From contig JAHHIH010000023.1 of assembly GCA_019358835.1 (NCBI GenBank), positions 1-64,000 of the forward strand: a stretch of 64,000 nt of DNA. Reading direction: 5' to 3'. Each line of letters begins with the position of its first letter. Position 1 is the first letter of the stretch. The translations under genes were made by a program, and so were the position numbers. Of this stretch, positions 1-64,000 are shown piece after piece. The notes under the pieces were generated by a model, which saw nothing but the letters and a program-made list of their open reading frames with translations, was not told the origin of the DNA and did not search any database. The DNA is from Tildeniella torsiva UHER 1998/13D (lineage in GTDB: Bacteria > Cyanobacteriota > Cyanobacteriia > Phormidesmidales > Phormidesmidaceae).

Positions 1-6
1 CAGTTT

Positions 7-366
7 ATGGGTGTACTGTTGGCGCTGGTGATCGTGGGCTTTGTGGCGTGGTGGATTCGCTATAACCAGCTCTACAGTTCTGGGGCGGTGAAGGCTCCGT
101 TCTTCAGTTTTGGCAGTGGGCAGAGCAGGGTTAGAAAGGTGAGGGTGGCCCATCGGCCTGCACCAGCTAATGCTAGAAAAGCGCACGTGGGGAACCAGGC
201 GCAACAGAGAGAAATTGGTCAGGCGGTGAGCCAAATAACGAAGTACACCCATAACTATGATGTTTCGGTGCGGCTGCTGAATTCGACCCATCAGGCCAAC
301 ATGAGTAAGTCGATTGATTGGTGTGCTGAAAAGGTGATTGCAGACATCCTCAGGGATAGGCGATAG
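7..366 (+). CDS. Small protein with N-terminal membrane anchor (possibly 5'-partial)
   Basis: This 119-residue product begins with one strongly hydrophobic stretch (about residues 2-17, ending in WWIR), followed by a basic, soluble region rich in R, K, H and Q. It would sit in the inner membrane with its body in the cytoplasm. The frame is open up to the left edge of the window, so the true start may lie further left; the first ATG is at 7. I do not recognise the family. It faces the minus-strand transfer-like arm, which ends about 190 bp away, and probably belongs to the same integrated element. Confidence 0.5.
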   Translation: MGVLLALVIVGFVAWWIRYNQLYSSGAVKAPFFSFGSGQSRVRKVRVAHRPAPANARKAHVGNQAQQREIGQAVSQITKYTHNYDVSVRLLNSTHQANMSKSIDWCAEKVIADILRDRR

Positions 367-371
367 ACATT

Positions 372-404
372 AAAAAACACCCCCGGCCGAGAGACCGGGG
401 GTGT
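372..404 (-). terminator. Rho-independent terminator of the minus-strand arm
   Basis: A perfect 10-bp stem (377-386 with 395-404, core ACACCCCCGG) has an 8-nt loop. Read on the minus strand it is followed by six T (372-377 on the plus strand are A). It lies downstream of the FtsK-like gene and is the natural end of that operon. The opposite strand has no T run. Confidence 0.75.
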
Positions 405-440
405 GGTGTGGTGACTTCAGTTTAGAGCGGTATTTCGTTC

Positions 441-630
441 CATCCGGTGACCATCCTGCGGGCATCCGGTGAGGCATCCTGCAGGATGGCCGGATGGGTG
501 TCACCGGATGGCCGGATTCCTTGCCAGATATAGACCGGATGTCACAGGATGGGTTTTCTCATCCTGTGGGAGACGAGTCGGGGGGTAGGGTATAGCGGGG
601 TGGTTCATCCTGTGTCTGGTCAATCCTGTG
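441..630. repeat. Cluster of CATCCGG / CATCCTG repeats in both orientations
   Basis: Within 190 bp there are repeated heptamers in both orientations. CATCCGG occurs at 441 and at about 463, with its complement CCGGATG at 490, 504 and 535. CATCCTG occurs at 452, 475, 560 and 606, with CAGGATG at 482 and 545. CATCCTGCAGGATG (475-488) is a perfect palindrome. CATCCGGTGA (441-450) and TCACCGGATG (501-510) are inverted arms. The cluster overlaps the last codons of the FtsK-like gene and its 3' region. It could be a recognition site for that protein, a replication site, or a structured RNA; the sequence alone cannot decide. Confidence 0.75.
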
Positions 631-2040
631 GAGCATGACTAGGCCCGCCAGCACGGCTCTAAACAACTCGCCCTCAAGGTCTTTTAGCTTCTGTCGTTTT
701 GACTTTATCTGATGAGCTTTCAGCGGCTCTGTAGCGGCTTTCAAGACTTCAATAATCAGGTTCTCTATTTCCTCTAAACTCTCGGGTTCTGTCTCGGGGT
801 CGATGGTGAGAGTGTAGGAGGATGGCCCCGCTTTGTCGGCGGGTAGTGAGTAGCTGCCGCCGCCGTCTGCTTCATCTTCACCGGGGAACCAGTCACCAGT
901 GTTTAGTAGCTCTGGAGGCACAACTTCAGAGGCAATGTTGAGGGCTGCAATGTGCTGATCATTGAGGTAAGGCAGTGGGAAGCAGACCCACTGCCCCAGC
1001 AGGTTTGTGAGTATTAATGGATGGCGTTCTGTGAACAGTTGGCGCTTAGCTGATTGATACTCGGCCTCGATTCTTTCGCGTTCGCGTTTGTTGACGAAGT
1101 TGTAGTTATCGATCATCCGTTCGATGGCATCAAAACCACCGAGGCGAGACCCCAGGCAGGCAATCCTAAAATTGCTGCGCACCCCGCCGGAGAACTTAAG
1201 ATCGTCAGCGTTGGGGCTCTGGCTGATCAGCACCATCTGACCGCCGCCGCCACGGGCCACCGCTGCCATGGCCTCTACGCCCAGGTCGAGGCTGCGACCG
1301 TAGGGCTCAAAGACACCCTTTCGCCGCTTCAGGCCAGAGCTGAGGGCTAGGTACTCTTCGAGCACAAACACCAGCTGCGGCCCGTCCCACTGGCCCGCGT
1401 TGACCCGGTTTTGCACCAGGTCTAGGGTTTTGTGCAGCCGGGCACAGAGGGCGTGGGCGTCTTCCATGGATGGGCGAAAGTTGATGCGCACAATATTCTC
1501 GTCGGGCACGCCTGCCCAGTCGGCCCCTTTGCCTTCGACGACCTGCACGCAGGTGGGCCGGGCGCGGCTGCAAACGCCCAGCAGCAGGTAGAGAAAGGCG
1601 CTTTTGCCGGTGTCGGTGGGGGAGAGCACGGCCAGGTGAGTGCGCCATTCTCGACCGGCGCGGCTGAGGTATTCCCACGGGTCGAGAGTGGCCACGGGGG
1701 TGACATCGATGGCGGGGGTTTCTATGGCGTCGGTGCCCTCGTGCCAGAGCAGCTGCTGGCGGGCGGCGTCGGCAACATCTTCGTGGTCGAGCATGGCGCG
1801 GCCTACTTTTACGCTGTCTTCGAGGGCCAGGCGGCCCAGGATGGCGGTGATTGCGCCGGAGGTGATGAGCACGGTTCTGGCCCAATGGAGGCGGAGATCG
1901 CGTTCTTCGACCAGCAGGGTGCTGCCGAGTAGTAGAGACCAGGCCACCAGGCCCAGGCCCCAGGTGAGAACCTGGCGGCGGAACCGAATGCCCTGCAGAA
2001 GGGGGTAATCGACGCGCTCAAAGGGATAGCGACTGGTCAT
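559..2040 (-). CDS. Membrane-anchored FtsK/TraB-like DNA translocase ATPase
   Basis: The 493-residue product has two predicted membrane segments (about 23-44 and 54-72). Its P-loop is SPTDTGKS (140-147, with Ser at the usual Gly/Ala position), and the Walker B-like strand is LVFVLEE (223-229). After a low-complexity acidic linker, residues 421-487 look like a winged helix (IIEVLK... then a basic segment and a wing ending RYTLPP). This order, membrane anchor, ATPase, winged helix, is that of FtsK and of actinomycete TraB translocases. I chose the ATG at 2040 because it overlaps the upstream stop (ATGA); the frame stays open to 2277 but that part would be compositionally odd. It is the last gene of a four-to-five-gene operon. 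Role in moving double-stranded element DNA is inferred. Confidence 0.75.
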   Translation of the reverse strand: MTSRYPFERVDYPLLQGIRFRRQVLTWGLGLVAWSLLLGSTLLVEERDLRLHWARTVLITSGAITAILGRLALEDSVKVGRAMLDHEDVADAARQQLLWHEGTDAIETPAIDVTPVATLDPWEYLSRAGREWRTHLAVLSPTDTGKSAFLYLLLGVCSRARPTCVQVVEGKGADWAGVPDENIVRINFRPSMEDAHALCARLHKTLDLVQNRVNAGQWDGPQLVFVLEEYLALSSGLKRRKGVFEPYGRSLDLGVEAMAAVARGGGGQMVLISQSPNADDLKFSGGVRSNFRIACLGSRLGGFDAIERMIDNYNFVNKRERERIEAEYQSAKRQLFTERHPLILTNLLGQWVCFPLPYLNDQHIAALNIASEVVPPELLNTGDWFPGEDEADGGGSYSLPADKAGPSSYTLTIDPETEPESLEEIENLIIEVLKAATEPLKAHQIKSKRQKLKDLEGELFRAVLAGLVMLHRIDQTQDEPPRYTLPPDSSPTG

Positions 2041-2447
2041 AGCGCCCCCCTTAGCCAAAAGGCGTTGGTGGCGAGCACCAGGGCACCGACCACCATGGCA
2101 AGCCTTGCCCAGCAGTCTGGCCGGTGGTCGGGCAGGGCGATCGCCACCTGAGATAGACAGGTGCAGGTAGGCAGCAGCACCAGCAGCACCAGCACGATCG
2201 CCAGGTAGCCGGGCAGCCACCCTGCCACCAGCAGGGAGAGGGGCAGGCGAAACAGCATGGCGTAGCAGCTCACCCATATGGCCCCGTCGATGACGCCGCC
2301 ACGGGCGGGCAGGGCTATGGCATTGGCGGCTTTATAAAGGCTCTCGCTCTTGATGCTGTAGCGGTTGCCGCCCAGGGAGACGGCAGAGCGCCCCCCAAAG
2401 GCAGTGCGGGTGATGATCTCGGGTTTGTTGGGGTCGGTGTTGGCCAT
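2037..2447 (-). CDS. Small membrane protein upstream of the FtsK-like gene
   Basis: A 136-residue product whose N-terminal third is soluble and whose remainder holds two or three hydrophobic stretches (LFRLPLSLLVAG, LAIVLVLLVLLP, and LAMVVGALVLATNAFWL near the C-terminus). The ATG at 2447 follows the previous gene's stop by two bases, with GAGGT upstream; a GTG at 2456 is an alternative. Its stop overlaps the start of the FtsK-like gene by ATGA, which suggests translational coupling and a shared membrane complex. I do not recognise the family. By position it resembles the small Spd membrane proteins beside traB in actinomycete elements, but there is no sequence proof of homology. Confidence 0.65.
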   Translation of the reverse strand: MANTDPNKPEIITRTAFGGRSAVSLGGNRYSIKSESLYKAANAIALPARGGVIDGAIWVSCYAMLFRLPLSLLVAGWLPGYLAIVLVLLVLLPTCTCLSQVAIALPDHRPDCWARLAMVVGALVLATNAFWLRGAL

Positions 2448-2449
2448 GG

Positions 2450-2749
2450 TTACCACCCACCTCGCTGGGGCTGAACGTACTGCACATCGGGGCGGTTGCT
2501 GCTGTCTACGATCGCGGCCAACAATGCCAGGGGAACGCTGATGGCGATGGAGACGAAGAGCATGTAAACCGCCACAAATAGCGGGTGCAGGCGCTCTGGA
2601 CGGCGCTCAAATTCCGCCACCGGCGGCGGGGTGGTGGGGTGGTGGTGCTGGTGCAGATGCAGCTCGGGGGCGGGCTGCTTTTGGCTGATCGAGCTGGCCC
2701 TCTGTTGGGCCGCAATCCATTGCACTAGGGCGTCTGATTGGTCTTTCAT
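2450..2749 (-). CDS. Single-pass membrane protein with His/Pro-rich N-terminal region
   Basis: The 99-residue product has a charged, glutamine-rich start, a histidine-rich and proline-rich stretch (LHLHQHHHP, residues 31-39, then TTPPP), and one strong membrane segment (about 60-84, LFVAVYMLFVSIAISV...). It ends in a short Q/R/G tail. The soluble N-terminal part would be cytoplasmic. The ATG at 2749 is preceded by an AAGG-type ribosome site. It lies just downstream of a strong terminator (2768-2797) with no room for a separate promoter, so expression must depend on read-through. Family unknown; its place in the operon ties it to the FtsK-like translocase. Confidence 0.6.
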   Translation of the reverse strand: MKDQSDALVQWIAAQQRASSISQKQPAPELHLHQHHHPTTPPPVAEFERRPERLHPLFVAVYMLFVSIAISVPLALLAAIVDSSNRPDVQYVQPQRGGW

Positions 2750-2767
2750 AGGAACCTTTAAAACGAC

Positions 2768-2797
2768 AAAAAGCGCCCCCCAAGGAGATGGGGGCGC
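2768..2797 (-). terminator. Terminator inside the minus-strand operon (possible attenuator)
   Basis: On the minus strand an 8-bp GC stem, GCGCCCCC with GGGGGCGC (2790-2797 and 2773-2781), has a short loop and is followed by five T. It separates the 56-residue gene from the membrane-protein and translocase genes. Only 18 bp remain before the next start codon, too little for a promoter. Confidence 0.7.
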
Positions 2798-2811
2798 GGG
2801 CTCAGCGAACG

Positions 2812-2982
2812 TTATCGAAGCCGCTTGCGTTCTTCGCCAGAGGCGCGGCCTAGGGTGCGAACGGCCTTGTTATAGGCGTCGATATAGGGAAGGCCTGGGT
2901 TTACCAGGGCGATGTAGCGGGCCAGGCGCTCTACGTCGGCCTGGGTGTAGGCGAGCTGGTAATCGGTGATGGGGTTAGGCAT
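2812..2982 (-). CDS. 56-residue protein, unknown function
   Basis: This short gene reads MPNPITDYQLAYTQADVERL and continues to a basic end (EERKRLR) at a TAA at 2814-2812. It starts six bases after the stop codon of the upstream 67-residue gene, so the two are almost certainly one transcript. The composition is that of a soluble, mostly helical protein with no membrane segment. It ends immediately before the operon-internal terminator. I do not recognise the family. The reading is supported by the tight spacing and ordinary codon use, not by similarity. Confidence 0.55.
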   Translation of the reverse strand: MPNPITDYQLAYTQADVERLARYIALVNPGLPYIDAYNKAVRTLGRASGEERKRLR

Positions 2983-2985
2983 GAC

Positions 2986-3189
2986 CTACGCAGCCTCCCC
3001 AGTGCGGTGCTCTAGCTCATCGGCGGCGTGCCAATTGCCCGACATGGCCACCCGGTAAAGCCATGCGCCTTTGTCTGGGTCGTAGTGGCGCACCTTAATG
3101 CTGGTGGGAATCATGGCCCCGCCGAAGAGAAGCCAGACATCGGCGTCTAGCTGAAACTCAGGCGTTGGGATTGATAGGGTCGCGGTCAT
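2986..3189 (-). CDS. 67-residue protein, unknown function
   Basis: A small soluble product (start MTATLSIPTPEFQL, end ADELEHRTGEAA) with a central beta-like, aromatic region (VWLLFGG, KVRHYDP, AWLYRVAMSG). It is the first gene of the minus-strand arm after the repressor. It is followed at once by the 56-residue gene. The region before it (3190-3275) contains an 8-bp inverted repeat, CCCAGGGG/CCCCTGGG (3216-3223 and 3242-3249), which could fold in the leader RNA. No family is recognised. Confidence 0.55.
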   Translation of the reverse strand: MTATLSIPTPEFQLDADVWLLFGGAMIPTSIKVRHYDPDKGAWLYRVAMSGNWHAADELEHRTGEAA

Positions 3190-3275
3190 AATAGAAATGC
3201 CCTCTTTGGGGTAATCCCAGGGGTTTCAGTGCCAACTCGGGCCCCTGGGGTTTACAAAATTGAACAATTTAACTC

Positions 3276-3530
3276 CTAGCTTTGACCTGCCCGACCTAAG
3301 TCGTCTGGCAGGTCTTTTAGTGTGAGGCCGAGGGGCTGGAGAGCATCAAGCAAGCGCTTGAACCCGCCAGGGGTAAAGGCGGGCCGCCCTTTGCCATCCT
3401 CCCAACGGCTAACGGTGGAAGGGGTAACCCCAACCAAAACAGCAAATTCAAACTGAGACATACGGAGCAACTGGCGTAATTGCTTCACGGGAGGATCACC
3501 TTCCGAATCAAACAACTTCTCATTTATCAT
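3276..3530 (-). CDS. XRE-type HTH repressor of the element
   Basis: The 84-residue product contains a helix-turn-helix of the Cro/C1 type: LRQLLRMSQFEFAVLVGV, then TPSTVSRWEDGKGRP, with the typical S-x-x-x-A---V-T-x-x-T-V-S-R-W-E pattern. The C-terminal half (LLDALQPLGLTLKDLP) fits a small dimerisation helix. I chose the ATG at 3530 (MINEKLF); the frame is open to 3578 but the upstream part is the operator DNA. The gene sits between the two divergent arms and abuts a 14-bp inverted repeat, so it probably controls itself and both arms, as phage and conjugative-element repressors do. DNA binding is supported by motif; the regulatory role is inferred. Confidence 0.8.
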   Translation of the reverse strand: MINEKLFDSEGDPPVKQLRQLLRMSQFEFAVLVGVTPSTVSRWEDGKGRPAFTPGGFKRLLDALQPLGLTLKDLPDDLGRAGQS

Positions 3531-3580
3531 TGCACAATCACATGCAATGTGCAAGCATAGATGGCATGCACATTGCATGT
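3530..3580. promoter_or_regulatory. Operator region with 14-bp perfect inverted repeat
   Basis: ACATGCAATGTGCA (3540-3553) is the exact reverse complement of TGCACATTGCATGT (3567-3580), with a 13-bp spacer. A second, nested pair, TTGCAC (3530-3535) and GTGCAA (3549-3554), overlaps the repressor start codon. The site lies exactly between the repressor gene and the plus-strand arm, so it is the likely binding site of that repressor. Confidence 0.7.
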
Positions 3581-3597
3581 CTCACGATACGACATGC

Positions 3598-3630
3598 GGG
3601 GTTGCATCGCATAATGCAACCCCTTTTCTT
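3598..3630 (+). terminator. Hairpin with T-rich tail upstream of the plus-strand arm
   Basis: GGGGTTGCAT (3598-3607) and ATGCAACCCC (3614-3623) form a perfect 10-bp stem with a 6-nt loop, followed by TTTTCTT. It has the form of a terminator on the plus strand, before the first plus-strand gene. It could act as a leader attenuator or, since it repeats the TGCAT core of the operator, as another regulator site. Confidence 0.55.
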
Positions 3631-3667
3631 ATTCTCTCAGTACTCTCTACCCGGAGATAGAGCGCAA

Positions 3668-3904
3668 ATGCGGATAGATCAGCCACAGACCTACAGGCCC
3701 GAGCTAAACAAGAACAATCTGGCCCTGGGGTCAGTAGATGCCACCCACGTCAGAGTTCTCGGCATCATCGCGGCGAAGCCAGACTTCGCCTACCCCCTAG
3801 AGAAGGCCCACTACCTCAGAGACCGGCCATTTCTCTCTACAGCCAACGCTTACCAAGAGTCCCCCATCTGGGATTGGGCCGGTGAGCTGCTAGCCCAGGC
3901 ATAG
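3668..3904 (+). CDS. 78-residue protein, first gene of the plus arm
   Basis: The soluble product begins MRIDQPQTYRPELNKNN and ends WAGELLAQA. The ATG at 3668 is chosen because GGAG lies about 10 bases upstream; the frame is open to 3530 but the upstream part crosses the operator and hairpin. The middle contains a short basic-aromatic segment (YPLEKAHYLRDRP). It follows the regulatory region directly and lies 39 bp before the next gene. I do not recognise the family; early genes in this place often encode regulators or anti-host factors, which is only a positional guess. Confidence 0.5.
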   Translation: MRIDQPQTYRPELNKNNLALGSVDATHVRVLGIIAAKPDFAYPLEKAHYLRDRPFLSTANAYQESPIWDWAGELLAQA

Positions 3905-3943
3905 AACCGCCAGACCCTTTAACCCTCAACCCTCAACCCAACT

Positions 3944-4321
3944 ATGAAAATCACCCAAGTCGAATACCAAGCCCTCTACAACCTGGGCGACTACAACAAC
4001 GAGCGCATTAGCCTGAAGGCCATTCTCGAAGATGGCGAAACCCCAGAAGACGTGGTTGCCCAGCTCCGAGAGAAGGCGATCGCCCTCAACGCTGGCTCTG
4101 GCGGCGAGGCTCAAGACCTCTACAGCCGCATCTACCGCTATAAGCGGGATTTGGAAACGCTGGAAGCCAAAATCAAAACCGCTGCTGACCAGTGGAACCA
4201 GACCGCTACATTCCTCAAAGCTCAAGGCCTCAACCCCGATGCGCCCACTCTGGAGCCGTTCCAGTCACTGCTGGCTCCGGCAGACGAGGGCGTTGTAGAG
4301 GCAGAAATAGACAGTTTCTAA
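3944..4321 (+). CDS. Helical, coiled-coil-like protein of 125 residues
   Basis: The product (start MKITQVEYQALYNLGDYNNE) has an N-terminal segment with a pattern NERISLKAILEDGETPEDVVAQL split by short turns, then a long charged helix (about 57-95, with YRYKRDLETLEAKIKTAADQ) that looks coiled-coil. The first 50 residues resemble small cyanobacterial proteins that pair an EYQ...YNLGNYE-like strand with a DGE-x-x-E-V-x-x-L helix, often near plasmid replication genes. This likeness is from memory of the pattern, not a search. A clear terminator (4329-4365) follows. Confidence 0.6.
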   Translation: MKITQVEYQALYNLGDYNNERISLKAILEDGETPEDVVAQLREKAIALNAGSGGEAQDLYSRIYRYKRDLETLEAKIKTAADQWNQTATFLKAQGLNPDAPTLEPFQSLLAPADEGVVEAEIDSF

Positions 4322-4328
4322 AAGCAGA

Positions 4329-4365
4329 AGGGCCGGAACCCCCCTAAGAGTACCGGCCCTTTTTC
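4329..4365 (+). terminator. Rho-independent terminator after the 125-residue gene
   Basis: AGGGCCGG (4329-4336) pairs with CCGGCCCT (4353-4360), followed by a T-rich run ending near 4365. It separates the two small early genes from the primase-helicase operon on the same strand. Confidence 0.8.
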
Positions 4366-4423
4366 TCTACGAGGTGGAACCGCCAGAACCACCAACCCAA
4401 CCGTATCAGAGCAACAAAGCAAC

Positions 4424-7400
4424 ATGCCTACAACTCAATCTAGCTCAAGAGAGGCTTCACGAACAGTTCACTGTCCCCTGTGCGATCGCGACCACTATTG
4501 CTTCTTAGTCGGCGACCCCATAGAGAAAGTGATCTGCCAGTGGACCGACCCCAACCACCCGCCAGAAGGGTGGAACTACGCCGGGGAAAGCAAAGACCGG
4601 CGGCCCATGTTTGTCACCGCCAAAAAGCGCCACAAATCGCGGCGATTTCCCGACCTGGTGACCCTGCCCCAGCACGAGCTGGTGGAGCCATCACCCGAGT
4701 GGCAGACCGTAGAGCTACCCGCCACCCTCAATGTTGGGGATATTGTACGAAACTCCGCCGATGGCCAGTGCTACCAGGTCAAAGCCCGCAAAGGCCGCAA
4801 AGCTGGTGGAGAGCAGCGGCTCTTTCTCACTCTCACCCCACCAGGGCAGAATAGCCCCGTCGTCGAGGCCCTAGAGAGCGAATGCACCCTGGCCACCACC
4901 GACGGCGAGGCCACCTTTAACGAAATTCGCTACCTCTACCCAGCCCCCATCAGCAAAACAGATTTTGGGTGGATGGTAGTGCGCCGCCAGTGGAGCGATC
5001 GCCGCCGGTGGCTCGAAGACTGCCGTAAGAGCAAGGAAGTGCGGCCCTACCACTGGCAGAGCAGCGGCGAGACCGGCGAATGGGTCAAAGGCCGGGGCGA
5101 ACGCCAATGGCCGCTGTACCGGGAAGACGAGGCCAAAGAGACCATACTTAAGGGTGGGGTGGTGTTTGCCGTTGGGGGAGAGCAGGCCGTCGAGGCGTAT
5201 CGAGCTTTGGGCCAGGTGGCTACCACCTGCGCCGGGGGAGAGGCTCACTGGGAAACCATCGCCGCCAGACTAGAAGACTGCTTTGCCACCGCCCGCCGCA
5301 ACGGCCTGAAGCCCGTTTTGGCCATCCACCCCGATTTTGACCTGGCTGGCGATAACCACTTTGGCCAGCAGCTCCTGAAGGAATGCGGCGATCGGGAAAT
5401 CACGGCAATCGCCATGAACCCCCAAGACATCTGGGGCCAAATTCCCCACGGGGGCGATATCAAAGACATCGTGGATGGCTCCGGCCTCAGCAGCGAGGCC
5501 GTCATTAAGGCCCTGGAACACGCCATCGATGAGGCGATCGACCGCCAGGGCAAAGAAGAGAAACTGCTGATGCAGCGCAGCCGGTGGGGAGCACCCGACA
5601 CTCACCAAGGCGAGCTGGGCTATTGGAAATCTGACGAGAACAAAGGGTTTCAGGTATTTAGCCCGCTGACCAACTTTGATTTTCAGATTGAGAAGGAGGT
5701 GGCCAGCCCCGACGGCGGCGGCTTTGTGATGCAGCTCAAACGGGCCGGTGAGCACCAGCAGTTCAGGGTTTTTCTCCCATCCATGGACTTCACCAGCGTC
5801 CAGACCTTCGAGAACACGCTCAAAAAGGCCTTGGGCGGGGCGCTGATTTGCCGCCTCAGCACCAACGCTATGAAGGCCCTGCTGCGGGTGCGGCTCCACG
5901 AGTACGCCCACAACCGGGGCGGCAAAGTCTATAAGCTCTGCCAACGGGTGGGCCAACAGCCCGATGGGTATTGGGTGTTCCCTCGGTTGCAGCTCACCCC
6001 CAAGGGCGAGACCACCGACGAAAACAAATCGCTTTGGATATGGAACACCGGCCTAACGGGCGATGAAAGCACCCTGCCGAAACCGGCGATCGCCCCGCCC
6101 GAGCCCAACGCGCTTCGCCAGCTGGTGGAAGCGATGGAAGTTTTCTTTGGGCCAAAGAACATCTACCCGGCCCTGCTGACCCTAGGCTATGGGGCCGCCA
6201 GCATCCACTACCAAGAGATTATCGAGACCGAAGGGGCCTTTCCCATCCTTAACCCCTTTGGCGACGCGGGCAGCGGCAAAACCACCGCCGGGCAATGCGC
6301 CCTATCGCTGGTGGGAATGCACACCGAGGCCGCCGGTGGCCTAATGCGTGAGGTTTCTGTTTCAGCGGCCTATGAGCGGCTCAAAATTACCGGGTCGCTG
6401 ATCCACTGTCTAGATGACCCAGCCCGAACCCCAGAGCTAGACGAATTTCTCAAAGGACTCTACAACGGCAAAGCTCGCCTGGTTAGGGGCCAGAATGGGG
6501 CCGCGTTTAACAGCCAGCGACCTCACAGCCCATTAATGGTAACCAGCAACTTCGCCTGTGGCGAGACCAACGCCGCCACCATGAGCCGCATGCTGCTGCT
6601 GTGGTTCGACAACAAGAGCAAGGGCAAAACCCAGACCTACCACCAGCTCACCAAAGCCTGGGATAAAGCCAGCGGCTGTTTGCCCGACCTGATTAAGCTG
6701 GGCTACCCCAAACCGGCGATCGAGGCCATAGAAGCCGACCTGGTGGAGAGTCTGCCCCTGGCCCACAACCGCATTGCCCGCTCATTGGCGCTGGTGGTGG
6801 CCTATACCGAGGCGGTTTGCGAGTTGGCGGGGGTAGGAACCCGACTCAACATTCGTAAGTACGCCGTCGAGACCGTCTGTGCCATGGCCAACGACGCCGA
6901 AAACAGCGCCGACAGCCTGCGCGACTTTGTGGAGCGGCTGTTCATTTTGCGGTCTCAGGCCAAGGTGGGCGAGTGGAACATGCGCTTTATCAGTGACCGC
7001 AGCTGTCACAAAATCAAGTCACTGGCCCTCAACCTGCCCACCATCTGGAACACCCTCGATGGGGCTTTTAAACTCCCCTACAACCTGCGCATCATCAAAC
7101 ACCTGCTTCAGGAGTGCGGGTCAGACCTGGAGAGCAGGCAAAAGTTTCACATTGACGAGGATGTTAGCCGAGCTTTTCAGCGTGGCACTACCCAAGATCC
7201 AAAGTGGCAGGTAAAGCGGTGTGTCGAAATCCCAATCGACGTGATTCGGAACTATGTAGACGCCGACGAAACCCTGTCAACTGAGTCAACCGCCCCCACC
7301 GACAACGACGAAACCCCGGAGCCAAGCGACTTAGGCCAGTTGACAATAGTTAGTCAACTAGATGTCAACAAAGATAGTAATAGTCAACTGAGCGATGGAG

Positions 7401-7759
7401 GGGGGAAGCAGTTGACGGAAAAGTCGTTGTCAACGGACACCACGGTTGACGGCACTTTGTCAACAGGTGAAATCCATACGCAGCAAGCGTTTGAACCCTC
7501 TCAAGAGGGTCAGTTGACAGTGTTGTCAGAGAAATGTGCCCCAACCCTCACGCAAAAACCACCCCTCTATGATTCAGGCGGTTGCCATAGATTAACGCCG
7601 GGTACCCGCTGCAAAGTTTTGGTGGGCCAGTTCACCGGCTCCCTGGTGGAGGTGGTCGAAGACCGGGGCGACGAAGTAGAAGTTCACCGCAGCGGCTGGC
7701 AGATCAGCCGCGAATACACCCGCGACGAATTGGAGGTGCTGAGCCATGCCAATGGATAG
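4424..7759 (+). CDS. Primase-helicase type replication protein of the element
   Basis: The 1111-residue product starts with a cysteine cluster (HCPLCDRDHYC, residues 16-26) like a primase zinc finger. A TOPRIM-like part follows (GGVVFAVGGEQAVEAYRALG about 243-262, and HPDFDLAGD about 301-309). A P-loop, GDAGSGKTT (about 613-621), begins a DUF927/phage-type helicase-like ATPase domain with HCLDDPAR as probable Walker B. Residues 951-1032 are a disordered, S/T/Q-rich linker whose DNA carries eleven iteron-like hexamers. The last 60 residues (TPGTRCKVLVGQFTGSLVEV...) resemble a KOW-type fold. The gene heads an operon in which the next gene starts inside its 3' end. It would unwind and prime element DNA. 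The family assignment is by motif. Confidence 0.75.
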   Translation: MPTTQSSSREASRTVHCPLCDRDHYCFLVGDPIEKVICQWTDPNHPPEGWNYAGESKDRRPMFVTAKKRHKSRRFPDLVTLPQHELVEPSPEWQTVELPATLNVGDIVRNSADGQCYQVKARKGRKAGGEQRLFLTLTPPGQNSPVVEALESECTLATTDGEATFNEIRYLYPAPISKTDFGWMVVRRQWSDRRRWLEDCRKSKEVRPYHWQSSGETGEWVKGRGERQWPLYREDEAKETILKGGVVFAVGGEQAVEAYRALGQVATTCAGGEAHWETIAARLEDCFATARRNGLKPVLAIHPDFDLAGDNHFGQQLLKECGDREITAIAMNPQDIWGQIPHGGDIKDIVDGSGLSSEAVIKALEHAIDEAIDRQGKEEKLLMQRSRWGAPDTHQGELGYWKSDENKGFQVFSPLTNFDFQIEKEVASPDGGGFVMQLKRAGEHQQFRVFLPSMDFTSVQTFENTLKKALGGALICRLSTNAMKALLRVRLHEYAHNRGGKVYKLCQRVGQQPDGYWVFPRLQLTPKGETTDENKSLWIWNTGLTGDESTLPKPAIAPPEPNALRQLVEAMEVFFGPKNIYPALLTLGYGAASIHYQEIIETEGAFPILNPFGDAGSGKTTAGQCALSLVGMHTEAAGGLMREVSVSAAYERLKITGSLIHCLDDPARTPELDEFLKGLYNGKARLVRGQNGAAFNSQRPHSPLMVTSNFACGETNAATMSRMLLLWFDNKSKGKTQTYHQLTKAWDKASGCLPDLIKLGYPKPAIEAIEADLVESLPLAHNRIARSLALVVAYTEAVCELAGVGTRLNIRKYAVETVCAMANDAENSADSLRDFVERLFILRSQAKVGEWNMRFISDRSCHKIKSLALNLPTIWNTLDGAFKLPYNLRIIKHLLQECGSDLESRQKFHIDEDVSRAFQRGTTQDPKWQVKRCVEIPIDVIRNYVDADETLSTESTAPTDNDETPEPSDLGQLTIVSQLDVNKDSNSQLSDGGGKQLTEKSLSTDTTVDGTLSTGEIHTQQAFEPSQEGQLTVLSEKCAPTLTQKPPLYDSGGCHRLTPGTRCKVLVGQFTGSLVEVVEDRGDEVEVHRSGWQISREYTRDELEVLSHANG
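7276..7518. repeat. Iteron-like array of GTCAAC / GTTGAC hexamers inside the rep gene
   Basis: Eleven exact copies lie in 243 bp. GTCAAC starts at 7276, 7285, 7353, 7364, 7383, 7429 and 7459; its complement GTTGAC starts at 7339, 7411, 7445 and 7513. Chance would give about 0.1 copies in either orientation over this length. Several are extended (TTGTCAAC, CAGTTGAC). The encoded segment is a poorly ordered S/T/Q-rich linker of the replication protein, so the repeat is more likely kept as DNA than as protein. A replication origin in the initiator gene, as in phage lambda O, is the likely meaning. Confidence 0.75.
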
Positions 7760-8111
7760 AAGCCGCTACCCCGATAACTGGGAAGAAATAGCCTTTGAAG
7801 TGAAGAGCGAAGCCAATTGGGAATGCCAGGAATGCGGTCGTCCCTGTCGCCAGCCCGGCGAAGATGAGAGCGAGTTTGCCGTAGAGGTTCTGAACCTGGG
7901 CTGGGGCTCCTACTTCGATGCCCCCCAACGATTCACTCTCACAACAGCCCACCTCGACCAAGATCCCCAAAATAACGCCCCCTCCAACCTGCGAGCACTG
8001 TGCTCTGGCTGCCACCTGCGCCACGATGCCCCCTACCGCAAAGCTAACGGCCTGGCCAAACGCGAGCGAGCTGGGCAATTACCGCTGCTGGGAGGTGCGA
8101 TCGATGGGTAG
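7746..8111 (+). CDS. HNH-type nuclease-like protein
   Basis: The 121-residue product carries the HNH pattern: CQECGRPC (about 26-33), a T-A-H-L-D core (67-71) followed by N-N-APSNLRALCSGCHLRHD (about 76-93) with two more cysteines, as in zinc-bound beta-beta-alpha-metal endonucleases. The start at 7746 (or ATG at 7752) lies within the end of the replication gene, giving tight coupling. Small HNH proteins of this kind occur widely in cyanobacterial plasmids and phages; they may nick DNA during replication or mobilisation. Family by motif is firm; the exact job in this element is not known. Confidence 0.75.
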   Translation: MPMDRSRYPDNWEEIAFEVKSEANWECQECGRPCRQPGEDESEFAVEVLNLGWGSYFDAPQRFTLTTAHLDQDPQNNAPSNLRALCSGCHLRHDAPYRKANGLAKRERAGQLPLLGGAIDG

Positions 8112-8523
8112 ACCTTCCGAATGGAGCGGCCCCACTACCGCGATCCGCGTGCCTCTGCACCTGGCCGAGCATTTAAAGGCGATCGCCCGCCAGCTCGATA
8201 ACCCCGAGCCAGCGAATAACGTACAAAACCCCAGCGGCCTCCCCATCTGCAAACCCAAGTCCGACGCCGCCACCATCGCCCAGGGCCTAGCCGAAGGGTG
8301 GATAGTCCCCAAAGCCGCGCCGGTGCCGCCCTACCTGCTCACCAGCACCAGCAGCAAGGGCACTTTTCAGTACACCGTTAACCCGCCGCCCGACATCCCC
8401 TCCGAAGTCTGGGCCGAGGCCGATCGCCTGATTGATGAGGTTTGCGGCCAGATGTCACAGAAAGAACGCTGGCTCATGCTAGGCCGCTTAGTCGAAGAAT
8501 GGGGGAAGAAAGTCGATGTCTAA
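8104..8523 (+). CDS. Ribbon-helix-helix-like protein, 139 residues
   Basis: The product starts MGRPSEWSGPTTAIRVPLHL and continues AEHLKAIARQLDNPE, a T-x-A-I-R-V-P beta strand followed by an amphipathic helix, the usual pattern of the N-terminal RHH-like part of many cyanobacterial plasmid proteins. The remainder has a conserved-looking block (WIVPKAAPVPPYLL, then a TV-PPPDIPSEVW segment and a C-terminal helix). The ATG at 8104 overlaps the stop of the HNH gene (ATGGGTAG), and its own end overlaps the next gene. It may bind DNA, for copy control, partition or regulation; that is inferred. Confidence 0.6.
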   Translation: MGRPSEWSGPTTAIRVPLHLAEHLKAIARQLDNPEPANNVQNPSGLPICKPKSDAATIAQGLAEGWIVPKAAPVPPYLLTSTSSKGTFQYTVNPPPDIPSEVWAEADRLIDEVCGQMSQKERWLMLGRLVEEWGKKVDV

Positions 8524-8716
8524 ACCTAAGAAACCCCGTGTCTGGCTCTCCACCACCGAGGCCGCCGCTGAGCTGGGCTGTGGCCCCAAATATCTCAGAG
8601 AGAACCGCGACAAAATCTTTAAGAAAGGCACCCACTACCGCGTACTCAACCCCGAGGCCTGGCGGCCCACCTACCGCTGGCACATCAAGAAAATCCAGAA
8701 GCTGATGGAGGCATAA
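8516..8716 (+). CDS. Excisionase-like small HTH protein
   Basis: The 66-residue basic product contains VWLSTTEAAAELGCGPKYLR (residues 9-28), a helix-turn-helix of the MerR/excisionase type, followed by a wing-like segment with HYRVLNPEAWRPTYRW. Size, charge and fold fit Xis/AlpA-like recombination directionality factors. It overlaps the previous gene by 8 bp and its stop codon directly touches the next start, all in one operon with replication genes. It probably helps the integrase to excise the element; a role as a plain regulator cannot be excluded. Confidence 0.65.
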   Translation: MSKPKKPRVWLSTTEAAAELGCGPKYLRENRDKIFKKGTHYRVLNPEAWRPTYRWHIKKIQKLMEA

Positions 8717-9133
8717 ATGGTTGCCTATAACTTTCAATCCCAATTTGCTGGGCCTGTAGAGCGTGGCGAAAAGACCCAGACCATACGCCGCAATGGCAAA
8801 CGCCGTCACGCCACGCCTGGTGCTACCCTTCAGCTCTACACCGGGCAAAGGACTAAATCTTGCCGCCTGTTGAGGGAGGCCAAGTGTTTAAACACTTGGG
8901 AGATAGAAATTTATCCGCTTGGCCGGGTGTATCTCGACGGTGAGGCGATCGACGACATAGATATGCTTGAGAAGCTCGCCCAAGATGACGGCTTTCATGA
9001 CATCCCAGCGTTCCTTCTGTTTTTCTGCCCCGCAAACGAACCGTTTAAAGGCGTACTCATAAAGTGGGAGGCTTTGGCCGATCGCCCCGCTCCACCAGCA
9101 GACGATACACACTCTCAATCTGCTGAGAACTGA
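8717..9133 (+). CDS. ASCH-domain-like protein
   Basis: The 138-residue product starts MVAYNFQSQFAGPVERGEKT, then QTIRRNGKRRHATPGATLQL and YTGQRTKSCRLL. The pattern F...V..G.KTQTIR...R....G..L.LYTG.RT is that of ASCH-fold (PUA-like) proteins common in phages and plasmids, which bind RNA or modified nucleotides. The ATG directly follows the TAA of the excisionase-like gene. The last 77 bp overlap the 3' end of the integrase gene on the other strand, so the two operons converge. The biochemical role in this element is unknown. Confidence 0.65.
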   Translation: MVAYNFQSQFAGPVERGEKTQTIRRNGKRRHATPGATLQLYTGQRTKSCRLLREAKCLNTWEIEIYPLGRVYLDGEAIDDIDMLEKLAQDDGFHDIPAFLLFFCPANEPFKGVLIKWEALADRPAPPADDTHSQSAEN

Positions 9134-10145
9134 TCCACCGCTGGTAGGTGCGTGTGTGAACATCAACGCTGTGCCCCATCTGCCGGGCCGATAGCTCCAC
9201 CGGCCACCCAAACAGCAGCGTGCGAATCGCCCAGGCGTGGCGCAGGTCATAGGGAACAAAATCCATACGGGGGCTGAGGTAAGCCGAAACCGAGTGCCCA
9301 ATCTTCTGATTGCTCCGGTCAAGGTCAACCGGTGGGAACACCGGATAGTTCAGCCCCCATTCTTCGGCCCATTCTGGATAGCAGGGCTACACCTCCCTAG
9401 CCCCAGTTTTGGTGGTCTCCCTCACCTTCACCCGAGGGAAGCACGATAGATCGACGTGGAACACCTCATGGTTGCGCAGGCCATAGGTGGCCATCATGCC
9501 GTAGACCCACCGCCACCCTGGGTTTTGTACGTTATTCCTAACCTCTACGATCGCCACATCGGTGGGAAGGTCTCGAGGTGTCACTTTCGTAGGGCTGTAG
9601 TTGCCCCGGTAAGGCCTGGGGTCAAACTCTACGCCCACAAGCTTGGCTAAGGCCCCCGCCGCTACGCAGAACCGAACCCTAGATCGGCTGTTCGGTGTGG
9701 TGCTCTCCACCAGCTGGCGCAGCAAATCCGCTGTTACCACCGCCGCTGGTGGCAGTTTTCGCAGGGGCTTGTAGTAATCGCCCACCCAAGTGTCTTTAGT
9801 GCCACCGGCGGCTAGGTATTGAGCCTCAAATGCGGCGATCGCATCCTCACAGACCCAAGTGGGGACACCTGCCCCCACAACTCCCCACCGCTCCCATTCA
9901 AATTCTCTGGCCGCCAGCTGCGCCCCCAAAAGCCTTGCCTCCTTCTCTGCTCGCCTGAGGCCATCAGGGTTGGCGGGTAGCCCCAGGCTCACCCGCTGCT
10001 GGGATGGATCTGTCTGTGAGCTGCCTGGTTTTGGCGGCAATGTGGCTCGCAGTCGCAACTTATCCCCGTGCTGCTCAACGGTGACCCCCACTTTGCTGGC
10101 CTTGAGTCGGCCATTGACCTGGCGTAATTTACCGGCGATTTCCAC
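9057..10145 (-). pseudogene. int: Tyrosine integrase interrupted by an in-frame amber codon
   Basis: One continuous frame of 363 codons runs from a GTG at 10145 to 9057, but codon 253 is TAG (9389-9387). Upstream are the N-terminal DNA-binding part and catalytic R224 (ATYGLRNHEVF) with the KTGAR strand. Downstream in the same frame are R302 (YDLRHAW, Tyr at the usual His), H325 (QMGHS) and the nucleophile Y334 (TRTYQRW). The codon sits between EV and PCYPEW, where a Tyr codon (TAC/TAT) one base away would fit. So the catalytic half is lost unless the stop is suppressed or is a sequencing error. It lies beside the tRNA-Glu target, as expected for the element's integrase. Confidence 0.85.
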
Positions 10146-10231
10146 GTGCCTAAAATTTGGCCTAAAAAAACAGGGGCGTTTAAGGTTGATTAGGGTTAAT
10201 CAGGGTTGATATACATTTCGCAATGGTATCT
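10146..10231. other. Short integrase-tRNA interval with small direct repeats
   Basis: Between the integrase start and the tRNA terminator the sequence holds GGTTGAT, GGGTTAAT and GGGTTGAT within 25 bp (10188-10212). Short direct repeats here may be arm-type binding sites of the integrase, but this is only a positional suggestion. Confidence 0.3.
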
Positions 10232-10270
10232 AAAAAGCAAGCCCTGTAGGCTTTTGAGCGCTACAGGGCT
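10232..10270 (-). terminator. Terminator downstream of tRNA-Glu
   Basis: On the minus strand a perfect 10-bp stem (10261-10270 with 10240-10249, AGCCCTGTAG and its complement) has an 11-nt loop and is followed after two bases by CTTTTT. It ends the tRNA transcript and lies inside the element side of the junction. Confidence 0.75.
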
Positions 10271-10294
10271 GATGCTATCGTGGTATTAGAACTA

Positions 10295-10367
10295 TACCCC
10301 CAGGGGAATTCGAATCCCCGTCGCCTCCGTGAAAGGGAGGTGTCCTAGGCCTCTAGACGATGGGGGC
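10295..10367 (-). tRNA. tRNA-Glu (anticodon TTC)
   Basis: The 73-nt minus-strand sequence begins GCCCCCATCGTCTAGAGGCC and folds as a cloverleaf. The acceptor stem is GCCCCCA with TGGGGGT (one G-U pair) and the discriminator is A. The anticodon loop is CTTTCAC, giving anticodon TTC, and the T arm is GGGG-ATTCGAAT-CCCC. CCA is not encoded. Its 3' end faces the integrase, so it is the probable attachment site of the element. Confidence 0.95.
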
Positions 10368-10387
10368 CTATTTTTTCAACACTCCCC

Positions 10388-10416
10388 AGTATAGATAACA
10401 GGCATACCCTTGTCAA
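10388..10416 (-). promoter_or_regulatory. Promoter of tRNA-Glu
   Basis: On the minus strand TTGACA (10416-10411) and TATACT (10393-10388) are separated by exactly 17 bp. The -10 box ends about 20 bp before the tRNA 5' end, ideal for a housekeeping sigma factor. Confidence 0.85.
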
Positions 10417-10463
10417 ACCGGTTTGTGTTGTTGTGGCCAGTGGTTGTAACCGGCTGAATATTA

Positions 10464-10667
10464 CTATAACTGTCTGTGACCACTTTTAAGCGCAAGCTCA
10501 ATGTGTTTTTTGGGGCTAATTTGTTTGCGACTGTAAGGGGCGCCGATCGGCGTTGGCCCAGGCTCAACGCAGCCCTTAGCTAGGGTGACGGCCTGCAATT
10601 TCCCCCAAGGTATGCCTTTGCCGTCGTTAATCACCTCTAAGGCCTCAATAGAACCAATGCATCCCAA
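10464..10667 (-). CDS. Possible remnant of a small secreted protein
   Basis: From an ATG at 10667 the frame encodes 67 residues (MGCIGSIEALEVINDGKGIP, later PIGAPYSRKQISPKKH). The same frame is open further upstream to a TGA near 10741. The extra part reads FFIVGLTLFPTPCLSQAG, like the hydrophobic core and cleavage site of a signal peptide, yet has no ATG, GTG or TTG start, and it begins inside a terminator hairpin. This suggests a secreted protein gene that lost its start, or an unusual start codon. No family is recognised; it may be non-coding. Confidence 0.35.
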   Translation of the reverse strand: MGCIGSIEALEVINDGKGIPWGKLQAVTLAKGCVEPGPTPIGAPYSRKQISPKKHIELALKSGHRQL

Positions 10668-10724
10668 ATTGAGCCTTCCTGCTTGGCTGAGGCAAGGTGT
10701 TGGAAACAGCGTTAGGCCGACGAT

Positions 10725-10755
10725 AAAAAAGCAGGCTCAAACTTTGAGCCTGCTT
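10725..10755 (-). terminator. Terminator of the 5'-nucleotidase gene
   Basis: AAGCAGGCTCAA (10729-10740) and its complement (10744-10755) form a perfect 12-bp stem with a 3-nt loop. On the minus strand it runs into six T. It lies 60 bp downstream of the nucleotidase stop. Confidence 0.85.
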
Positions 10756-10814
10756 ACTCGAATGCTAAGCCAGAAAGCAACTAAAGATTAGCTGCCGTGG
10801 GTTGCCGCTGACCT

Positions 10815-13800
10815 TTAGACCGATACGGCAACTTCCACAACAATGTCGTTGAAGTCATTGTCGCCGCCGCCAAACAGGTCTTCAAACCCGATCGCGCCAT
10901 CGGTAACGCGGATGTGCTCAACCCCGTCGGCGTTGGCCGCGCCAAAGGTAAAGTAAACCTCGTTGGCGTTGAAGTTATCTAGATTGCCGTTAGCAATCAG
11001 GAAGGGGGCGTAGAGGCTGCCTCCAGCTACCGTTGACTCAAACACTGATGTCGTTAGGTTGGCTGTGGTCAGGGTCACAGCCTCGGCTCGGTTGGCCAGT
11101 GCAGCTTCGGTATACCCCGATTGGCCCGGTGTTACGTCGGCTAGCCCGTCGCCGTTGAGGTCAACGCCGCCGTTGAGATCGGCAATCCGGTAGAAGCCCA
11201 CGAAGTTGTCGAAGGCGGCCTCCCGGTTGACGGAGAAGGTGGTGGTTACGTCCCCAGTTAAGTCACGCAGGTCAAGTAATAGGTCGGAAACTTGATCGCC
11301 AGGGACAGTAGGTGTCAGGGCTTCTAGGGCGCTGGCATCAAATACCGTGGTGCTGCCGCTGACTTCGTTCGCCACCACCACTAGGGGGCTACCGTTAGGG
11401 CTATTAGCAGCAGAAATGAAGGTGAGTCCTTCGGCGCCCAGATCGCCAGCGGTACCGGTCTCGGCATCGCCTGCAAAATCGCGGTTGTTGACGAAGTCCA
11501 CAAAGAACGCTTCGGTGGGGTTAGTGATGTCGTAGGTCATGACGCCACCAAATCGCTCTAGGCCGATAAAGGCGTAGGTGCGTCCGTTAACTTCGCCAAT
11601 CGTGACACCTTCGGGTTCAGGGCCCTTGGCATCGCTGCGGCTATCGAAAGAGCCATTCTCGCTATTGTCAGAATTAAATTCGGTGGGCAACAGTTCGGCG
11701 AGGGTCTGCTCAAACTCTGCGCCGCTGTCGTAGACCAGGTTGCCCTGGGTATCCCAAATCGAGAAGGAGCGTCCTCCAAAGGCATAGAGTTCTTCGTAAA
11801 GCCCGTCGCCGTTAGCATCACCCAGGGTGGTGGTGACGGTAAGGCGGCCCAGGGCCTCGTCGGCCTGAAGCTCAGCGGCGTTGGGGAAGGCCACCGGATC
11901 GAGGGCCAGGTCGCTCACCCGAGCTTCCTCGTTAAAGAAGACACCCTCTTCAGCAATGACGTTGCCCGCTTCATCTTCTAGGTCACCATCAGGGCGGATG
12001 CGAGCATCGCCCTCATTGGCGGTGACAATGTAGGTTTCGCCGCCCACTTCGTAAAGGGAGATGGCGTCGGGCATGTACATGCCAAACAGGTTGGGGTAGG
12101 TGGTAATGTTGATGGCGTCGTCGCGATCGCTGGCATCGAGGGGCACCACCGAGTAATCCTTAAACCCTAGGGGCAGAATGTCGGTGACGGCACCCGAGGC
12201 GATATCCACGACAGCTAGGGCGTTGCTTTCTTGCAGCGCCACGTAGGCCGTGCTGGAGTCGCCAGTGACCGCAATGTACTCAGGCTCAACATCCTGAGCG
12301 ACGGTGGCGTTGAGGCCAAAGATTCGCACCCCAGACGCGACGAGTTCATCCTGCTGGTCGTTAAAGGCGGTGAAGTCGGCGGTGGTGACGCTGGCCTGGG
12401 TGAGGTTTTCTACGCCCCCAGATAGGTCAATAATGCTGATCGAACCCTCGGGGTCAATGGTGTAGTCGTCATTGGGCTCGCCTTCGTTGGCCACCAGCAC
12501 CTTAGTGCCATCGGGGGTAAAGGTCAGCATGTCGGGCAGAGCACCCACGGTGACAGCATTCAGGAAGTTGCCGTCGATGTCAAAAAACACCACGCTGCCG
12601 GGGTCGGTCTTTTCGGCGTTTTCAATGGCTACGGCTACGATGCCATTGCTAATTGCCACGCTGTTGGCCCCAGCCCCGTAGGCCGAGGGGTCAATGTCAA
12701 ACAGTTTGGTGGGGTTGGCGGGATCGCTAATGTCCAGTACCTCCACGGCCGGAACCTGGGCATTGACTACAAACAGCCGCTGGGAGCCTGGGTCGTAGAC
12801 CACGATTTCAGCAGCGCTGGCGTCAAACACTCCAGTCTCGTAGGTGCCCAAGGGGACCAGCAGCGATGCGGGATCGACGCCGGGTTCTGTGGGTTCGGTA
12901 GGATCCGTTGGATCAACGGGGCCAGCACCGTCAATCACGCCATCGCTGCGGAATGCCAGGTTTTGAATGCGGCTGTCTAACTCGCGGCCTGTCTCAGCGG
13001 CGGCAAAAGGCATTTCTGCGCCAAAGTTGTCGAACAGATATTCCGCTAGAGCGTCCTGCTCGCTGAAGTCAGGGGCAAAAGTGGCATTGCCCGTGGCAGG
13101 TGCCGTCTCATCCACCAGATCGATGCGGTTGGTGGTGTCACCCGTGGGGAAGGGGTAGCCATCCCCACCGTCAGCCAAGAAGCTGAGGGTCACCATGCGA
13201 AAGGTGCGGCTAGGGTCGCCCACAATTTCGCCGTTCTGCACCACCACGTCGATATCGGTGCCATCTTCAGCTTCGATAGCCAGGGACTGCACGCGGTTGC
13301 CAGGCTCAGCAGTGACATCAAAGCTAAAGGAAAAGCCGCCGATTTGAGGAAACTGACCGGGAGACACGCTGTCATCTAGGCTGCTGGCCGAAACGCCGTG
13401 TTCCACTAGCGCCAGCAGTTCCTCAGCGGTGACCGTGATCAGCGAGAGCGCGTTGTTAAACGACAGGGCATTGGCCACATCGTTTTGAGAAATACCGCCT
13501 GCGGGCTTGACTCCAGGAATTTCTTCGTTGGGCAGCAGCTCGGCTTCACCCGTGCCGCCCGCTGGCACCAGTGTTTGGCCGATGTTATTGCGAATGCCGC
13601 CGCCGTTTTTGAGGGAAATGACCGCCGCTGGATCAACCTCCTTAGCGATCGCCAGGTTGGCATCGGCGGTGAGGTTGCCCAGATTGGTCTCCTGGGTGCG
13701 TACCGCGCCCCGGTTGCCGTTGAGAAATACCTCGCTGACGCCAAACACGTTGCTCTCGGTGGCAATAATCACCTCGCGCAGGGCCTCGGTAATGGCTGCG

Positions 13801-14870
13801 ATCGCCGGATCCGCCAGCCCTTCACCACCGACGGCGGCGATGCCCGCATCGTCGGTGGCGTAGGCTCCGCTGATGGTTGGGTCGTAGCTCTCGGGCAAAA
13901 GCACGCCATTTTCGTCGAAGTCGATCACCAGACGACCGACATACTTGTAGTTGCCGTCGGTGTTAACCACGGCGATGGGGTTACCGTCGGCCCCGGTTTG
14001 AATAATGGGATAAATGCCCTGGTTGGTATCGCCCGCGCGGGGGCGATCGTCTGCGTCGAAGAGGCGAGTGTTAGAGCCGCCGGCAACGATGATATCGACG
14101 TTTGACAGCCGCTGAGCCAGCTCTTGCTCGATAGCGATCTGCTGCATGTGGGCCAGCAGTACTACTTTGTCGATGTCGGGGTTGGCGGCCAGCAGGGCAT
14201 CGACATCGGCCTGAATTTCAGCGGCCAGGGCATCGAGCTGGTCTGGGGTAGGGCTGCTGTCAAAGGGCTGGGGCAGCACCGTGACAGTCCCAGGGCTAGA
14301 GATGCGCACGTTGACGTTGCTGATAGTGGGAGTTGTGGCCCCCACCACGCCGATTCTCTCACCGTTGACCTCAATGACCGTAGAGGCTGCGATGCCGTTG
14401 GGCTGGGGAGCGGTGGCATCGGGCACGACTAGATCGGCCAGGTTGGCGTCGGTGCTGAAATCGAGGTTGCTGCTCAGGTAAGGAAACGCTGTGCCAGCAA
14501 ATGATTCGTCGGCTTCTGTAGCCGGATCGTCTTCGCTACCGCCAATCAGATCGGCTACCAGGGCAGTACCCTGGTCGAACTCGTGGTTGCCAAAGGCGAT
14601 CGCCTGAAAGCCCAGGGCATTTTGAATTAAGATATCGCCGCGCCCGGCACCGCCAAATGCCTCACCGCTGGCATTGAAAAATACGCCGGGAATATACGCA
14701 TCTCCAGAGGACAAAATCAGCGTATTGGCAAAGCCTGCTACACCATCACCATCAATATCTTGATTTTTTAAGGCATTCAATACGGCTGAGAACCCTGGAG
14801 CATCATCAAGGGCCGTAATATTGCCCTCTTGGTCAGCAGCGTGGAAGAGTTGGAGTGTGAAGTCAGCCAT
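10815..14870 (-). CDS. Giant 5'-nucleotidase / phosphoesterase with propeller and DUF4114 domains
   Basis: The 1351-residue product opens with a metallophosphoesterase of the 5'-nucleotidase family (FHAADQEGN at 9-17, SSGDAYIPG at 54-62, GNHEFD at 94-99). A nucleotidase C-terminal domain follows (LKNGGGIRNN..., SFNNAL..., to about 640). After a PTDPTEPTEPG linker (about 650-665) comes a 'choice-of-anchor I' beta-propeller (TFTPDGTKVLVANEGEP). The last 125 residues look like DUF4114 (GGGDNDFNDIVVEV). Calcium-loop-like DxDxDG segments recur (DIDGDG, DANGDG, DLNGDG). There is no N-terminal signal peptide, which fits type I secretion through the C-terminus. It would release phosphate from nucleotides outside the cell. 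The ATG at 14870 fits the domain start; 14927 is an alternative. Confidence 0.85.
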   Translation of the reverse strand: MADFTLQLFHAADQEGNITALDDAPGFSAVLNALKNQDIDGDGVAGFANTLILSSGDAYIPGVFFNASGEAFGGAGRGDILIQNALGFQAIAFGNHEFDQGTALVADLIGGSEDDPATEADESFAGTAFPYLSSNLDFSTDANLADLVVPDATAPQPNGIAASTVIEVNGERIGVVGATTPTISNVNVRISSPGTVTVLPQPFDSSPTPDQLDALAAEIQADVDALLAANPDIDKVVLLAHMQQIAIEQELAQRLSNVDIIVAGGSNTRLFDADDRPRAGDTNQGIYPIIQTGADGNPIAVVNTDGNYKYVGRLVIDFDENGVLLPESYDPTISGAYATDDAGIAAVGGEGLADPAIAAITEALREVIIATESNVFGVSEVFLNGNRGAVRTQETNLGNLTADANLAIAKEVDPAAVISLKNGGGIRNNIGQTLVPAGGTGEAELLPNEEIPGVKPAGGISQNDVANALSFNNALSLITVTAEELLALVEHGVSASSLDDSVSPGQFPQIGGFSFSFDVTAEPGNRVQSLAIEAEDGTDIDVVVQNGEIVGDPSRTFRMVTLSFLADGGDGYPFPTGDTTNRIDLVDETAPATGNATFAPDFSEQDALAEYLFDNFGAEMPFAAAETGRELDSRIQNLAFRSDGVIDGAGPVDPTDPTEPTEPGVDPASLLVPLGTYETGVFDASAAEIVVYDPGSQRLFVVNAQVPAVEVLDISDPANPTKLFDIDPSAYGAGANSVAISNGIVAVAIENAEKTDPGSVVFFDIDGNFLNAVTVGALPDMLTFTPDGTKVLVANEGEPNDDYTIDPEGSISIIDLSGGVENLTQASVTTADFTAFNDQQDELVASGVRIFGLNATVAQDVEPEYIAVTGDSSTAYVALQESNALAVVDIASGAVTDILPLGFKDYSVVPLDASDRDDAINITTYPNLFGMYMPDAISLYEVGGETYIVTANEGDARIRPDGDLEDEAGNVIAEEGVFFNEEARVSDLALDPVAFPNAAELQADEALGRLTVTTTLGDANGDGLYEELYAFGGRSFSIWDTQGNLVYDSGAEFEQTLAELLPTEFNSDNSENGSFDSRSDAKGPEPEGVTIGEVNGRTYAFIGLERFGGVMTYDITNPTEAFFVDFVNNRDFAGDAETGTAGDLGAEGLTFISAANSPNGSPLVVVANEVSGSTTVFDASALEALTPTVPGDQVSDLLLDLRDLTGDVTTTFSVNREAAFDNFVGFYRIADLNGGVDLNGDGLADVTPGQSGYTEAALANRAEAVTLTTANLTTSVFESTVAGGSLYAPFLIANGNLDNFNANEVYFTFGAANADGVEHIRVTDGAIGFEDLFGGGDNDFNDIVVEVAVSV

Positions 14871-15167
14871 GGATAACACTTGGGGGTTACATCTGGTAGC
14901 CAATGCTACGAGGTCATCTTCGGCCATTACTCACAGCTGCACTTAATGGGGGGGCTAAGTGGCCGGTAAGCTTTGATTAAAAATTGCTTAACAGGCCGCC
15001 CTGCAATGACTTTTCGTGAGGGCTCAACGCCTAGAGATGAAAAGTTAATGACCTCGGCCCAGCGCTGAGGTCAGGCCCTGGGCCACGGCTTAGAATGGCG
15101 TAACCGGGAGATTACCCTCGGCAAGGCTCATGGCCTAGCGGCACCGAACAATCTAGAGAAATTTCCT

Positions 15168-16166
15168 ATGACAACTGACCTAAAAACAATTCTGGTTACG
15201 GGAGGCGCTGGCTATATTGGCAGCCATGCCGTTATGGCCCTTCAGCAGGCCGGTTACAGAGTGCTGATTTTAGACAACTTGGTCTATGGTCATCGTGACC
15301 TGGTGGAGACAGCTCTAAAGGCTGAGCTGATTGTCGGCAGCACTTTGGACAAGGCGCTGCTCAGAAATGTGTTTAGCCGCTATGACATCAGTGCCGTCAT
15401 GCATTTCTCGGCCTACGCCTACGTGGGTGAATCGGTGAGCGATCCCAGCAAATACTACGAAAACAACGTGGTGGGCACCCTGTCGCTGCTCGATGCCATG
15501 GTAGAAGCGGATGTCAAAACCTTTGTCTTTTCATCTACCTGCGCTACCTACGGGGTACCTCAGGAAATGCCGATTACCGAGACCCATCCCCAAAACCCGA
15601 TCAATCCCTACGGGGCAACCAAGCTGATGGTGGAGCGCATTCTCGCCGACTACGATAAAGCCTACGATTTTAGGTCGGTGCGGTTTCGCTACTTCAACGC
15701 CGCTGGTGCCCATCCCAACGGCCTGCTGGGCGAAGACCACAATCCTGAAACCCACCTGATTCCTCTAGTGCTGCAAACGGCCCTGGGCAAGCGGGAGTCA
15801 ATCAGCGTGTTTGGTACCGACTACCCCACCCCCGATGGCACCTGTGTGCGCGATTACATCCACGTGTGCGACCTGGCCGATGCCCACATTTTGGGGCTGG
15901 AGTATCTGTTGAAGGGCGGTGAGAGCGCCGTCTTTAACCTGGGCAACGGCAGCGGTTTCTCGGTGCGAGAGGTGATTGATGCGGCGGTGCGAATCACCGG
16001 CAAGTCGATCCCGGTGGTTGAGGTGGAACGTCGCCCTGGTGATCCGCCAGCGCTGGTGGGCAGCAGCGATCGCGCCCGCACTACCTTGGGCTGGAACCCG
16101 CAGTACGCCGACATTGACACCATTTTGACCCACGCCTGGGCCTGGCACCAAAAGCGCCACGGCTAA
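15168..16166 (+). CDS. galE: UDP-glucose 4-epimerase
   Basis: The 332-residue product is an extended short-chain dehydrogenase of normal GalE length. It has the NAD-binding TGGAGYIGSH near residue 12, the SSTCATYG active-site Ser region, and the Y-x-x-x-K pair in NPYGATKLMVERIL. A substrate region follows with FRYFNAAGA and a C-terminal R-x-G-D-P block (RRPGDPPALV). It interconverts UDP-glucose and UDP-galactose in the cytosol for polysaccharide and lipid synthesis. It stands alone on the plus strand between the nucleotidase and the ATP synthase operon, with about 300 bp upstream for promoters of both divergent genes. Confidence 0.95.
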   Translation: MTTDLKTILVTGGAGYIGSHAVMALQQAGYRVLILDNLVYGHRDLVETALKAELIVGSTLDKALLRNVFSRYDISAVMHFSAYAYVGESVSDPSKYYENNVVGTLSLLDAMVEADVKTFVFSSTCATYGVPQEMPITETHPQNPINPYGATKLMVERILADYDKAYDFRSVRFRYFNAAGAHPNGLLGEDHNPETHLIPLVLQTALGKRESISVFGTDYPTPDGTCVRDYIHVCDLADAHILGLEYLLKGGESAVFNLGNGSGFSVREVIDAAVRITGKSIPVVEVERRPGDPPALVGSSDRARTTLGWNPQYADIDTILTHAWAWHQKRHG

Positions 16167-16211
16167 GAGATCTCCGTCCCTGTGGCTGTGCGGCTAAGTT
16201 ACCGGGCACGC

Positions 16212-16243
16212 AAAAAAGGCCTGTCATAACTGTGACAGGCCTT
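16212..16243 (-). terminator. Terminator of the ATP synthase operon
   Basis: AAGGCCTGTCA (16216-16226) and TGACAGGCCTT (16233-16243) form an 11-bp stem. On the minus strand it is followed by a T run (16212-16217). It lies 26 bp after the atpG stop and also faces the end of galE. Confidence 0.85.
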
Positions 16244-16269
16244 GAATCGTGAATGTAGGTTTTACTGAC

Positions 16270-17220
16270 TTAGTTGAGGGAGTTAGCCCCGGCAACTACT
16301 TCCAGAATCTCCTGGGTAATGGCGGCCTGACGGGCTTTGTTGTAGGTCAGGTTGAGAGTCTTCGCCAATTCCTTGGCGTTGTCGCTGGCGTTGTTCATGG
16401 CGGTCATTCGAGCCGCCAGTTCGCTAGCCGCAGATTCTTGCAGTGCCCGCAGAATCTGATTGTTCAAATACAGCGGCAGCAGCGCATCTAGAATTTGCAC
16501 CGGATCTTGCTCGAAGATCATGTCCTGGGGAAACTCGGCTGGAGCTGGCCCCGCCATCTTCTCCCGCTCTACCTGAAAGACGCCGCCTTTGGTGGTGAGG
16601 CGGAAGATTTCGTCGTCAGGCACCTCTAAACCTTGGGGGTCTAGAGGCAGCAGGGTTTGAATGACTGGGCGAGAGCTGACCAGCGACACAAAGCGGGTAT
16701 AAACCAGCTCAACCCGGTCGACTTCATCGGACAGGAAAAGCGACAGCAGCTCGTCAGCAATGGTCGACGCTTCGGACGCGATCGGAATTTGCTCCAGCCC
16801 AGTAAAGCTGGCTTCAATGGGTTGATCGCGGCGCTTAAAGTACTGGCTGGCCTTGCGTCCCACCAAAACAAAGCGGTAGTTTAAGCCCTCAGCGGCCAGT
16901 TCCTTGGAGCGAATCTCGGCCTTGCGAATGACGTTGGTATTGTAGCCACCGCAGAGGCCGCGATCGCCGGAAATCACCAGCAGCGCCACGGTCTTTACCT
17001 CACGCTGCTTCAGCAGCGGCAGGTCGGTCTCTTCGAATCTGAGGCGGCTTTGCAGACCATAGAGCACCTGAGCTAAGCGATCGGCGAAGGGGCGGGTGGC
17101 AATCACCTGCTCTTGGGCACGGCGCACCTTAGCCGCCGCCACTAGGCGCATAGCTTCGGTAATCTTGCGGGTATTTTTTACAGACTTAATGCGGTCTCGA
17201 ATCGCTTTTAAGTTAGGCAT
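16270..17220 (-). CDS. atpG: ATP synthase gamma subunit
   Basis: The 316-residue product begins [20 protein letters not shown], with the conserved N-terminal helix that enters the F1 head, followed by [16 protein letters not shown]. The C-terminal helix ([20 protein letters not shown] then [10 protein letters not shown]) is also conserved. The length fits cyanobacterial gamma, which carries a 30-40 residue insertion near the middle (here around 195-240) linked to regulation in the light. It is the last gene of the operon, 68 bp after atpA, and is followed by a strong terminator. In cyanobacterial nomenclature it is often called atpC. It forms the central rotor shaft. Confidence 0.97.
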
Positions 17221-17288
17221 AGTGGATCCCTAAGGGGTCGTCGAGAACCGGGGCATGGCTCATGCAACACCCCGGTTAGAACAGGAGG

Positions 17289-18881
<1,593 letters not shown>

Positions 18882-19439
18882 CTAGGCGGTTGCCGCTAGC
18901 TGGATGCCAATACGGCGCAGCTGACCCCGCAGGCTAGCGTCAATTACCTGAGAGCCAACCTTGATGATCAAGCCGCCAATCAGGGCAGGATCAATCGTTA
19001 CGGACAGCTCGACACTGTTGGCACCGGTCATGGACTTGACGCGATCGCGGATGGCGTTTTGCTGATCGTCAGACAGCTCAACTGCCGCCGTAACATCGGC
19101 CAAAACTGTGTTGTTCCGCTCCCGCAGCAGGGCTTGGTACTGCTGAAGAATGGGCTTTAAGAACGCCACGCGGCTGCGGTCAACTAGCAGCAGCAAAAAA
19201 CTCAGCAGAAAATCGCTCACTTTGCCTTCCGAAATCTGGCGCAGTACGCCCTTTTTGGCGTCGGCAGACATCAACGGGCTCATCAAAAAGCCGGTTAGCT
19301 CTTTGGAGCTGTCCAGCACCTCCAGCAGGTCGGCCACCTCGACACCCACCTGGTCAACCGCGTTGTTGTCGGCGGCAACCGACATTAACGCCTTGGCGTA
19401 GGGAGCCGCAATTTCAGAATTTAGCGTTGTGTCGTTCAT
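18882..19439 (-). CDS. atpH: ATP synthase delta subunit
   Basis: The 185-residue product fits F1 delta (OSCP): an N-terminal helical domain (SEIAAPYAKALMSVAADNN) and a C-terminal domain with VTAAVELSDDQQNAIRDRVK and the family signature ending in DPALIGGLIIKVGSQVIDAS. Delta links the top of F1 to the b/b' stalk. It starts 2 bp after the atpF stop and is followed by atpA. Cyanobacterial literature also calls this gene atpD. Confidence 0.96.
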   Translation of the reverse strand: MNDTTLNSEIAAPYAKALMSVAADNNAVDQVGVEVADLLEVLDSSKELTGFLMSPLMSADAKKGVLRQISEGKVSDFLLSFLLLLVDRSRVAFLKPILQQYQALLRERNNTVLADVTAAVELSDDQQNAIRDRVKSMTGANSVELSVTIDPALIGGLIIKVGSQVIDASLRGQLRRIGIQLAATA

Positions 19440-19441
19440 GG

Positions 19442-19963
19442 CTATTCTCCTTGGAGCAGGGCAATGCTGGAATCAACCAGACGCCGCTGCAAGTCGTCAT
19501 TGAGCTGACCTGGTAGAGCGGCTTCACTGCGCTCAATGGCCAGGGCTGCAATCCGCTGCTGTAGCTCTCGCATCACCCGCGCCTCTTGGGAGGTTAGATC
19601 CTGAGCAGCGCTGGCCCGCATGCGTTCTACGTCAGTTTGAGACTGAGCCAAAATGGCCTCGCGAGTTCTCTCTGCCGTGGTTTGAGCCTCGGCCAAAATT
19701 TTCTTGGCTTCTGCCTGAGCCTGGGCCAGCTTTTGCTGCTGCTCTGCCAAAGCGGCGGCGGCTTCTTTCTTACGCTGCTCGGCCTCTGTGATCGCTGTCT
19801 GAATGGCCGATTGGCGAGTCGATAGGGTCTTCCCTAAAAACTTGCCGCCAAAGTAATACAGCACGCCAATAATAATGACCAGATTAATCAGGTTGGTTTC
19901 CAGGATATTGAAATCCACACCAAACCCGCCTTCTTCCGCCGCTAGTAACCAACCAATAGTCAT
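19442..19963 (-). CDS. atpF: ATP synthase subunit b
   Basis: The 173-residue product has a short N-terminus (MTIGWLLAAEEGGFG), one membrane helix (LINLVIIIGVLYYFGGKFLG) and a long charged coiled coil rich in A, E, Q and R, as in the peripheral stalk. The ATG at 19963 is chosen; the frame allows MPASL at 19993 but the family start fits the later ATG. Cyanobacteria use a b/b' heterodimer instead of b2, and b' is encoded just upstream. It overlaps closely with atpH in spacing. Confidence 0.95.
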   Translation of the reverse strand: MTIGWLLAAEEGGFGVDFNILETNLINLVIIIGVLYYFGGKFLGKTLSTRQSAIQTAITEAEQRKKEAAAALAEQQQKLAQAQAEAKKILAEAQTTAERTREAILAQSQTDVERMRASAAQDLTSQEARVMRELQQRIAALAIERSEAALPGQLNDDLQRRLVDSSIALLQGE

Positions 19964-20029
19964 ATCCCTACTTTCCGTCAACGACGCGGGCAACTCCAGG
20001 GGCTAAATCACCCCGTCATCACCAATAGC

Positions 20030-20521
20030 CTAGGCCGCCAAAGAACCCAGCAGCTTGTCTAAAATTTGTTGGCTCAGACCATCTACCTGCTGCTCAAGGG
20101 TAGCCATGGCCTGATTCTTTTGCTCATCTAGCTCTCGCTGCACCTGCTCGCGCTGGGCCTGGGCCTCTTGCTGAGCCGTAGCAACGGTTTGAGCCGCAAT
20201 CTTTTGCGCTTCTTCCTGGGCTTCGGCAATCACCGCTTGGGCCTGGCGGCGGGTTTCAGCTAGCTCTTGCTGATACTGCTTGGCAATTTGCTCGGCTTTG
20301 GCTAAGCGCTCTGCCGCATCAACCTGATTGGAACTAATGTAGCCGTCACGTTCGTCTAAGACTTTGCCCAGGGGTTTATAAAACAACACGTTGAGCGCCA
20401 CCGCCAGCAGCACAAACTGCACGGCCATCAGCGGCAAAGTGGCGTCTAAGTCAAATAGACCACCGCCCTCTTCAACGGCTTCAGCGGTTTCAACCGCCAG
20501 TAACCAAACAAAATTCATCAT
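20030..20521 (-). CDS. atpF': ATP synthase subunit b'
   Basis: The 163-residue product has one membrane helix near the N-terminus ([21 protein letters not shown]), then the conserved [13 protein letters not shown] and a long coiled coil ([20 protein letters not shown]...). It is the second stalk subunit specific to photosynthetic bacteria and pairs with b. It lies between atpE and atpF in the usual cyanobacterial order. A second ATG three bases later (20518) is an equally possible start. The gene is also called atpG in cyanobacterial nomenclature. Confidence 0.94.
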
Positions 20522-20636
20522 TGTGGGTATGCCCTTTCACTCGGCCCAGGGCCAGCACTACAAGGTGACATCGCGAATGTAAGCTTCGACAGGCAGGGAA
20601 AAGTACTGAACCTTCCCCTGCCCAGCGATTTTGAAT

Positions 20637-20915
<279 letters not shown>

Positions 20916-21041
20916 TTAAACAGGTCGTAGACAACGCTCGATAGGCGTTTCTCATACTGCGGCCCTAAGACCACGTCGGCTGGCAGCACCTGCCCTACCA
21001 GCCAATATCAAACTGAATGCCCCAAGAGAAGTTACCGGGGG

Positions 21042-21791
21042 TCATCCATGCTCTTCACCACCATGCCCCTCGATTGCCTCGCCGATGTAGGCCGCTGCTA
21101 GGGTTGCAAAGATCAGCGCCTGAATCGCACTGGTAAACAAACCCAAGACCATTACTGGTAGCGGTACGAAGAGAGGCACCAGCAAGACCAGCACAGCGAC
21201 CACCAGCTCATCGGCCAGGATGTTTCCAAACAGACGGAAACTTAGGGAGAGGGGCTTGGTGAAATCTTCCAAAATGTTGATGGGCAGCAGAATGGGAGTG
21301 GGTTCGATGTACTTTGCAAAGTACCCCAGCCCGCGATTGCTAAACCCGGCATAAAAGTAAGCTAAAGACGTCAACAGCGCCAAGGCTACGGTGGTATTGA
21401 TGTCGTTAGTTGGAGCGGCTAACTCACCCGACGGCAGATGAATGAGCTTCCAGGGAATCAGCGCTCCTGACCAGTTGGAGACAAAGATAAATAGAAACAG
21501 AGTGCCTACAAAAGGAACCCAGGGCCGGTACTCTTTTTCGCCAATCTGGTTTTTGGCTAGGTCGCGGATAAACTCTAGGGCGTACTCCATGAAGTTCTGG
21601 AGGCCAGAAGGTATCCGCTGAATGTTGCGGGTGGCCAAAAATGAAACCAACAGCAGAGCGCCAATCACAAACCAGGAGGTCAAAAAGACCTGGCCGTGGA
21701 GTTTTAGGCCACCGAGCTGCCAGTACAAATGCTGGCCAACCTCTAGCTTTGCCAGGACTAAGGGATGAATCATTAGCATATTGAGCGCCAT
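21042..21791 (-). CDS. atpB: ATP synthase subunit a
   Basis: The 249-residue product has five to six membrane helices and the key half-channel helix [20 protein letters not shown], containing the essential Arg, followed by a C-terminal helix ending in [18 protein letters not shown]. It carries the proton half-channels next to the c ring. Its start is the ATG at 21791; MLMIHP at 21779 is an in-frame alternative. It follows the Atp1 gene by 71 bp. Cyanobacterial naming also uses atpI for this subunit. Confidence 0.97.
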
Positions 21792-21862
21792 CTCTTAAAT
21801 CGACTTCTCCTTAAGACCTGCCAGGAAAAAGCATGCTATGCTTGGGAACCACCAATCTAGGT

Positions 21863-22348
21863 TTAGCCAGATGCCTGGGAAGACCCTGATGGTGATTTTG
21901 GCAGCACCGCAGTCCAGAGGGTGTAAGCAATTAACGCCCCCTTGTAGGTCAAGAACCCGAGAAAAACGGGAACGACTTCAAGCTGCTGCCACCGAGTAGC
22001 GACTAAAACCAGACCAACCACTAGGGCCAGTCGGCCGCTGCCTAGCCTTGAGCTTCCGCGCCCAATGTTGGCCACGCTTTTTGCCAACATCCTCAAGTAA
22101 ACCACACCGCCGCACGCTCCTATTAAATAATTCAGAGCAATTGGCAGAGAGTAGGCTAACCAGACGCTAAAGAAGATCACGCCGGTAAATGCCAGGGTGG
22201 TCAGCAACAGATTTTGCTGAAGCTGGTAATACTCTTCCATAGCCGTCGTCGAAGCGGGGGGGAGAGATTGACCTTCGGGTTGACCGGGGTCTACCTCTGC
22301 CTCTACCTGCTCAACAGGGTCAGTGGGTTCGGAGGGCAATGGGGCCAC
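21863..22348 (-). CDS. atpI: Atp1 (ATP synthase protein I), c-ring assembly factor
   Basis: The 161-residue product has an acidic, proline-rich N-terminus (about 1-40) and four hydrophobic segments (LLTTLAFTGVIFFSVWLAYS, ALNYLIGACGGVVYLRML, LALVVGLVLVATRW, VPVFLGFLTYKGALIAYTLW). This is the pattern of UncI/Atp1 proteins that lead most F-type ATP synthase operons and help assemble the c ring. It is the first gene of the operon; the promoter must lie in 22349-22476. The long soluble N-terminus seems specific to cyanobacterial versions. Confidence 0.85.
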   Translation of the reverse strand: MAPLPSEPTDPVEQVEAEVDPGQPEGQSLPPASTTAMEEYYQLQQNLLLTTLAFTGVIFFSVWLAYSLPIALNYLIGACGGVVYLRMLAKSVANIGRGSSRLGSGRLALVVGLVLVATRWQQLEVVPVFLGFLTYKGALIAYTLWTAVLPKSPSGSSQASG

Positions 22349-22476
22349 GAAAGCGCCTAATCCTTAGCCGTTAAAGGGTTTCACCTGTTTGAACAGGCCG
22401 TAGACGATCATATCACGGCAATAATACTTAATAGACGCTTCTCAAAAGTAAATCCGCCATCATCATCCCAGCTTGG

Positions 22477-23703
22477 TCAAATCCGCTGGGGTGGTTCCAG
22501 CAAAATGAGCTGCCGTTGATGCATTTGCCGCACCAGCTCAAGGTTGGCCCGGCCTTGGCCCACCAGGTCAGCTACACTGGCCTGAGAATGCTCGGGGTTT
22601 GGCCCGTTGTGAGCATCGCAGGCCTTTAAAAACTCAAACTCTGTCTGATCTAAAGAGGTGATCTGATAGTTATGGTCGAAGATGCTTTGGCTAGGCCAGC
22701 CCTCCATGCAGGGGTTGCGGGTAGGAATGGCGGCCAGCAGAGCGGCGTCCTCATCCCAGCTGAAATGGGGATAGGGAGGACGGGCCAGGAACCACTCGAA
22801 GTGCGTAATCTCTGGATCTAGCAGTTCCACTAGGCGGTACTGGTCTTTCCCAGGCAGCTGCTTGGCGCGATTGAGCAGGGCTGGGTCTGACGCCAGCAGG
22901 CGATCGAGCTGCCACACCTGGGGGTTGGAAAAGCCGACAAACTCCAGACTTGAGGCATCGATCAACTCAAACAGGCTATCTAAGGTGTAATCCACTTCCT
23001 GCGGGTGGACGTACATGTCGGCAAAGCATTCGTCGCGGTGGTTTTCCATGGCCCAGCGATCGCGCTCCCGCTGCTTGAGCCGATTCCCCTCAGGCAGGCT
23101 GGCAAAAATTTGCCGTCCCACCTGCACGCCGTCGCGGTAGTCGCCGCGCTGGCTGCCCTGGACGAGGGCGATCGCCCGCTGCATGAGCGAGATCTCTGCC
23201 CGACCAATGGCGGCGTAGACAAATAAATGTATAAAGCCGCCGGGAGCGAGCTTAGTAGCGAGCGACTGGAGCCCTCTTAGCGGATCGGGCATGTGGTGGA
23301 TCACGCCGACGCAGTTGATCCAGTCGAACTCGCCCTCGATTTGCTCTACGTCGTAGATGCTGAGCTGGCGAAACTGGACGTTGGTAGCCCTAGAGGATTG
23401 GCAACGCTGGGTCGCCGTGGCGATCGCTCGCTCGCTCAGATCAATCCCCAGCACCTCAGATTCTGGGTTCAAATGGCTAATGTATTCAGTACTTACCCCA
23501 GTGCCGCACCCCGCATCCAGCACCCGCACCTTATGGCTGGCTGGGGCTGCCCCGGTGCAAAAGCTGTGCACTGTCGGCCAGTACCAGCGCCAGTTGTACC
23601 CCGGTGGGGCTTCATCCAAAATGGGCTCTGGAGGAAAAGGGTAGGTGTTGTAAAGGCTGGCTACGGCATCGCTGACCGCCTGAGTTCTTGTCAAGTCATC
23701 CAT
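22477..23703 (-). CDS. SAM-dependent class I methyltransferase
   Basis: The 408-residue product begins MDDLTRTQAVSDAVASLYNT and PFPPEPILDE. Its Rossmann fold has motif I VLDAGCGTGVSTEY (about 61-74), the acidic end of strand 2 in VLGIDLSERAI, and motif IV WINCVGVIHHMPDP. The C-terminal 150 residues (YVHPQEVDYTLDSLFELID ...) form an accessory domain ending with a winged-helix-like stretch. Such two-domain proteins are conserved in cyanobacteria with no firm substrate. Transcribed on its own between the ATP synthase promoter and apcE. The substrate cannot be read from the sequence. Confidence 0.8.
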   Translation of the reverse strand: MDDLTRTQAVSDAVASLYNTYPFPPEPILDEAPPGYNWRWYWPTVHSFCTGAAPASHKVRVLDAGCGTGVSTEYISHLNPESEVLGIDLSERAIATATQRCQSSRATNVQFRQLSIYDVEQIEGEFDWINCVGVIHHMPDPLRGLQSLATKLAPGGFIHLFVYAAIGRAEISLMQRAIALVQGSQRGDYRDGVQVGRQIFASLPEGNRLKQRERDRWAMENHRDECFADMYVHPQEVDYTLDSLFELIDASSLEFVGFSNPQVWQLDRLLASDPALLNRAKQLPGKDQYRLVELLDPEITHFEWFLARPPYPHFSWDEDAALLAAIPTRNPCMEGWPSQSIFDHNYQITSLDQTEFEFLKACDAHNGPNPEHSQASVADLVGQGRANLELVRQMHQRQLILLEPPQRI

Positions 23704-27473
<3,770 letters not shown>

Positions 27474-27486
27474 TCCGTTTTCGTTC

Positions 27487-27522
27487 ATTGGTGGGGGATG
27501 GTTCAGGCCATCCCCCACCAAT
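27487..27522 (+). promoter_or_regulatory. Perfect 15-bp hairpin between apcE and apcA
   Basis: ATTGGTGGGGGATGG (27487-27501) and its exact complement (27508-27522) enclose a 6-nt loop, 14 bp after the apcE stop. There is no T run after it. It may end or stabilise the apcE transcript, or mark a processing point before apcABC. Confidence 0.65.
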
Positions 27523-27878
27523 GGGCATTAAAATCTTCTGTCTAACTGGTTTTTAAGGCAAGGCATTGCTTTGTCTGTATCGTGGTCTGATTCTGTTGCG
27601 TAATATTAAAATCGGGTTCTAAACTGTGCTCGGTTTGTAGCTTTTAGAGGCTTTAGGAATTTTCCTGAGCCTCTAAAATGTTGTTGAAATCGGCTCTTAG
27701 AGAAACTGAGGAAAACTGTTACAAAATATTTCGCTGCTTTGAAGAAGGCTTACGCAATACCGGACAATTAATCGGGAAGGCCGCCAGAACTGAGGGTCTT
27801 TATAGATTTAGCTCTGGCCCTGCACCCTTAAATGCCAGTTTCATACTATCTGGTCATATTTTTCGGAGGAATCCATCA
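27523..27878. other. Leader and promoter region of apcABC
   Basis: These 356 bp hold no convincing gene. The apcA frame is open upstream to 27678, but the family start is the ATG at 27879 behind GGAGG. The sequence is AT-richer than its surroundings and likely holds the strong apcA promoter and 5' UTR. A hairpin-like TTTTAGAGGCTTTAGGAATTTT-type stretch with CCTCTAAAA lies near 27642-27678. Confidence 0.4.
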
Positions 27879-28364
27879 ATGAGTATTGTCACGAAGTCAA
27901 TCGTGAATGCCGATGCTGAGGCACGTTACCTCAGCCCCGGTGAGTTGGATCGTATCAAGGGCTTTGTTACCTCTGGTGAGCGTCGTCTGCGGATTGCTCA
28001 GGTGCTGACCGAATCCCGCGAGCGCATCGTCAAGGAAGCTGGCAACCAGCTGTTCCAGAAGCGCCCTGACGTTGTTTCTCCCGGTGGCAATGCCTACGGC
28101 GAAGAAATGACCGCTACCTGCCTGCGCGATATGGACTACTACCTGCGCCTCATCACCTACGGTGTGGTCGCTGGTGATGTTACCCCCATCGAAGAAATCG
28201 GTCTGGTGGGCGTGCGTGAAATGTACAACTCCCTGGGTACCCCCATCCCCGCTGTGGCTGAGGCTGTGCGCTCCATGAAGGCTGTCGCAACCGGGCTCCT
28301 GTCCAGCGAAGATGCTGCTGAAGCCGCATCCTACTTCGACTATGTTGTCGGCGCTATGCAGTAG
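27879..28364 (+). CDS. apcA: Allophycocyanin alpha subunit
   Basis: The 161-residue product is a classical phycobiliprotein alpha chain: [20 protein letters not shown], bilin-binding Cys in [18 protein letters not shown] (near residue 81), and the conserved end [13 protein letters not shown]. The ATG at 27879 follows GGAGG by 10 bases. With apcB it forms the allophycocyanin trimers of the phycobilisome core. It is followed by apcB after 64 bp and by apcC, the usual operon, and the codon use is that of highly expressed genes. Confidence 0.98.
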
Positions 28365-28428
28365 TCGCAGCTGCGCTACTCCGTCGATTCGTTGTTGAGA
28401 TTACGTCAGTTCTAAGGAAGCTTCACCA

Positions 28429-28914
28429 ATGCAAGACGCAATTACTTCTGTTATCAATTCCTCCGATGTGCAGGGCAAGTACCTGGACGGTTCCGCTCTC
28501 GATAAGCTCAAAGCCTACTTTCAAACCGGTGAGCTGCGCGTTCGTGCCGCTAGCACCATCAGCGCCAACGCTGCTGAAATCGTGAAAGAAGCCGTGGCTA
28601 AGTCCCTGCTGTACTCCGATATCACCCGTCCCGGTGGCAACATGTACACCACCCGTCGCTATGCCGCCTGCATTCGCGACCTTGACTACTACCTGCGCTA
28701 TGCCACCTACGCCATGCTGGCTGGGGATCCCTCCATCCTGGATGAGCGCGTGCTCAATGGCCTCAAGGAAACCTATAACTCCCTGGGTGTACCCATTGGC
28801 GCTACCGTCAACTCGATCCAAGCCATGAAAGAAGTGACCGCTAGCCTAGTGGGTGCTGATGCTGGTAAGGAAATGGGCGTTTACTTTGACTACATCTCCT
28901 CTGGCTTGAGCTAG
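28429..28914 (+). CDS. apcB: Allophycocyanin beta subunit
   Basis: The 161-residue beta chain starts [20 protein letters not shown]. It contains the Asn methylated in beta chains within [11 protein letters not shown] and the chromophore Cys in [17 protein letters not shown] (near 81). The C-terminus [10 protein letters not shown] is typical. It pairs with ApcA in the core trimers and receives energy from phycocyanin rods. A ribosome site AAGGAAG lies upstream of the ATG. Confidence 0.98.
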
Positions 28915-29095
28915 TCCAGGCTCATCCATTGCGCTTTGGCCACAGGCCAGAGCGAACCTAGGCCAGAGTCAGGGGCGAGTGTTGAGGACACTGGGTTGTG
29001 CTGTACTGTCTTCCTGCTGTCCATAGCATTGGCTTTCGACTCTGGCTTTTCAGTGTTTACGTCTGTCCCGTGAGATAGTAGGAGAGTTTTCGGCC

Positions 29096-29299
29096 ATGCG
29101 CATGTTTAAGATCACCGCTTGTGTCCCTAGTCAGACCAGGATTCGCACCCAGCGGGAGCTGCAAAATACTTTTTTCACCAAGCTGGTGCCCTACGACAAC
29201 TGGTTCAAAGAGCAGCAGCGCATTCAAAAAATGGGCGGCAAGATCGTCAAGGTTGAGCTGGCTACTGGGCGGCAGGGTGCTAACACCGGCCTCCTCTAA
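29096..29299 (+). CDS. apcC: Core linker L-C (allophycocyanin-associated 7.8 kDa linker)
   Basis: The 67-residue basic product begins MRMFKITACVPSQTRIRTQR and contains ELQNTFFTKLVPYDNWF, the CpcD-like linker fold that caps the outer allophycocyanin trimers. The length is exactly that of the family. It lies 181 bp after apcB in the same operon; the spacing is longer than between apcA and apcB and agrees with the partial termination known for apc operons. A terminator follows. Confidence 0.97.
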   Translation: MRMFKITACVPSQTRIRTQRELQNTFFTKLVPYDNWFKEQQRIQKMGGKIVKVELATGRQGANTGLL

Positions 29300-29359
29300 C
29301 GCACCTGTTTTACCGAAATATCCGATAAGAATTTTTACTGCTTCAATGCTGCGATACGT

Positions 29360-29399
29360 GCAGGGTCGGCCTACGGGCTAGCCCTGCCGTTGTGTTTTT
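29360..29399 (+). terminator. Terminator after apcC
   Basis: GCAGGG (29360-29365) pairs with CCCTGC (29382-29387), with partial pairing inside the loop, then GTTGTGTTTTT. It stands about 60 bp after the apcC stop and fits the end of the apcABC transcript. Confidence 0.55.
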
Positions 29400-29530
29400 G
29401 GGCGTATCTTTGCAGCTCTAGGCTAAGCTCTAAAACTATAAAAATATGCTCAGAAACCTGAGCGACTTCTGACCCCCTCCGCTATACTTGGCCCTTGAAA
29501 GATTAGCCCTCGGGCGCGTGGGGTACTAGG

Positions 29531-30751
29531 GTGAATATTGCTCGATTGGTTCCATGGATTGACCCCACGGTGAGCCAGTGGTCAGCGGAAGCGCGGTGGC
29601 TGCGGTGGCTGACCTTTGTTTGGCTGGGGGGCGGTCTGCTGGTATTGTTCTCGGCTTCCTATTCGGTGGCGGTGGCTGAGCACGGCTATGGATTGCACTA
29701 CGTCATGGTGCAGCTGCTGTGGGTTGCCATTGGTCTGGTCGTGTTTAATCGCATTGTTCACACCTCGCTGGATCGGCTCATTCAGGGATCGGGCATTGTG
29801 CTGCTGGTGCTGGTCGGGCTGGTTAGCTTAACGCTGGTGCCTTCTTTGGGGGTGACAGTGAATGGCGCGACCCGCTGGTTGCCGTTGGGGCCGTTTATGA
29901 TTCAGCCTTCGGAACTGATCAAGCCGTGTCTGGTGTTACAGGGAGCACGGCTATTTGGGCGATGGCCACAGCTGACTTGGCAATCCCGGGTTACCTGGCT
30001 GGGCATTTTTGTCGCTATTTTGGGGCTGATTTTAATGCAACCCAACCTGAGCACGGCGGCTGTTTGCGGCCTAACGCTCTGGCTGATTGCCCTGGCGGCT
30101 GGGTTGCCCTATCTATATCTATTGCTAACCGCTGGGGGCGGCTTACTGGCTGCGACAGTTAGCGTTAGCCTTAAGACCTATCAGCGTCAGCGTATTGTCT
30201 CGTTCCTAGATCCCTGGGCTGACCCCGGCGATCAGGGGTATCAGCTGGTGCAAAGTTTGCTAGCCATTGGTTCGGGAGGGTTCTGGGGCCAGGGTTTTGG
30301 GCTGTCTGAGCAGAAGCTTTACTCGCTACCCATTCAGTACACTGACTTTATTTTTGCGGTGTTTGCCGAGGAGTTTGGCTTTGTGGGTTGCCTGGTATTG
30401 CTGACGGTTTTGGGGATTTATGCATCTTTAGCCCTATTAGTGGCGTTGCGCCTGAAGCAACCTCTATACCGACTGGTGGCGGTGGGGGCGATGGTGCTAC
30501 TTGTCGGCCAGGCGTTACTGAATATGGGGGTAGCCACAGGACTTCTACCCACAACAGGTCTGCCTTTTCCGCTGTTGAGCTATGGGGGTAGCTCGATGGT
30601 AGCCAGTTTGGCGACGGCAGCACTTTTGGTGCGGGCTGCGCGAGAAATTAATTTGGACGAGCTTGTACCTCTGCGGCGGCGACGGTCTCGGGCCGCTCAT
30701 CAGGAGCCGTTGACGTTGCGAGTGTTGGATGGTGGCAATGCCCTTTCTTGA
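29531..30751 (+). CDS. ftsW: FtsW/RodA-type septal peptidoglycan polymerase
   Basis: The 406-residue product has about nine to ten membrane segments and SEDS-family signatures: GATRWLPLGPFMIQPSELIK, GGGLLAATVSVSLKT, and near the end LPTTGLPFPLLSYGGSSMVA. Start is GTG at 29531. FtsW polymerises glycan strands at the division septum together with its cognate PBP. In many cyanobacteria it stands before ccdA and ccsB as here; 70 bp separate it from ccdA, so they may share a transcript. RodA cannot be wholly excluded from sequence alone. Confidence 0.92.
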   Translation: MNIARLVPWIDPTVSQWSAEARWLRWLTFVWLGGGLLVLFSASYSVAVAEHGYGLHYVMVQLLWVAIGLVVFNRIVHTSLDRLIQGSGIVLLVLVGLVSLTLVPSLGVTVNGATRWLPLGPFMIQPSELIKPCLVLQGARLFGRWPQLTWQSRVTWLGIFVAILGLILMQPNLSTAAVCGLTLWLIALAAGLPYLYLLLTAGGGLLAATVSVSLKTYQRQRIVSFLDPWADPGDQGYQLVQSLLAIGSGGFWGQGFGLSEQKLYSLPIQYTDFIFAVFAEEFGFVGCLVLLTVLGIYASLALLVALRLKQPLYRLVAVGAMVLLVGQALLNMGVATGLLPTTGLPFPLLSYGGSSMVASLATAALLVRAAREINLDELVPLRRRRSRAAHQEPLTLRVLDGGNALS

Positions 30752-30821
30752 AGCAGAAATCTGAGAGCGGGTTGCAGGATTGTTACAATAGTGAGGGCCT
30801 TTGCATCTCACCTCTTCGCCC

Positions 30822-31565
30822 ATGTTCGAGAGCCTTCAGCTTTATTTGTACGAGATCGCCCAGTGGGCTAACCAGCTGGTCAATGATCAGCTCACTCAGG
30901 TGTCTTGGGTGAGTCTTTCGGTGGTAGGGCTGGCGGGGCTGCTGACCAGTCTGTCTCCCTGTTTACTGTCGATGCTGCCAATCATGGTGGGCTACATGGG
31001 GGGCTATGACGAGGAGCGTCGGGGTGGTGCCGTGGTGCGATCGCTCTCCTTTGCCCTCGGGTTAGCCACTACCCTGGCCTTGTTGGGTCTAATCGCTGGG
31101 CTGTTTGGCTACGTCTACGGCCAGGTGGCCTGGGGCCTGCCAATCATGGTGAGCCTGGTGGCGATCATCATGGGACTAAATCTGTTGGGAGTTGTTCCCT
31201 TGAGCCTGCCCGCTGGCGTTGGCCCCACCTTTGAAAATTTGAACTTACCGCCCTGGCTACGGGCCTACGCACTGGGGCTGACCTTTGGCATTGTGGCGTC
31301 GCCCTGTAGCACGCCAGTGCTGGCCACCCTACTGGCCTGGATTTCAACTACAAAGGATCCGGTGCTGGGCGGTGCGCTGCTGCTGGCCTACGCCGTGGGC
31401 TACGTAACGCCGCTGGTGCTAGCCGGTACCTTTACCGCTTCTCTAAAGCGACTGCTAGATTTGCGGCAGTGGTCGAGCTGGGTGACTCCAGCCAGCGGTG
31501 CCCTGCTACTGGGGTTTGGGGTGTTTTCGCTGCTGTCTCGACTGCTGCCGAGTAGTCTGGTGTAA
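30822..31565 (+). CDS. ccdA: Cytochrome c biogenesis protein CcdA
   Basis: The 247-residue product has six membrane segments and the two redox-active cysteines of the DsbD/CcdA family: Cys in TSLSPCLLSMLP and Cys in GIVASPCSTPVL. The ATG at 30822 (MFESLQLYLY) is chosen over a TTG at 30801. It carries electrons from thioredoxin across the thylakoid membrane to keep apocytochrome cysteines reduced for heme attachment (System II). The next gene, ccsB, encodes its partner. Confidence 0.94.
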   Translation: MFESLQLYLYEIAQWANQLVNDQLTQVSWVSLSVVGLAGLLTSLSPCLLSMLPIMVGYMGGYDEERRGGAVVRSLSFALGLATTLALLGLIAGLFGYVYGQVAWGLPIMVSLVAIIMGLNLLGVVPLSLPAGVGPTFENLNLPPWLRAYALGLTFGIVASPCSTPVLATLLAWISTTKDPVLGGALLLAYAVGYVTPLVLAGTFTASLKRLLDLRQWSSWVTPASGALLLGFGVFSLLSRLLPSSLV

Positions 31566-31604
31566 TGGCTCCAAAACCTGTGTCTATCCGTTTTGAGGGA
31601 TACT

Positions 31605-32987
31605 ATGGCTCCGTCTGAAGCCCCCCAGCCAACTCCCTGGGACGGGATGCGCGACTACTTTCGGCAAGATCTACTGCCGCTGCTGGCGGATCTGCGGCTG
31701 GCAATTGTGCTGCTGCTGGCGATCGCCGCCTTCAGCATTAGCGGTACGGTCATTGAGCAGGGCCAGACTCTGGAGTTTTACCAGACCAACTATCCCGCCG
31801 ATCCGGCTCTATTTGGATTCTTGAGCTGGAAGGTGATTCTCACCCTTGGATTAGATCACGTCTACCGCACCTGGTGGTTCTTAGCGCTGCTGATGGTGTT
31901 TGGGGCCAGCCTGACCGCCTGCACCTTTACCCGCCAGTTCCCGGCGCTGGGGGCAGCTCAAAAGTGGAAGTACTATACTCAGCCCCGCCAGTTTCAAAAG
32001 CTGGCTCTGAGTGCTGAGCTGTCTGAAACCGACCTAGCTTCCCTCGCAAATGGATTAACCCAAAAGCGCTATCGGGTGTTTCAAGAGGGCAATCAACTCT
32101 ACGGACGCAAGGGCATTGTGGGCCGCATTGGCCCGATTGTGGTGCACGCCAGCATGCTGCTAATTTTGGCAGGGGCTATTTTAGGGGCGATGACCGGCTT
32201 TTTTGCCCAGGAGATTGTGCCCAGCGGAGAGACCTTTCAAATTCGCAATATTTTTGATGCTGGCCCCTGGGCCGAGGCCCAAATTCCTAAAGACTGGTCG
32301 GTGCGGGTAAACCGCTTTTGGATTGACTACACCCCCGAGGGCAATATCGATCAGTTCTATTCCGATCTGTCGGTGCTAGACCGGTCGGGGGATGAAATCG
32401 ATCGCAAGACCATCTTTGTCAACCAGCCCCTGCGCCACAGGGGCGTGACCCTGTACCAGGCCGACTGGGGCGTAGCGGCGGTAAGGGTGAAGCTGAACAA
32501 CAGCCCGGTGCTACAGCTACCGATGCAGCAGATTGAGAACGATGGCCCGCGCTTTTGGGGCACCTGGCTACCGACGAAACCCGATATGAGCGAAGGCGTG
32601 ACCCTGCTGGCCAGCGATCTTCAGGGCTCTGTGCTGATTTACGACAACGCTGGACAGCTCATTTCTACGGTTCGTAAGGGCATGGCGGCGGAGGTAAATG
32701 GCGTGAGGCTCTCCCTGGTGGATGTGGTGGGCAGTACGGGCTTACAAATTAAGGCCGATCCGGGCATTCCTCTAGTGTACGGAGGGTTCGGCCTGCTGAT
32801 GCTGGGAGTGATTATGAGCTATGTATCACACTCCCAGGTGTGGGCGCTGGCGCAGGAGGGCACGGTGTACGTGGGTGGCAGGACAAATCGTGCCCAGGTA
32901 GCCTTTGAGCGCGAGTTACTTGCCCTGCTGGAAGCCGTGTCGGCTGATTCAACCAGGGCTGAATTAGCTGACGTTCCAGTCAGTTGA
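31605..32987 (+). CDS. ccsB: Cytochrome c biogenesis protein CcsB (Ccs1)
   Basis: The 460-residue product has the ResB/Ccs1 layout: three N-terminal membrane helices ([18 protein letters not shown]..., [19 protein letters not shown]), a helix at about 180-205 ([20 protein letters not shown]), a large lumenal domain and a last helix ([18 protein letters not shown]). With CcsA it forms the heme-delivery complex for cytochromes f and c6. The ATG at 31605 follows GAGGGA; a TTG at 31593 is less likely. It overlaps the 3' end of the DUF1517 gene on the other strand by 8 bp. Confidence 0.94.
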
Positions 32988-34131
32988 TTTGGGTGAGGTC
33001 GGGATAGGCGGTTAGCAACTGGTCGTAGCTAAGGCTGTCGCTAGCCGCTTGCGGCGCCCACAGCAGTTCGTAGACCAGCAGATAGTCGGGCGTGACGCCA
33101 CCGAGCCGCCGCAGTGCCGCCTGGAGATCGCTAGCAGAATTGATCGGCTGAGTGACAAGGGACTGATCATCGGCGGTACCCACGATTAGCGTCACCACAA
33201 TGTAGGCAGCGGGGTCGGCATCGGCATCGGGCATATAGGTTTGACGGCTGACCTGGCCACCCACATTCACCAGGGTTTCGCGGCTGAACTTGCTGCGCTC
33301 GGTGACGGAGAGCTGCTCGAAGACCTGGGAGGCCTGGGCGCGGGTGCGCACGGTTTGGGAGCTAGCCTTGGCGTGGGACCAGTATTCGGGCGATCGCAGC
33401 AGCGCCAGCACCGTCTCTTGCAGCAGCCGGTTTAGCCCCGGCTTGGTATCGATATCGCTGCGGGCGGCGATGGTCTCTAGAGCGCTCTGAAGATCGCGGG
33501 CCTGGGAGAGCAGCGCCACCTGTAGCTGGGTCACGGTGACGATATCGTTGGTCAGCTCATTGCCGCCGCCCACCCCTTGGACACTCCCGCTAGAGCGATC
33601 GCCCCCCAACCGCATCAAATTGGTGATCAGCGGCAGCACCGTGAATCCCAGTACCGCCAGCAGAAATAATAGGCCGACATCGCCGCCAAGCATGGTGCCG
33701 CCGCCGGGGTAGCCGCCTACATACCCCCCCGGATAGCCGCCTACGTAGCCGCCGGGCACTGGCACAATCACCGGGCCGGTGCGGGGGTAGGAGGGGTAGC
33801 CGCCGCCATAGCCGGGGCCACCATAGCTGGGGCCACCCATAGGAGGCAGCGATCCACCACCGCCCGAAAAACCGCCCCCGGAAGAGCCGCTGCCCGACGG
33901 ACTGCCAAAGTCACCGCCGCGAGCCCGCCCTCCAGACAACCCAAGCGGGGTGGTGTCGGTGGACAACAGCCCCTGGGCGTGGGCCAGTCGAGCCGCCTCG
34001 TTGCGCCGCTCGACGAAAAACCCCAGGCAGCTCAGGGTCAGCATCAGCACAATCAGGCAATAGACATTGCGGCTGTGGTGATCGAGCGATTCGCAGAGCG
34101 ATCCGTTCCGGAATCGCGGAGCAGTAGCCAT
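32980..34131 (-). CDS. DUF1517-family membrane protein
   Basis: The 383-residue product has an N-terminal membrane helix ([18 protein letters not shown]), a long G/S/P/Y-rich region (about 75-165, with repeated GGYPGGYV), another hydrophobic stretch ([17 protein letters not shown]), and a C-terminal DUF1517 domain ([20 protein letters not shown] ... [12 protein letters not shown]). The ATG at 34131 has GGAGAT upstream. DUF1517 proteins are found in cyanobacteria and chloroplasts and likely sit in the thylakoid or plasma membrane; their function is not known to me. The gly-rich tract probably acts as a flexible spacer. Confidence 0.8.
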
Positions 34132-34404
34132 TGATCCATCTCCTGGGCGGGCTAGGGTTAGGCGGTGATTTTCAAAAGGCTGTGGGATAAGCCGGTGCAA
34201 GGGTTATCCCAACGGTCGAATCCTAGCGCTCAAAGATAAGGATTTTATCACTGTCCTTGCTGCTGCTCGCTAGTACCTACTCCCTGGGCCAGCCCGCTCT
34301 GGGCGGGAGCCCGAGGCCATGCCCGAGCCAACTTAGACACTAAGTATGATCATCATCAATTTTCCTGCCTCTCCAGCTCAATACGCCTCAACCTAGCGCT
34401 AGCC

Positions 34405-34429
34405 GCCCTAACCCTCTACCCCCTACCCA
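34405..34429. repeat. C-rich CCCTA-type short repeat
   Basis: The stretch has the form CCCTAACCCTCTACCCCC-TACCC, a degenerate heptamer repeat. Related stretches occur at 47709-47755 and, in the other orientation, at 52161-52191. Such short tandem repeats are common in cyanobacterial intergenic DNA. Confidence 0.5.
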
Positions 34430-34441
34430 TTCACCCAAAGC

Positions 34442-36025
34442 CTAGGGTTGGCTACCCAAATAATTCAAAATCCCCTGGGCGATCGCCTGCCCCATCTGAG
34501 TCTGCCACTGCGGATCACGCAGTTTAGGGGCATCGATCGCTCCGGTCACAAAGCCAATTTCGATCAGGGCGGCGGGCATCGCGGTGCGGCGCAGCACCAA
34601 AAATCGAGCCTGGCGCACGCCGCGATCGTTCATGGCCATAGTGCCTAGCACCTGGCGCTGGAGGGCTGCCGCCAGCACCTGCCCAGCATCGGAATAGTAG
34701 TAGGTCTCTAGCCCGTTGACCTCGGGGCGCTGCATATTCACTGCGTTGGCGTGAATGCTGACAAATACCGTGGCCCGAGCCCCTGTGGCCATATCGGCCC
34801 GAGGCTGCAAATCGACGGTTTGATCGCTCTGACGGGTCATCTGCACGGCAATACCCTGGGCCTGTAGGGCTGCTGCCGTGTGCTGGGCCACCGCCAGCAC
34901 CACTCCTTTTTCTTGCAGACCGCCAATGCCCACGGCCCCAGGGTCAACGCCACCGTGGCCAGGGTCGAGCATGACCAGCACCTGCCCCCGAGCCGCGGGG
35001 GCAGGTGCTGCTGTGGCGGCGGGCGCTGGGACAGCCGCCACGGCAGGACGGGCCTGGGCGATGGGCGGCGGGGCAGCAATGGGATTCAGGACAGGCAGCA
35101 CAACTGTGGTGGGCGGGGCCGCAATTTGGTTGGGGGCAACACCGATGGGGGTGACCCAAATACCGCCGCTGGCCAGGGGAGTGATTTGCCAGTCAGGGCT
35201 AAATCCATCGAGGGTGAGGGTGAGGCGAATGGCGGGCGGGGCCGTGGCAAACTGATTGATACTCCAGTGGTGGATGCCGTAGCGCCCCTGGGGGAGTGCC
35301 TCGGGGGTTAGCCCTGGGGCAATGGCGGCATCTAAGAGGTCAATGACAATCTGCCGCGCCTGATTCGCGTCGCGGGTGCGGTACACATGTACTTGAGGGG
35401 CAGCCCCCGCCGTGGGAATAAAGAAGCCCTGGGCAGTGGTTTGGACACCGCGAAGTACGGTGGCTGTTGCCCTAACGGCGACGGTGTTGACCTGGTTGCG
35501 GCTGATCAACGGCGGCAGCGGGTCGGCCCCAACAGCGGCCAGGGGTCGCGGTCTGGCGGCTTTAGAAAAATCTGGAATGGATAGACCGTCGCTGGGAAAG
35601 CCCATAGGAGTCGAGCCGGGCAGCTGCACCACCCACTGCTGGCTGGTGAGCCCCCACACCTTGACCTGTTTGGGGTCGAGGCTGTAGCTGGGGTTGATCT
35701 CTAGCACCATGCGGGTGGTTTGAGCATCGGCCTGGGTAATGCGCACCGCCGCCACCGCCCCGCCGATAAACTGATCGCCCAGGGCTTCTTCAGTCAGAAT
35801 GCCGGGCAGGTCGATGACCAATCGCTGCGGATCGCTGAGCCAGCTGACCTGGGGCTCTACCCCACTTTCGGTGGTAAACACCAGGCGATTTTGGCCGGTA
35901 TCAAATTCCCAGGCTTGCAGCCGTGCGCTGGCTTTGGCCGGTAGGCTGCCAAATAGGCACACCCCAGCCACCCCAACCACCCCAGTAAAAAGCTTCCTTA
36001 GCCGCAATCGGGCCGATCTCCCCAC
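34442..36025 (-). CDS. amiC: AMIN-domain N-acetylmuramoyl-L-alanine amidase
   Basis: The 527-residue product has a signal peptide (MGRSARLRLRKLFTGVVGVA...PAKA) and an AMIN domain (about 35-140, WEFDTGQNRLVFTTESG...). A second AMIN-like segment lies near 185-290, then a P/A-rich linker (about 310-345). A zinc-dependent Amidase_3 domain follows with VMLDPGHGGVDPGAVG (first His/Glu set), VFVSIHANA (second His) and ALIEIGFV (catalytic Glu). It cuts the peptide from glycan during daughter-cell separation; in filamentous cyanobacteria AmiC forms nanopores at septa. Transcribed alone, divergent from the GH9 gene. Confidence 0.93.
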   Translation of the reverse strand: MGRSARLRLRKLFTGVVGVAGVCLFGSLPAKASARLQAWEFDTGQNRLVFTTESGVEPQVSWLSDPQRLVIDLPGILTEEALGDQFIGGAVAAVRITQADAQTTRMVLEINPSYSLDPKQVKVWGLTSQQWVVQLPGSTPMGFPSDGLSIPDFSKAARPRPLAAVGADPLPPLISRNQVNTVAVRATATVLRGVQTTAQGFFIPTAGAAPQVHVYRTRDANQARQIVIDLLDAAIAPGLTPEALPQGRYGIHHWSINQFATAPPAIRLTLTLDGFSPDWQITPLASGGIWVTPIGVAPNQIAAPPTTVVLPVLNPIAAPPPIAQARPAVAAVPAPAATAAPAPAARGQVLVMLDPGHGGVDPGAVGIGGLQEKGVVLAVAQHTAAALQAQGIAVQMTRQSDQTVDLQPRADMATGARATVFVSIHANAVNMQRPEVNGLETYYYSDAGQVLAAALQRQVLGTMAMNDRGVRQARFLVLRRTAMPAALIEIGFVTGAIDAPKLRDPQWQTQMGQAIAQGILNYLGSQP

Positions 36026-36332
36026 ACACCACAGGATTCTGCATAACTCAGCCGGGGCACTTAGCGATCGCGAACCTATGGGCTAAGCGGTATGCCCTAG
36101 CCCGCGAGCCGCGACCGTTCAGAAGAAAAGGCTGAATCGGCTTAGATATTAGCTCACTTTTAATGAAGCAACGGCCCAAATGTTTAGCTGGAGTAAAACT
36201 TTGGCACAGCTTGGAACGGATACCCCACACCCATCGGCGCAGTTTGTACTATGGCCCCAGGGTTTGGGCAGAGTGTAGTGATCGGTGCCGACCCTATAGC
36301 CTTTGGTGGATTCCCCAGGAGCGTTGCTGAGA
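36026..36332. other. Divergent promoter region between amiC and the GH9 gene
   Basis: The 307 bp carry no convincing gene; short frames on the minus strand here look accidental. It must contain promoters for amiC on the left and the GH9 lipoprotein on the right. No consensus promoter was obvious by eye. Confidence 0.4.
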
Positions 36333-38744
36333 ATGTTGTTTGCCACTGTACGCCGCTGGCCCCGCCGGGCTGCGTTTTTGCTCGGGCTGCTGGCATTTTT
36401 GATGGCCTGCACGGCGGGTACTGTCCGGCTATCCAACGCCAATTCGGCGCAGCCCGCTATGACGGTAGCCGTGGTCAGCCCCGAAGTCATAGTGGTCTCT
36501 CTGCGCCAGGGCACCGTCACCCACGCTCGCCAAGAGCCCTACCGTTCCCAACCGCAAGACAAGTTAGAGAACTCAGGGCACGACACCTGGGTGTCGCGCC
36601 GAGGGCAGGTGCTTGGTACCCTGGTGGGTGCCGAGCAGTCGGTGCTCTATGGGTTCGATCGCTACAGTGAAGCGCCGTTTGCTGCCGATCGCGCCAGCCA
36701 GCCCCGCAGCTATCGCATTCAGTCGCCGGGCGACTCCAGCTACCGGCAGGCCGTGACGCCGACGGAGGTGTATCGCAAAAGCAAGCCGGTGGATACGGCC
36801 CAGATCAATCGAGATGATCGCCGCTGGGCTATGGAGCATCGCTTCTATCTGAGATTGCCCACGCCCCTGACGCCGGGGCAATCGTACCAGATTCAACTGG
36901 CGGGGCAAGACCTGCCGCCGCTCACGCTGGTCTACCAGCCTGACCGTGAAATGAGCGAGGCTATCCACGTGTCGGCCCTGGGATTTCGACCTGATGACCC
37001 GGTCAAGGTAGGGTTTTTATCCACCTGGATGGGAACGGGCGGCGGGCTGAGCTATCCCGAGGGGCTGTCGTTTCAGGTGATTGACGAGGCCATAGGACGG
37101 AGCGTGTTTACCGGGCAGACCAGCCGTCGCTACCAGAATGGGACGGCGGAAGATGCCCGCGATCGCACCTACACCCTCACCGACGTTGACCAGCTCGACT
37201 TTAGCGCCCTTACCCAGCCGGGGCAGTACCGCCTCTGTGTAGACACCGTCGGCTGCTCTAGCTCCTTTGCGGTAGCTGAGGATGCCTGGCAGCAGGCCTT
37301 TTCTGTGGCTGCGCGGGGGTTCTACCACCAGCGCAGCGGCATTGCCCTAGAACCGCCCTACACCGATATTGTCCGCCCCCGGCCCTTTCACCCCGATGAC
37401 GGGGTCACGGTTTACCAATCCAACACCGGGCTGATGGATACGGGCAACGGCCTTGACGCCCAGGGAACTGACGAGGGCAACTTTGCCAACCTGGTCGCAG
37501 GCAAGACCGATGCGGTGGTGGCCAATGCCTGGGGTGGCTACTTTGATGCCGGCGACTGGGACCGCCGCATTCAGCACCTGGATGTGGCTCGCTGGCTGCT
37601 CGAACTGCTTGAGCTATTTCCCGAGCCGATGGAAAACCTGGCGCTCAATATTCCCGAATCGGCCAACGATCGCCCCGATTTGCTCAATGAAGCCCTGTGG
37701 GGCGTCGATTTCTTTCGCCGTCTGCAAACCTCTGAGGGCGGTGTGCGCGGCGGCATTGAGTCGGCAGAGCACCCGAAGCGGGGCGAAACCAGCTGGCAAG
37801 AAACCCTGACGGTTATGGCCTACGCCCCCGACCCCTGGAGCAGCTACGTCTACGCTGGGGTGGCGGCGCGCACCGCGCGGCTGATGGGTACCTATGCCGC
37901 CGGCCAGGTTCAGGGCTACCGCGACAGTGCCCTAGCCGCCATGGCCTGGGCTGAGGCCCGCTACCAGGATGGCATTGAGGCCCAGGAGTGGCCTCGCCAT
38001 CGCATTGAGGCCGATCGCGCCCTGGCGGCCCTAGAGCTTTACGACCTGACGGGCGATCGCCTCTGGCACGACCGCTTTGTCGCGGCGCGATCGGCCATTC
38101 CCGCCGAGGCCCGCGATGACTATCGGATTGCAGGCCCTCAGCGAGAAATCGCCTTTCTTTACAGCCGCCTTCCCGCTGACCAGGTCGATGCGGCGCTTCA
38201 GGCCGAGCTGCGAGCCACGCTGATCGCCGAGGCGGACGCCGCTGTAGAAACCGGGCAGACCACCGCCTTCGGCTGGACTAAAGTGCACCCCTCAACCCCC
38301 GTGGGCTGGGGCGATGGGCTAGGGGCACCCAAGGCCCGTACGCTGCTGCGGGCCCATGCGCTGACCGGTGGCGATCGCTATCTCAGCGCCGCCCTGCTGG
38401 CCTGCCAGTTCTCCGCCGGAGCCAACCCCGACAACATGACCTACACCACCGGCCTGGGCCAGAAATCGCCCCAAAACCCCCTGGTGATCGACCAGCGCAT
38501 TACCGGCGGTGTGCTGCCGGGCCTGACCCTCTACGGCCCTATCGACAACGAATTTTACGGTTCTGAATGGTTCTTTGACGTGCTGGACTCGATGACGGTG
38601 CCGCCCGCCCGCCAGTGGCCTTCGGTGGAGACCTACTTTGATATTTTTTACGTGCCCAACATCAATGAGTTCACGGTCATGCAGAGTATGGGCGACGCCG
38701 CCTATGCCTGGGGCTACCTGGCAGGGCGCTCTAGCCAAAACTAG
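36333..38744 (+). CDS. Glycoside hydrolase family 9 lipoprotein (endoglucanase-like)
   Basis: The 803-residue product starts (ATG 36333) with a basic n-region and a lipobox LMAC within LLGLLAFLMACTAG, so it is probably an outer-membrane or periplasmic lipoprotein. A non-catalytic N-terminal region comes first, then a CelD-type Ig-like domain (about 215-335, IHVSALGFRPDDPVKVGF). The GH9 barrel follows: GGYFDAGDWDRR holds the catalytic base Asp, SAGANPDNMTYTTGLG the typical G-x-N-P-x-x-x-S/T-like block, and VPNINEFTVMQ the probable acid Glu. It may cut beta-1,4-glucans, perhaps the cell's own cellulose. GH9 is uncommon in cyanobacteria. Alternative starts are TTG 36303 and GTG 36306. Confidence 0.85.
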   Translation: MLFATVRRWPRRAAFLLGLLAFLMACTAGTVRLSNANSAQPAMTVAVVSPEVIVVSLRQGTVTHARQEPYRSQPQDKLENSGHDTWVSRRGQVLGTLVGAEQSVLYGFDRYSEAPFAADRASQPRSYRIQSPGDSSYRQAVTPTEVYRKSKPVDTAQINRDDRRWAMEHRFYLRLPTPLTPGQSYQIQLAGQDLPPLTLVYQPDREMSEAIHVSALGFRPDDPVKVGFLSTWMGTGGGLSYPEGLSFQVIDEAIGRSVFTGQTSRRYQNGTAEDARDRTYTLTDVDQLDFSALTQPGQYRLCVDTVGCSSSFAVAEDAWQQAFSVAARGFYHQRSGIALEPPYTDIVRPRPFHPDDGVTVYQSNTGLMDTGNGLDAQGTDEGNFANLVAGKTDAVVANAWGGYFDAGDWDRRIQHLDVARWLLELLELFPEPMENLALNIPESANDRPDLLNEALWGVDFFRRLQTSEGGVRGGIESAEHPKRGETSWQETLTVMAYAPDPWSSYVYAGVAARTARLMGTYAAGQVQGYRDSALAAMAWAEARYQDGIEAQEWPRHRIEADRALAALELYDLTGDRLWHDRFVAARSAIPAEARDDYRIAGPQREIAFLYSRLPADQVDAALQAELRATLIAEADAAVETGQTTAFGWTKVHPSTPVGWGDGLGAPKARTLLRAHALTGGDRYLSAALLACQFSAGANPDNMTYTTGLGQKSPQNPLVIDQRITGGVLPGLTLYGPIDNEFYGSEWFFDVLDSMTVPPARQWPSVETYFDIFYVPNINEFTVMQSMGDAAYAWGYLAGRSSQN

Positions 38745-38749
38745 CCATC

Positions 38750-38787
38750 AAAAAACGTTCAAACGTGCAAACGTTTGAACGCTTTTT
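38750..38787. terminator. Bidirectional terminator between GH9 gene and folE
   Basis: CGTTCAAACGT (38756-38766) and ACGTTTGAACG (38771-38781) form a perfect 11-bp stem with loop GCAA. T runs follow on both strands (38783-38787 on plus, the complement of 38750-38755 on minus). The two genes converge here. Confidence 0.9.
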
Positions 38788-38822
38788 GAGAAATGTCTCT
38801 GCCTATAACGATAGGGGTCAGG

Positions 38823-39530
38823 CTAGAAGAACGACGGCTGGTGGCGAATCAGGCTGAGAAACTCTTCGCGGGTTTTCGAGTCTTCCTGAAAGACCCCCAG
38901 CATGGCGCTGGTCACCGTCCAGGAGCCAGGCTTTTGTACGCCGCGCATGACCATGCACATGTGGCTGGCTTCCACCACCACGGCTACGCCCTTAGGATCC
39001 AGAATTTCCTGCACCGCTTCGGCAATCTGGCGGTTGAGCCGCTCCTGCACCTGAAGGCGGCGAGAATACATTTCAACAATGCGGGCCAGCTTGCTCAGCC
39101 CCACCACCCGCTGGTTGGGGATGTAGGCCACGTGGGCGCGGCCCATAAACGGCAGCATGTGGTGTTCGCAGAGGCTAAACAGGTTGATGTCGCGCACTAG
39201 CACCATTTCGTTGTGGCCTTCGTCGAAGATGGCCCCGTTGACCAACTCTTCTAACGACTGCTGGTAGCCGCTGGTGAGAAACCGCATGGCCTCGGCCACG
39301 CGCTTAGGGGTCTTGAGCAGCCCTTCCCGCTCGGGGTCTTCGCCCACCGACAGCAGCATGGTGCGCACGGCATCGCTCATGTCTTCCTGGCTGGTTTCAG
39401 GAATGGGATATTGATCGGCCTCTTCCCGGTAGCTGTGGGTGCGATCGGGCCGAATTTCGGGGGGGTTGCCTTTGAGGCTAGCGCTCTTATTGATTTTGTC
39501 GTTAAGGCTGCTTGAGGATGCGATAGTCAT
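38823..39530 (-). CDS. folE: GTP cyclohydrolase I
   Basis: The 235-residue product has the type I FolE core: zinc ligands in [17 protein letters not shown] and in [15 protein letters not shown], and the conserved [19 protein letters not shown]. It turns GTP into 7,8-dihydroneopterin triphosphate, the first step to folate and pterins (also cyanopterin glycosides and molybdopterin-related pools are separate). The ATG at 39530 is the likely start; a start at 39545 adds five residues. The N-terminal 45 residues are variable and charged, as in other cyanobacterial homologues. Confidence 0.96.
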
Positions 39531-39612
39531 AGGGTTTCTAAACACTCTAGAGGTTCAACAGAATTAGGGCCACTCGCTGAGTTGGCCAGGGCGCAACGGG
39601 GTAAAAAACTGG

Positions 39613-40362
39613 CTATAGGGCACCGCCCGCAGGCATTAGGGTGAGGTCTTCAATCACGGCCTCAGGGGGCATGAGAATGGTGTGCAGAACGGTCTGCGCC
39701 ACAATCTCCGGGGTCAGCATGGCGGAGCGATCGAAATCGGCCTGCACCGTGTCGGTATCCCAAAGGGGGGTGTTGACTGAGCCGGGAGACACCGTCACCA
39801 CGCGAATGCCGTGGGCCCGCTCTTCTGCCGCCAGCACCCGCGACAGGGCCACAATGGCGGCTTTACTGACGGTATAGGCACCCCAATCGGGAAACGCTGA
39901 CTTAGCCGCAATGGAGGCGATGTTGACGATGGTGCCGCCGCCGCCCTGCCGCAGCACCGGCACCACTGCCTGGATGCACTGGAAAACACTGGTGACGTTT
40001 AGATCCATCACCCGCTGCCAGTCGCCGAGGGGCATGGTCGCTAGCGGGCCGGTGTAGCCCATGCCAGCGTTGTTAACCACCACACTGAGGGGGCCAAAGT
40101 CGGCCAGCACCTCCGCGAGTCGGTGCTGCAAGCCCTCTGTTTGAGCCAGGTCAACGGCATAGGCTTTGGCCTCAATGCCGTAGGTGGTCAACTTTTCCTG
40201 CACAGGCTTGAGGGCGTCTAAGGATCGGGCCACCAGAGCGACATCGTACCCAGCCTGGGCTAGGGCCTGGGCGATCGCGCTGCCAAGGCCACGGCTAGCG
40301 CCAGTAACCAGGGCGCGGCGCGGCAGGTCAGAAGATACAGGATTCTTCAAGGGAAGTACCAA
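39613..40362 (-). CDS. Short-chain dehydrogenase/reductase
   Basis: The 249-residue product is a classical SDR: cofactor motif VTGASRGLGSAIAQAL, VNNAGMGYTGPL, the catalytic Ser in IVNIASIAAKSAF and the Y-x-x-x-K in GAYTVSKAAI. Charge after strand 2 (VARSLDALK) suggests NADP(H). There is no ATG at the 5' end; a TAA directly precedes a TTG at 40362, and a second TTG lies at 40350, so the start codon must be TTG. In cyanobacteria an SDR of this type is often near the alkane genes, but its substrate is not known from sequence. Confidence 0.88.
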   Translation of the reverse strand: MVLPLKNPVSSDLPRRALVTGASRGLGSAIAQALAQAGYDVALVARSLDALKPVQEKLTTYGIEAKAYAVDLAQTEGLQHRLAEVLADFGPLSVVVNNAGMGYTGPLATMPLGDWQRVMDLNVTSVFQCIQAVVPVLRQGGGGTIVNIASIAAKSAFPDWGAYTVSKAAIVALSRVLAAEERAHGIRVVTVSPGSVNTPLWDTDTVQADFDRSAMLTPEIVAQTVLHTILMPPEAVIEDLTLMPAGGAL

Positions 40363-40643
40363 TTAACAGATAATCAGGACAGCTAACGCCGCAGGGGCAT
40401 TACAGCACCAGGGCAGACTGCCCCAGGGAAGAGCCTTTAGCCCAAGCCCTTCCTTATGTTAACAAATGTAACGGTTTATTAACGCAAGTATCGTCGGCCA
40501 TCGGCTCAGTCTTTGACTACCCTAGCGATGACCTCAACCGCTGACCTCGACCGGACATTAACTCCTCACTCACGGAAACAGGGCTCAAGGTACGGAGCCC
40601 TGGCAAACAGGAAAGGACAACCTTGTGGCCATAGCTAGAGCGC

Positions 40644-41624
40644 CTAGGCCGCCTCGGCAAAGACCCCAATCTGGCGGTACTTTTGGTAGCGCAGCTGCTG
40701 TAGCGTTGCCGGTGCCAGCTGAGACAGCTCGTTGATTTGCTCTACCAAGGCCTGCTTGAGAATCTCTGCGGCCTGAATGGGGTTGGCGTGGGCACCGCCC
40801 ACGGGTTCTGGCAGCAGCTCATCTAAAATGCCCAATTGCTTGAGATCCCAAGAGGTGATTTTGAGGGCTTCGGCAGCCTCGCTGGCGCGGCCCGCGTCTT
40901 TCCATAGAATGGCGGCGCAGGCTTCGGGGCTGGCCACGGTGTAGACGGAGTGCTCAAACATCATCAGGCGATCGCCCACGCCAATGCCCAGGGCACCACC
41001 GGACCCGCCCTCGCCAATGATCGTGCAGACAATCGGCACCGTGAGGCCAAACATTTCCCGCAGATTGTAGGCGATCGCCTCGCCCTGCCCCATCTCTTCG
41101 GCCTCATAGCCGGGGTATGCCCCAGGGGTATCAATAAAGGTAATGATTGGCATTGAAAAGCGATCGGCGTGGCGCATCAGCCGCATGGCCTTGCGGTAGC
41201 CGCCGGGGGAGGCCATGCCAAAGTTGCGCACCACATTGTCTTTGGTATCGCGCCCCTTCTGATGGCCCAAGATCACCACGGGGCGGCCCTCCAGCCGGGC
41301 GACGCCCCCTACTAGCGCTGGATCGTCTTTGCCCGAGCCGCGATCGCCGTGCAGCTCAAGCCAGTCGTCAGTAATCGCCTGAATATAGTCGAGGGTGCTG
41401 GGGCGACGGGGATGGCGGGCCACCTGAAGCCGCTGGGCCGGGGTCAGGTTAGAAAAAATTTCCTGGCGCAGGTGGGTGGCGCGGGCCTCTAGCTGACGCA
41501 GCTGGGCCGACACATCCACATCGTTCTCTTCCGCCAGCTCGCGAATTTGGGTAATGCGGGCCTCTAGTTCAACCAGGGGCTTTTCAAAAGACAGCAGAAT
41601 GGACTTGCGCTCAGGTTGGGCCAT
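40644..41624 (-). CDS. accA: Acetyl-CoA carboxylase carboxyltransferase, alpha subunit
   Basis: The 326-residue product matches AccA over its length: start [20 protein letters not shown], then [12 protein letters not shown], the [16 protein letters not shown] block, [20 protein letters not shown] and [17 protein letters not shown]. With AccD it transfers the carboxyl group from biotin to acetyl-CoA, giving malonyl-CoA for fatty acids. It lies directly downstream of aar and ado, the conserved order in alkane-producing cyanobacteria, which links fatty acid supply to alkane formation. Confidence 0.97.
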
Positions 41625-41780
41625 AGCCAGGGGAGAAACAAACTATTTAAACAGGCCAATCGCGAGCCAAAGATACTCTGGTTCACCCAGAAACGTCTTG
41701 GCCGTCTGCATTCTAGAATACCAAGCTGCCGACCCCCTGATCTAGGTTAAACACCCGACCTAGCCAGGGGAGCTGCCCCT

Positions 41781-42833
41781 CTAGGACAGTTCAGCGACCA
41801 GGGGCGCATTGTTGAGGTCGAGCAGGGGGCGAAACCCGTGGCGGCGTGAAGACTGGCCAATCATGTCCATTTTTTCGAGAGTGATCTGGTTGCGCCCCCA
41901 GGAAAAATTGGTGTACCACTTCTCAAACTCCAGCAGCATGGCCTCGGCAAAACAGGCAAATAGCTGGCGTCCGGGTACGTCCATATTCACGATCTGCATG
42001 ATTTTCCAGTCGATGTCGAGGGAATGCTCGACGATGCCGCCCTTGAGCACATGCACGCCCTCAAAGTTAAAGTGCTGGTCGAGGTTTTTAGGGTAGCCGC
42101 CATCAATCATCAGGCAGGGGCGTTTTAGGCTGTTGGGGTCAACTTCAACGCCCTTGGCCATACTGGCCACCCATACCACAATGTCAGCCTTGGGCAGGGC
42201 AGTGTCGAGATCCATGGCGGTGCCGCAGCCCAGCTCTTCTTGCAGGCGCTGAATCCGCTCTTGGTTGCGGGCAATCAGCAACAGCTCTTTGATGTCGGTA
42301 CGGGCGGTAAGCCAGCGGCAGACGGCACTGCCAATGTCTCCCGTGGCCCCACACACTGCCACAGTGGCATCCGAAAGATTGATGCTGAGTTTTTCGGCAG
42401 CGGCCACCACCTGCTGGCAAATGATGTAGGCCGTGTGGGTATTGCCCGTGGTAAACCGCTCAAACTCCAGGGTGACATTGCGCACCTGTTGAATTTGGTT
42501 GAGGTTGAAATTTTCAAAAATAATCGACGAAAATCCGCCCAGGGCGGTGATGTCGATGCCGTTTTTCTGGGCGTGGGCCATGGCGTTGATGATTTTACGC
42601 GTGGCCGCCTTGATGCGCTTGGCGGCTAGCATTTCGGGTAAAAAGCATGACTCGACATAGCGGCCTTCAATTTGCTGGCCGGTGGCGCTAGTCACTTTGA
42701 TGGTATCGACAATTTGAGGCGGGGCACTGCACCAAAAATCGAGCCCCTGATCGGCATACTCTGGGTACCCCAGATCTCGGGCGACAAGCTGGGCGTGGTC
42801 AAGGCTAGTTAAATGTCCAATTAGGCCAAACAT
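41781..42833 (-). CDS. aar: Acyl-ACP reductase (alkane biosynthesis)
   Basis: The 350-residue product starts [20 protein letters not shown] and has the highly conserved AAR blocks [33 protein letters not shown] and a Rossmann motif [18 protein letters not shown] for NADPH. It reduces acyl-ACP to fatty aldehyde, which ADO then converts to alkane. The ATG at 42833 fits the family; the frame extends to 42887 without support. It lies 171 bp downstream of ado, with a hairpin between them, and is followed by accA. Confidence 0.97.
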
Positions 42834-42903
42834 TGCGTATCTAGGTACTGGGGGTAATGCGCCAGAAAGTATGGTGCAGGTTAACAATTTACCTAACGAT
42901 AAA

Positions 42904-42937
42904 CTGCCCAGTGCTGGATTGAAAGCACACTGGGCAG
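42904..42937 (-). promoter_or_regulatory. Hairpin between ado and aar
   Basis: CTGCCCAGTG (42904-42913) and CACTGGGCAG (42928-42937) form a 10-bp stem with a 14-nt loop. On the minus strand only a weak T stretch follows (CAGTTTATCG). It may end part of the ado transcripts or be a processing site, so that aar is partly expressed from its own promoter. Confidence 0.5.
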
Positions 42938-43004
42938 CTCAAGCAGGCTTGCAATAGCCGGAGCCACCTGCAACATTCAGGTTTGGGCGACTCCCGGACG
43001 GCGT

Positions 43005-43706
43005 CTAGACCGCCGCTAGACCCTGGGCGGAGAGTTTCATCACCTCGCGGCTCGAGAAGCCGATATTAGCCAGCGCCTCACCGTAGGTAATCATGAAATC
43101 TTCAACTAGGGCATCTTTTTCCATGCCAAGCACGTGGGCGTCGGTGGCCACCTGGTTGAGCATGGCCCAAATAATGGGTAGATTTTGGCGGTTGGCGGTC
43201 TCAAGCTCGGCCTTAGCTGTCTCAAAGTTGGCCTTGAGCCATTCTTCGCCAAAGTTGAGGTGGCTGTATTCGTCTTTGACCACGCCCTCGGTAACCTTGC
43301 GGGCAAAGTCGTCGGCTACCGGAATGTAAATGTTGTAGGCCGCGATCGCAAAGGTCTCAATAATCAGCGACTGAATTAGCAAGCAGGTGACAATTTTGCC
43401 CTCTGCCCAGGCCTGCTGAAAATTTTCGTGCAGCTGAGAGAAAAACTTGGCGGCAAACTCCATGTCGGGGGTGACGGCCAAATTCTTGCCGCAGGCCTGA
43501 AAGCCTTTCATGTGACGGTTTTCCATTTTCGCCAGGCGCAGCAGGTCATCCTTGGAGTCGGGAATCGACTCCGCCAGCTTGCAATAGTTGTCGTAGGCTT
43601 CTTGCTCGCCCTCAATCACGATGGCATTGATGCGGCTGTAGGCATCTTTGTACTGCTCTGACTGGTAGTCAAGGGTCGAAGTTGTCTCAAGCTGTTGCAT
43701 GGCCAT
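43005..43706 (-). CDS. ado: Aldehyde-deformylating oxygenase
   Basis: The 233-residue product is a ferritin-like di-iron protein with all ligands visible: E in [14 protein letters not shown]-x-x-H in [11 protein letters not shown] in [11 protein letters not shown] and E-x-x-H in [13 protein letters not shown]. It converts C16-C18 fatty aldehydes to alkanes and formate, using reduced ferredoxin and oxygen. The first ATG (43706) and the one at 43700 are both possible. It leads the ado-aar-accA cluster. Confidence 0.98.
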
Positions 43707-44133
43707 GGGTACCTGCTGGATAGCGGATAAATATCTTAAGGATTAATCGCAATAATACTATGCCAAAGTCAACGGCCTTATGGGGGCGCTCAGTGGACAG
43801 ATCTAGGGCTATGTTGCCCTAAACCCCATTCAACCTCGCTATAAAACCACAAACCCTATAGAGAAAATGGGGCTACCCGAAGATTTTTATAAGTATTGCT
43901 AATGGATGGTTTGGCAGCGGCGTAACCCGTTAGATAGGCAACGGCCCCGAGGCTAAGACTGTATTCTTGTGGGGTTAATTCCAAATCTGTAAGGCTTTGA
44001 GGCCTAGGTGAACAGCGGCGCTGAGAGCCTGAGATTGAACGTTGGTGAAGGCTTAAGCCCAGGCTTTTGGTGGTAGACCTTGAACCTAAAAAAGGCTTTG
44101 GCACGCCATAGAATTAACGTTCAAAGTCGCAGT
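43707..44133. other. Intergenic region upstream of ado
   Basis: I see no reliable gene in these 427 bp; an 82-residue minus-strand frame has improbable composition and no ribosome site. The part next to 43706 should hold the ado promoter. Confidence 0.4.
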
Positions 44134-44280
44134 CTAAAACGGTAAATTAAACAGGGTTGATAGCGGGGCCGGCAGCATATCGCCGCGAAAATCGAGGAGT
44201 TGCACCAGCACTAAATAGCCAATGGCGAGCAGTAGAGAAAAAGCGCCAGTAACGATGGCCACGAGCTTAGAGCGATCCAT
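44134..44280 (-). CDS. 48-residue single-pass membrane protein
   Basis: A short gene starts with ATG at 44280 (MDRSKLVAIVTGAFSLLLAI) and ends with TAG at 44134 after LSTLFNLPF. It has one strong transmembrane helix (about 6-28, AIVTGAFSLLLAIGYLVLVQLL) framed by positive residues at the N-terminus and LDFRGDM after it. I recall very similar 45-50 residue proteins in many cyanobacteria, so it looks like a conserved small membrane protein, possibly of thylakoid complexes. Its function is unknown. The reading is based on composition and remembered likeness, not a search. Confidence 0.65.
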   Translation of the reverse strand: MDRSKLVAIVTGAFSLLLAIGYLVLVQLLDFRGDMLPAPLSTLFNLPF

Positions 44281-44404
44281 AGCAGCACCGTAGGAGAGGG
44301 AGGTCACAACGAAACAGAAGAGGCTGAGGGCTACCTTTACCTAGGTTAGCGGTATTTAGGCTCAGTACCATCGTGCCACGGGGCGGGTAACCTAAACTTT
44401 AGAG

Positions 44405-45430
44405 ATGCTCTATCTGGGCGTCTTATACGGTTCTATCACGGTTTCGCGAGCACGGGTTATGGGCGCTGTATTGTCACAGGATGGGCTAACCACACCGCTA
44501 GATCAGGTGCCGGTGGTGCAAACCGAAAGTTTAGGCAAGGCCTATCGCACCGGGTTTTGGCTCAATCAGCGGGTCAACTCCCTAACGCAGTGTTCGCTCA
44601 CTGTGCATCAGGGCGAAACCTTTGGCCTGCTAGGCCCCAACGGGGCGGGCAAAACGACGCTGCTGAAGATTTTGCTGGGCATTATTCGCCCGACGGCGGG
44701 CACGGCGACCCTGTTGGGGCATGCCCTAGGCGACAGCGCGGTGAAACAGCGCATTGGCTATCTGCCTGAAAATGCTTACTTTTACGACTTTTTGACCGGT
44801 TGGGAGTTTTTGCAGTACACCGCTGGTCTATTTGGCCTATCGCGGGCGGCCCAGCAGCGCCGCATTGTGGAACTGCTCAATCTGGTCGGGCTATCCCAGG
44901 AGGCGGCGAAGAAAAAGCAGCTGCGTCAGTACTCGAAGGGTATGCTGCAGCGCATTGGTATGGCCCAGGCGCTGATCAATGACCCTGATGTGGTGTTTCT
45001 CGATGAGCCGATGTCGGGGCTTGACCCCACGGGGCGCTTTCAGGTGAGGGAAATTATTTTGGCCCTGAAGCGGGAGGGCAAGACAATTTTCTTTAACAGC
45101 CACATTCTGTCGGATGTGGAGGTGATCTGCGATCGCATTGCCATTCTCGACCAGGGCGAGCTGATCGCCAGCGGCAGCCTAGACCAGCTCTTGGGCACCG
45201 CCGATCAGTACCTGGTTAAGGGGCGCGGTGGCCACATCGCCAAGCTAGAGCCCTGGCTCGATCGGCTGACGGTGCAAGGCGACCTCTGGCAAGGTCAGGT
45301 CAAGGGCGACCCCTACGAGTTTGCCAAACAAATTCCGTTGGCTGGCGGTCACCTGATTACCCTGCAACAAACCCGGCCAACCCTAGAAGAGTTTTTTATC
45401 GCTCAAATTCGCCAGCGGCGCAGCCCTTAG
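44405..45430 (+). CDS. ABC transporter ATP-binding protein
   Basis: The 341-residue product has a full ABC domain: Walker A GPNGAGKTTLLK, the Q-loop region YLPENAYFYDFLTG, a degenerate signature YSKGMLQRIGMAQAL, Walker B VVFLDEPMSGLDP and the His-loop NSHILSDVEV. The C-terminal extension (about 265-341) is typical of CcmA/DrrA-type exporters of polysaccharides or lipids. The partner permease is not adjacent. The ATG at 44459 (MGAVLSQDG) is an alternative start; neither has a strong ribosome site. Confidence 0.9.
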   Translation: MLYLGVLYGSITVSRARVMGAVLSQDGLTTPLDQVPVVQTESLGKAYRTGFWLNQRVNSLTQCSLTVHQGETFGLLGPNGAGKTTLLKILLGIIRPTAGTATLLGHALGDSAVKQRIGYLPENAYFYDFLTGWEFLQYTAGLFGLSRAAQQRRIVELLNLVGLSQEAAKKKQLRQYSKGMLQRIGMAQALINDPDVVFLDEPMSGLDPTGRFQVREIILALKREGKTIFFNSHILSDVEVICDRIAILDQGELIASGSLDQLLGTADQYLVKGRGGHIAKLEPWLDRLTVQGDLWQGQVKGDPYEFAKQIPLAGGHLITLQQTRPTLEEFFIAQIRQRRSP

Positions 45431-45502
45431 ACTTCGCCCGATCGCGGTTGGTCTGATTCGTTGAGCCAACGGCAGAAGGTAGTCCCTGTTGGCTGATTAT
45501 CC

Positions 45503-46951
45503 TTACTCCACTGTGACGATTACCGCCGATCGCGGGGGCAGCGTTAGGTCTAGGCTGGCCCAGGTGGCCCCGTGGTAGGCAAACACGGATTGGGCCGTCT
45601 GGCCCTTGCCCAGCAGTGTCTCAGTAGCAACCTTGAGGTCATCGCCTTCGCCGGTATTGAGAGCGATGATCAGGCGATCGCTGCCCCAGGTGCGACTAAA
45701 CACATAGACATTGCCCTCGGTGTGCAGCACCTCGTAGGTGCCCGTGCGCAGGGCCGCAAAGCGATGGCGCAGGGCTATCAGCTCGCGATGGATGGTCAGC
45801 AGATCGAGGTGCCAGTCTTTTTCGGGAGGGAAGGTGCGACGGCAGTCGGGGTCAAGCTCGCCCGCTAGGCCCACCTCGTCGCCGTAATAGATGCTCGGTG
45901 CCCCCGGAAAGGTAAACAGCAGCAGCGTGCACAGCACCATGCTGGCGTCATCTTCGCCTACCACCGAATAGATGCGGGCCACGTCGTGGCTAGAGAGCAA
46001 GTTGAGCTGGGTGAGCTGAATCTCCCAGGGGTAAAGCTTAAGCAAATGCTGAATCTGGTCGCCGTAGCTTGCGGCATCCAGCGCTGGGTAGGGGTAGTAG
46101 TGGGGCTGCTCAACCAGATCCATCCGGATGCGATCGCCCGCCACAAAGGCCATGGTCGGGGCCGTAAACAGGTAGTTCATCACCCCGTCAAACTGGGTGC
46201 CGTCGAGCCACTGGGTGGCGTCGTCCCAGATCTCGCCCACAATGTAGGCCTCAGGGTTGATGGCTTTGATGCGATCGCGAAACTCTTGCCAAAACCCCTC
46301 GGTTTTAATCTCATAGGGCACATCCAGCCGCCAGCCATCAACGCCCTGGCGCACCCAGTACTCGCCCACGCGCATCAGGTATTCGCGCACCGCTGGGTGG
46401 TCGTGCTTAAAAGCTGGCAGGGCGCGGTTATCGACCCAGCTGCGGTAGTTGGCGGGCAGCGACCCGTCGTAGGCAGCCAGGGGCCAACCCCCGACTTCAA
46501 ACCACTCTAACCAGGGAGAATTAGGGCCGTTTTCAAGAATGTCGTTAAAGAAGAAAAAGCCTCGACTACAGTGGTTAAACACCCCATCCAGGACTACCTT
46601 AATATCTTTGGCGTGGGCTGCTTTTAGGAGGTCGAAAAATGCTGGATTGCCTCCCAGCAGCGGATCGACCTGATAGTAGTCATGGGTATGGTAGCGGTGG
46701 TTGCAGGCCGACTGAAAAATCGGCGTCATGTAGATAGCCGTAACCCCGAGGTCTGCTAGGTAATCAAGCTTTTCGGCTACGCCCCAGAGGTCGCCCCCCT
46801 TATAGCCAAAGGGGGTGGGCAACGACTCCCAGGGCTCCAGGGTTACGGCCATGGCTGGGTCATTTAGGTGCCGCTGGGTGCGGGCAAATCGGTCGGGAAA
46901 AATCTGGTAGAAGACCGCGTGCTTCACCCAGTCTGGGGTTTGAACAGCCAT
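45503..46951 (-). CDS. GH13 alpha-amylase / cyclomaltodextrinase-like enzyme
   Basis: The 482-residue product has the GH13 barrel: start VFYQIFPDRFAR, region I-like VVLDGVFNHCSR, nucleophile Asp210 in DGWRLDVPYEI, acid/base Glu240 in YIVGEIWDD and Asp323 in LLSSHDVARI (SHD instead of the commoner NHD). A GGDLWGVAEKLDYLADLGV stretch and the LPTPFGYKGG start resemble neopullulanases and cyclomaltodextrinases without their N-terminal domain. There is no signal peptide, so it would act on glycogen-derived maltodextrins in the cytosol. The precise specificity is not certain. Confidence 0.9.
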   Translation of the reverse strand: MAVQTPDWVKHAVFYQIFPDRFARTQRHLNDPAMAVTLEPWESLPTPFGYKGGDLWGVAEKLDYLADLGVTAIYMTPIFQSACNHRYHTHDYYQVDPLLGGNPAFFDLLKAAHAKDIKVVLDGVFNHCSRGFFFFNDILENGPNSPWLEWFEVGGWPLAAYDGSLPANYRSWVDNRALPAFKHDHPAVREYLMRVGEYWVRQGVDGWRLDVPYEIKTEGFWQEFRDRIKAINPEAYIVGEIWDDATQWLDGTQFDGVMNYLFTAPTMAFVAGDRIRMDLVEQPHYYPYPALDAASYGDQIQHLLKLYPWEIQLTQLNLLSSHDVARIYSVVGEDDASMVLCTLLLFTFPGAPSIYYGDEVGLAGELDPDCRRTFPPEKDWHLDLLTIHRELIALRHRFAALRTGTYEVLHTEGNVYVFSRTWGSDRLIIALNTGEGDDLKVATETLLGKGQTAQSVFAYHGATWASLDLTLPPRSAVIVTVE

Positions 46952-47004
46952 GAATAGATTGCCTCAGTTGCTACCGTTAAGCTACCGTCATCTGGGCTGA
47001 CTGG

Positions 47005-47418
47005 CTATGTTTCTACCACGTGGGTGCAAGCCCCTAGGTAGCAGCCGCTAGAATGCCGCCCCAGCAGATACACCGTGACGTTTACCTCGCCAATTCGAAT
47101 CGTTTTCAGGTCTTCGAGGTGGGTTTCTAGCACGTCGCGGAGGTTGGCATATTTTTGCGCCAGATGACCGCCCTGCTCGCTAGCCCAGTAGGGGTTGTTA
47201 AGCACGGGCCGAAAGAACGCTTCGGCGGGCTGAATTTGCAGGTTTGCTTCCCCTGCCCCTAGCTTTTGGCCCAGGGCCGTGGTGTCGGGTAGGGCGTCAG
47301 CATAGATGACTAACGAAACCAGAGCATCGCTTTCGCTGGGGTAGAAGAGACCGCCCATCGCTCCCTCCATGGCCGACAGGGTGATCCCCAATTCGTAATG
47401 TTCAGGCTGAAGTTCCAT
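47005..47418 (-). CDS. NuiA-like nuclease inhibitor
   Basis: The 137-residue product has the pattern of the Anabaena nuclease A inhibitor: GGLFYPSESDALVSLVIY near the start, PAEAFFRPVLNNPYW, then a helix AQKYANLRDVLETHLEDLK and the ending RIGEVNVTVYLLGRHSSGC-YLGACTHVVET. NuiA binds and blocks the secreted sugar-non-specific nuclease NucA. No such nuclease gene lies in this window. The gene is separated from the amylase start by only 53 bp and runs in the same direction, so they may be co-transcribed, probably without functional link. Confidence 0.85.
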   Translation of the reverse strand: MELQPEHYELGITLSAMEGAMGGLFYPSESDALVSLVIYADALPDTTALGQKLGAGEANLQIQPAEAFFRPVLNNPYWASEQGGHLAQKYANLRDVLETHLEDLKTIRIGEVNVTVYLLGRHSSGCYLGACTHVVET

Positions 47419-47708
47419 AGCAGGCGGGTTACAGGGTTTTAAAAATGCCCACAGCCGCGTCTCGGTGACCCTTGGGCTTGAGCTAAGCGTTAAAACTATG
47501 CCTCACGAAGCTGTCTTTGTCGATAACTTAGGTGACTTGCCTAGTCCGCTGCGCACAACCAGCAGTACAAAACAACGCCGATCGCCCCAGAGTAACCCCC
47601 AACAAGGCGATCGCGAGTTCTTTAGAATATTCAAACAAAGGAATTCTGCCCCCAAACGATAAACGCCCGCCTCCCAACATTCTCCAAAGTTCGCTGGCAA
47701 AGCCAAAA
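47419..47708. other. Intergenic region upstream of cryptochrome DASH
   Basis: No convincing gene is present between the NuiA-like gene and the C-rich repeat. The region has two HIP1-like GCGATCGC-type sites and must hold divergent promoters. Short frames on both strands here look accidental. Confidence 0.4.
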
Positions 47709-47755
47709 CTCTACCCCCCTACTCCCTACCCCCTACCCCCAACTCCCCACCCCCC
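47709..47755. repeat. C-rich CCCCTAC heptamer repeat directly before a start codon
   Basis: The plus strand is almost pure pyrimidine with spaced A: CTACCCCCCTACTCCCTACC, CCCTACCCCCAACTCCCC, then CCCCCC up to the ATG of cryptochrome DASH at 47756. The repeat leaves no Shine-Dalgarno sequence. Similar tracts are at 34405-34429 and 52161-52191. Confidence 0.65.
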
Positions 47756-49213
47756 ATGCTCACCCTCGTCTGGTTTCGCAACGACCTCCGCCTCCACGAC
47801 CACCAGCCCCTCGATGAGGCATTGCGCGCCGGGCAGCCAGTGATACCGCTCTACTGTTTTGACCCGCGCCAGTTTGGCCAGACGGCCTTTGGTTTTCCAA
47901 AAACGGGGGCCTATCGGGCGCAGTTTTTGCTAGAGAGCGTGGCCGATTTGCGGCGATCGCTCCAGTCCTTAGGTAGCGACCTAGTCGTGCGGGTGGGCCA
48001 ACCCGAAGACATTATTCCAGAGTTGGTAAAGGCCCACAGCATTGAGACCGTCTACTGGCACGAAGAAGTCACCGCCGAAGAGCTGCGGGTGGAGCAGGCG
48101 GTGGAAGCCAAACTGGCGGCGATGGGGTGCAAAACGGAGGTTTATTGGGGGGCCACCCTCTACCATCCCGACAACTTGCCCTTTGCGATCAACCGCCTGC
48201 CAGAGGTTTTTACCCAGTTTCGCAAACAGGTGGAACAGCGCAGCACGGTGGATGTGACTCTGCCTACCCCCACAAAACTGCCGCCCCTACCCCAGGTCAA
48301 TCTCGGAACTATGCCCACCCTTGAGGACTTTGGCCTGGAGGCGGCCAACGCTGATAGCCGTGCCGTGCTCACCTTCGAGGGGGGCGAAACCTTTGGACTG
48401 GCCCGCCTTAACCACTATGTGTGGGAGGCTGACTGCCTCAAGACCTACAAGCAGACTCGCAACGGCATGGTGGGGGCCGATTATTCCTCAAAGCTGTCGG
48501 CCTGGCTAGCGCTGGGCTGTCTGTCGCCGCGTCGGGCGTACGAAACCGTGCAGCAGTACGAAACGGAACGCATTCGCAACGACTCCACCTACTGGCTGGT
48601 CTTTGAGCTGCTGTGGCGCGATTACTTTCGCTTTATCTGTGCCAAGCACGGCGATCGCGTGTTTTACCCCTCGGGGTTGCGAGGGCTGCTGATCGACTGG
48701 AAGCAGGACTGGGAGCGTTTTGACGCCTGGCGCGAGGGCCAAACGGGCTTTCCGCTGGTGGATGCCAACATGCGTGAGCTGGCCCGCTCTGGATTTATGT
48801 CGAATCGGGGGCGGCAGAATGTGGCCAGCTTTCTCACCAAAAACCTGGGGATTGACTGGCGAATGGGGGCCGAGTGGTTTGAGTCGCTGCTGGTGGACTA
48901 CGACCCCTGTAGCAACTACGGCAACTGGAACTACACTGCTGGGGTTGGCAACGACGCGCGGGGCTTTCGCTATTTCAACATTCCCAAGCAGTCTAAAGAC
49001 TACGACCCCAACGGCCTCTACGTTAAGCACTGGCTGCCAGAACTGACGGATATTCCTGCGGCTAAAGTACACGAACCCTGGAAGCTTCAGCCCGTAGAGC
49101 AAAAACGCTTTGGGGTCACCTTTGGCGTCGATTATCCCCGCCCCGTAGTGGACTTGCAAAAGTCGGTGCAGGCCAACGAAAAAATCTACAATGCCGCCCG
49201 CGAAATTCGCTAG
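47756..49213 (+). CDS. Cryptochrome DASH
   Basis: The 485-residue product has an N-terminal photolyase-like antenna domain (LTLVWFRNDLRLHDHQPLDE) and a C-terminal FAD domain with TYWLVFELLWRDYFRF, LVDANMRELARSGFMSNRGR-QNVASF and the DASH-type NWNYTAGVGNDARGFRYFN. The last two blocks set DASH proteins apart from class I photolyases. Cry-DASH repairs pyrimidine dimers in single-stranded DNA and may signal blue light. The frame starts at 47756 directly after a C-rich repeat with no Shine-Dalgarno, so initiation may be weak or unusual. Confidence 0.96.
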   Translation: MLTLVWFRNDLRLHDHQPLDEALRAGQPVIPLYCFDPRQFGQTAFGFPKTGAYRAQFLLESVADLRRSLQSLGSDLVVRVGQPEDIIPELVKAHSIETVYWHEEVTAEELRVEQAVEAKLAAMGCKTEVYWGATLYHPDNLPFAINRLPEVFTQFRKQVEQRSTVDVTLPTPTKLPPLPQVNLGTMPTLEDFGLEAANADSRAVLTFEGGETFGLARLNHYVWEADCLKTYKQTRNGMVGADYSSKLSAWLALGCLSPRRAYETVQQYETERIRNDSTYWLVFELLWRDYFRFICAKHGDRVFYPSGLRGLLIDWKQDWERFDAWREGQTGFPLVDANMRELARSGFMSNRGRQNVASFLTKNLGIDWRMGAEWFESLLVDYDPCSNYGNWNYTAGVGNDARGFRYFNIPKQSKDYDPNGLYVKHWLPELTDIPAAKVHEPWKLQPVEQKRFGVTFGVDYPRPVVDLQKSVQANEKIYNAAREIR

Positions 49214-49559
49214 GAACTTGTCGGCACTGGAGCTGTAACGCCTGTCAAGTGTAAGAAGAAGTCTTGCTGACTCTGGGCTGTAACATTTATCCAGCGCAGT
49301 AATGGCAGATCGCCGTCCATGGCCCTAGGGCACAGCTTGAGATTTGCCTGGCTGTAAGTTCTTGTTGAGGGCATACAGAGCGGTACCGTGCTGCTGCGCA
49401 GATCTACCTAACCGTAGTCTTTGTAACGGCAGGCAATGTTGAGCTAACATAAGCTTTATGCAGTGTTGACAATGTCACAGTTCACTGACTGCTCTTGGCG
49501 GGCTGAGCCCAAAGGAAAAGTCTGGGGCTTGGGCAAAAGCGCCACTAATGCATTTTCAT

Positions 49560-49604
49560 AAATCAAACCGTTAAATCAAAACCTTAAATCAAATCGTTGA
49601 ATCA
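49560..49604. repeat. 13-bp tandem repeat, three copies plus part of a fourth
   Basis: AAATCAAACCGTT (49560-49572), AAATCAAAACCTT (49573-49585), AAATCAAATCGTT (49586-49598) and GAATCA (49599-49604) follow without gaps. It lies in the long interval after cryptochrome DASH, just before a terminator. Confidence 0.75.
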
Positions 49605-49621
49605 GCCATTTAACCTACTAA

Positions 49622-49649
49622 CCCCAGCTTTGGACGGCTGGGGTTTTTT
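49622..49649 (+). terminator. Strong plus-strand terminator 400 bp after cryptochrome DASH
   Basis: CCCCAGC (49622-49628) and GCTGGGG (49637-49643) form a stem with an 8-nt loop, followed by six T. No gene ends just before it on the plus strand, so it terminates either a long cryptochrome 3' UTR or an unannotated small RNA from 49214-49620. The rest of that interval shows no coding sequence. Confidence 0.75.
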
Positions 49650-49675
49650 GTGGCTGGCGATGGGCGCTGACGGCA

Positions 49676-50140
49676 CTACAGCGGTGTGGCAGAACGAGCG
49701 CAGGTGCCACTGCCCCACTGCCCGTCATAACCCACTGATACCTGGTCACCCACCTGGGCGGCACGGGTGGAGAGGTGTACCAGGGTGACATCGGCTGCCC
49801 CTTGCACTGACCCCCGCCAAATGGCTTGGCCGTTGGCATTTTTGCGATCGTAGCTGAGAAAGGTTTCAGCAATTTGCTGCCCGGTGCTGCGCCGCCGCAG
49901 CACAATGCGCGAAAACCCTGCTTCGCGGGTGAAAAACACCGTGTAGTTGATGTCGTTTACCAAAATAGAGCCTGGGCACTGTATTTGCAGGTTGTCTTGG
50001 TTGGGTTCTACCTGGGCCAGGGCAGGGGCATTGGTGCCAATGTTGGCAGTGCTGGGGCGCACTGCGAAGGCCGCTAATGGGCTGAGGCCAATCAGGCCAA
50101 CACCGACAATGAGGGCGGCTTTGAGTCGCGGGAGGGGCAT
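49676..50140 (-). CDS. Secreted protein of unknown function
   Basis: The 154-residue product starts (ATG 50140) MPLPRLKAALIVGVGLIGLS, a signal peptide with probable cleavage after AAFA, and continues with a beta-rich domain (IQCPGSILVNDINYTVFFTR ... FSRIVLRRRS ... DRKNANGQAIWRGSVQGAAD). Two cysteines (in IQCPGS and GTCARS) could form a disulfide. It should be exported to the periplasm. The frame is open further upstream but the later ATG gives a proper signal peptide. Family unknown; it does not appear linked to the neighbouring PTS genes. Confidence 0.7.
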   Translation of the reverse strand: MPLPRLKAALIVGVGLIGLSPLAAFAVRPSTANIGTNAPALAQVEPNQDNLQIQCPGSILVNDINYTVFFTREAGFSRIVLRRRSTGQQIAETFLSYDRKNANGQAIWRGSVQGAADVTLVHLSTRAAQVGDQVSVGYDGQWGSGTCARSATPL

Positions 50141-50253
50141 AAAAAACCTTTCGTCAACACTAAAACTGATGAAATGATTTGCTAGGAATTTTGTAGGGTG
50201 GGGCGATCGCAAAGTTCCTTCGCCCCATCACCTGAATTGGCACGAGAAACAGT

Positions 50254-50270
50254 GGTGGGCATGGCCCACC
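50254..50270. repeat. Dispersed palindrome GGTGGGC-ATG-GCCCACC, copy 1
   Basis: A perfect 7-bp inverted repeat with a 3-nt loop is followed by CTAC. A second copy with a different loop and the same CTAC tail is at 52433-52449. Palindromes of this GGTGGGC...GCCCACCCTAC type are dispersed in many cyanobacterial genomes. Confidence 0.7.
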
Positions 50271-50306
50271 CTACAGTGACTGCGAGAGACTGGGTTGCAG
50301 GGAGAA

Positions 50307-52160
50307 CTACACCTTGGTCGCCAGCCGCTTGGCGATTTCAGCGGCGTACTGTTCGGCATTTAGGCCAGTGACCAGGTGAAGCACGTTGTCCTGCAATCTC
50401 ATCATCCCTTGAACTCCTGCGCTCTGAAGTGCGGTTTCGTTTACGGCAACGGGGTCGGTAACTTCTACCCGCAGGCGGGTGAGGGCGACGGGGTCAAAGG
50501 TGCGAATGTTGTTGGCACCGCCCAGGGCCGCGACTATGGCCTCAGCTTTTTCCCCAGCCTGCGGGTCAGGGGGGATTTTGGTCAGATCTGGGGCGGTTTC
50601 ATCCACAAATCCCTCGACAGGCGCTTCCACCAGGTCGGCCTCAGGGCCAGCGGTGCTGAGGTAGTCGGCCATATCGGTCTTGAGGTTGTCAGACTGGGGG
50701 CCAAAGATGGCCTGGGCATTTTGCCCCATTTGCAGCACCCCAGAGGCTCCCAGGGCCTTCAGGCGGGGGACGTTAACCTTGGCCATATCGTCCACGGTGA
50801 TGCGCAGACGGGTAATGCAGGCATCTAGGTTTTTGATGTTGCTGCGGCCGCCAAAGGCCAGCACCAGGGCCTTGGCCATTTCGGCTTTGTCGCCGGTAAT
50901 GGCGGCGGTCGATTCCTCCCCCTCCACATCCTCTTCGCGGCCTGGGGTCATGAGGTTGAACTGGTGGATGGCAAACCGAAACACGAAGTAGTAAAGGGCC
51001 ACAAACACTGGGGCCAGAGCCGGAATTAGCCACACCCGCGTTCCCAGACTGTTGAATAAGACGAAGTCGATTAGCCCGTGGGAGAAGGTAAAGCCCATGC
51101 GCCCGCCCAGGGTGACGAACAGCCAATCGGCAAACCCGGCCAGCACAGCGTGAATGGCAAATAGCTGCGGGGCAACGAACAGGAACGAGAACTCAATCGG
51201 CTCGGTGATGCCGGTTAAGAACGAGGTCAGTGCGGCAGAAATCATCAGGCCGCCGACCTGCTTGCGGTTTTTGGGTTTGGCGCTGTGCCAGATGGCGATC
51301 GCCGCCGCCGGTAACCCAAACATCTTGAACCAGTAGGCCCCACCCAAAATCCCCGCTGTCGGGTCGCCCGCAAAGAAGCGAGCAATGTCGCCCCGCACCA
51401 TTTCGCCGGTAATCGGGTCTTGGAAGGAGCCGATCTCAAAGAAGAAGGGCACGTTCCAGACGTGGTGCAGACCAAAGGGAATCAGCAGCCGCTCGATGAA
51501 GCCGTAGATGGCCACGGTCAGCGGCACGTTGCCGCCCTCCGCTGCCGCCTGGGCAAAGCTGTTGATGCCCGCCCCAATTGGTGGCCAAATCACGCTCATC
51601 ACCAATCCAGTGAGAATGGCGGCAAAGGCGGTGATGATCGGCACAAACCGCTTGCCCGCAAAGAAACCCAGATAGCGCGGCAGGCTAATGCGAAAGAATT
51701 TATTGAACATGTAGGCCGCAATACAGCCCATAATCAGGCCGCCAAACACCCCCGTATCCAGCGTGGGGATGCCCAGCACCGTCTTGGTCTCTAACCCCAT
51801 GCCGAGGGCGACGGTGCCCAGGGTGGCGAGAAACACCATGAAGCCCACGGTGGCCGCCAGCGCCGAGACACCATCGTTGCCGGTGTAGCCGATTGCCACA
51901 GCGATCGCAAAAATCAGCGGCAGACTGGCAAAAATGGCGTCCCCAGAGGTTTTCATAATCGCGGCCAACCACTCCGGCAGCCACCAAAACTTCGGGTCAG
52001 TGAGAATGCCCTGCTCAATCTGCTGCAACTCGATCAGGCGGGCGCTGCCCAGGCCCAGCAGCAGGCCTGCCACCGGCAGCACCGACACGGGAAGCATGAG
52101 CGACTTCCCCATTTTTTGCAGCAGCCCGAAGGCGTGGTTCCAGGTTTCTTTGATTTTCAT
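50307..52160 (-). CDS. PTS glucose/N-acetylglucosamine-type EIICB transporter with extra EIIB-like domain
   Basis: The 617-residue product starts [20 protein letters not shown]. About 400 residues form the EIIC membrane domain with ten or so helices, including [31 protein letters not shown] and [16 protein letters not shown], the sugar-site motif of the Glc/GlcNAc family. A first EIIB domain carries the phospho-Cys448 in [15 protein letters not shown] second EIIB-like domain (about 535-617) has [13 protein letters not shown], with Ala559 in place of Cys, so it cannot be phosphorylated. It imports and phosphorylates a sugar using the phosphate chain from the fused EIIA-HPr-EI protein next door. 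Complete sugar PTSs are rare in cyanobacteria. Confidence 0.92.
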
Positions 52161-52191
52161 GAGGGGGGTAGGGGGTAGGGGGTGGATGGAT
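52161..52191. repeat. G-rich GTAGGGG heptamer repeat upstream of EIICB
   Basis: GAGGGGGGTAGGGGGTAGG and following GGGTGG make three heptamer-like units. It is the reverse-complement form of the tracts at 34405 and 47709 and touches the EIICB start codon. Confidence 0.55.
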
Positions 52192-52537
52192 GATGGAGTT
52201 AGGAAAAGGAGCTAACCCCAGCGGGGTTTATGTCTCTCATCATTTCGTTGGCAGAACAGAGGTTTAAACCGATGATCAATTCATCCTTTACGTCGGGTCC
52301 AGGGCGGCGTAACGCTCCTGGTCGAAGGGGGTCTGGGGCCAGCGAAATGGCCCCAGCGGTAGGCTTGGCTTTTGTCCTCAATCGTGCGCTATGCTCTCCC
52401 GCCAATAATCGATCTGAAAATGCATAGTTCATGGTGGGCGGTGCCCACCCTACGGTGCTTTGGGTTCTCGGAGATGGTGCATTGGCGGGGCAAGGGTGGA
52501 ATGACACCGATCGCAACCCCTTGTCGCCGAATGCACC
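52192..52537. other. Region between the two PTS genes: hairpin and palindrome
   Basis: No gene is seen in this interval. It contains a perfect 9-bp hairpin with a 6-nt loop (CTGGGGCCA 52333-52341, TGGCCCCAG 52348-52356) and the second copy of the dispersed palindrome (52433-52449). The order EI-fusion then EIICB on the minus strand means this is the leader of EIICB; the hairpin might limit read-through. Confidence 0.5.
52433..52449. repeat. Dispersed palindrome GGTGGGC-GGT-GCCCACC, copy 2
   Basis: The same 7-bp arms as at 50254-50270, different loop, and the same CTAC after it. The two copies lie on each side of the EIICB gene, about 2.2 kb apart. Confidence 0.7.
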
Positions 52538-55099
<2,562 letters not shown>

Positions 55100-55476
55100 G
55101 GTCGAATCCTGAGGAGGAGAGAATGCTTGGGAAGCCAGAAATTTGGGGGCTGGGTGGGGCTTAGGGGCAGCCAGCGTTGGCCTTTGGCCGGGCCTTGCCC
55201 ATCGCCCTACCGTAGGCCGAAGAGCGCTTACAGGGGATATCAATATCAAAGATGATGGCGAACTCAATCAGCTCAATTCAGCAATCTAATGTTGCAAATG
55301 TCGCAAAACTAAAGAATTCTGACTTTCTCCCCTCCTCTGAAGCTCACTATCTCCCGGTCTGAGTTGGGCATAGCCAGGCGGCATGAATGAGACCGGTCTC
55401 AGCTACCAAACTCCTATTGCATGGGCACGATTGGTTTAGAATCACCACAGATAGCCCTTTATCTCCGCATTTGGGA
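55100..55476. other. Divergent region between the PTS operon and the ABC permease
   Basis: This 377-bp interval has no convincing gene. The part near 55240-55320 is AT-richer (GCAATCTAATGTTGCAAATG) and may hold the promoters. The permease frame is open upstream to 55387 but the likely start is 55477. Confidence 0.4.
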
Positions 55477-56532
55477 ATGGCCCAGTCTTCTACGCCTCGC
55501 CGCCCGCTGATCAGCCCCTGGGATCGTCTGATGGTTTTCGCCACCAGCGAAACCGTTCTCTACGTGCTAAAACGCATTTTGCAGGCGGCCCTGACCCTGC
55601 TGCTGGCCTCAGCCCTAAGCTTTTTTGTGATTCAGCTGGCCCCAGGCAACTTTCTCGATCAGTACCGCCAGAGCCCGCAGTTTTCGCCCGAAACCCTGGC
55701 GCAGTTAGAAGCCCAGTTTGGCCTCGACCAACCGGTTTGGCGACAGTATTTGAATTGGCTCTACCAAATGGTCTTCCACGGCAACTTTGGCCTGAGTTTT
55801 GCCTACCAACGCCCGGTGGTCGATCTGCTGTGGGAGCGGGTGCCCAATACCCTGCTGCTCGCTTTGGCGGCGTTTCTGGTCACCTGGCTAGTTGCGCTTC
55901 CCATGGGCATTGTGAGCGCGGTCAACCAAAATCGCCCGATCGATAAAGTGCTGCGGGTGCTGAGCTATCTGGGCCAGGGCATGCCCAGCATTGTCACCGG
56001 CCTGCTGCTGCTGTTCTTTGCCCAGAGCGTCGCGCCGCTGTTTCCCATCGGCGGACGCACCAGCATCATCCATGACGACCTCAACTGGTTTGGCAAGCTT
56101 GTCGATGTGGGCTGGCACCTAGTTTTGCCGACTCTGGCCCTCAGCATCACCAGCTTTGCCGGGCTCCAGCGCATTACCCGAGGGCAGCTGCTCGATGTGC
56201 TGCGCCAAAACTACATTCAAACCGCTCGGGCCAAGGGGCTGTCAGAAAATCGGGTGGTCTATGTCCACGCCCTGCGCAATGCGGTGAACCCACTAATTAC
56301 GCTCCTGGGCTTTGAATTTGCTGGCCTGCTGGGCGGCGCATTCATTACCGAAACCTATTTCAACTGGCCTGGTTTGGGGAAACTGACTCTCGAAGCGGTA
56401 CAGGCCCAGGATTTGTATTTGGTGATGGCCAGCCTGATTATGGGATCGGTGTTGCTGATTGTTGGCAATCTGCTGGCCGATCTGGCGCTGAGTTTTGTTG
56501 ACCCTCGCATTCGCCTGTCGGATATTAACTGA
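55477..56532 (+). CDS. DppB/OppB-type ABC transporter permease
   Basis: The 351-residue product has six membrane helices and the binding-protein-dependent transport signature. Key blocks are FFVIQLAPGNFLDQYR, the FGLDQPVWRQYLNWL region and NFGLSFAYQRPV. The EAA loop reads NYIQTARAKGLSENRVVYVH, and FITETYFNWPGLGKL is near the C-terminus. This is the first permease of dipeptide/oligopeptide (or nickel) importers. Its partner permease, ATPases and binding protein are not adjacent, which is common in cyanobacteria, where these parts are scattered. The ATG at 55477 is chosen. It would lie in the plasma membrane. Confidence 0.92.
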   Translation: MAQSSTPRRPLISPWDRLMVFATSETVLYVLKRILQAALTLLLASALSFFVIQLAPGNFLDQYRQSPQFSPETLAQLEAQFGLDQPVWRQYLNWLYQMVFHGNFGLSFAYQRPVVDLLWERVPNTLLLALAAFLVTWLVALPMGIVSAVNQNRPIDKVLRVLSYLGQGMPSIVTGLLLLFFAQSVAPLFPIGGRTSIIHDDLNWFGKLVDVGWHLVLPTLALSITSFAGLQRITRGQLLDVLRQNYIQTARAKGLSENRVVYVHALRNAVNPLITLLGFEFAGLLGGAFITETYFNWPGLGKLTLEAVQAQDLYLVMASLIMGSVLLIVGNLLADLALSFVDPRIRLSDIN

Positions 56533-56546
56533 GGCAGCTAGGACGT

Positions 56547-56849
56547 ATGGTTTCTCAGCTCTACTATTTGCTGCGCTCGCGCGCCGACGGCAGCTACCTA
56601 GTAGCTCGCCCCCAAGGGGTGGGCAGCCCTGACCAGCCGCCGCCAACGGGGTTTCTGCTGGTGTTTAACGCCGACTACGATGCCCTCAGCTATCTCAACG
56701 CCCATGCCCCCGAGCTGAGCGATAAATTTGCGATCGAAACCATCACCGCCTCTAGCCTCAAACCCTTGATAAACCGCTGGGATTTTCAGGGCTTGGGCAT
56801 GGTCAATGACCCGCGCCTGCCCCAGGTCGAGTTCTTTAACCGCAGCTAG
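56547..56849 (+). CDS. Conserved cyanobacterial protein of 100 residues, unknown function
   Basis: A small soluble product, MVSQLYYLLRSRADGSYLVA, with the middle TGFLLVFNADYDALSYLNAH and the end DPRLPQVEFFNRS. The sequence resembles a single alpha/beta domain of a type I have seen in many cyanobacterial genomes without assigned function. It starts 14 bp after the permease stop, so it is likely co-transcribed. There is no membrane segment or signal. Confidence 0.75.
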   Translation: MVSQLYYLLRSRADGSYLVARPQGVGSPDQPPPTGFLLVFNADYDALSYLNAHAPELSDKFAIETITASSLKPLINRWDFQGLGMVNDPRLPQVEFFNRS

Positions 56850-56892
56850 TCGGGCGGAATTTCGCAGCGAGAGCTGTGAAATTCTGTGGCCG

Positions 56893-58077
56893 TCAGCTTT
56901 TGCTGGAGCGGGTAAAGAGCCTGAAATAGAGTCCCTGACTCAGTTCTTTAACCGGAAATAATAAATAGGTCAGCGGGTTGATAGTAACGATGATATTGCG
57001 CACGTTGCGCTTGGCCAGAGCCACCACTGCCCAGGCTACCCAGTTGGCAGACATTACCCCGATTGGGTTGAGGTTGCTCTTAAACGGCCCCAAAACTACC
57101 TTGCGCACTACGCAAGGGGCATCGAGCCGTCGTAGACTGACCAGATCGCCCATCAGTCGCTTAGACAATTCGTACAGGGGGCTAAAGGCTGGGTTGACCT
57201 CGGCTTCGGAGGTGTTGACCCAGACTTCTTTGATAGCCCGCTGGGGTGAGGTTTCGATGGTGCTAAAAAAGACTTCCATCAAACGGTGGCCTGAAAGGGC
57301 GTTTGCTTCCAGGGAGGTTTGAATGGCAGCGGGGGTGCGATCGCCGTGCACATTCAGCCCGTGGTTCAGAACTAAAATATCCACCTTCTTGAGTGCTTCG
57401 CGCAGGTCGGCCTCAGCTCCAGGCTGCCACTGCCAGCAGGCAATCCCCTCCTCAAAGGTGGCATTGGGGGAAGTCGTCAGAGCAATGGGTCGGGCCTTTT
57501 GGCGGATCAATTCTTGCAGCAGCGCCCGGCCCAGAGTGCCTGATGCGCCGGTAACCGCCACGGTTTTGCCCTTAAGGGAAACAGCGGTGCCCATCAGCTT
57601 ATCCAGAAAGGTAAAGTACCCGGCGAAGTAGGCGTTGGTGTCGTCGAAGTGGTGCCGCCAGTGATAGGTGCGGTTGACCCGCCAGTTGCTAGGAATAGTC
57701 GTCAATTCGCCGGGTTCGTGGGTGAGGTCGGTGGTGAGCAGCCAGCCCTGGGATCGCGCGATCGCCGCCAGCAAAAACCCCAAGCCATAGATCGACCCCA
57801 GCCACAGCCCAGAAATGCCGGTAGAAATTGCTAGACCCGCCAGCGCCCCAGTCATGACGATAGCTTCGGGGGTGTCGTTGTAGAGCTGGGCCTGGCGGTA
57901 GAGGGTAGGGCTAACGGGGGTAAAGTCTTTTTTGTAGGCCCGGTGGTGCCAGTTGTGAAGGCGCATGAGGGGCGGCCAGTAGTGGCTGACCATGTGGTAA
58001 ATATCGCGCACCGCCTCTGCCATTAGGATCGCGATCGCGCCCCACAATCCTTGCCAAACAACCGTTTCAAGCGGCAT
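56893..58077 (-). CDS. Fatty acid hydroxylase / short-chain dehydrogenase fusion
   Basis: The 394-residue product has two parts. Residues 1-180 form a sterol desaturase/fatty acid hydroxylase-like membrane domain with His boxes HMVSH, HNWHHRAY and HWRHHFDD and two or three hydrophobic segments. From about 188 there is a Rossmann SDR domain with VAVTGASGTLGRALLQEL and VLNHGLNVHGDRTP, and YELSKRL as the probable Y-x-x-x-K. This 'bifunctional sterol desaturase/SDR' type is known in cyanobacteria, with no experimental function that I know. The ATG at 58077 (MPLETVVW) is chosen over GTG 58089. A di-iron hydroxylase coupled to a reductase on lipid substrate is the inference. Confidence 0.85.
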   Translation of the reverse strand: MPLETVVWQGLWGAIAILMAEAVRDIYHMVSHYWPPLMRLHNWHHRAYKKDFTPVSPTLYRQAQLYNDTPEAIVMTGALAGLAISTGISGLWLGSIYGLGFLLAAIARSQGWLLTTDLTHEPGELTTIPSNWRVNRTYHWRHHFDDTNAYFAGYFTFLDKLMGTAVSLKGKTVAVTGASGTLGRALLQELIRQKARPIALTTSPNATFEEGIACWQWQPGAEADLREALKKVDILVLNHGLNVHGDRTPAAIQTSLEANALSGHRLMEVFFSTIETSPQRAIKEVWVNTSEAEVNPAFSPLYELSKRLMGDLVSLRRLDAPCVVRKVVLGPFKSNLNPIGVMSANWVAWAVVALAKRNVRNIIVTINPLTYLLFPVKELSQGLYFRLFTRSSKS

Positions 58078-58151
58078 ACAAATTTCCACACCATGTCGAG
58101 CAATTCACATTCTGACACGACTTGCGGCGGGGTGCAGATCTCGCAGCAATG

Positions 58152-58183
58152 GCAAAGCCCAGAGGCGAACCCCTGGGCTTTGC
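58152..58183 (-). terminator. Hairpin after the proline-rich membrane protein gene
   Basis: GCAAAGCCCAG (58152-58162) and CTGGGCTTTGC (58173-58183) form an 11-bp stem with a 10-nt loop, 42 bp after the stop of the upstream minus-strand gene. A T stretch is only present on the plus side (TATTTTTCT), so its strength on the minus strand is doubtful. Confidence 0.45.
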
Positions 58184-58224
58184 TATTTTTCTATTATTCC
58201 GTTGAGCGGCACTTAGCGAACCGG

Positions 58225-59220
58225 TTAGGCAGCAGGCTCTTCAGCAGTAGAAGACGGGGCACCCACCGGGCGCGATACCTCAATACCGTTTTCCTCAAGC
58301 ACTACTATCGGATCGCTACCGCGCATGTCAATGCGCTTGACCAACACCTGACCATTAGAAACTCGCTGCCCTGCCCTAACATACTGACTACCGGCCGAGG
58401 TCTCTACCACAGCAAAGTTTTCATTGCCAATGGTCATCACCCCAGTTACCTGCACGGCCTCAGCCAGGGTGGGCTTGGGGAGCTGAGGTAGAGGTGCCAG
58501 CGGTGGTGGGGTTGTGGGTCGTGTCGCCCCACTGCCGCCCGAGGCGGCACCCGATCCACCCGATGGGGTGCCCGAGGTGCCAGGAGCCGCAGCTACCGGT
58601 GATCTGGCGCCACCACCAGCTCCACCGCCGCCACCCGCCGTGGTTCTGGCGGTAGCGGTGCCGGGGGACGAGCCACCTGGAGGTGCCGGGGGTGCAATCA
58701 CCCTCGGTGGCGGCGGCGGGATGGGCACTACCGCAAAGGGATCGGTGCGGCTGTTATTGATTTGCTGAAGTCGCTCGTTGGGGTCTGTAGACTGAATTAG
58801 ATCGGCCCGAGCAATGGGCGACAACTGAGGCGCAACGGGCACCAAAGGCTCGGCAAAGTCTTCTTGGGTAGCCACCGGCTCGTCAGGCACAGGCACCGAC
58901 TCCACCGGAACTTCTTCAGCGGGAATGCTCTCTTCGACGGGGGCACCAGCCTGCTGGACTCGCTGGGCAATAAACCCACCCAAGAAGGGAATCGATGCCA
59001 GCATGGACAACAGTCCCCCTAGGAATATCAGGAAACTGTTTCGAGCCCACTTGCGGCCTCGAAACTTAATCCAATATACAAAGAGAGCAAAGGGAATAAA
59101 CAGCGACAGCAAACCCCAGACAGGGCTGACCTGAAACGCGTCTATAGCGCCAATAAGGCTGCCCACAGTAGCCAGCAAAGCGCCGAGAATAATTAAGACT
59201 AAAAACGCGATCGCCCCCAT
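58225..59220 (-). CDS. Membrane protein with Pro/Gly linker and PilP/GspC-like C-terminal domain
   Basis: The 331-residue product has three hydrophobic segments at the start (MGAIAFLVLIILGALLATVG, LLSLFIPFALFVYWIKF, FLIFLGGLLSMLASIPFLGG). A long acidic, then P/G/A-rich, linker follows (about 90-255). The C-terminal domain (about 265-320) reads TLAEAVQVTGVMTIGNENFA, VVETSAGSQYVRAGQRVSNG, QVLVKRIDMRG. The last part resembles the small beta domain of PilP or GspC, which contacts secretins and ends in a rule-like 'G-Q-x-V-x-x-G'. A role in the envelope or type IV pilus is possible but unproven. Confidence 0.65.
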   Translation of the reverse strand: MGAIAFLVLIILGALLATVGSLIGAIDAFQVSPVWGLLSLFIPFALFVYWIKFRGRKWARNSFLIFLGGLLSMLASIPFLGGFIAQRVQQAGAPVEESIPAEEVPVESVPVPDEPVATQEDFAEPLVPVAPQLSPIARADLIQSTDPNERLQQINNSRTDPFAVVPIPPPPPRVIAPPAPPGGSSPGTATARTTAGGGGGAGGGARSPVAAAPGTSGTPSGGSGAASGGSGATRPTTPPPLAPLPQLPKPTLAEAVQVTGVMTIGNENFAVVETSAGSQYVRAGQRVSNGQVLVKRIDMRGSDPIVVLEENGIEVSRPVGAPSSTAEEPAA

Positions 59221-59289
59221 GGCTGAGCCTCCTTGCTTCCTGAGCCAATGTTCCTAAACGATAGCTCAATTCTGGAGATACAGAGCGTT

Positions 59290-60159
59290 TTAGGCGGTTT
59301 CGTCTTCGTTCGACACCATTAGCACCTGGAGATGCTTCAGCCCCTGCTTGACCCGGCGCGATACGGTAACGGCACTAATGCCCATGCGCTCAGCGGTTTC
59401 TTTTTGGGTGAGGTCGTAGAGAAAGACAAATTCCAGCACTTCGCGGGTGCGTTGCTCAAGCTGGTGCAGAGCCTGCTGAAGGCGAATTTGGTCTTCCTGG
59501 GCCAGCTGAAAGCTTTTATATTTGAGGTCGGGCAGCAGGTCGCCTAGACAGCCTGATTCTTCATCTTGCACTGGGGCGTCGAGGCTCAGCAGCGATCGGT
59601 TGCGGTTGGCTAACTTGACCTCTTGCCATTCAGCGATAGAAATGTCGAGGGCCGCAGAAATTTCAGCATCGCTGGGCAGACGACCCAGATCGGTTTGCAG
59701 CTGGCGAATGACTCGGCTGGACTGGCTTTGCAGCGCCTGCCACCGACGCGGAATGCGCATAGAGGTGCTTTTGTCGCGCAGATAGTGCTGAATTTCGCCG
59801 CGAATGTAGGGTATCGCAAAGGAGCTAAAGGCGTAGCCCTTGCCCATGTCGAAGCGCTCGATGGCGCGAATCAGCCCCAGGCTGCCCACCTGCATGAGGT
59901 CGTCAAAGGTCTCGTTAGATTGCTGTAGCCAGCGGTAGGCCTCGCGCCGCACCAGCCCAATGTTGAGCTGCACCAGCTGATTGCGCAAATTTAGGTCAGG
60001 ATTGCTCTGATAGAGCCGCAGCAGCTCTAGGGTGCTGCCTTTAGCTTGAAATCGAGAAGTGGCGACCATGGCGATCTCAGGAAGTGTTGAATCCAGTCGG
60101 GTAAACCGAGAACTATGCTGCCTGACGGTGAAGCCCTGAACAGTAACAGAGGTAGTCAT
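59290..60159 (-). CDS. sigF: RNA polymerase sigma factor, SigF type (group 3)
   Basis: The 289-residue product has sigma region 2 (NIGLVRREAYRWLQ, FDDLMQVGSLGLIRAIERFD, GYAFSSFAIPYIRGEIQHYL), region 3 (LGRLPSDAEISAALDISIAE) and region 4 (EFVFLYDLTQKETAERMGIS, VTVSRRVKQGL). It is a group 3 factor like SigF of Synechocystis, which controls motility, pilus genes and salt response. Start is uncertain: ATG 60159 (MTTSVTV) gives 289 residues, ATG 60069 (MVATSRF) gives 259, close to the size of known SigF. The gene stands alone on the minus strand. Confidence 0.92.
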   Translation of the reverse strand: MTTSVTVQGFTVRQHSSRFTRLDSTLPEIAMVATSRFQAKGSTLELLRLYQSNPDLNLRNQLVQLNIGLVRREAYRWLQQSNETFDDLMQVGSLGLIRAIERFDMGKGYAFSSFAIPYIRGEIQHYLRDKSTSMRIPRRWQALQSQSSRVIRQLQTDLGRLPSDAEISAALDISIAEWQEVKLANRNRSLLSLDAPVQDEESGCLGDLLPDLKYKSFQLAQEDQIRLQQALHQLEQRTREVLEFVFLYDLTQKETAERMGISAVTVSRRVKQGLKHLQVLMVSNEDETA

Positions 60160-60689
60160 GGAATGCGGCGGCAAATTGTCTCTTGCCGCTGCATCCCTAG
60201 GGCTCTCTGTTAACGACAAGGCAGTGCATAACAGGATCGTGTGCTCGTGATATAAGCCTAAGGGCCGACGGAAGGGGCCACAATGGCGTAACTACGGATA
60301 CCTATGGACTCGCCTCACTAGTATAGAAGCTGGCGATTCTGTTCTAAAGTCTTCGGGCTCTGGCAAGCAGCGCTAGGGTCTCAATAGGCCGATCTGAGGT
60401 GCCTATCCTCAGATTTCGTTGGGTGCTAAGGCTTGCGCCGCAATGGTTGTAGCCTTGTTTACGTAATTCCTATGGCCCTGTAAACTTTTGGCGAAGTCTG
60501 CCAATTCCTACGGAGCTGAAGGAGTGAATCTTATTCTTTTTGCAATTGCTCCTTCGAGTTAGGCTTGGCTAACTAAATTAAAGACCCGTGTTTTCCCTGG
60601 AGACGAGTCAGAACCGTTACATAAGTTTGGAGTTGATGCTCAAGTTAGACCCGGCAGCGTGTGGCCTTTCTCACCCGAAACTCATTTAC
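60160..60689. other. Intergenic region between sigF and msrP
   Basis: About 530 bp without a convincing gene. It must hold promoters for sigF on the left and for msrP on the right. The segment 60500-60600 is AT-rich. One open frame at 60588-60785 overlaps the msrP start and has no typical composition. Confidence 0.4.
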
Positions 60690-60747
60690 AGGAGGCAAGG
60701 CGGTGACAAAATGGCGTCAGGCTGGCGATCGCCAACCCGTAATCTAG
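60690..60747 (+). CDS. Possible 14-codon leader ORF upstream of msrP
   Basis: A perfect AGGAGG (60690-60695) stands 7 bp before a GTG (60703) that opens the frame MTKWRQAGDRQPVI and ends with TAG at 60745-60747, 12 bp before the msrP ATG. msrP itself has no comparable ribosome site. The strong site could instead serve an ATG at 60711, opening a 24-codon frame. Translation of a short leader coupled to msrP is an inference. Confidence 0.4.
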
Positions 60748-60759
60748 GGCTCAATCGCT

Positions 60760-61749
60760 ATGGTTTTCTTTCAGTCTCGCCCTAGCTGGCAGCTGCCAGA
60801 GTCTCGAGTGACGGCCGAGGGGGTGTTTTGGCAGCGGCGACGGTTTATGAAGTCGCTGATTGGGGCAGGGGTAGGCTTTGCCGCTGCTTCTGCTGGAGCC
60901 TGTCAGCGATCGACGACCATGGATGCAGACCTGGCGAATACTCTGGGAGAACCCCTGAGTGGGGTGAGGCTCAACAGCGCCTTTGCCGATGCTGGCCGAG
61001 AGCCAACGCCGCAAACGTATGCCAGCAGCTACAACAATTTCTATGAGTTTGGCGGCAGCAAAAACATCTGGGCCAGCGCCCAAGCCCTGCCGACCGATCC
61101 CTGGACACTAGAGGTGACGGGGCTGGTAAAAAATCCTCAAATCTTTAGCCTGGATGATTTAACCCAGCGTTTTGACTTGGAGGAGCGCATCTACCGGTTT
61201 CGCTGTGTCGAGGCCTGGGCCATGGTCGTGCCCTGGATTGGGTTTCCTATGCGCGAGCTGATGGCAGCGGTGGAGCCGACTTCAGCGGCTAAGTACGTCC
61301 GGTTTACCTCCTACTATGACGCGGCGGTGTGCCCTGGCCCCAGCCTGGGCTTTGCCCGCAACCTGCCCTGGCCCTACACCGAGGGGCTGACCGTGGAGGA
61401 AATGGCCAACGATCTAGCCTTTTTCGCGGTGGGCGTGTACGGGCGTACCCTGCCTAAGCAGCACGGTGCCCCGATTCGCATGGTGATGCCCTGGAAGTAT
61501 GGCTTTAAAGGGGCTAAATCGACCGTCAAAGTCGAGTTTGTGGCCGAACAGCCCGCCACCTACTGGAATACGCTGGCCCCCAATGAGTATAAGTTTGAGG
61601 CCAATGTAGAGCCTGATGTGCCTCACCCACGCTGGTCGCAGGCTAAAGAGCGGTTGATCGGAGAATCTACGGCGATGTTCACCTGGGAGGAGCAGCCGAC
61701 GGTGATTTACAACGGTTATGGAGAGTATGTGGCGGCGTTGTATGGGTAG
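60760..61749 (+). CDS. msrP: Protein-methionine-sulfoxide reductase catalytic subunit MsrP (YedY)
   Basis: The 329-residue product has a Tat signal around RRRFMKSLIGAGVGF (residues 26-40) and the sulfite-oxidase-type molybdopterin fold with the Mo-ligand Cys149 in YRFRCVEAWAMVVPW. LPKQHGAPIRMVMPWKYGFK and the end PTVIYNGYGEY are conserved. It reduces oxidised methionine in periplasmic proteins, usually with electrons from the heme protein MsrQ. No msrQ gene is adjacent here. The ATG at 60760 follows a short leader ORF with a strong ribosome site. Confidence 0.93.
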   Translation: MVFFQSRPSWQLPESRVTAEGVFWQRRRFMKSLIGAGVGFAAASAGACQRSTTMDADLANTLGEPLSGVRLNSAFADAGREPTPQTYASSYNNFYEFGGSKNIWASAQALPTDPWTLEVTGLVKNPQIFSLDDLTQRFDLEERIYRFRCVEAWAMVVPWIGFPMRELMAAVEPTSAAKYVRFTSYYDAAVCPGPSLGFARNLPWPYTEGLTVEEMANDLAFFAVGVYGRTLPKQHGAPIRMVMPWKYGFKGAKSTVKVEFVAEQPATYWNTLAPNEYKFEANVEPDVPHPRWSQAKERLIGESTAMFTWEEQPTVIYNGYGEYVAALYG

Positions 61750-61805
61750 GTGAGTGAGTGGGTGGGTAGGTGAGTGAGGCAATCCAAAATCGCTAATCCA
61801 AAATC
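61744..61805. repeat. Two short direct repeats after msrP
   Basis: GGGTAGGTGAGTGAG occurs at 61744-61758 and 61764-61778 (20-bp period). AATCCAAAATC occurs at 61781-61791 and 61795-61805. They fill the short interval between msrP and cobW, whose ends converge. Confidence 0.7.
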
Positions 61806-61816
61806 CCAAATTGGGA

Positions 61817-62872
61817 CTAGGCGGCGATCGCAGCCCGAATTACCTCTTTATCCAGATCCTTCCCAATCACGACCAGTCGGGTTTGGCGCGGTTCGCTGGC
61901 CTGCCAGGGGCGGTCAAAAAAGGAGTCAAACCGCTGGCCCACGCCGTGAACTACCAGGCGCATAGCTTTGTTGGGAACATCAACGAAGCCCTTAATGCGA
62001 TAGATCTCGTGGGTGGCGGCCAGGGTTTCTAACCGCTTGACCAGAGCTTTGGGGTCAAAACTTTGATCGAGCACGATGGGGATGGCGACGATGTCGTCGT
62101 CGTGGTCGTGATCATGCTCATGATCGTGGTGGCTGGGGCGGCTGTCGAGGTTGTCTTCAACGGCGGCGTTAAAGCCCAGCAGCAGGTCAGGGCTGATGGG
62201 GTTGCTGCCCTCCCCCCCAGCTAAACCCAGCACTTTGACGGAGTGGGGCAACTGCTGGGTGAGCCAGGTTTCGATGCGGGCGCGATCGCCCTCACTCACC
62301 TTATCTACCTTGGTCAGCAGCACTAGGTCGGCGCAGTTGAGCTGGTCTTCAAACAGTTCTTCGAGGGGCGTTTCGTGGTCGAGGCTGTCATCGGCCTGGC
62401 GTTGTGCCTCCAGAGCGGGTAGGTCGCCCACCAGGTCGCCTGCGGCTAGGGCTTCGCAGTCAACCAGGGTAATAACGCTGTCAACGGTAGCGGCGGTGCG
62501 AATTTCGGGCCAGCGAAAGGCCTGCACTAGGGGCTTAGGCAGGGCGAGGCCCGAGGTTTCGATCACAATGCAGTCGATCTGGTCGCGACGGGTCATGAGC
62601 TGTTGCATAGTGGGCAAAAACTCTTCTTGCACGGTGCAGCAGAGGCAGCCGTTGGTGAGTTCGAGAATGTTGGTTTCGGCGGGTTCAGTGACCTCATCGT
62701 CGTCACACACTTGGCAACTGCGCAGCAGGTCGCCGTCAATGCCGACTTCGCCAAACTCGTTGACTAGCACGGCAATGCGCCGCCCCTCGGGGTTTTGCAG
62801 CAGTTGCCGAATTAGGGTAGTTTTGCCTGCCCCGAGAAAGCCGGTAATGATGGTGACTGGAATTTTGTGCAT
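61817..62872 (-). CDS. cobW: CobW-family GTPase / metallochaperone
   Basis: The 351-residue product starts MHKIPVTIITGFLGAGKTTL with the P-loop, has ELTNGCLCCTVQEEF (the metal-binding C-x-C-C), the Walker B-like VIETSGLALP, the guanine motif LLTKVDK and a His/Asp-rich loop SHHDHEHDHDHDDD (about 250-265). This G3E-family GTPase is linked to cobalt insertion into the corrin ring or to zinc/cobalt handling. The name cobW is used because its sequence matches the CobW rather than the shorter HypB or UreG types. No cobalamin riboswitch is seen: only 60 bp separate it from the divergent Uma2 gene. Confidence 0.88.
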   Translation of the reverse strand: MHKIPVTIITGFLGAGKTTLIRQLLQNPEGRRIAVLVNEFGEVGIDGDLLRSCQVCDDDEVTEPAETNILELTNGCLCCTVQEEFLPTMQQLMTRRDQIDCIVIETSGLALPKPLVQAFRWPEIRTAATVDSVITLVDCEALAAGDLVGDLPALEAQRQADDSLDHETPLEELFEDQLNCADLVLLTKVDKVSEGDRARIETWLTQQLPHSVKVLGLAGGEGSNPISPDLLLGFNAAVEDNLDSRPSHHDHEHDHDHDDDIVAIPIVLDQSFDPKALVKRLETLAATHEIYRIKGFVDVPNKAMRLVVHGVGQRFDSFFDRPWQASEPRQTRLVVIGKDLDKEVIRAAIAA

Positions 62873-62959
62873 AACCCACTGGAAATTCGCCGACCCTCAA
62901 CCTAGCACGGAGGCCGAGGATAGCGATCTACAATGGCTCCAATTCAACCTGTTTGGCCA

Positions 62960-63526
62960 ATGGTACAAACCCCTGCTAAAACCATTACCCTCGCTGAGTT
63001 TCTGCAACAGCCAGAAACCAAGCCCGCGCGCGAATACATCGACGGCCAGATGATTCAAAAACCAAGGCCCCAGGGACAGCACAGCACCATTCAGGGAGAG
63101 CTAGTTACCGCTATCAACGCTGTTACTAAGCCAGGTAACCTTGCCTGGGCTTTTCCCGAATTGCGCTGTACGTTTGGCGGTAGATCCGTTATTCCCGATG
63201 TATCTGTGTTCTGTTGGCAGCGGTTGCCCACTAACGACGATGGCACCATTGCCAATACATTTAACGCTGCCCCTGACTGGACGATTGAAATTCTTAGTCC
63301 TGAGCAGTCTTCGACCCGAGTGGTGAGCAACATTTTGCACTGTCTCAACCACGGCGGTCTGGGGGGGTGGCTGATCGATCCTAATGAGAATCTGGTGCAG
63401 GTTTATTTGCCTAACCAGCTACCCGCCTCTCTGGAGTCAGCAGCAGATGAGTTGACGATGACGGGCCTGGCCCCGGCTCTAACCCTGGCTGTAGGACAGG
63501 TATTTGGCTGGCTACGAGTGGGGTAA
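62960..63526 (+). CDS. Uma2 family endonuclease-like protein (DUF820)
   Basis: The 188-residue product (ATG 62960, MVQTPAKTI) has the Uma2 pattern: YIDGQMIQKPRPQGQHSTIQ near the start, FPELRCTFGGRSVIPDVSVF with the PD motif, and a core WTIEILSPEQSSTRV with the E-x-L-S-P motif of restriction-like folds. Uma2 proteins are very numerous in cyanobacteria and their biological role is unclear. The frame also allows ATG 62933. It is single and divergent from cobW. Confidence 0.85.
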   Translation: MVQTPAKTITLAEFLQQPETKPAREYIDGQMIQKPRPQGQHSTIQGELVTAINAVTKPGNLAWAFPELRCTFGGRSVIPDVSVFCWQRLPTNDDGTIANTFNAAPDWTIEILSPEQSSTRVVSNILHCLNHGGLGGWLIDPNENLVQVYLPNQLPASLESAADELTMTGLAPALTLAVGQVFGWLRVG

Positions 63527-63535
63527 ACGAAATAG

Positions 63536-63643
63536 GGTTTACTGTGCGATCGCCCCTACGAAGGCATCAACATTGCTGGGGTAACCGGAATCTCAGCGGC
63601 GCAAAAAGCCAACCTTAAGCTGCTGGGTGCGATCGACGCGTGA
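63536..63643 (+). pseudogene. 3' fragment of a pentapeptide-repeat-like protein gene
   Basis: Between a TAG at 63533 and a TGA at 63641 the frame ends YEGINIAGVTGISAAQKANL, KLLGAIDA. The ending NIAGVTGIS-A-Q-x-x-L-x-x-L-GAID is like the C-terminus of cyanobacterial pentapeptide-repeat proteins. No start codon, no upstream part is present. It appears to be the relic of a larger gene; the evidence is a short similarity from memory. Confidence 0.4.
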
Positions 63644-63676
63644 ATGCAGCGCGATCGCTAGGCTCCATCTAGTCAT

Positions 63677-64000
63677 CTACTCCGCGTCGCCTACCCGATT
63701 CTGGTCAACCTCGCCAAAGATGGCGCTGGGGTGGCAGTAGTACTTAAATTCCAGCAGGTTAAAAAATGGATCCTGCAAAAAGAAGGTGCGATGTTCCAAG
63801 GTAGTTTCTGCAAAGCGTCGCTTTTCGCCCTGGTAGAAGGTGAGCTGCTGATCGTTGGCCCGGTGCAGCAGCGCTTCCCAAGCGGTCTCGGACAAAAATA
63901 CAAGGCCAAAATGGCGAGGGTAAATGCCCTTTTGCGGGGCTAGCTCGGTGGTGGCGTGGGCCACGAGCTGATGGCCGTAGAGGTTGAGAATAAGAGAGTT
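63677..64000 (-). CDS. VOC (glyoxalase-like) family protein, 5'-truncated by the window edge
   Basis: The frame is open to the right edge of the window, so the N-terminus is missing. The visible 107 residues contain LYGHQLVAHATTELAPQKGI, RHFGLVFLSETAWEALLHRA and the end FFLQDPFFNLLEFKYYCHPS, with the typical D-P-x-x-N-x-x-E-F-K metal-ligand Glu of vicinal-oxygen-chelate proteins. The upstream frame (NSLILNLYGHQL) fits a strand of the first half. The substrate cannot be told. A GTG at 63964 could be taken for a start, but this would cut the fold. Confidence 0.8.
   Translation of the reverse strand, partial: NSLILNLYGHQLVAHATTELAPQKGIYPRHFGLVFLSETAWEALLHRANDQQLTFYQGEKRRFAETTLEHRTFFLQDPFFNLLEFKYYCHPSAIFGEVDQNRVGDAE

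Follow-up and report, generated by a model that had tools for sequence, protein, structure and literature searches.

An element in a cyanobacterial tRNA-Glu gene that may belong to an undescribed provirus-like family

A mobile element of about 19.5 kb occupies a tRNA-Glu gene of a Nodosilinea/Leptolyngbya-type cyanobacterium, and the reading that best fits its genes, with a probability of roughly 0.55, is that it represents an undescribed provirus-like family. No particle has been seen, and the papers listed in literature searches included no description of these elements. A more specific version is proposed tentatively: the late block may encode a virion made of proteins with no known fold, in which case the elements would form a small temperate cyanobacterial virus family, some members of which would load or extrude DNA by means of a HerA/FtsK-type machine anchored in the membrane, with parts that relatives exchange and that plasmids also have.

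Integration site and extent of the element

The first base of the window, which is the whole 64,000-nucleotide stretch of DNA analysed, is also the first base of contig C6. With its left end at a contig edge, the window includes only the right-hand 10.3 of the approximately 19.5 kb. The remaining half lies in the same genome, as the end of contig C36 and a repeat read from contig C31; the part on C36 is 6.5 kb long (C36:219118-225672) and includes attL. Exact 126-base overlaps join C36 to C31 and C31 to C6:1, window bases 1-126 being identical to C31, and the repeat common to C31 and the element was apparently collapsed in assembly. C31, a contig of 19,415 bp whose exact 127-bp terminal overlap gives it circular ends, is a sibling element within the same genome. 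The sequence-only reading, made from the window, had proposed a search for a left attachment site and a comparison with other tRNA-Glu islands. The left site, attL, is at C36:219118-219144. Within the genus, 7 of 26 genomes (the present one included) have an empty tRNA-Glu site, and in G415 and G416:C9 the site holds inserts of 19.6 and 20.2 kb, respectively. Genes in the relatives were called with a simple codon-usage caller, whose starts and small genes are uncertain.

Regulation, replication and integration genes

The repressor, the rightward arm and the integration site comprise the following features.

3276..3530, minus strand: XRE-type repressor (HTH_3 E 6e-9); an upstream start at 3578 is possible
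3540..3580, no strand: 17-nt inverted repeat, a candidate operator between the arms
3944..4321, plus strand: 125-aa conserved protein (F28), 72% in the G416:C9 element
4424..7759, plus strand: primase-helicase of 1111 aa (phrog_1139 DNA primase E 1e-7), 86% in G415
7746..8111, plus strand: HNH endonuclease-like protein (phrog_1571 E 4e-22)
8104..8523, plus strand: 139-aa conserved protein (F21), about 61% in G415
8516..8716, plus strand: excisionase-like HTH (HTH_17 E 0.009, phrog_66 excisionase E 0.0066, both weak), 94% in G415
8717..9133, plus strand: 138-aa protein of a PHROG family without assigned function (phrog_8581 E 4e-11), 77% in G418
9057..10145, minus strand: tyrosine integrase with an in-frame TAG at 9387-9389, where G416:C9, G410, G418, C31 and G415 have a sense codon
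10290..10317, no strand: attR core, the 3' end of tRNA-Glu; its 93% copy, attL (C36:219118-219144), lies outside the window
10295..10367, minus strand: tRNA-Glu (TTC), the integration site (empty and filled sites in relatives)

Much of what had been read from the letters of this region was borne out, namely an XRE repressor between divergent arms, a large primase-helicase, which matches a PHROG DNA primase, and an excisionase-like HTH, for which both matches are weak. The tyrosine integrase does adjoin tRNA-Glu as described, but it is not one open frame. It is homologous to the uninterrupted integrases of relatives, and its C-terminal part has an E of 0.0023 against PF00589, which falls short of the curated cut-off; because the gene has a stop codon, the window copy is probably impaired in excision. 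The primase-helicase found no Pfam match at E 0.1 (DUF927 alone appeared, at E 0.17). It has a 33% match on a Nostoc plasmid, and its relatives were traced to Nostoc and Gloeothece plasmids whose backbones are unlike that of the element; the membrane ATPase of the Nostoc plasmid is of the DUF87 type and not significantly similar to that of the window.

For four window genes (the ATPase, the two membrane proteins and the primase), dN/dS against relatives is 0.17 to 0.45, and these are therefore not chance open reading frames. Across 13 gene pairs from both arms, the range is 0.06 to 0.45. Empty and filled sites, circular forms, uninterrupted sibling integrases and low dN/dS point to active mobility.

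The membrane ATPase and its partners

The leftward arm carries an ATPase and four small proteins.

559..2040, minus strand: membrane-anchored P-loop ATPase (Walker A, one hydrophobic segment), with a possible winged-helix C-terminus
2037..2456, minus strand: 139-aa membrane protein with three hydrophobic segments, overlapping the ATPase start by 4 nt; 64% in G410
2450..2749, minus strand: 99-aa protein with one hydrophobic segment, overlapping the 139-aa gene by 7 nt; 61% in G410
2812..2982, minus strand: small conserved protein of 56 aa in the ATPase arm, 73% in G415
2986..3189, minus strand: small conserved protein of 67 aa in the ATPase arm, 67% in G415 and 82% in G416:C9

The ATPase (Walker A LSPTDTGKS) has a 61% homologue in G410. 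The hydrophobic segments and the overlaps of 4 and 7 nt agree with the earlier description of two small membrane proteins coupled to a membrane-anchored P-loop ATPase; the winged-helix C-terminus described with them is weakly supported, by a match of profile A7 to PDB 2g9w at E 0.044. In hmmscan against Pfam up to E 10, the window ATPase matched 0 families, and hence not PF01580, while profile matches to FtsK/EccC were non-significant; on sequence profiles the protein would belong to the HerA/FtsK superfamily only distantly. For profile A8 the nearest entry was a DUF87 structure, with unrelated P-loop proteins close behind. The ATPases of three relatives lay nearest DUF87/HerA (E 4e-4 to 9e-4), with TraG P-loop models also matched below threshold, that of locus L115 lay nearest T2SSE (E 0.003), and two others had no match; by these comparisons the family matches of the relatives do not agree on one direction. 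The Zot model is absent among the Pfam matches listed for the ATPases.

Direct homologues of the window ATPase were found in none of the viral contigs, phages and plasmids searched. A search of 386 genomes of the phylum returned its own copy only, and one of 63 genomes of the order returned a single full homologue beside weaker matches, most of them to the C-terminal part. The sibling C31 has no P-loop in the ATPase slot, nor, by pattern search, in any ORF of at least 40 aa, and despite this keeps the rest of the element. Among 34 loci of at least 15 kb, a membrane P-loop protein stands beside the late block in eight, two of them doubtful, by a crude filter that misses G410; such a protein does not regularly accompany the late block and was recognised in a minority of loci. 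Relatives of the three-gene membrane/ATPase operon also occur on ParA plasmids, of which the stretches taken show no late block. A defence system was considered as well and set aside: PADLOC had no match for either the ATPase of the window or the 139-aa protein beside it (among relatives, it gave one match for a 156-aa membrane protein, E 0.026, and five P-loop matches for an ATPase, best E 1e-5).

The late arm and its conserved block

The late arm has about 11 genes, located partly on C36 and partly in the repeat for which C31 supplies the sequence. It converges on the ATPase arm, and its products are a protein resembling phage fibres or receptor-binding proteins, an FHA protein and further conserved proteins without assigned function. 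The window holds its last gene, 6 bases downstream of the contig edge.

7..366, plus strand: F15, a small protein whose N-terminus is hydrophobic, encoded at the end of the convergent late arm; a 95-aa gene in the corresponding position in G410 is 49% identical

The fibre matches PF07880 (T4_gp9_10_N) at E 2.5e-5 (24.9 bits; cut-off 25) as well as PHROG tail and head-decoration families, and resembles minor tail proteins of tailed phages. In other lineages, the gene after F1 encodes a phage-tail-repeat protein (L107; PF12789 E 1.7e-10), and an endolysin-like protein lies three genes past F1 (L119; PHROG E 4e-11). Since it starts at a contig edge, the window cannot show whether the element lacks capsid, relaxase or T4SS genes, none of which, nor terminase, had been noticed in its visible part; a fibre-like gene lies in the other half. 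Relaxase or MPF genes, which had been suggested as a search to the left, were not matched in the proteins scanned: no Pfam model for relaxase, coupling protein or MPF/T4SS matched the window proteins or eight late proteins of C36/C31, the 78-aa ORF at 3668, F15, two late proteins of 83 and 139 aa and the N-terminal portion of F3 lying outside that scan. Nor did terminase, portal, known capsid or tail-tube have a PHROG or Pfam match in the late proteins scanned, where the matches were to fibre, minor-tail and head-decoration families and, for one F3 protein, to tape-measure-like PHROGs (E 2e-5). These F3 matches could, on sequence, indicate a tail.

The block, which recurs across cyanobacteria and spans many genera, has in relatives the order F6-F3-F0-F2-F10-F1. 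Around F0 (35 loci), a co-directional gene of at least 350 aa lies within two genes upstream in 34, and downstream an F2-type gene is found in 31/35 and an F1-type gene in 29/35. F0 is present in 43 of 386 cyanobacterial genomes, and together with the whole or partial block it occurs on four circular plasmid records (15.6, 37.0, 20.8 and 20.8 kb); one circular relative, pHT582-2, has ParA/ParB, an integrase and the late block in part only. Circular carriers also include Tolypothrix PCC 7601 (a 20.8-kb circle) and Allocoleopsis PCC 7113 (pMIC7113.08). An integrase of family F8/F9 accompanies the late block in 26 of 40 loci, as counted in the stretches taken, some of them short. The locus-by-family table behind this last count was used for it alone, as a low-complexity profile over-counts F3 (40/40) and the F0 profile missed 4 of the 40 loci (C31, G416:C9, L131 and L176). 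Synteny and table counts were made with the duplicates L103, L105 and L108 removed, over 20 regions chosen from locus lists, the other contig loci except L116, and two HT-58-2 plasmids.

F0 had no homologue in 50,697 phage records and none in IMG/VR by pattern scans, and the other proteins tried likewise had no relative in either. The models of F0 (pLDDT 87) and F2 (pLDDT 83) matched no known fold, jelly-roll included. Structural look-alikes of F0 were 2H-phosphoesterase-like with Z under 5, and were taken to have an arrangement in common with the model; among the best rows of the F0 structure search, viral capsid folds appeared only as low-scoring ones, a result still compatible with such a fold.

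Interpretation

In the provirus-like reading, derepression would allow integrase and Xis to excise a circle, which the primase-helicase would replicate; the late arm would then build a particle with an exchangeable fibre. This reading is favoured by attL and the left half in the same genome, the empty and filled sites, the sibling C31, the matches of the fibre and of the tail-repeat and endolysin-like proteins, the synteny of the block, the circular records and the low dN/dS. Where they are carried, the ATPase and its membrane partners might load or extrude DNA at the membrane, a step with less support. Of the two earlier suggestions, a phage-type element with an FtsK-like motor comes closer to this, the motor role of the ATPase being putative. 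Several observations weigh against a provirus: no capsid, portal, terminase or tail-tube match was obtained in the late proteins scanned, the ATPase operon is found on ParA plasmids too and a membrane P-loop protein is not constant with the late block, and one circular relative combines ParA/ParB with a partial block. The lack of a known fold for the F0 and F2 models and of relatives in the phage records and IMG/VR scans counts on the same side, as do the tape-measure-like matches of one F3 protein, the absence of a P-loop in C31 and the fact that no particle has been seen.

A rather unlikely alternative is a phage satellite that excises, uses its own primase and travels in helper particles equipped with its own fibre or adsorption module, the ATPase operon serving exclusion, interference or packaging. 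Satellites are laid out in this way, with an integrase, Xis, primase and repressor but neither terminase nor capsid; the size of 19-20 kb, a fibre like tailed-phage minor tail proteins and the tape-measure-like F3 fit it too. The block, however, spans many genera, and F0, which a tailed helper might share, was not found in the phage records or the IMG/VR scans. That the element is instead conjugative, with a TraB-like ATPase pumping double-stranded DNA, small membrane proteins as a channel and the late block as a surface adhesion device, seems unlikely. The plasmid-borne membrane/ATPase operons and the leanings of three relatives' ATPases and of profile A8 towards DUF87/HerA favour such transfer; against it stand the missing PF01580 match, the sibling that lacks a P-loop and keeps all else, the phage-like fibre genes, and relaxase and T4SS unmatched in the proteins scanned. 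Single-translocase conjugation of the actinomycete type, as first suggested, is disfavoured by these same points and by the unmatched AICE Rep and Prim-Pol Pfam models, and a phage structural gene of the fibre type was found on the left, a finding that the sequence-only reading had named as refuting it. It is quite improbable that the element is decaying or has been domesticated, its late block serving the host as a phage-tail-like or adhesion cassette on a plasmid-like backbone. The interrupted window integrase and the limited share of late-block loci with an F8/F9 integrase would suit it, but dN/dS is low in late and early genes, sibling integrases are uninterrupted, and empty sites, filled sites and circles all occur.

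Programs that look for viruses can miss a provirus whose capsid and terminase are not those of known phages. If the provirus-like reading is true, there would be an unseen layer of virus-like elements in a major photosynthetic phylum, in about one-tenth of sampled genomes by the F0 count, with sites mapped in one genus, circular relatives and exchangeable phage-type fibres, but no relative in the phage records or the IMG/VR scans. The function of a membrane motor common to such elements and to plasmids would also become testable.

Comparison with known systems

Among the features that define actinomycete integrative and conjugative elements (AICEs) are a Tra protein with the FtsK/SpoIIIE domain PF01580 and a Rep that is RepSA, RepAM (PF12307) or Prim-Pol (PF09250); RepSA is that paper's own model, and the comparison of Rep covers PF12307 and PF09250 (PMC3218068). 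AICEs also have an integrase that uses a tRNA attachment site, and they move as double-stranded DNA, for which Tra and clt are enough. Like AICEs of the pSAM2 type, the element has a tRNA-targeting integrase (with attL/attR, and empty and filled sites, the window gene carrying a stop), an Xis-like gene, its own replication protein and a single membrane P-loop ATPase accompanied by small membrane proteins. Unlike them, it has an ATPase without PF01580, a 1111-aa protein without RepAM or Prim-Pol, a phage-fibre late operon and a host that is not an actinomycete, and membership was rejected on the ATPase and the 1111-aa protein. The relaxase, coupling protein and MPF of T4SS-type ICEs are unmatched in the window and the eight late proteins of C36/C31, and the terminase, portal and HK97-fold capsid of Caudoviricetes found no match when the late block was scanned against PHROG and Pfam.

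The PM2/tectivirus group, which is tailless and temperate with a double jelly-roll capsid, shares with the element a small genome that is integrated or circular and a P-loop ATPase with small membrane proteins, the ATPase of the PM2 group being called FtsK-like (PMC5894146). In the element, by contrast, no jelly-roll capsid was recognised (F0 and F2 models), and the ATPase is N-terminally anchored, with parts exchanged among relatives. As a packaging ATPase, the window protein offers a Walker A motif and weak superfamily-level matches, and it is absent in C31. P4-like and other satellites have the same integrase-Xis-primase-repressor backbone and likewise lack terminase and capsid, but the element differs from them in its long conserved late block, with F0 missing from the phage records searched, and in its circular plasmid-like relatives. 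Inoviruses encode a membrane-anchored HerA/FtsK-superfamily ATPase (Zot/pI) with small membrane proteins; the element, unlike these, has no Zot match, is larger and has a primase, and neither F0 nor F2 is a small helical coat protein. Known phage-plasmids are tailed phages with capsid genes. No capsid gene was recognised in the present elements, which resemble phage-plasmids in that circular relatives carry ParA/ParB beside late-block genes. Tycheposons of Prochlorococcus are tRNA-associated tyrosine-recombinase elements of cyanobacteria. By this description, the element is like them in being tRNA-associated and in carrying a tyrosine recombinase.

Reconstruction of the integrated element

The window covers the opening 64 kb of contig C6, so its first base is an assembly break and not the end of the element. 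The left attachment site, which the sequence-only reading had placed outside the window, was found on another contig of the same genome, C36, where a copy of the tRNA-Glu 3' end lies at 219118-219144 (93% over 28 positions, E 0.002), 6.5 kb from the contig end; the stretch from this copy to the contig end holds late genes with homologues in relatives. Window bases 1-176 have a 95% copy in a third contig, C31. C36 ends in 126 bases that recur exactly at both C31 ends, and C6 begins with 126 bases that match C31 (reverse complement) 2781-2906 exactly. We take these sequence overlaps for a repeat of 2.9 kb, present in identical form in two elements and probably left unresolved by the assembler. 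By arithmetic, the integrated element spans 6,555 + 2,654 + 10,289 = 19,498 bp.

C31 (19,415 bp, positions 1-19415) is a sibling element with circular ends, seen as an exact 127-bp terminal overlap; it could exist as a free circle or sit between two repeat copies. When C31 (reverse complement) 1-2906 was compared with the end of C36 and the start of the window, the part that carries the fibre and FHA genes appeared identical in the two elements, while the late genes flanking it were 84-88% identical. The identity at the fibre locus suggests recent recombination or gene conversion.

The site was searched for with both flanks joined as one query in 26 genomes of the genus, the window's own included. 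It was empty, uninterrupted across the junction, in seven (G418, G410, G429, G417, G427, G408 and G409; 72-83% identity), with only part of the query matched in three of these. A long insert split the query in contigs of two congeners, G415:C27 and G416:C9 (19,596 and 20,167 bp from att to att, respectively), and in the window's genome the split runs across contigs. Of the other genomes, 14 matched in disjoint pieces or mostly on the tRNA side; two gave no match. Beside the G415 element are homologues (68-99% identity) of 14 of the 15 genes called on the left side of the C36 att copy.

Gene content of the window half

The genes named in the sequence-only reading were all recovered in the window by ORF, tRNA, Pfam and PHROG scans:

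7-366: small membrane protein gene (family F15)
559-2040, minus strand: ATPase of the minus-strand arm
minus-strand ATPase arm: a pair of small, overlapping membrane-protein genes, plus two more small conserved genes
3276-3530: XRE-type repressor
3540-3580: 17-nt inverted repeat upstream of the XRE repressor, 94% complementary, 7-nt spacer
plus-strand arm, in order: 125-aa conserved protein, 1111-aa primase-helicase, HNH protein, 139-aa protein, excisionase-like HTH, 138-aa PHROG-family protein
minus strand: integrase, its end adjoining tRNA-Glu

The 17-nt repeat is likely an operator; a second inverted repeat, of 10 nt, lies at 3598-3623. The integrase does stand beside tRNA-Glu as described, but the gene is not intact, with an in-frame TAG at 9387-9389 where relatives have a sense codon. 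Just past the tRNA, on the non-element side, is a 1370-aa ORF (10815-14927).

The late arm and its phage-type matches

The late arm, read from C36 and the repeat in C31, holds about 11 genes:

F6, 99 aa
proline-rich protein, 785-873 aa
F0, 525 aa in the window's genome
167-, 226- and 83-aa proteins
156-aa protein
fibre-like protein, 404 aa
139-aa protein
FHA-domain protein (PF00498, E 2.5e-17)
F15 membrane protein

The 404-aa protein matched the N-terminus of T4 gp9/10 (PF07880, E 2.5e-5; 24.9 bits, just under the cut-off of 25) and also PHROG minor-tail, tail-fibre and head-decoration families; parts of it matched 274 phage records, none over more than 80% of its length. In another cyanobacterial lineage (locus L107), the gene behind the F1 family encodes a phage-tail-repeat protein (PF12789, E 1.7e-10), and at locus L119 (12203-13945), three genes further behind F1, an N-terminal endolysin-type PHROG region (E 4e-11) is fused to a C-terminal Amidase (PF01425). 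Keeping a block fixed and swapping the fibre-type proteins that follow it is phage behaviour. One F3 protein, of low complexity, had tape-measure-like PHROG matches (E 2e-5 and 9e-4), and the 226-aa protein matched one PHROG of unknown function (E 8e-4); the remaining late-block proteins gave no further match of note. Models of F2 and F0 were predicted fairly confidently (pLDDT 83 and 87). Foldseek returned nothing at E <=0.001 for either against the PDB, a missing match that is not proof of a new fold, nor for F2 against a viral structure library; a second aligner gave Z under 5 for both.

Distribution of the late block

A four-row F0 profile (E 1e-3) found the family in 26 of 386 cyanobacterial genomes (21 of 143 genera), and the long form from the window's genome (E 1e-6) in 25 of 386 (20 of 143 genera). 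With eight genomes common to both lists, the combined count is 43 of 386, taking both draws of 386 as the same genomes. Among F0 loci with a neighbourhood, 34 of 35 have a co-directional gene of at least 350 aa within two genes upstream; downstream, an F2-type gene follows within three genes in 31 of 35 and an F1-type gene within six in 29 of 35. Paired F0 copies with equal scores on one contig (G191:C1, 1070443 and 6170870; G014:C1, 894009 and 2964283) are possibly recent duplications. No homologue of F0, the ATPase or the window primase turned up when 50,697 phage records were searched by tblastn, and IMG/VR pattern scans, a method that picks up mainly close relatives, were negative for F0, the ATPase and the two primases.

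Among 72,556 plasmid records, each of two F0 queries matched two: the Nostocales HT-58-2 plasmids pHT582-2 (15.6 kb, ParA/ParB) and pHT582-1 (37.0 kb), and a Tolypothrix PCC 7601 plasmid (20,757 bp) and the Allocoleopsis PCC 7113 plasmid pMIC7113.08 (20,803 bp). On the Tolypothrix circle, late-block genes are accompanied by a membrane P-loop ATPase of 396 aa; over 195 residues it is 36% identical to the block-adjoining ATPase of Calothrix elsteri.

The membrane ATPase

The window ATPase contains a Walker A motif and a single hydrophobic segment, and had no match in NCBIfam or PHROGs at E 0.1, nor in PADLOC. A five-row profile of its closest group gave five PDB matches up to E 10, one in the winged-helix region (E 0.044), the other four at E 0.4 to 1.2 (three named FtsK/SpoIIIE or EccC, one uncharacterized). 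For a second group of ATPase relatives, the nearest Pfam family was DUF87/HerA, below cut-off (E 4e-4 to 9e-4), and the PDB match 8yho (E 2e-4) was followed by unrelated P-loop proteins from E 8e-4 on.

In the alignment, N-terminus, core and C-terminus are swapped independently. One membrane N-terminus is common to G415, G418, C31, G416:C36, G417:C30 and G415:C36, with cores of two kinds; the G416:C9 protein has the G415/G418 core without their N-terminus; the window and G410 proteins have an N-terminus and core of their own and a C-terminus in common with G418 and G415; and in C31 the G415-group N-terminus is joined to another C-terminal domain, which lacks a P-loop. ParA plasmids of congeners carry the same three-gene membrane/ATPase operon, with no late block in the stretches taken. 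On ParA-type contigs G429:C24 and G417:C8 this operon is followed by a conserved 80-aa gene, and in G415:C36 a ParA-like gene lies near the operon. A crude filter found an N-terminally hydrophobic P-loop protein in 8 of 34 late-block loci of at least 15 kb (two, L130 and L176, doubtful; G410 missed), which is evidence against a fixed role of the ATPase in the element. Because its parts are swapped, it occurs on plasmids and it was found in so few loci, the motor is optional, modular and at least partly shared with plasmids. Elsewhere, Nostoc sp. UHCC 0870 plasmid unnamed7 has, at 30432-35421, an operon encoding both an actin-like protein (ALP_N, E 4e-8) and an ATPase of the DUF87 family (E 2.5e-9); this plasmid also bears a relative of the window primase.

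Nature of the element

The element is integrated, has defined boundaries, occurs in sibling and circular forms, and carries a late operon with a fibre-like protein. We favour, at a probability of about 0.55, an undescribed provirus-like family, in which the late operon would make a particle and the ATPase would move DNA into or through it. The sequence-only reading had also offered a phage satellite with an FtsK-like motor. This is unlikely, if the foremost of the alternatives. Least probable of all is a domesticated or decaying element. In its favour, the integrase carries a stop codon; against it, 13 pairwise comparisons of element genes gave dN/dS of 0.055 to 0.448 (Nei-Gojobori), so purifying selection acts on both arms.

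Between these two in rank, and itself doubtful, is a transfer element resembling the actinomycete integrative conjugative elements (AICEs). Actual AICE membership is rejected: PMC3218068 defines AICEs with an FtsK_SpoIIIE transfer protein, and the window ATPase matched no Pfam family up to E 10. A single membrane motor may still move double-stranded DNA here, which is a separate matter from membership; the likeness to AICEs would then be one of working only.
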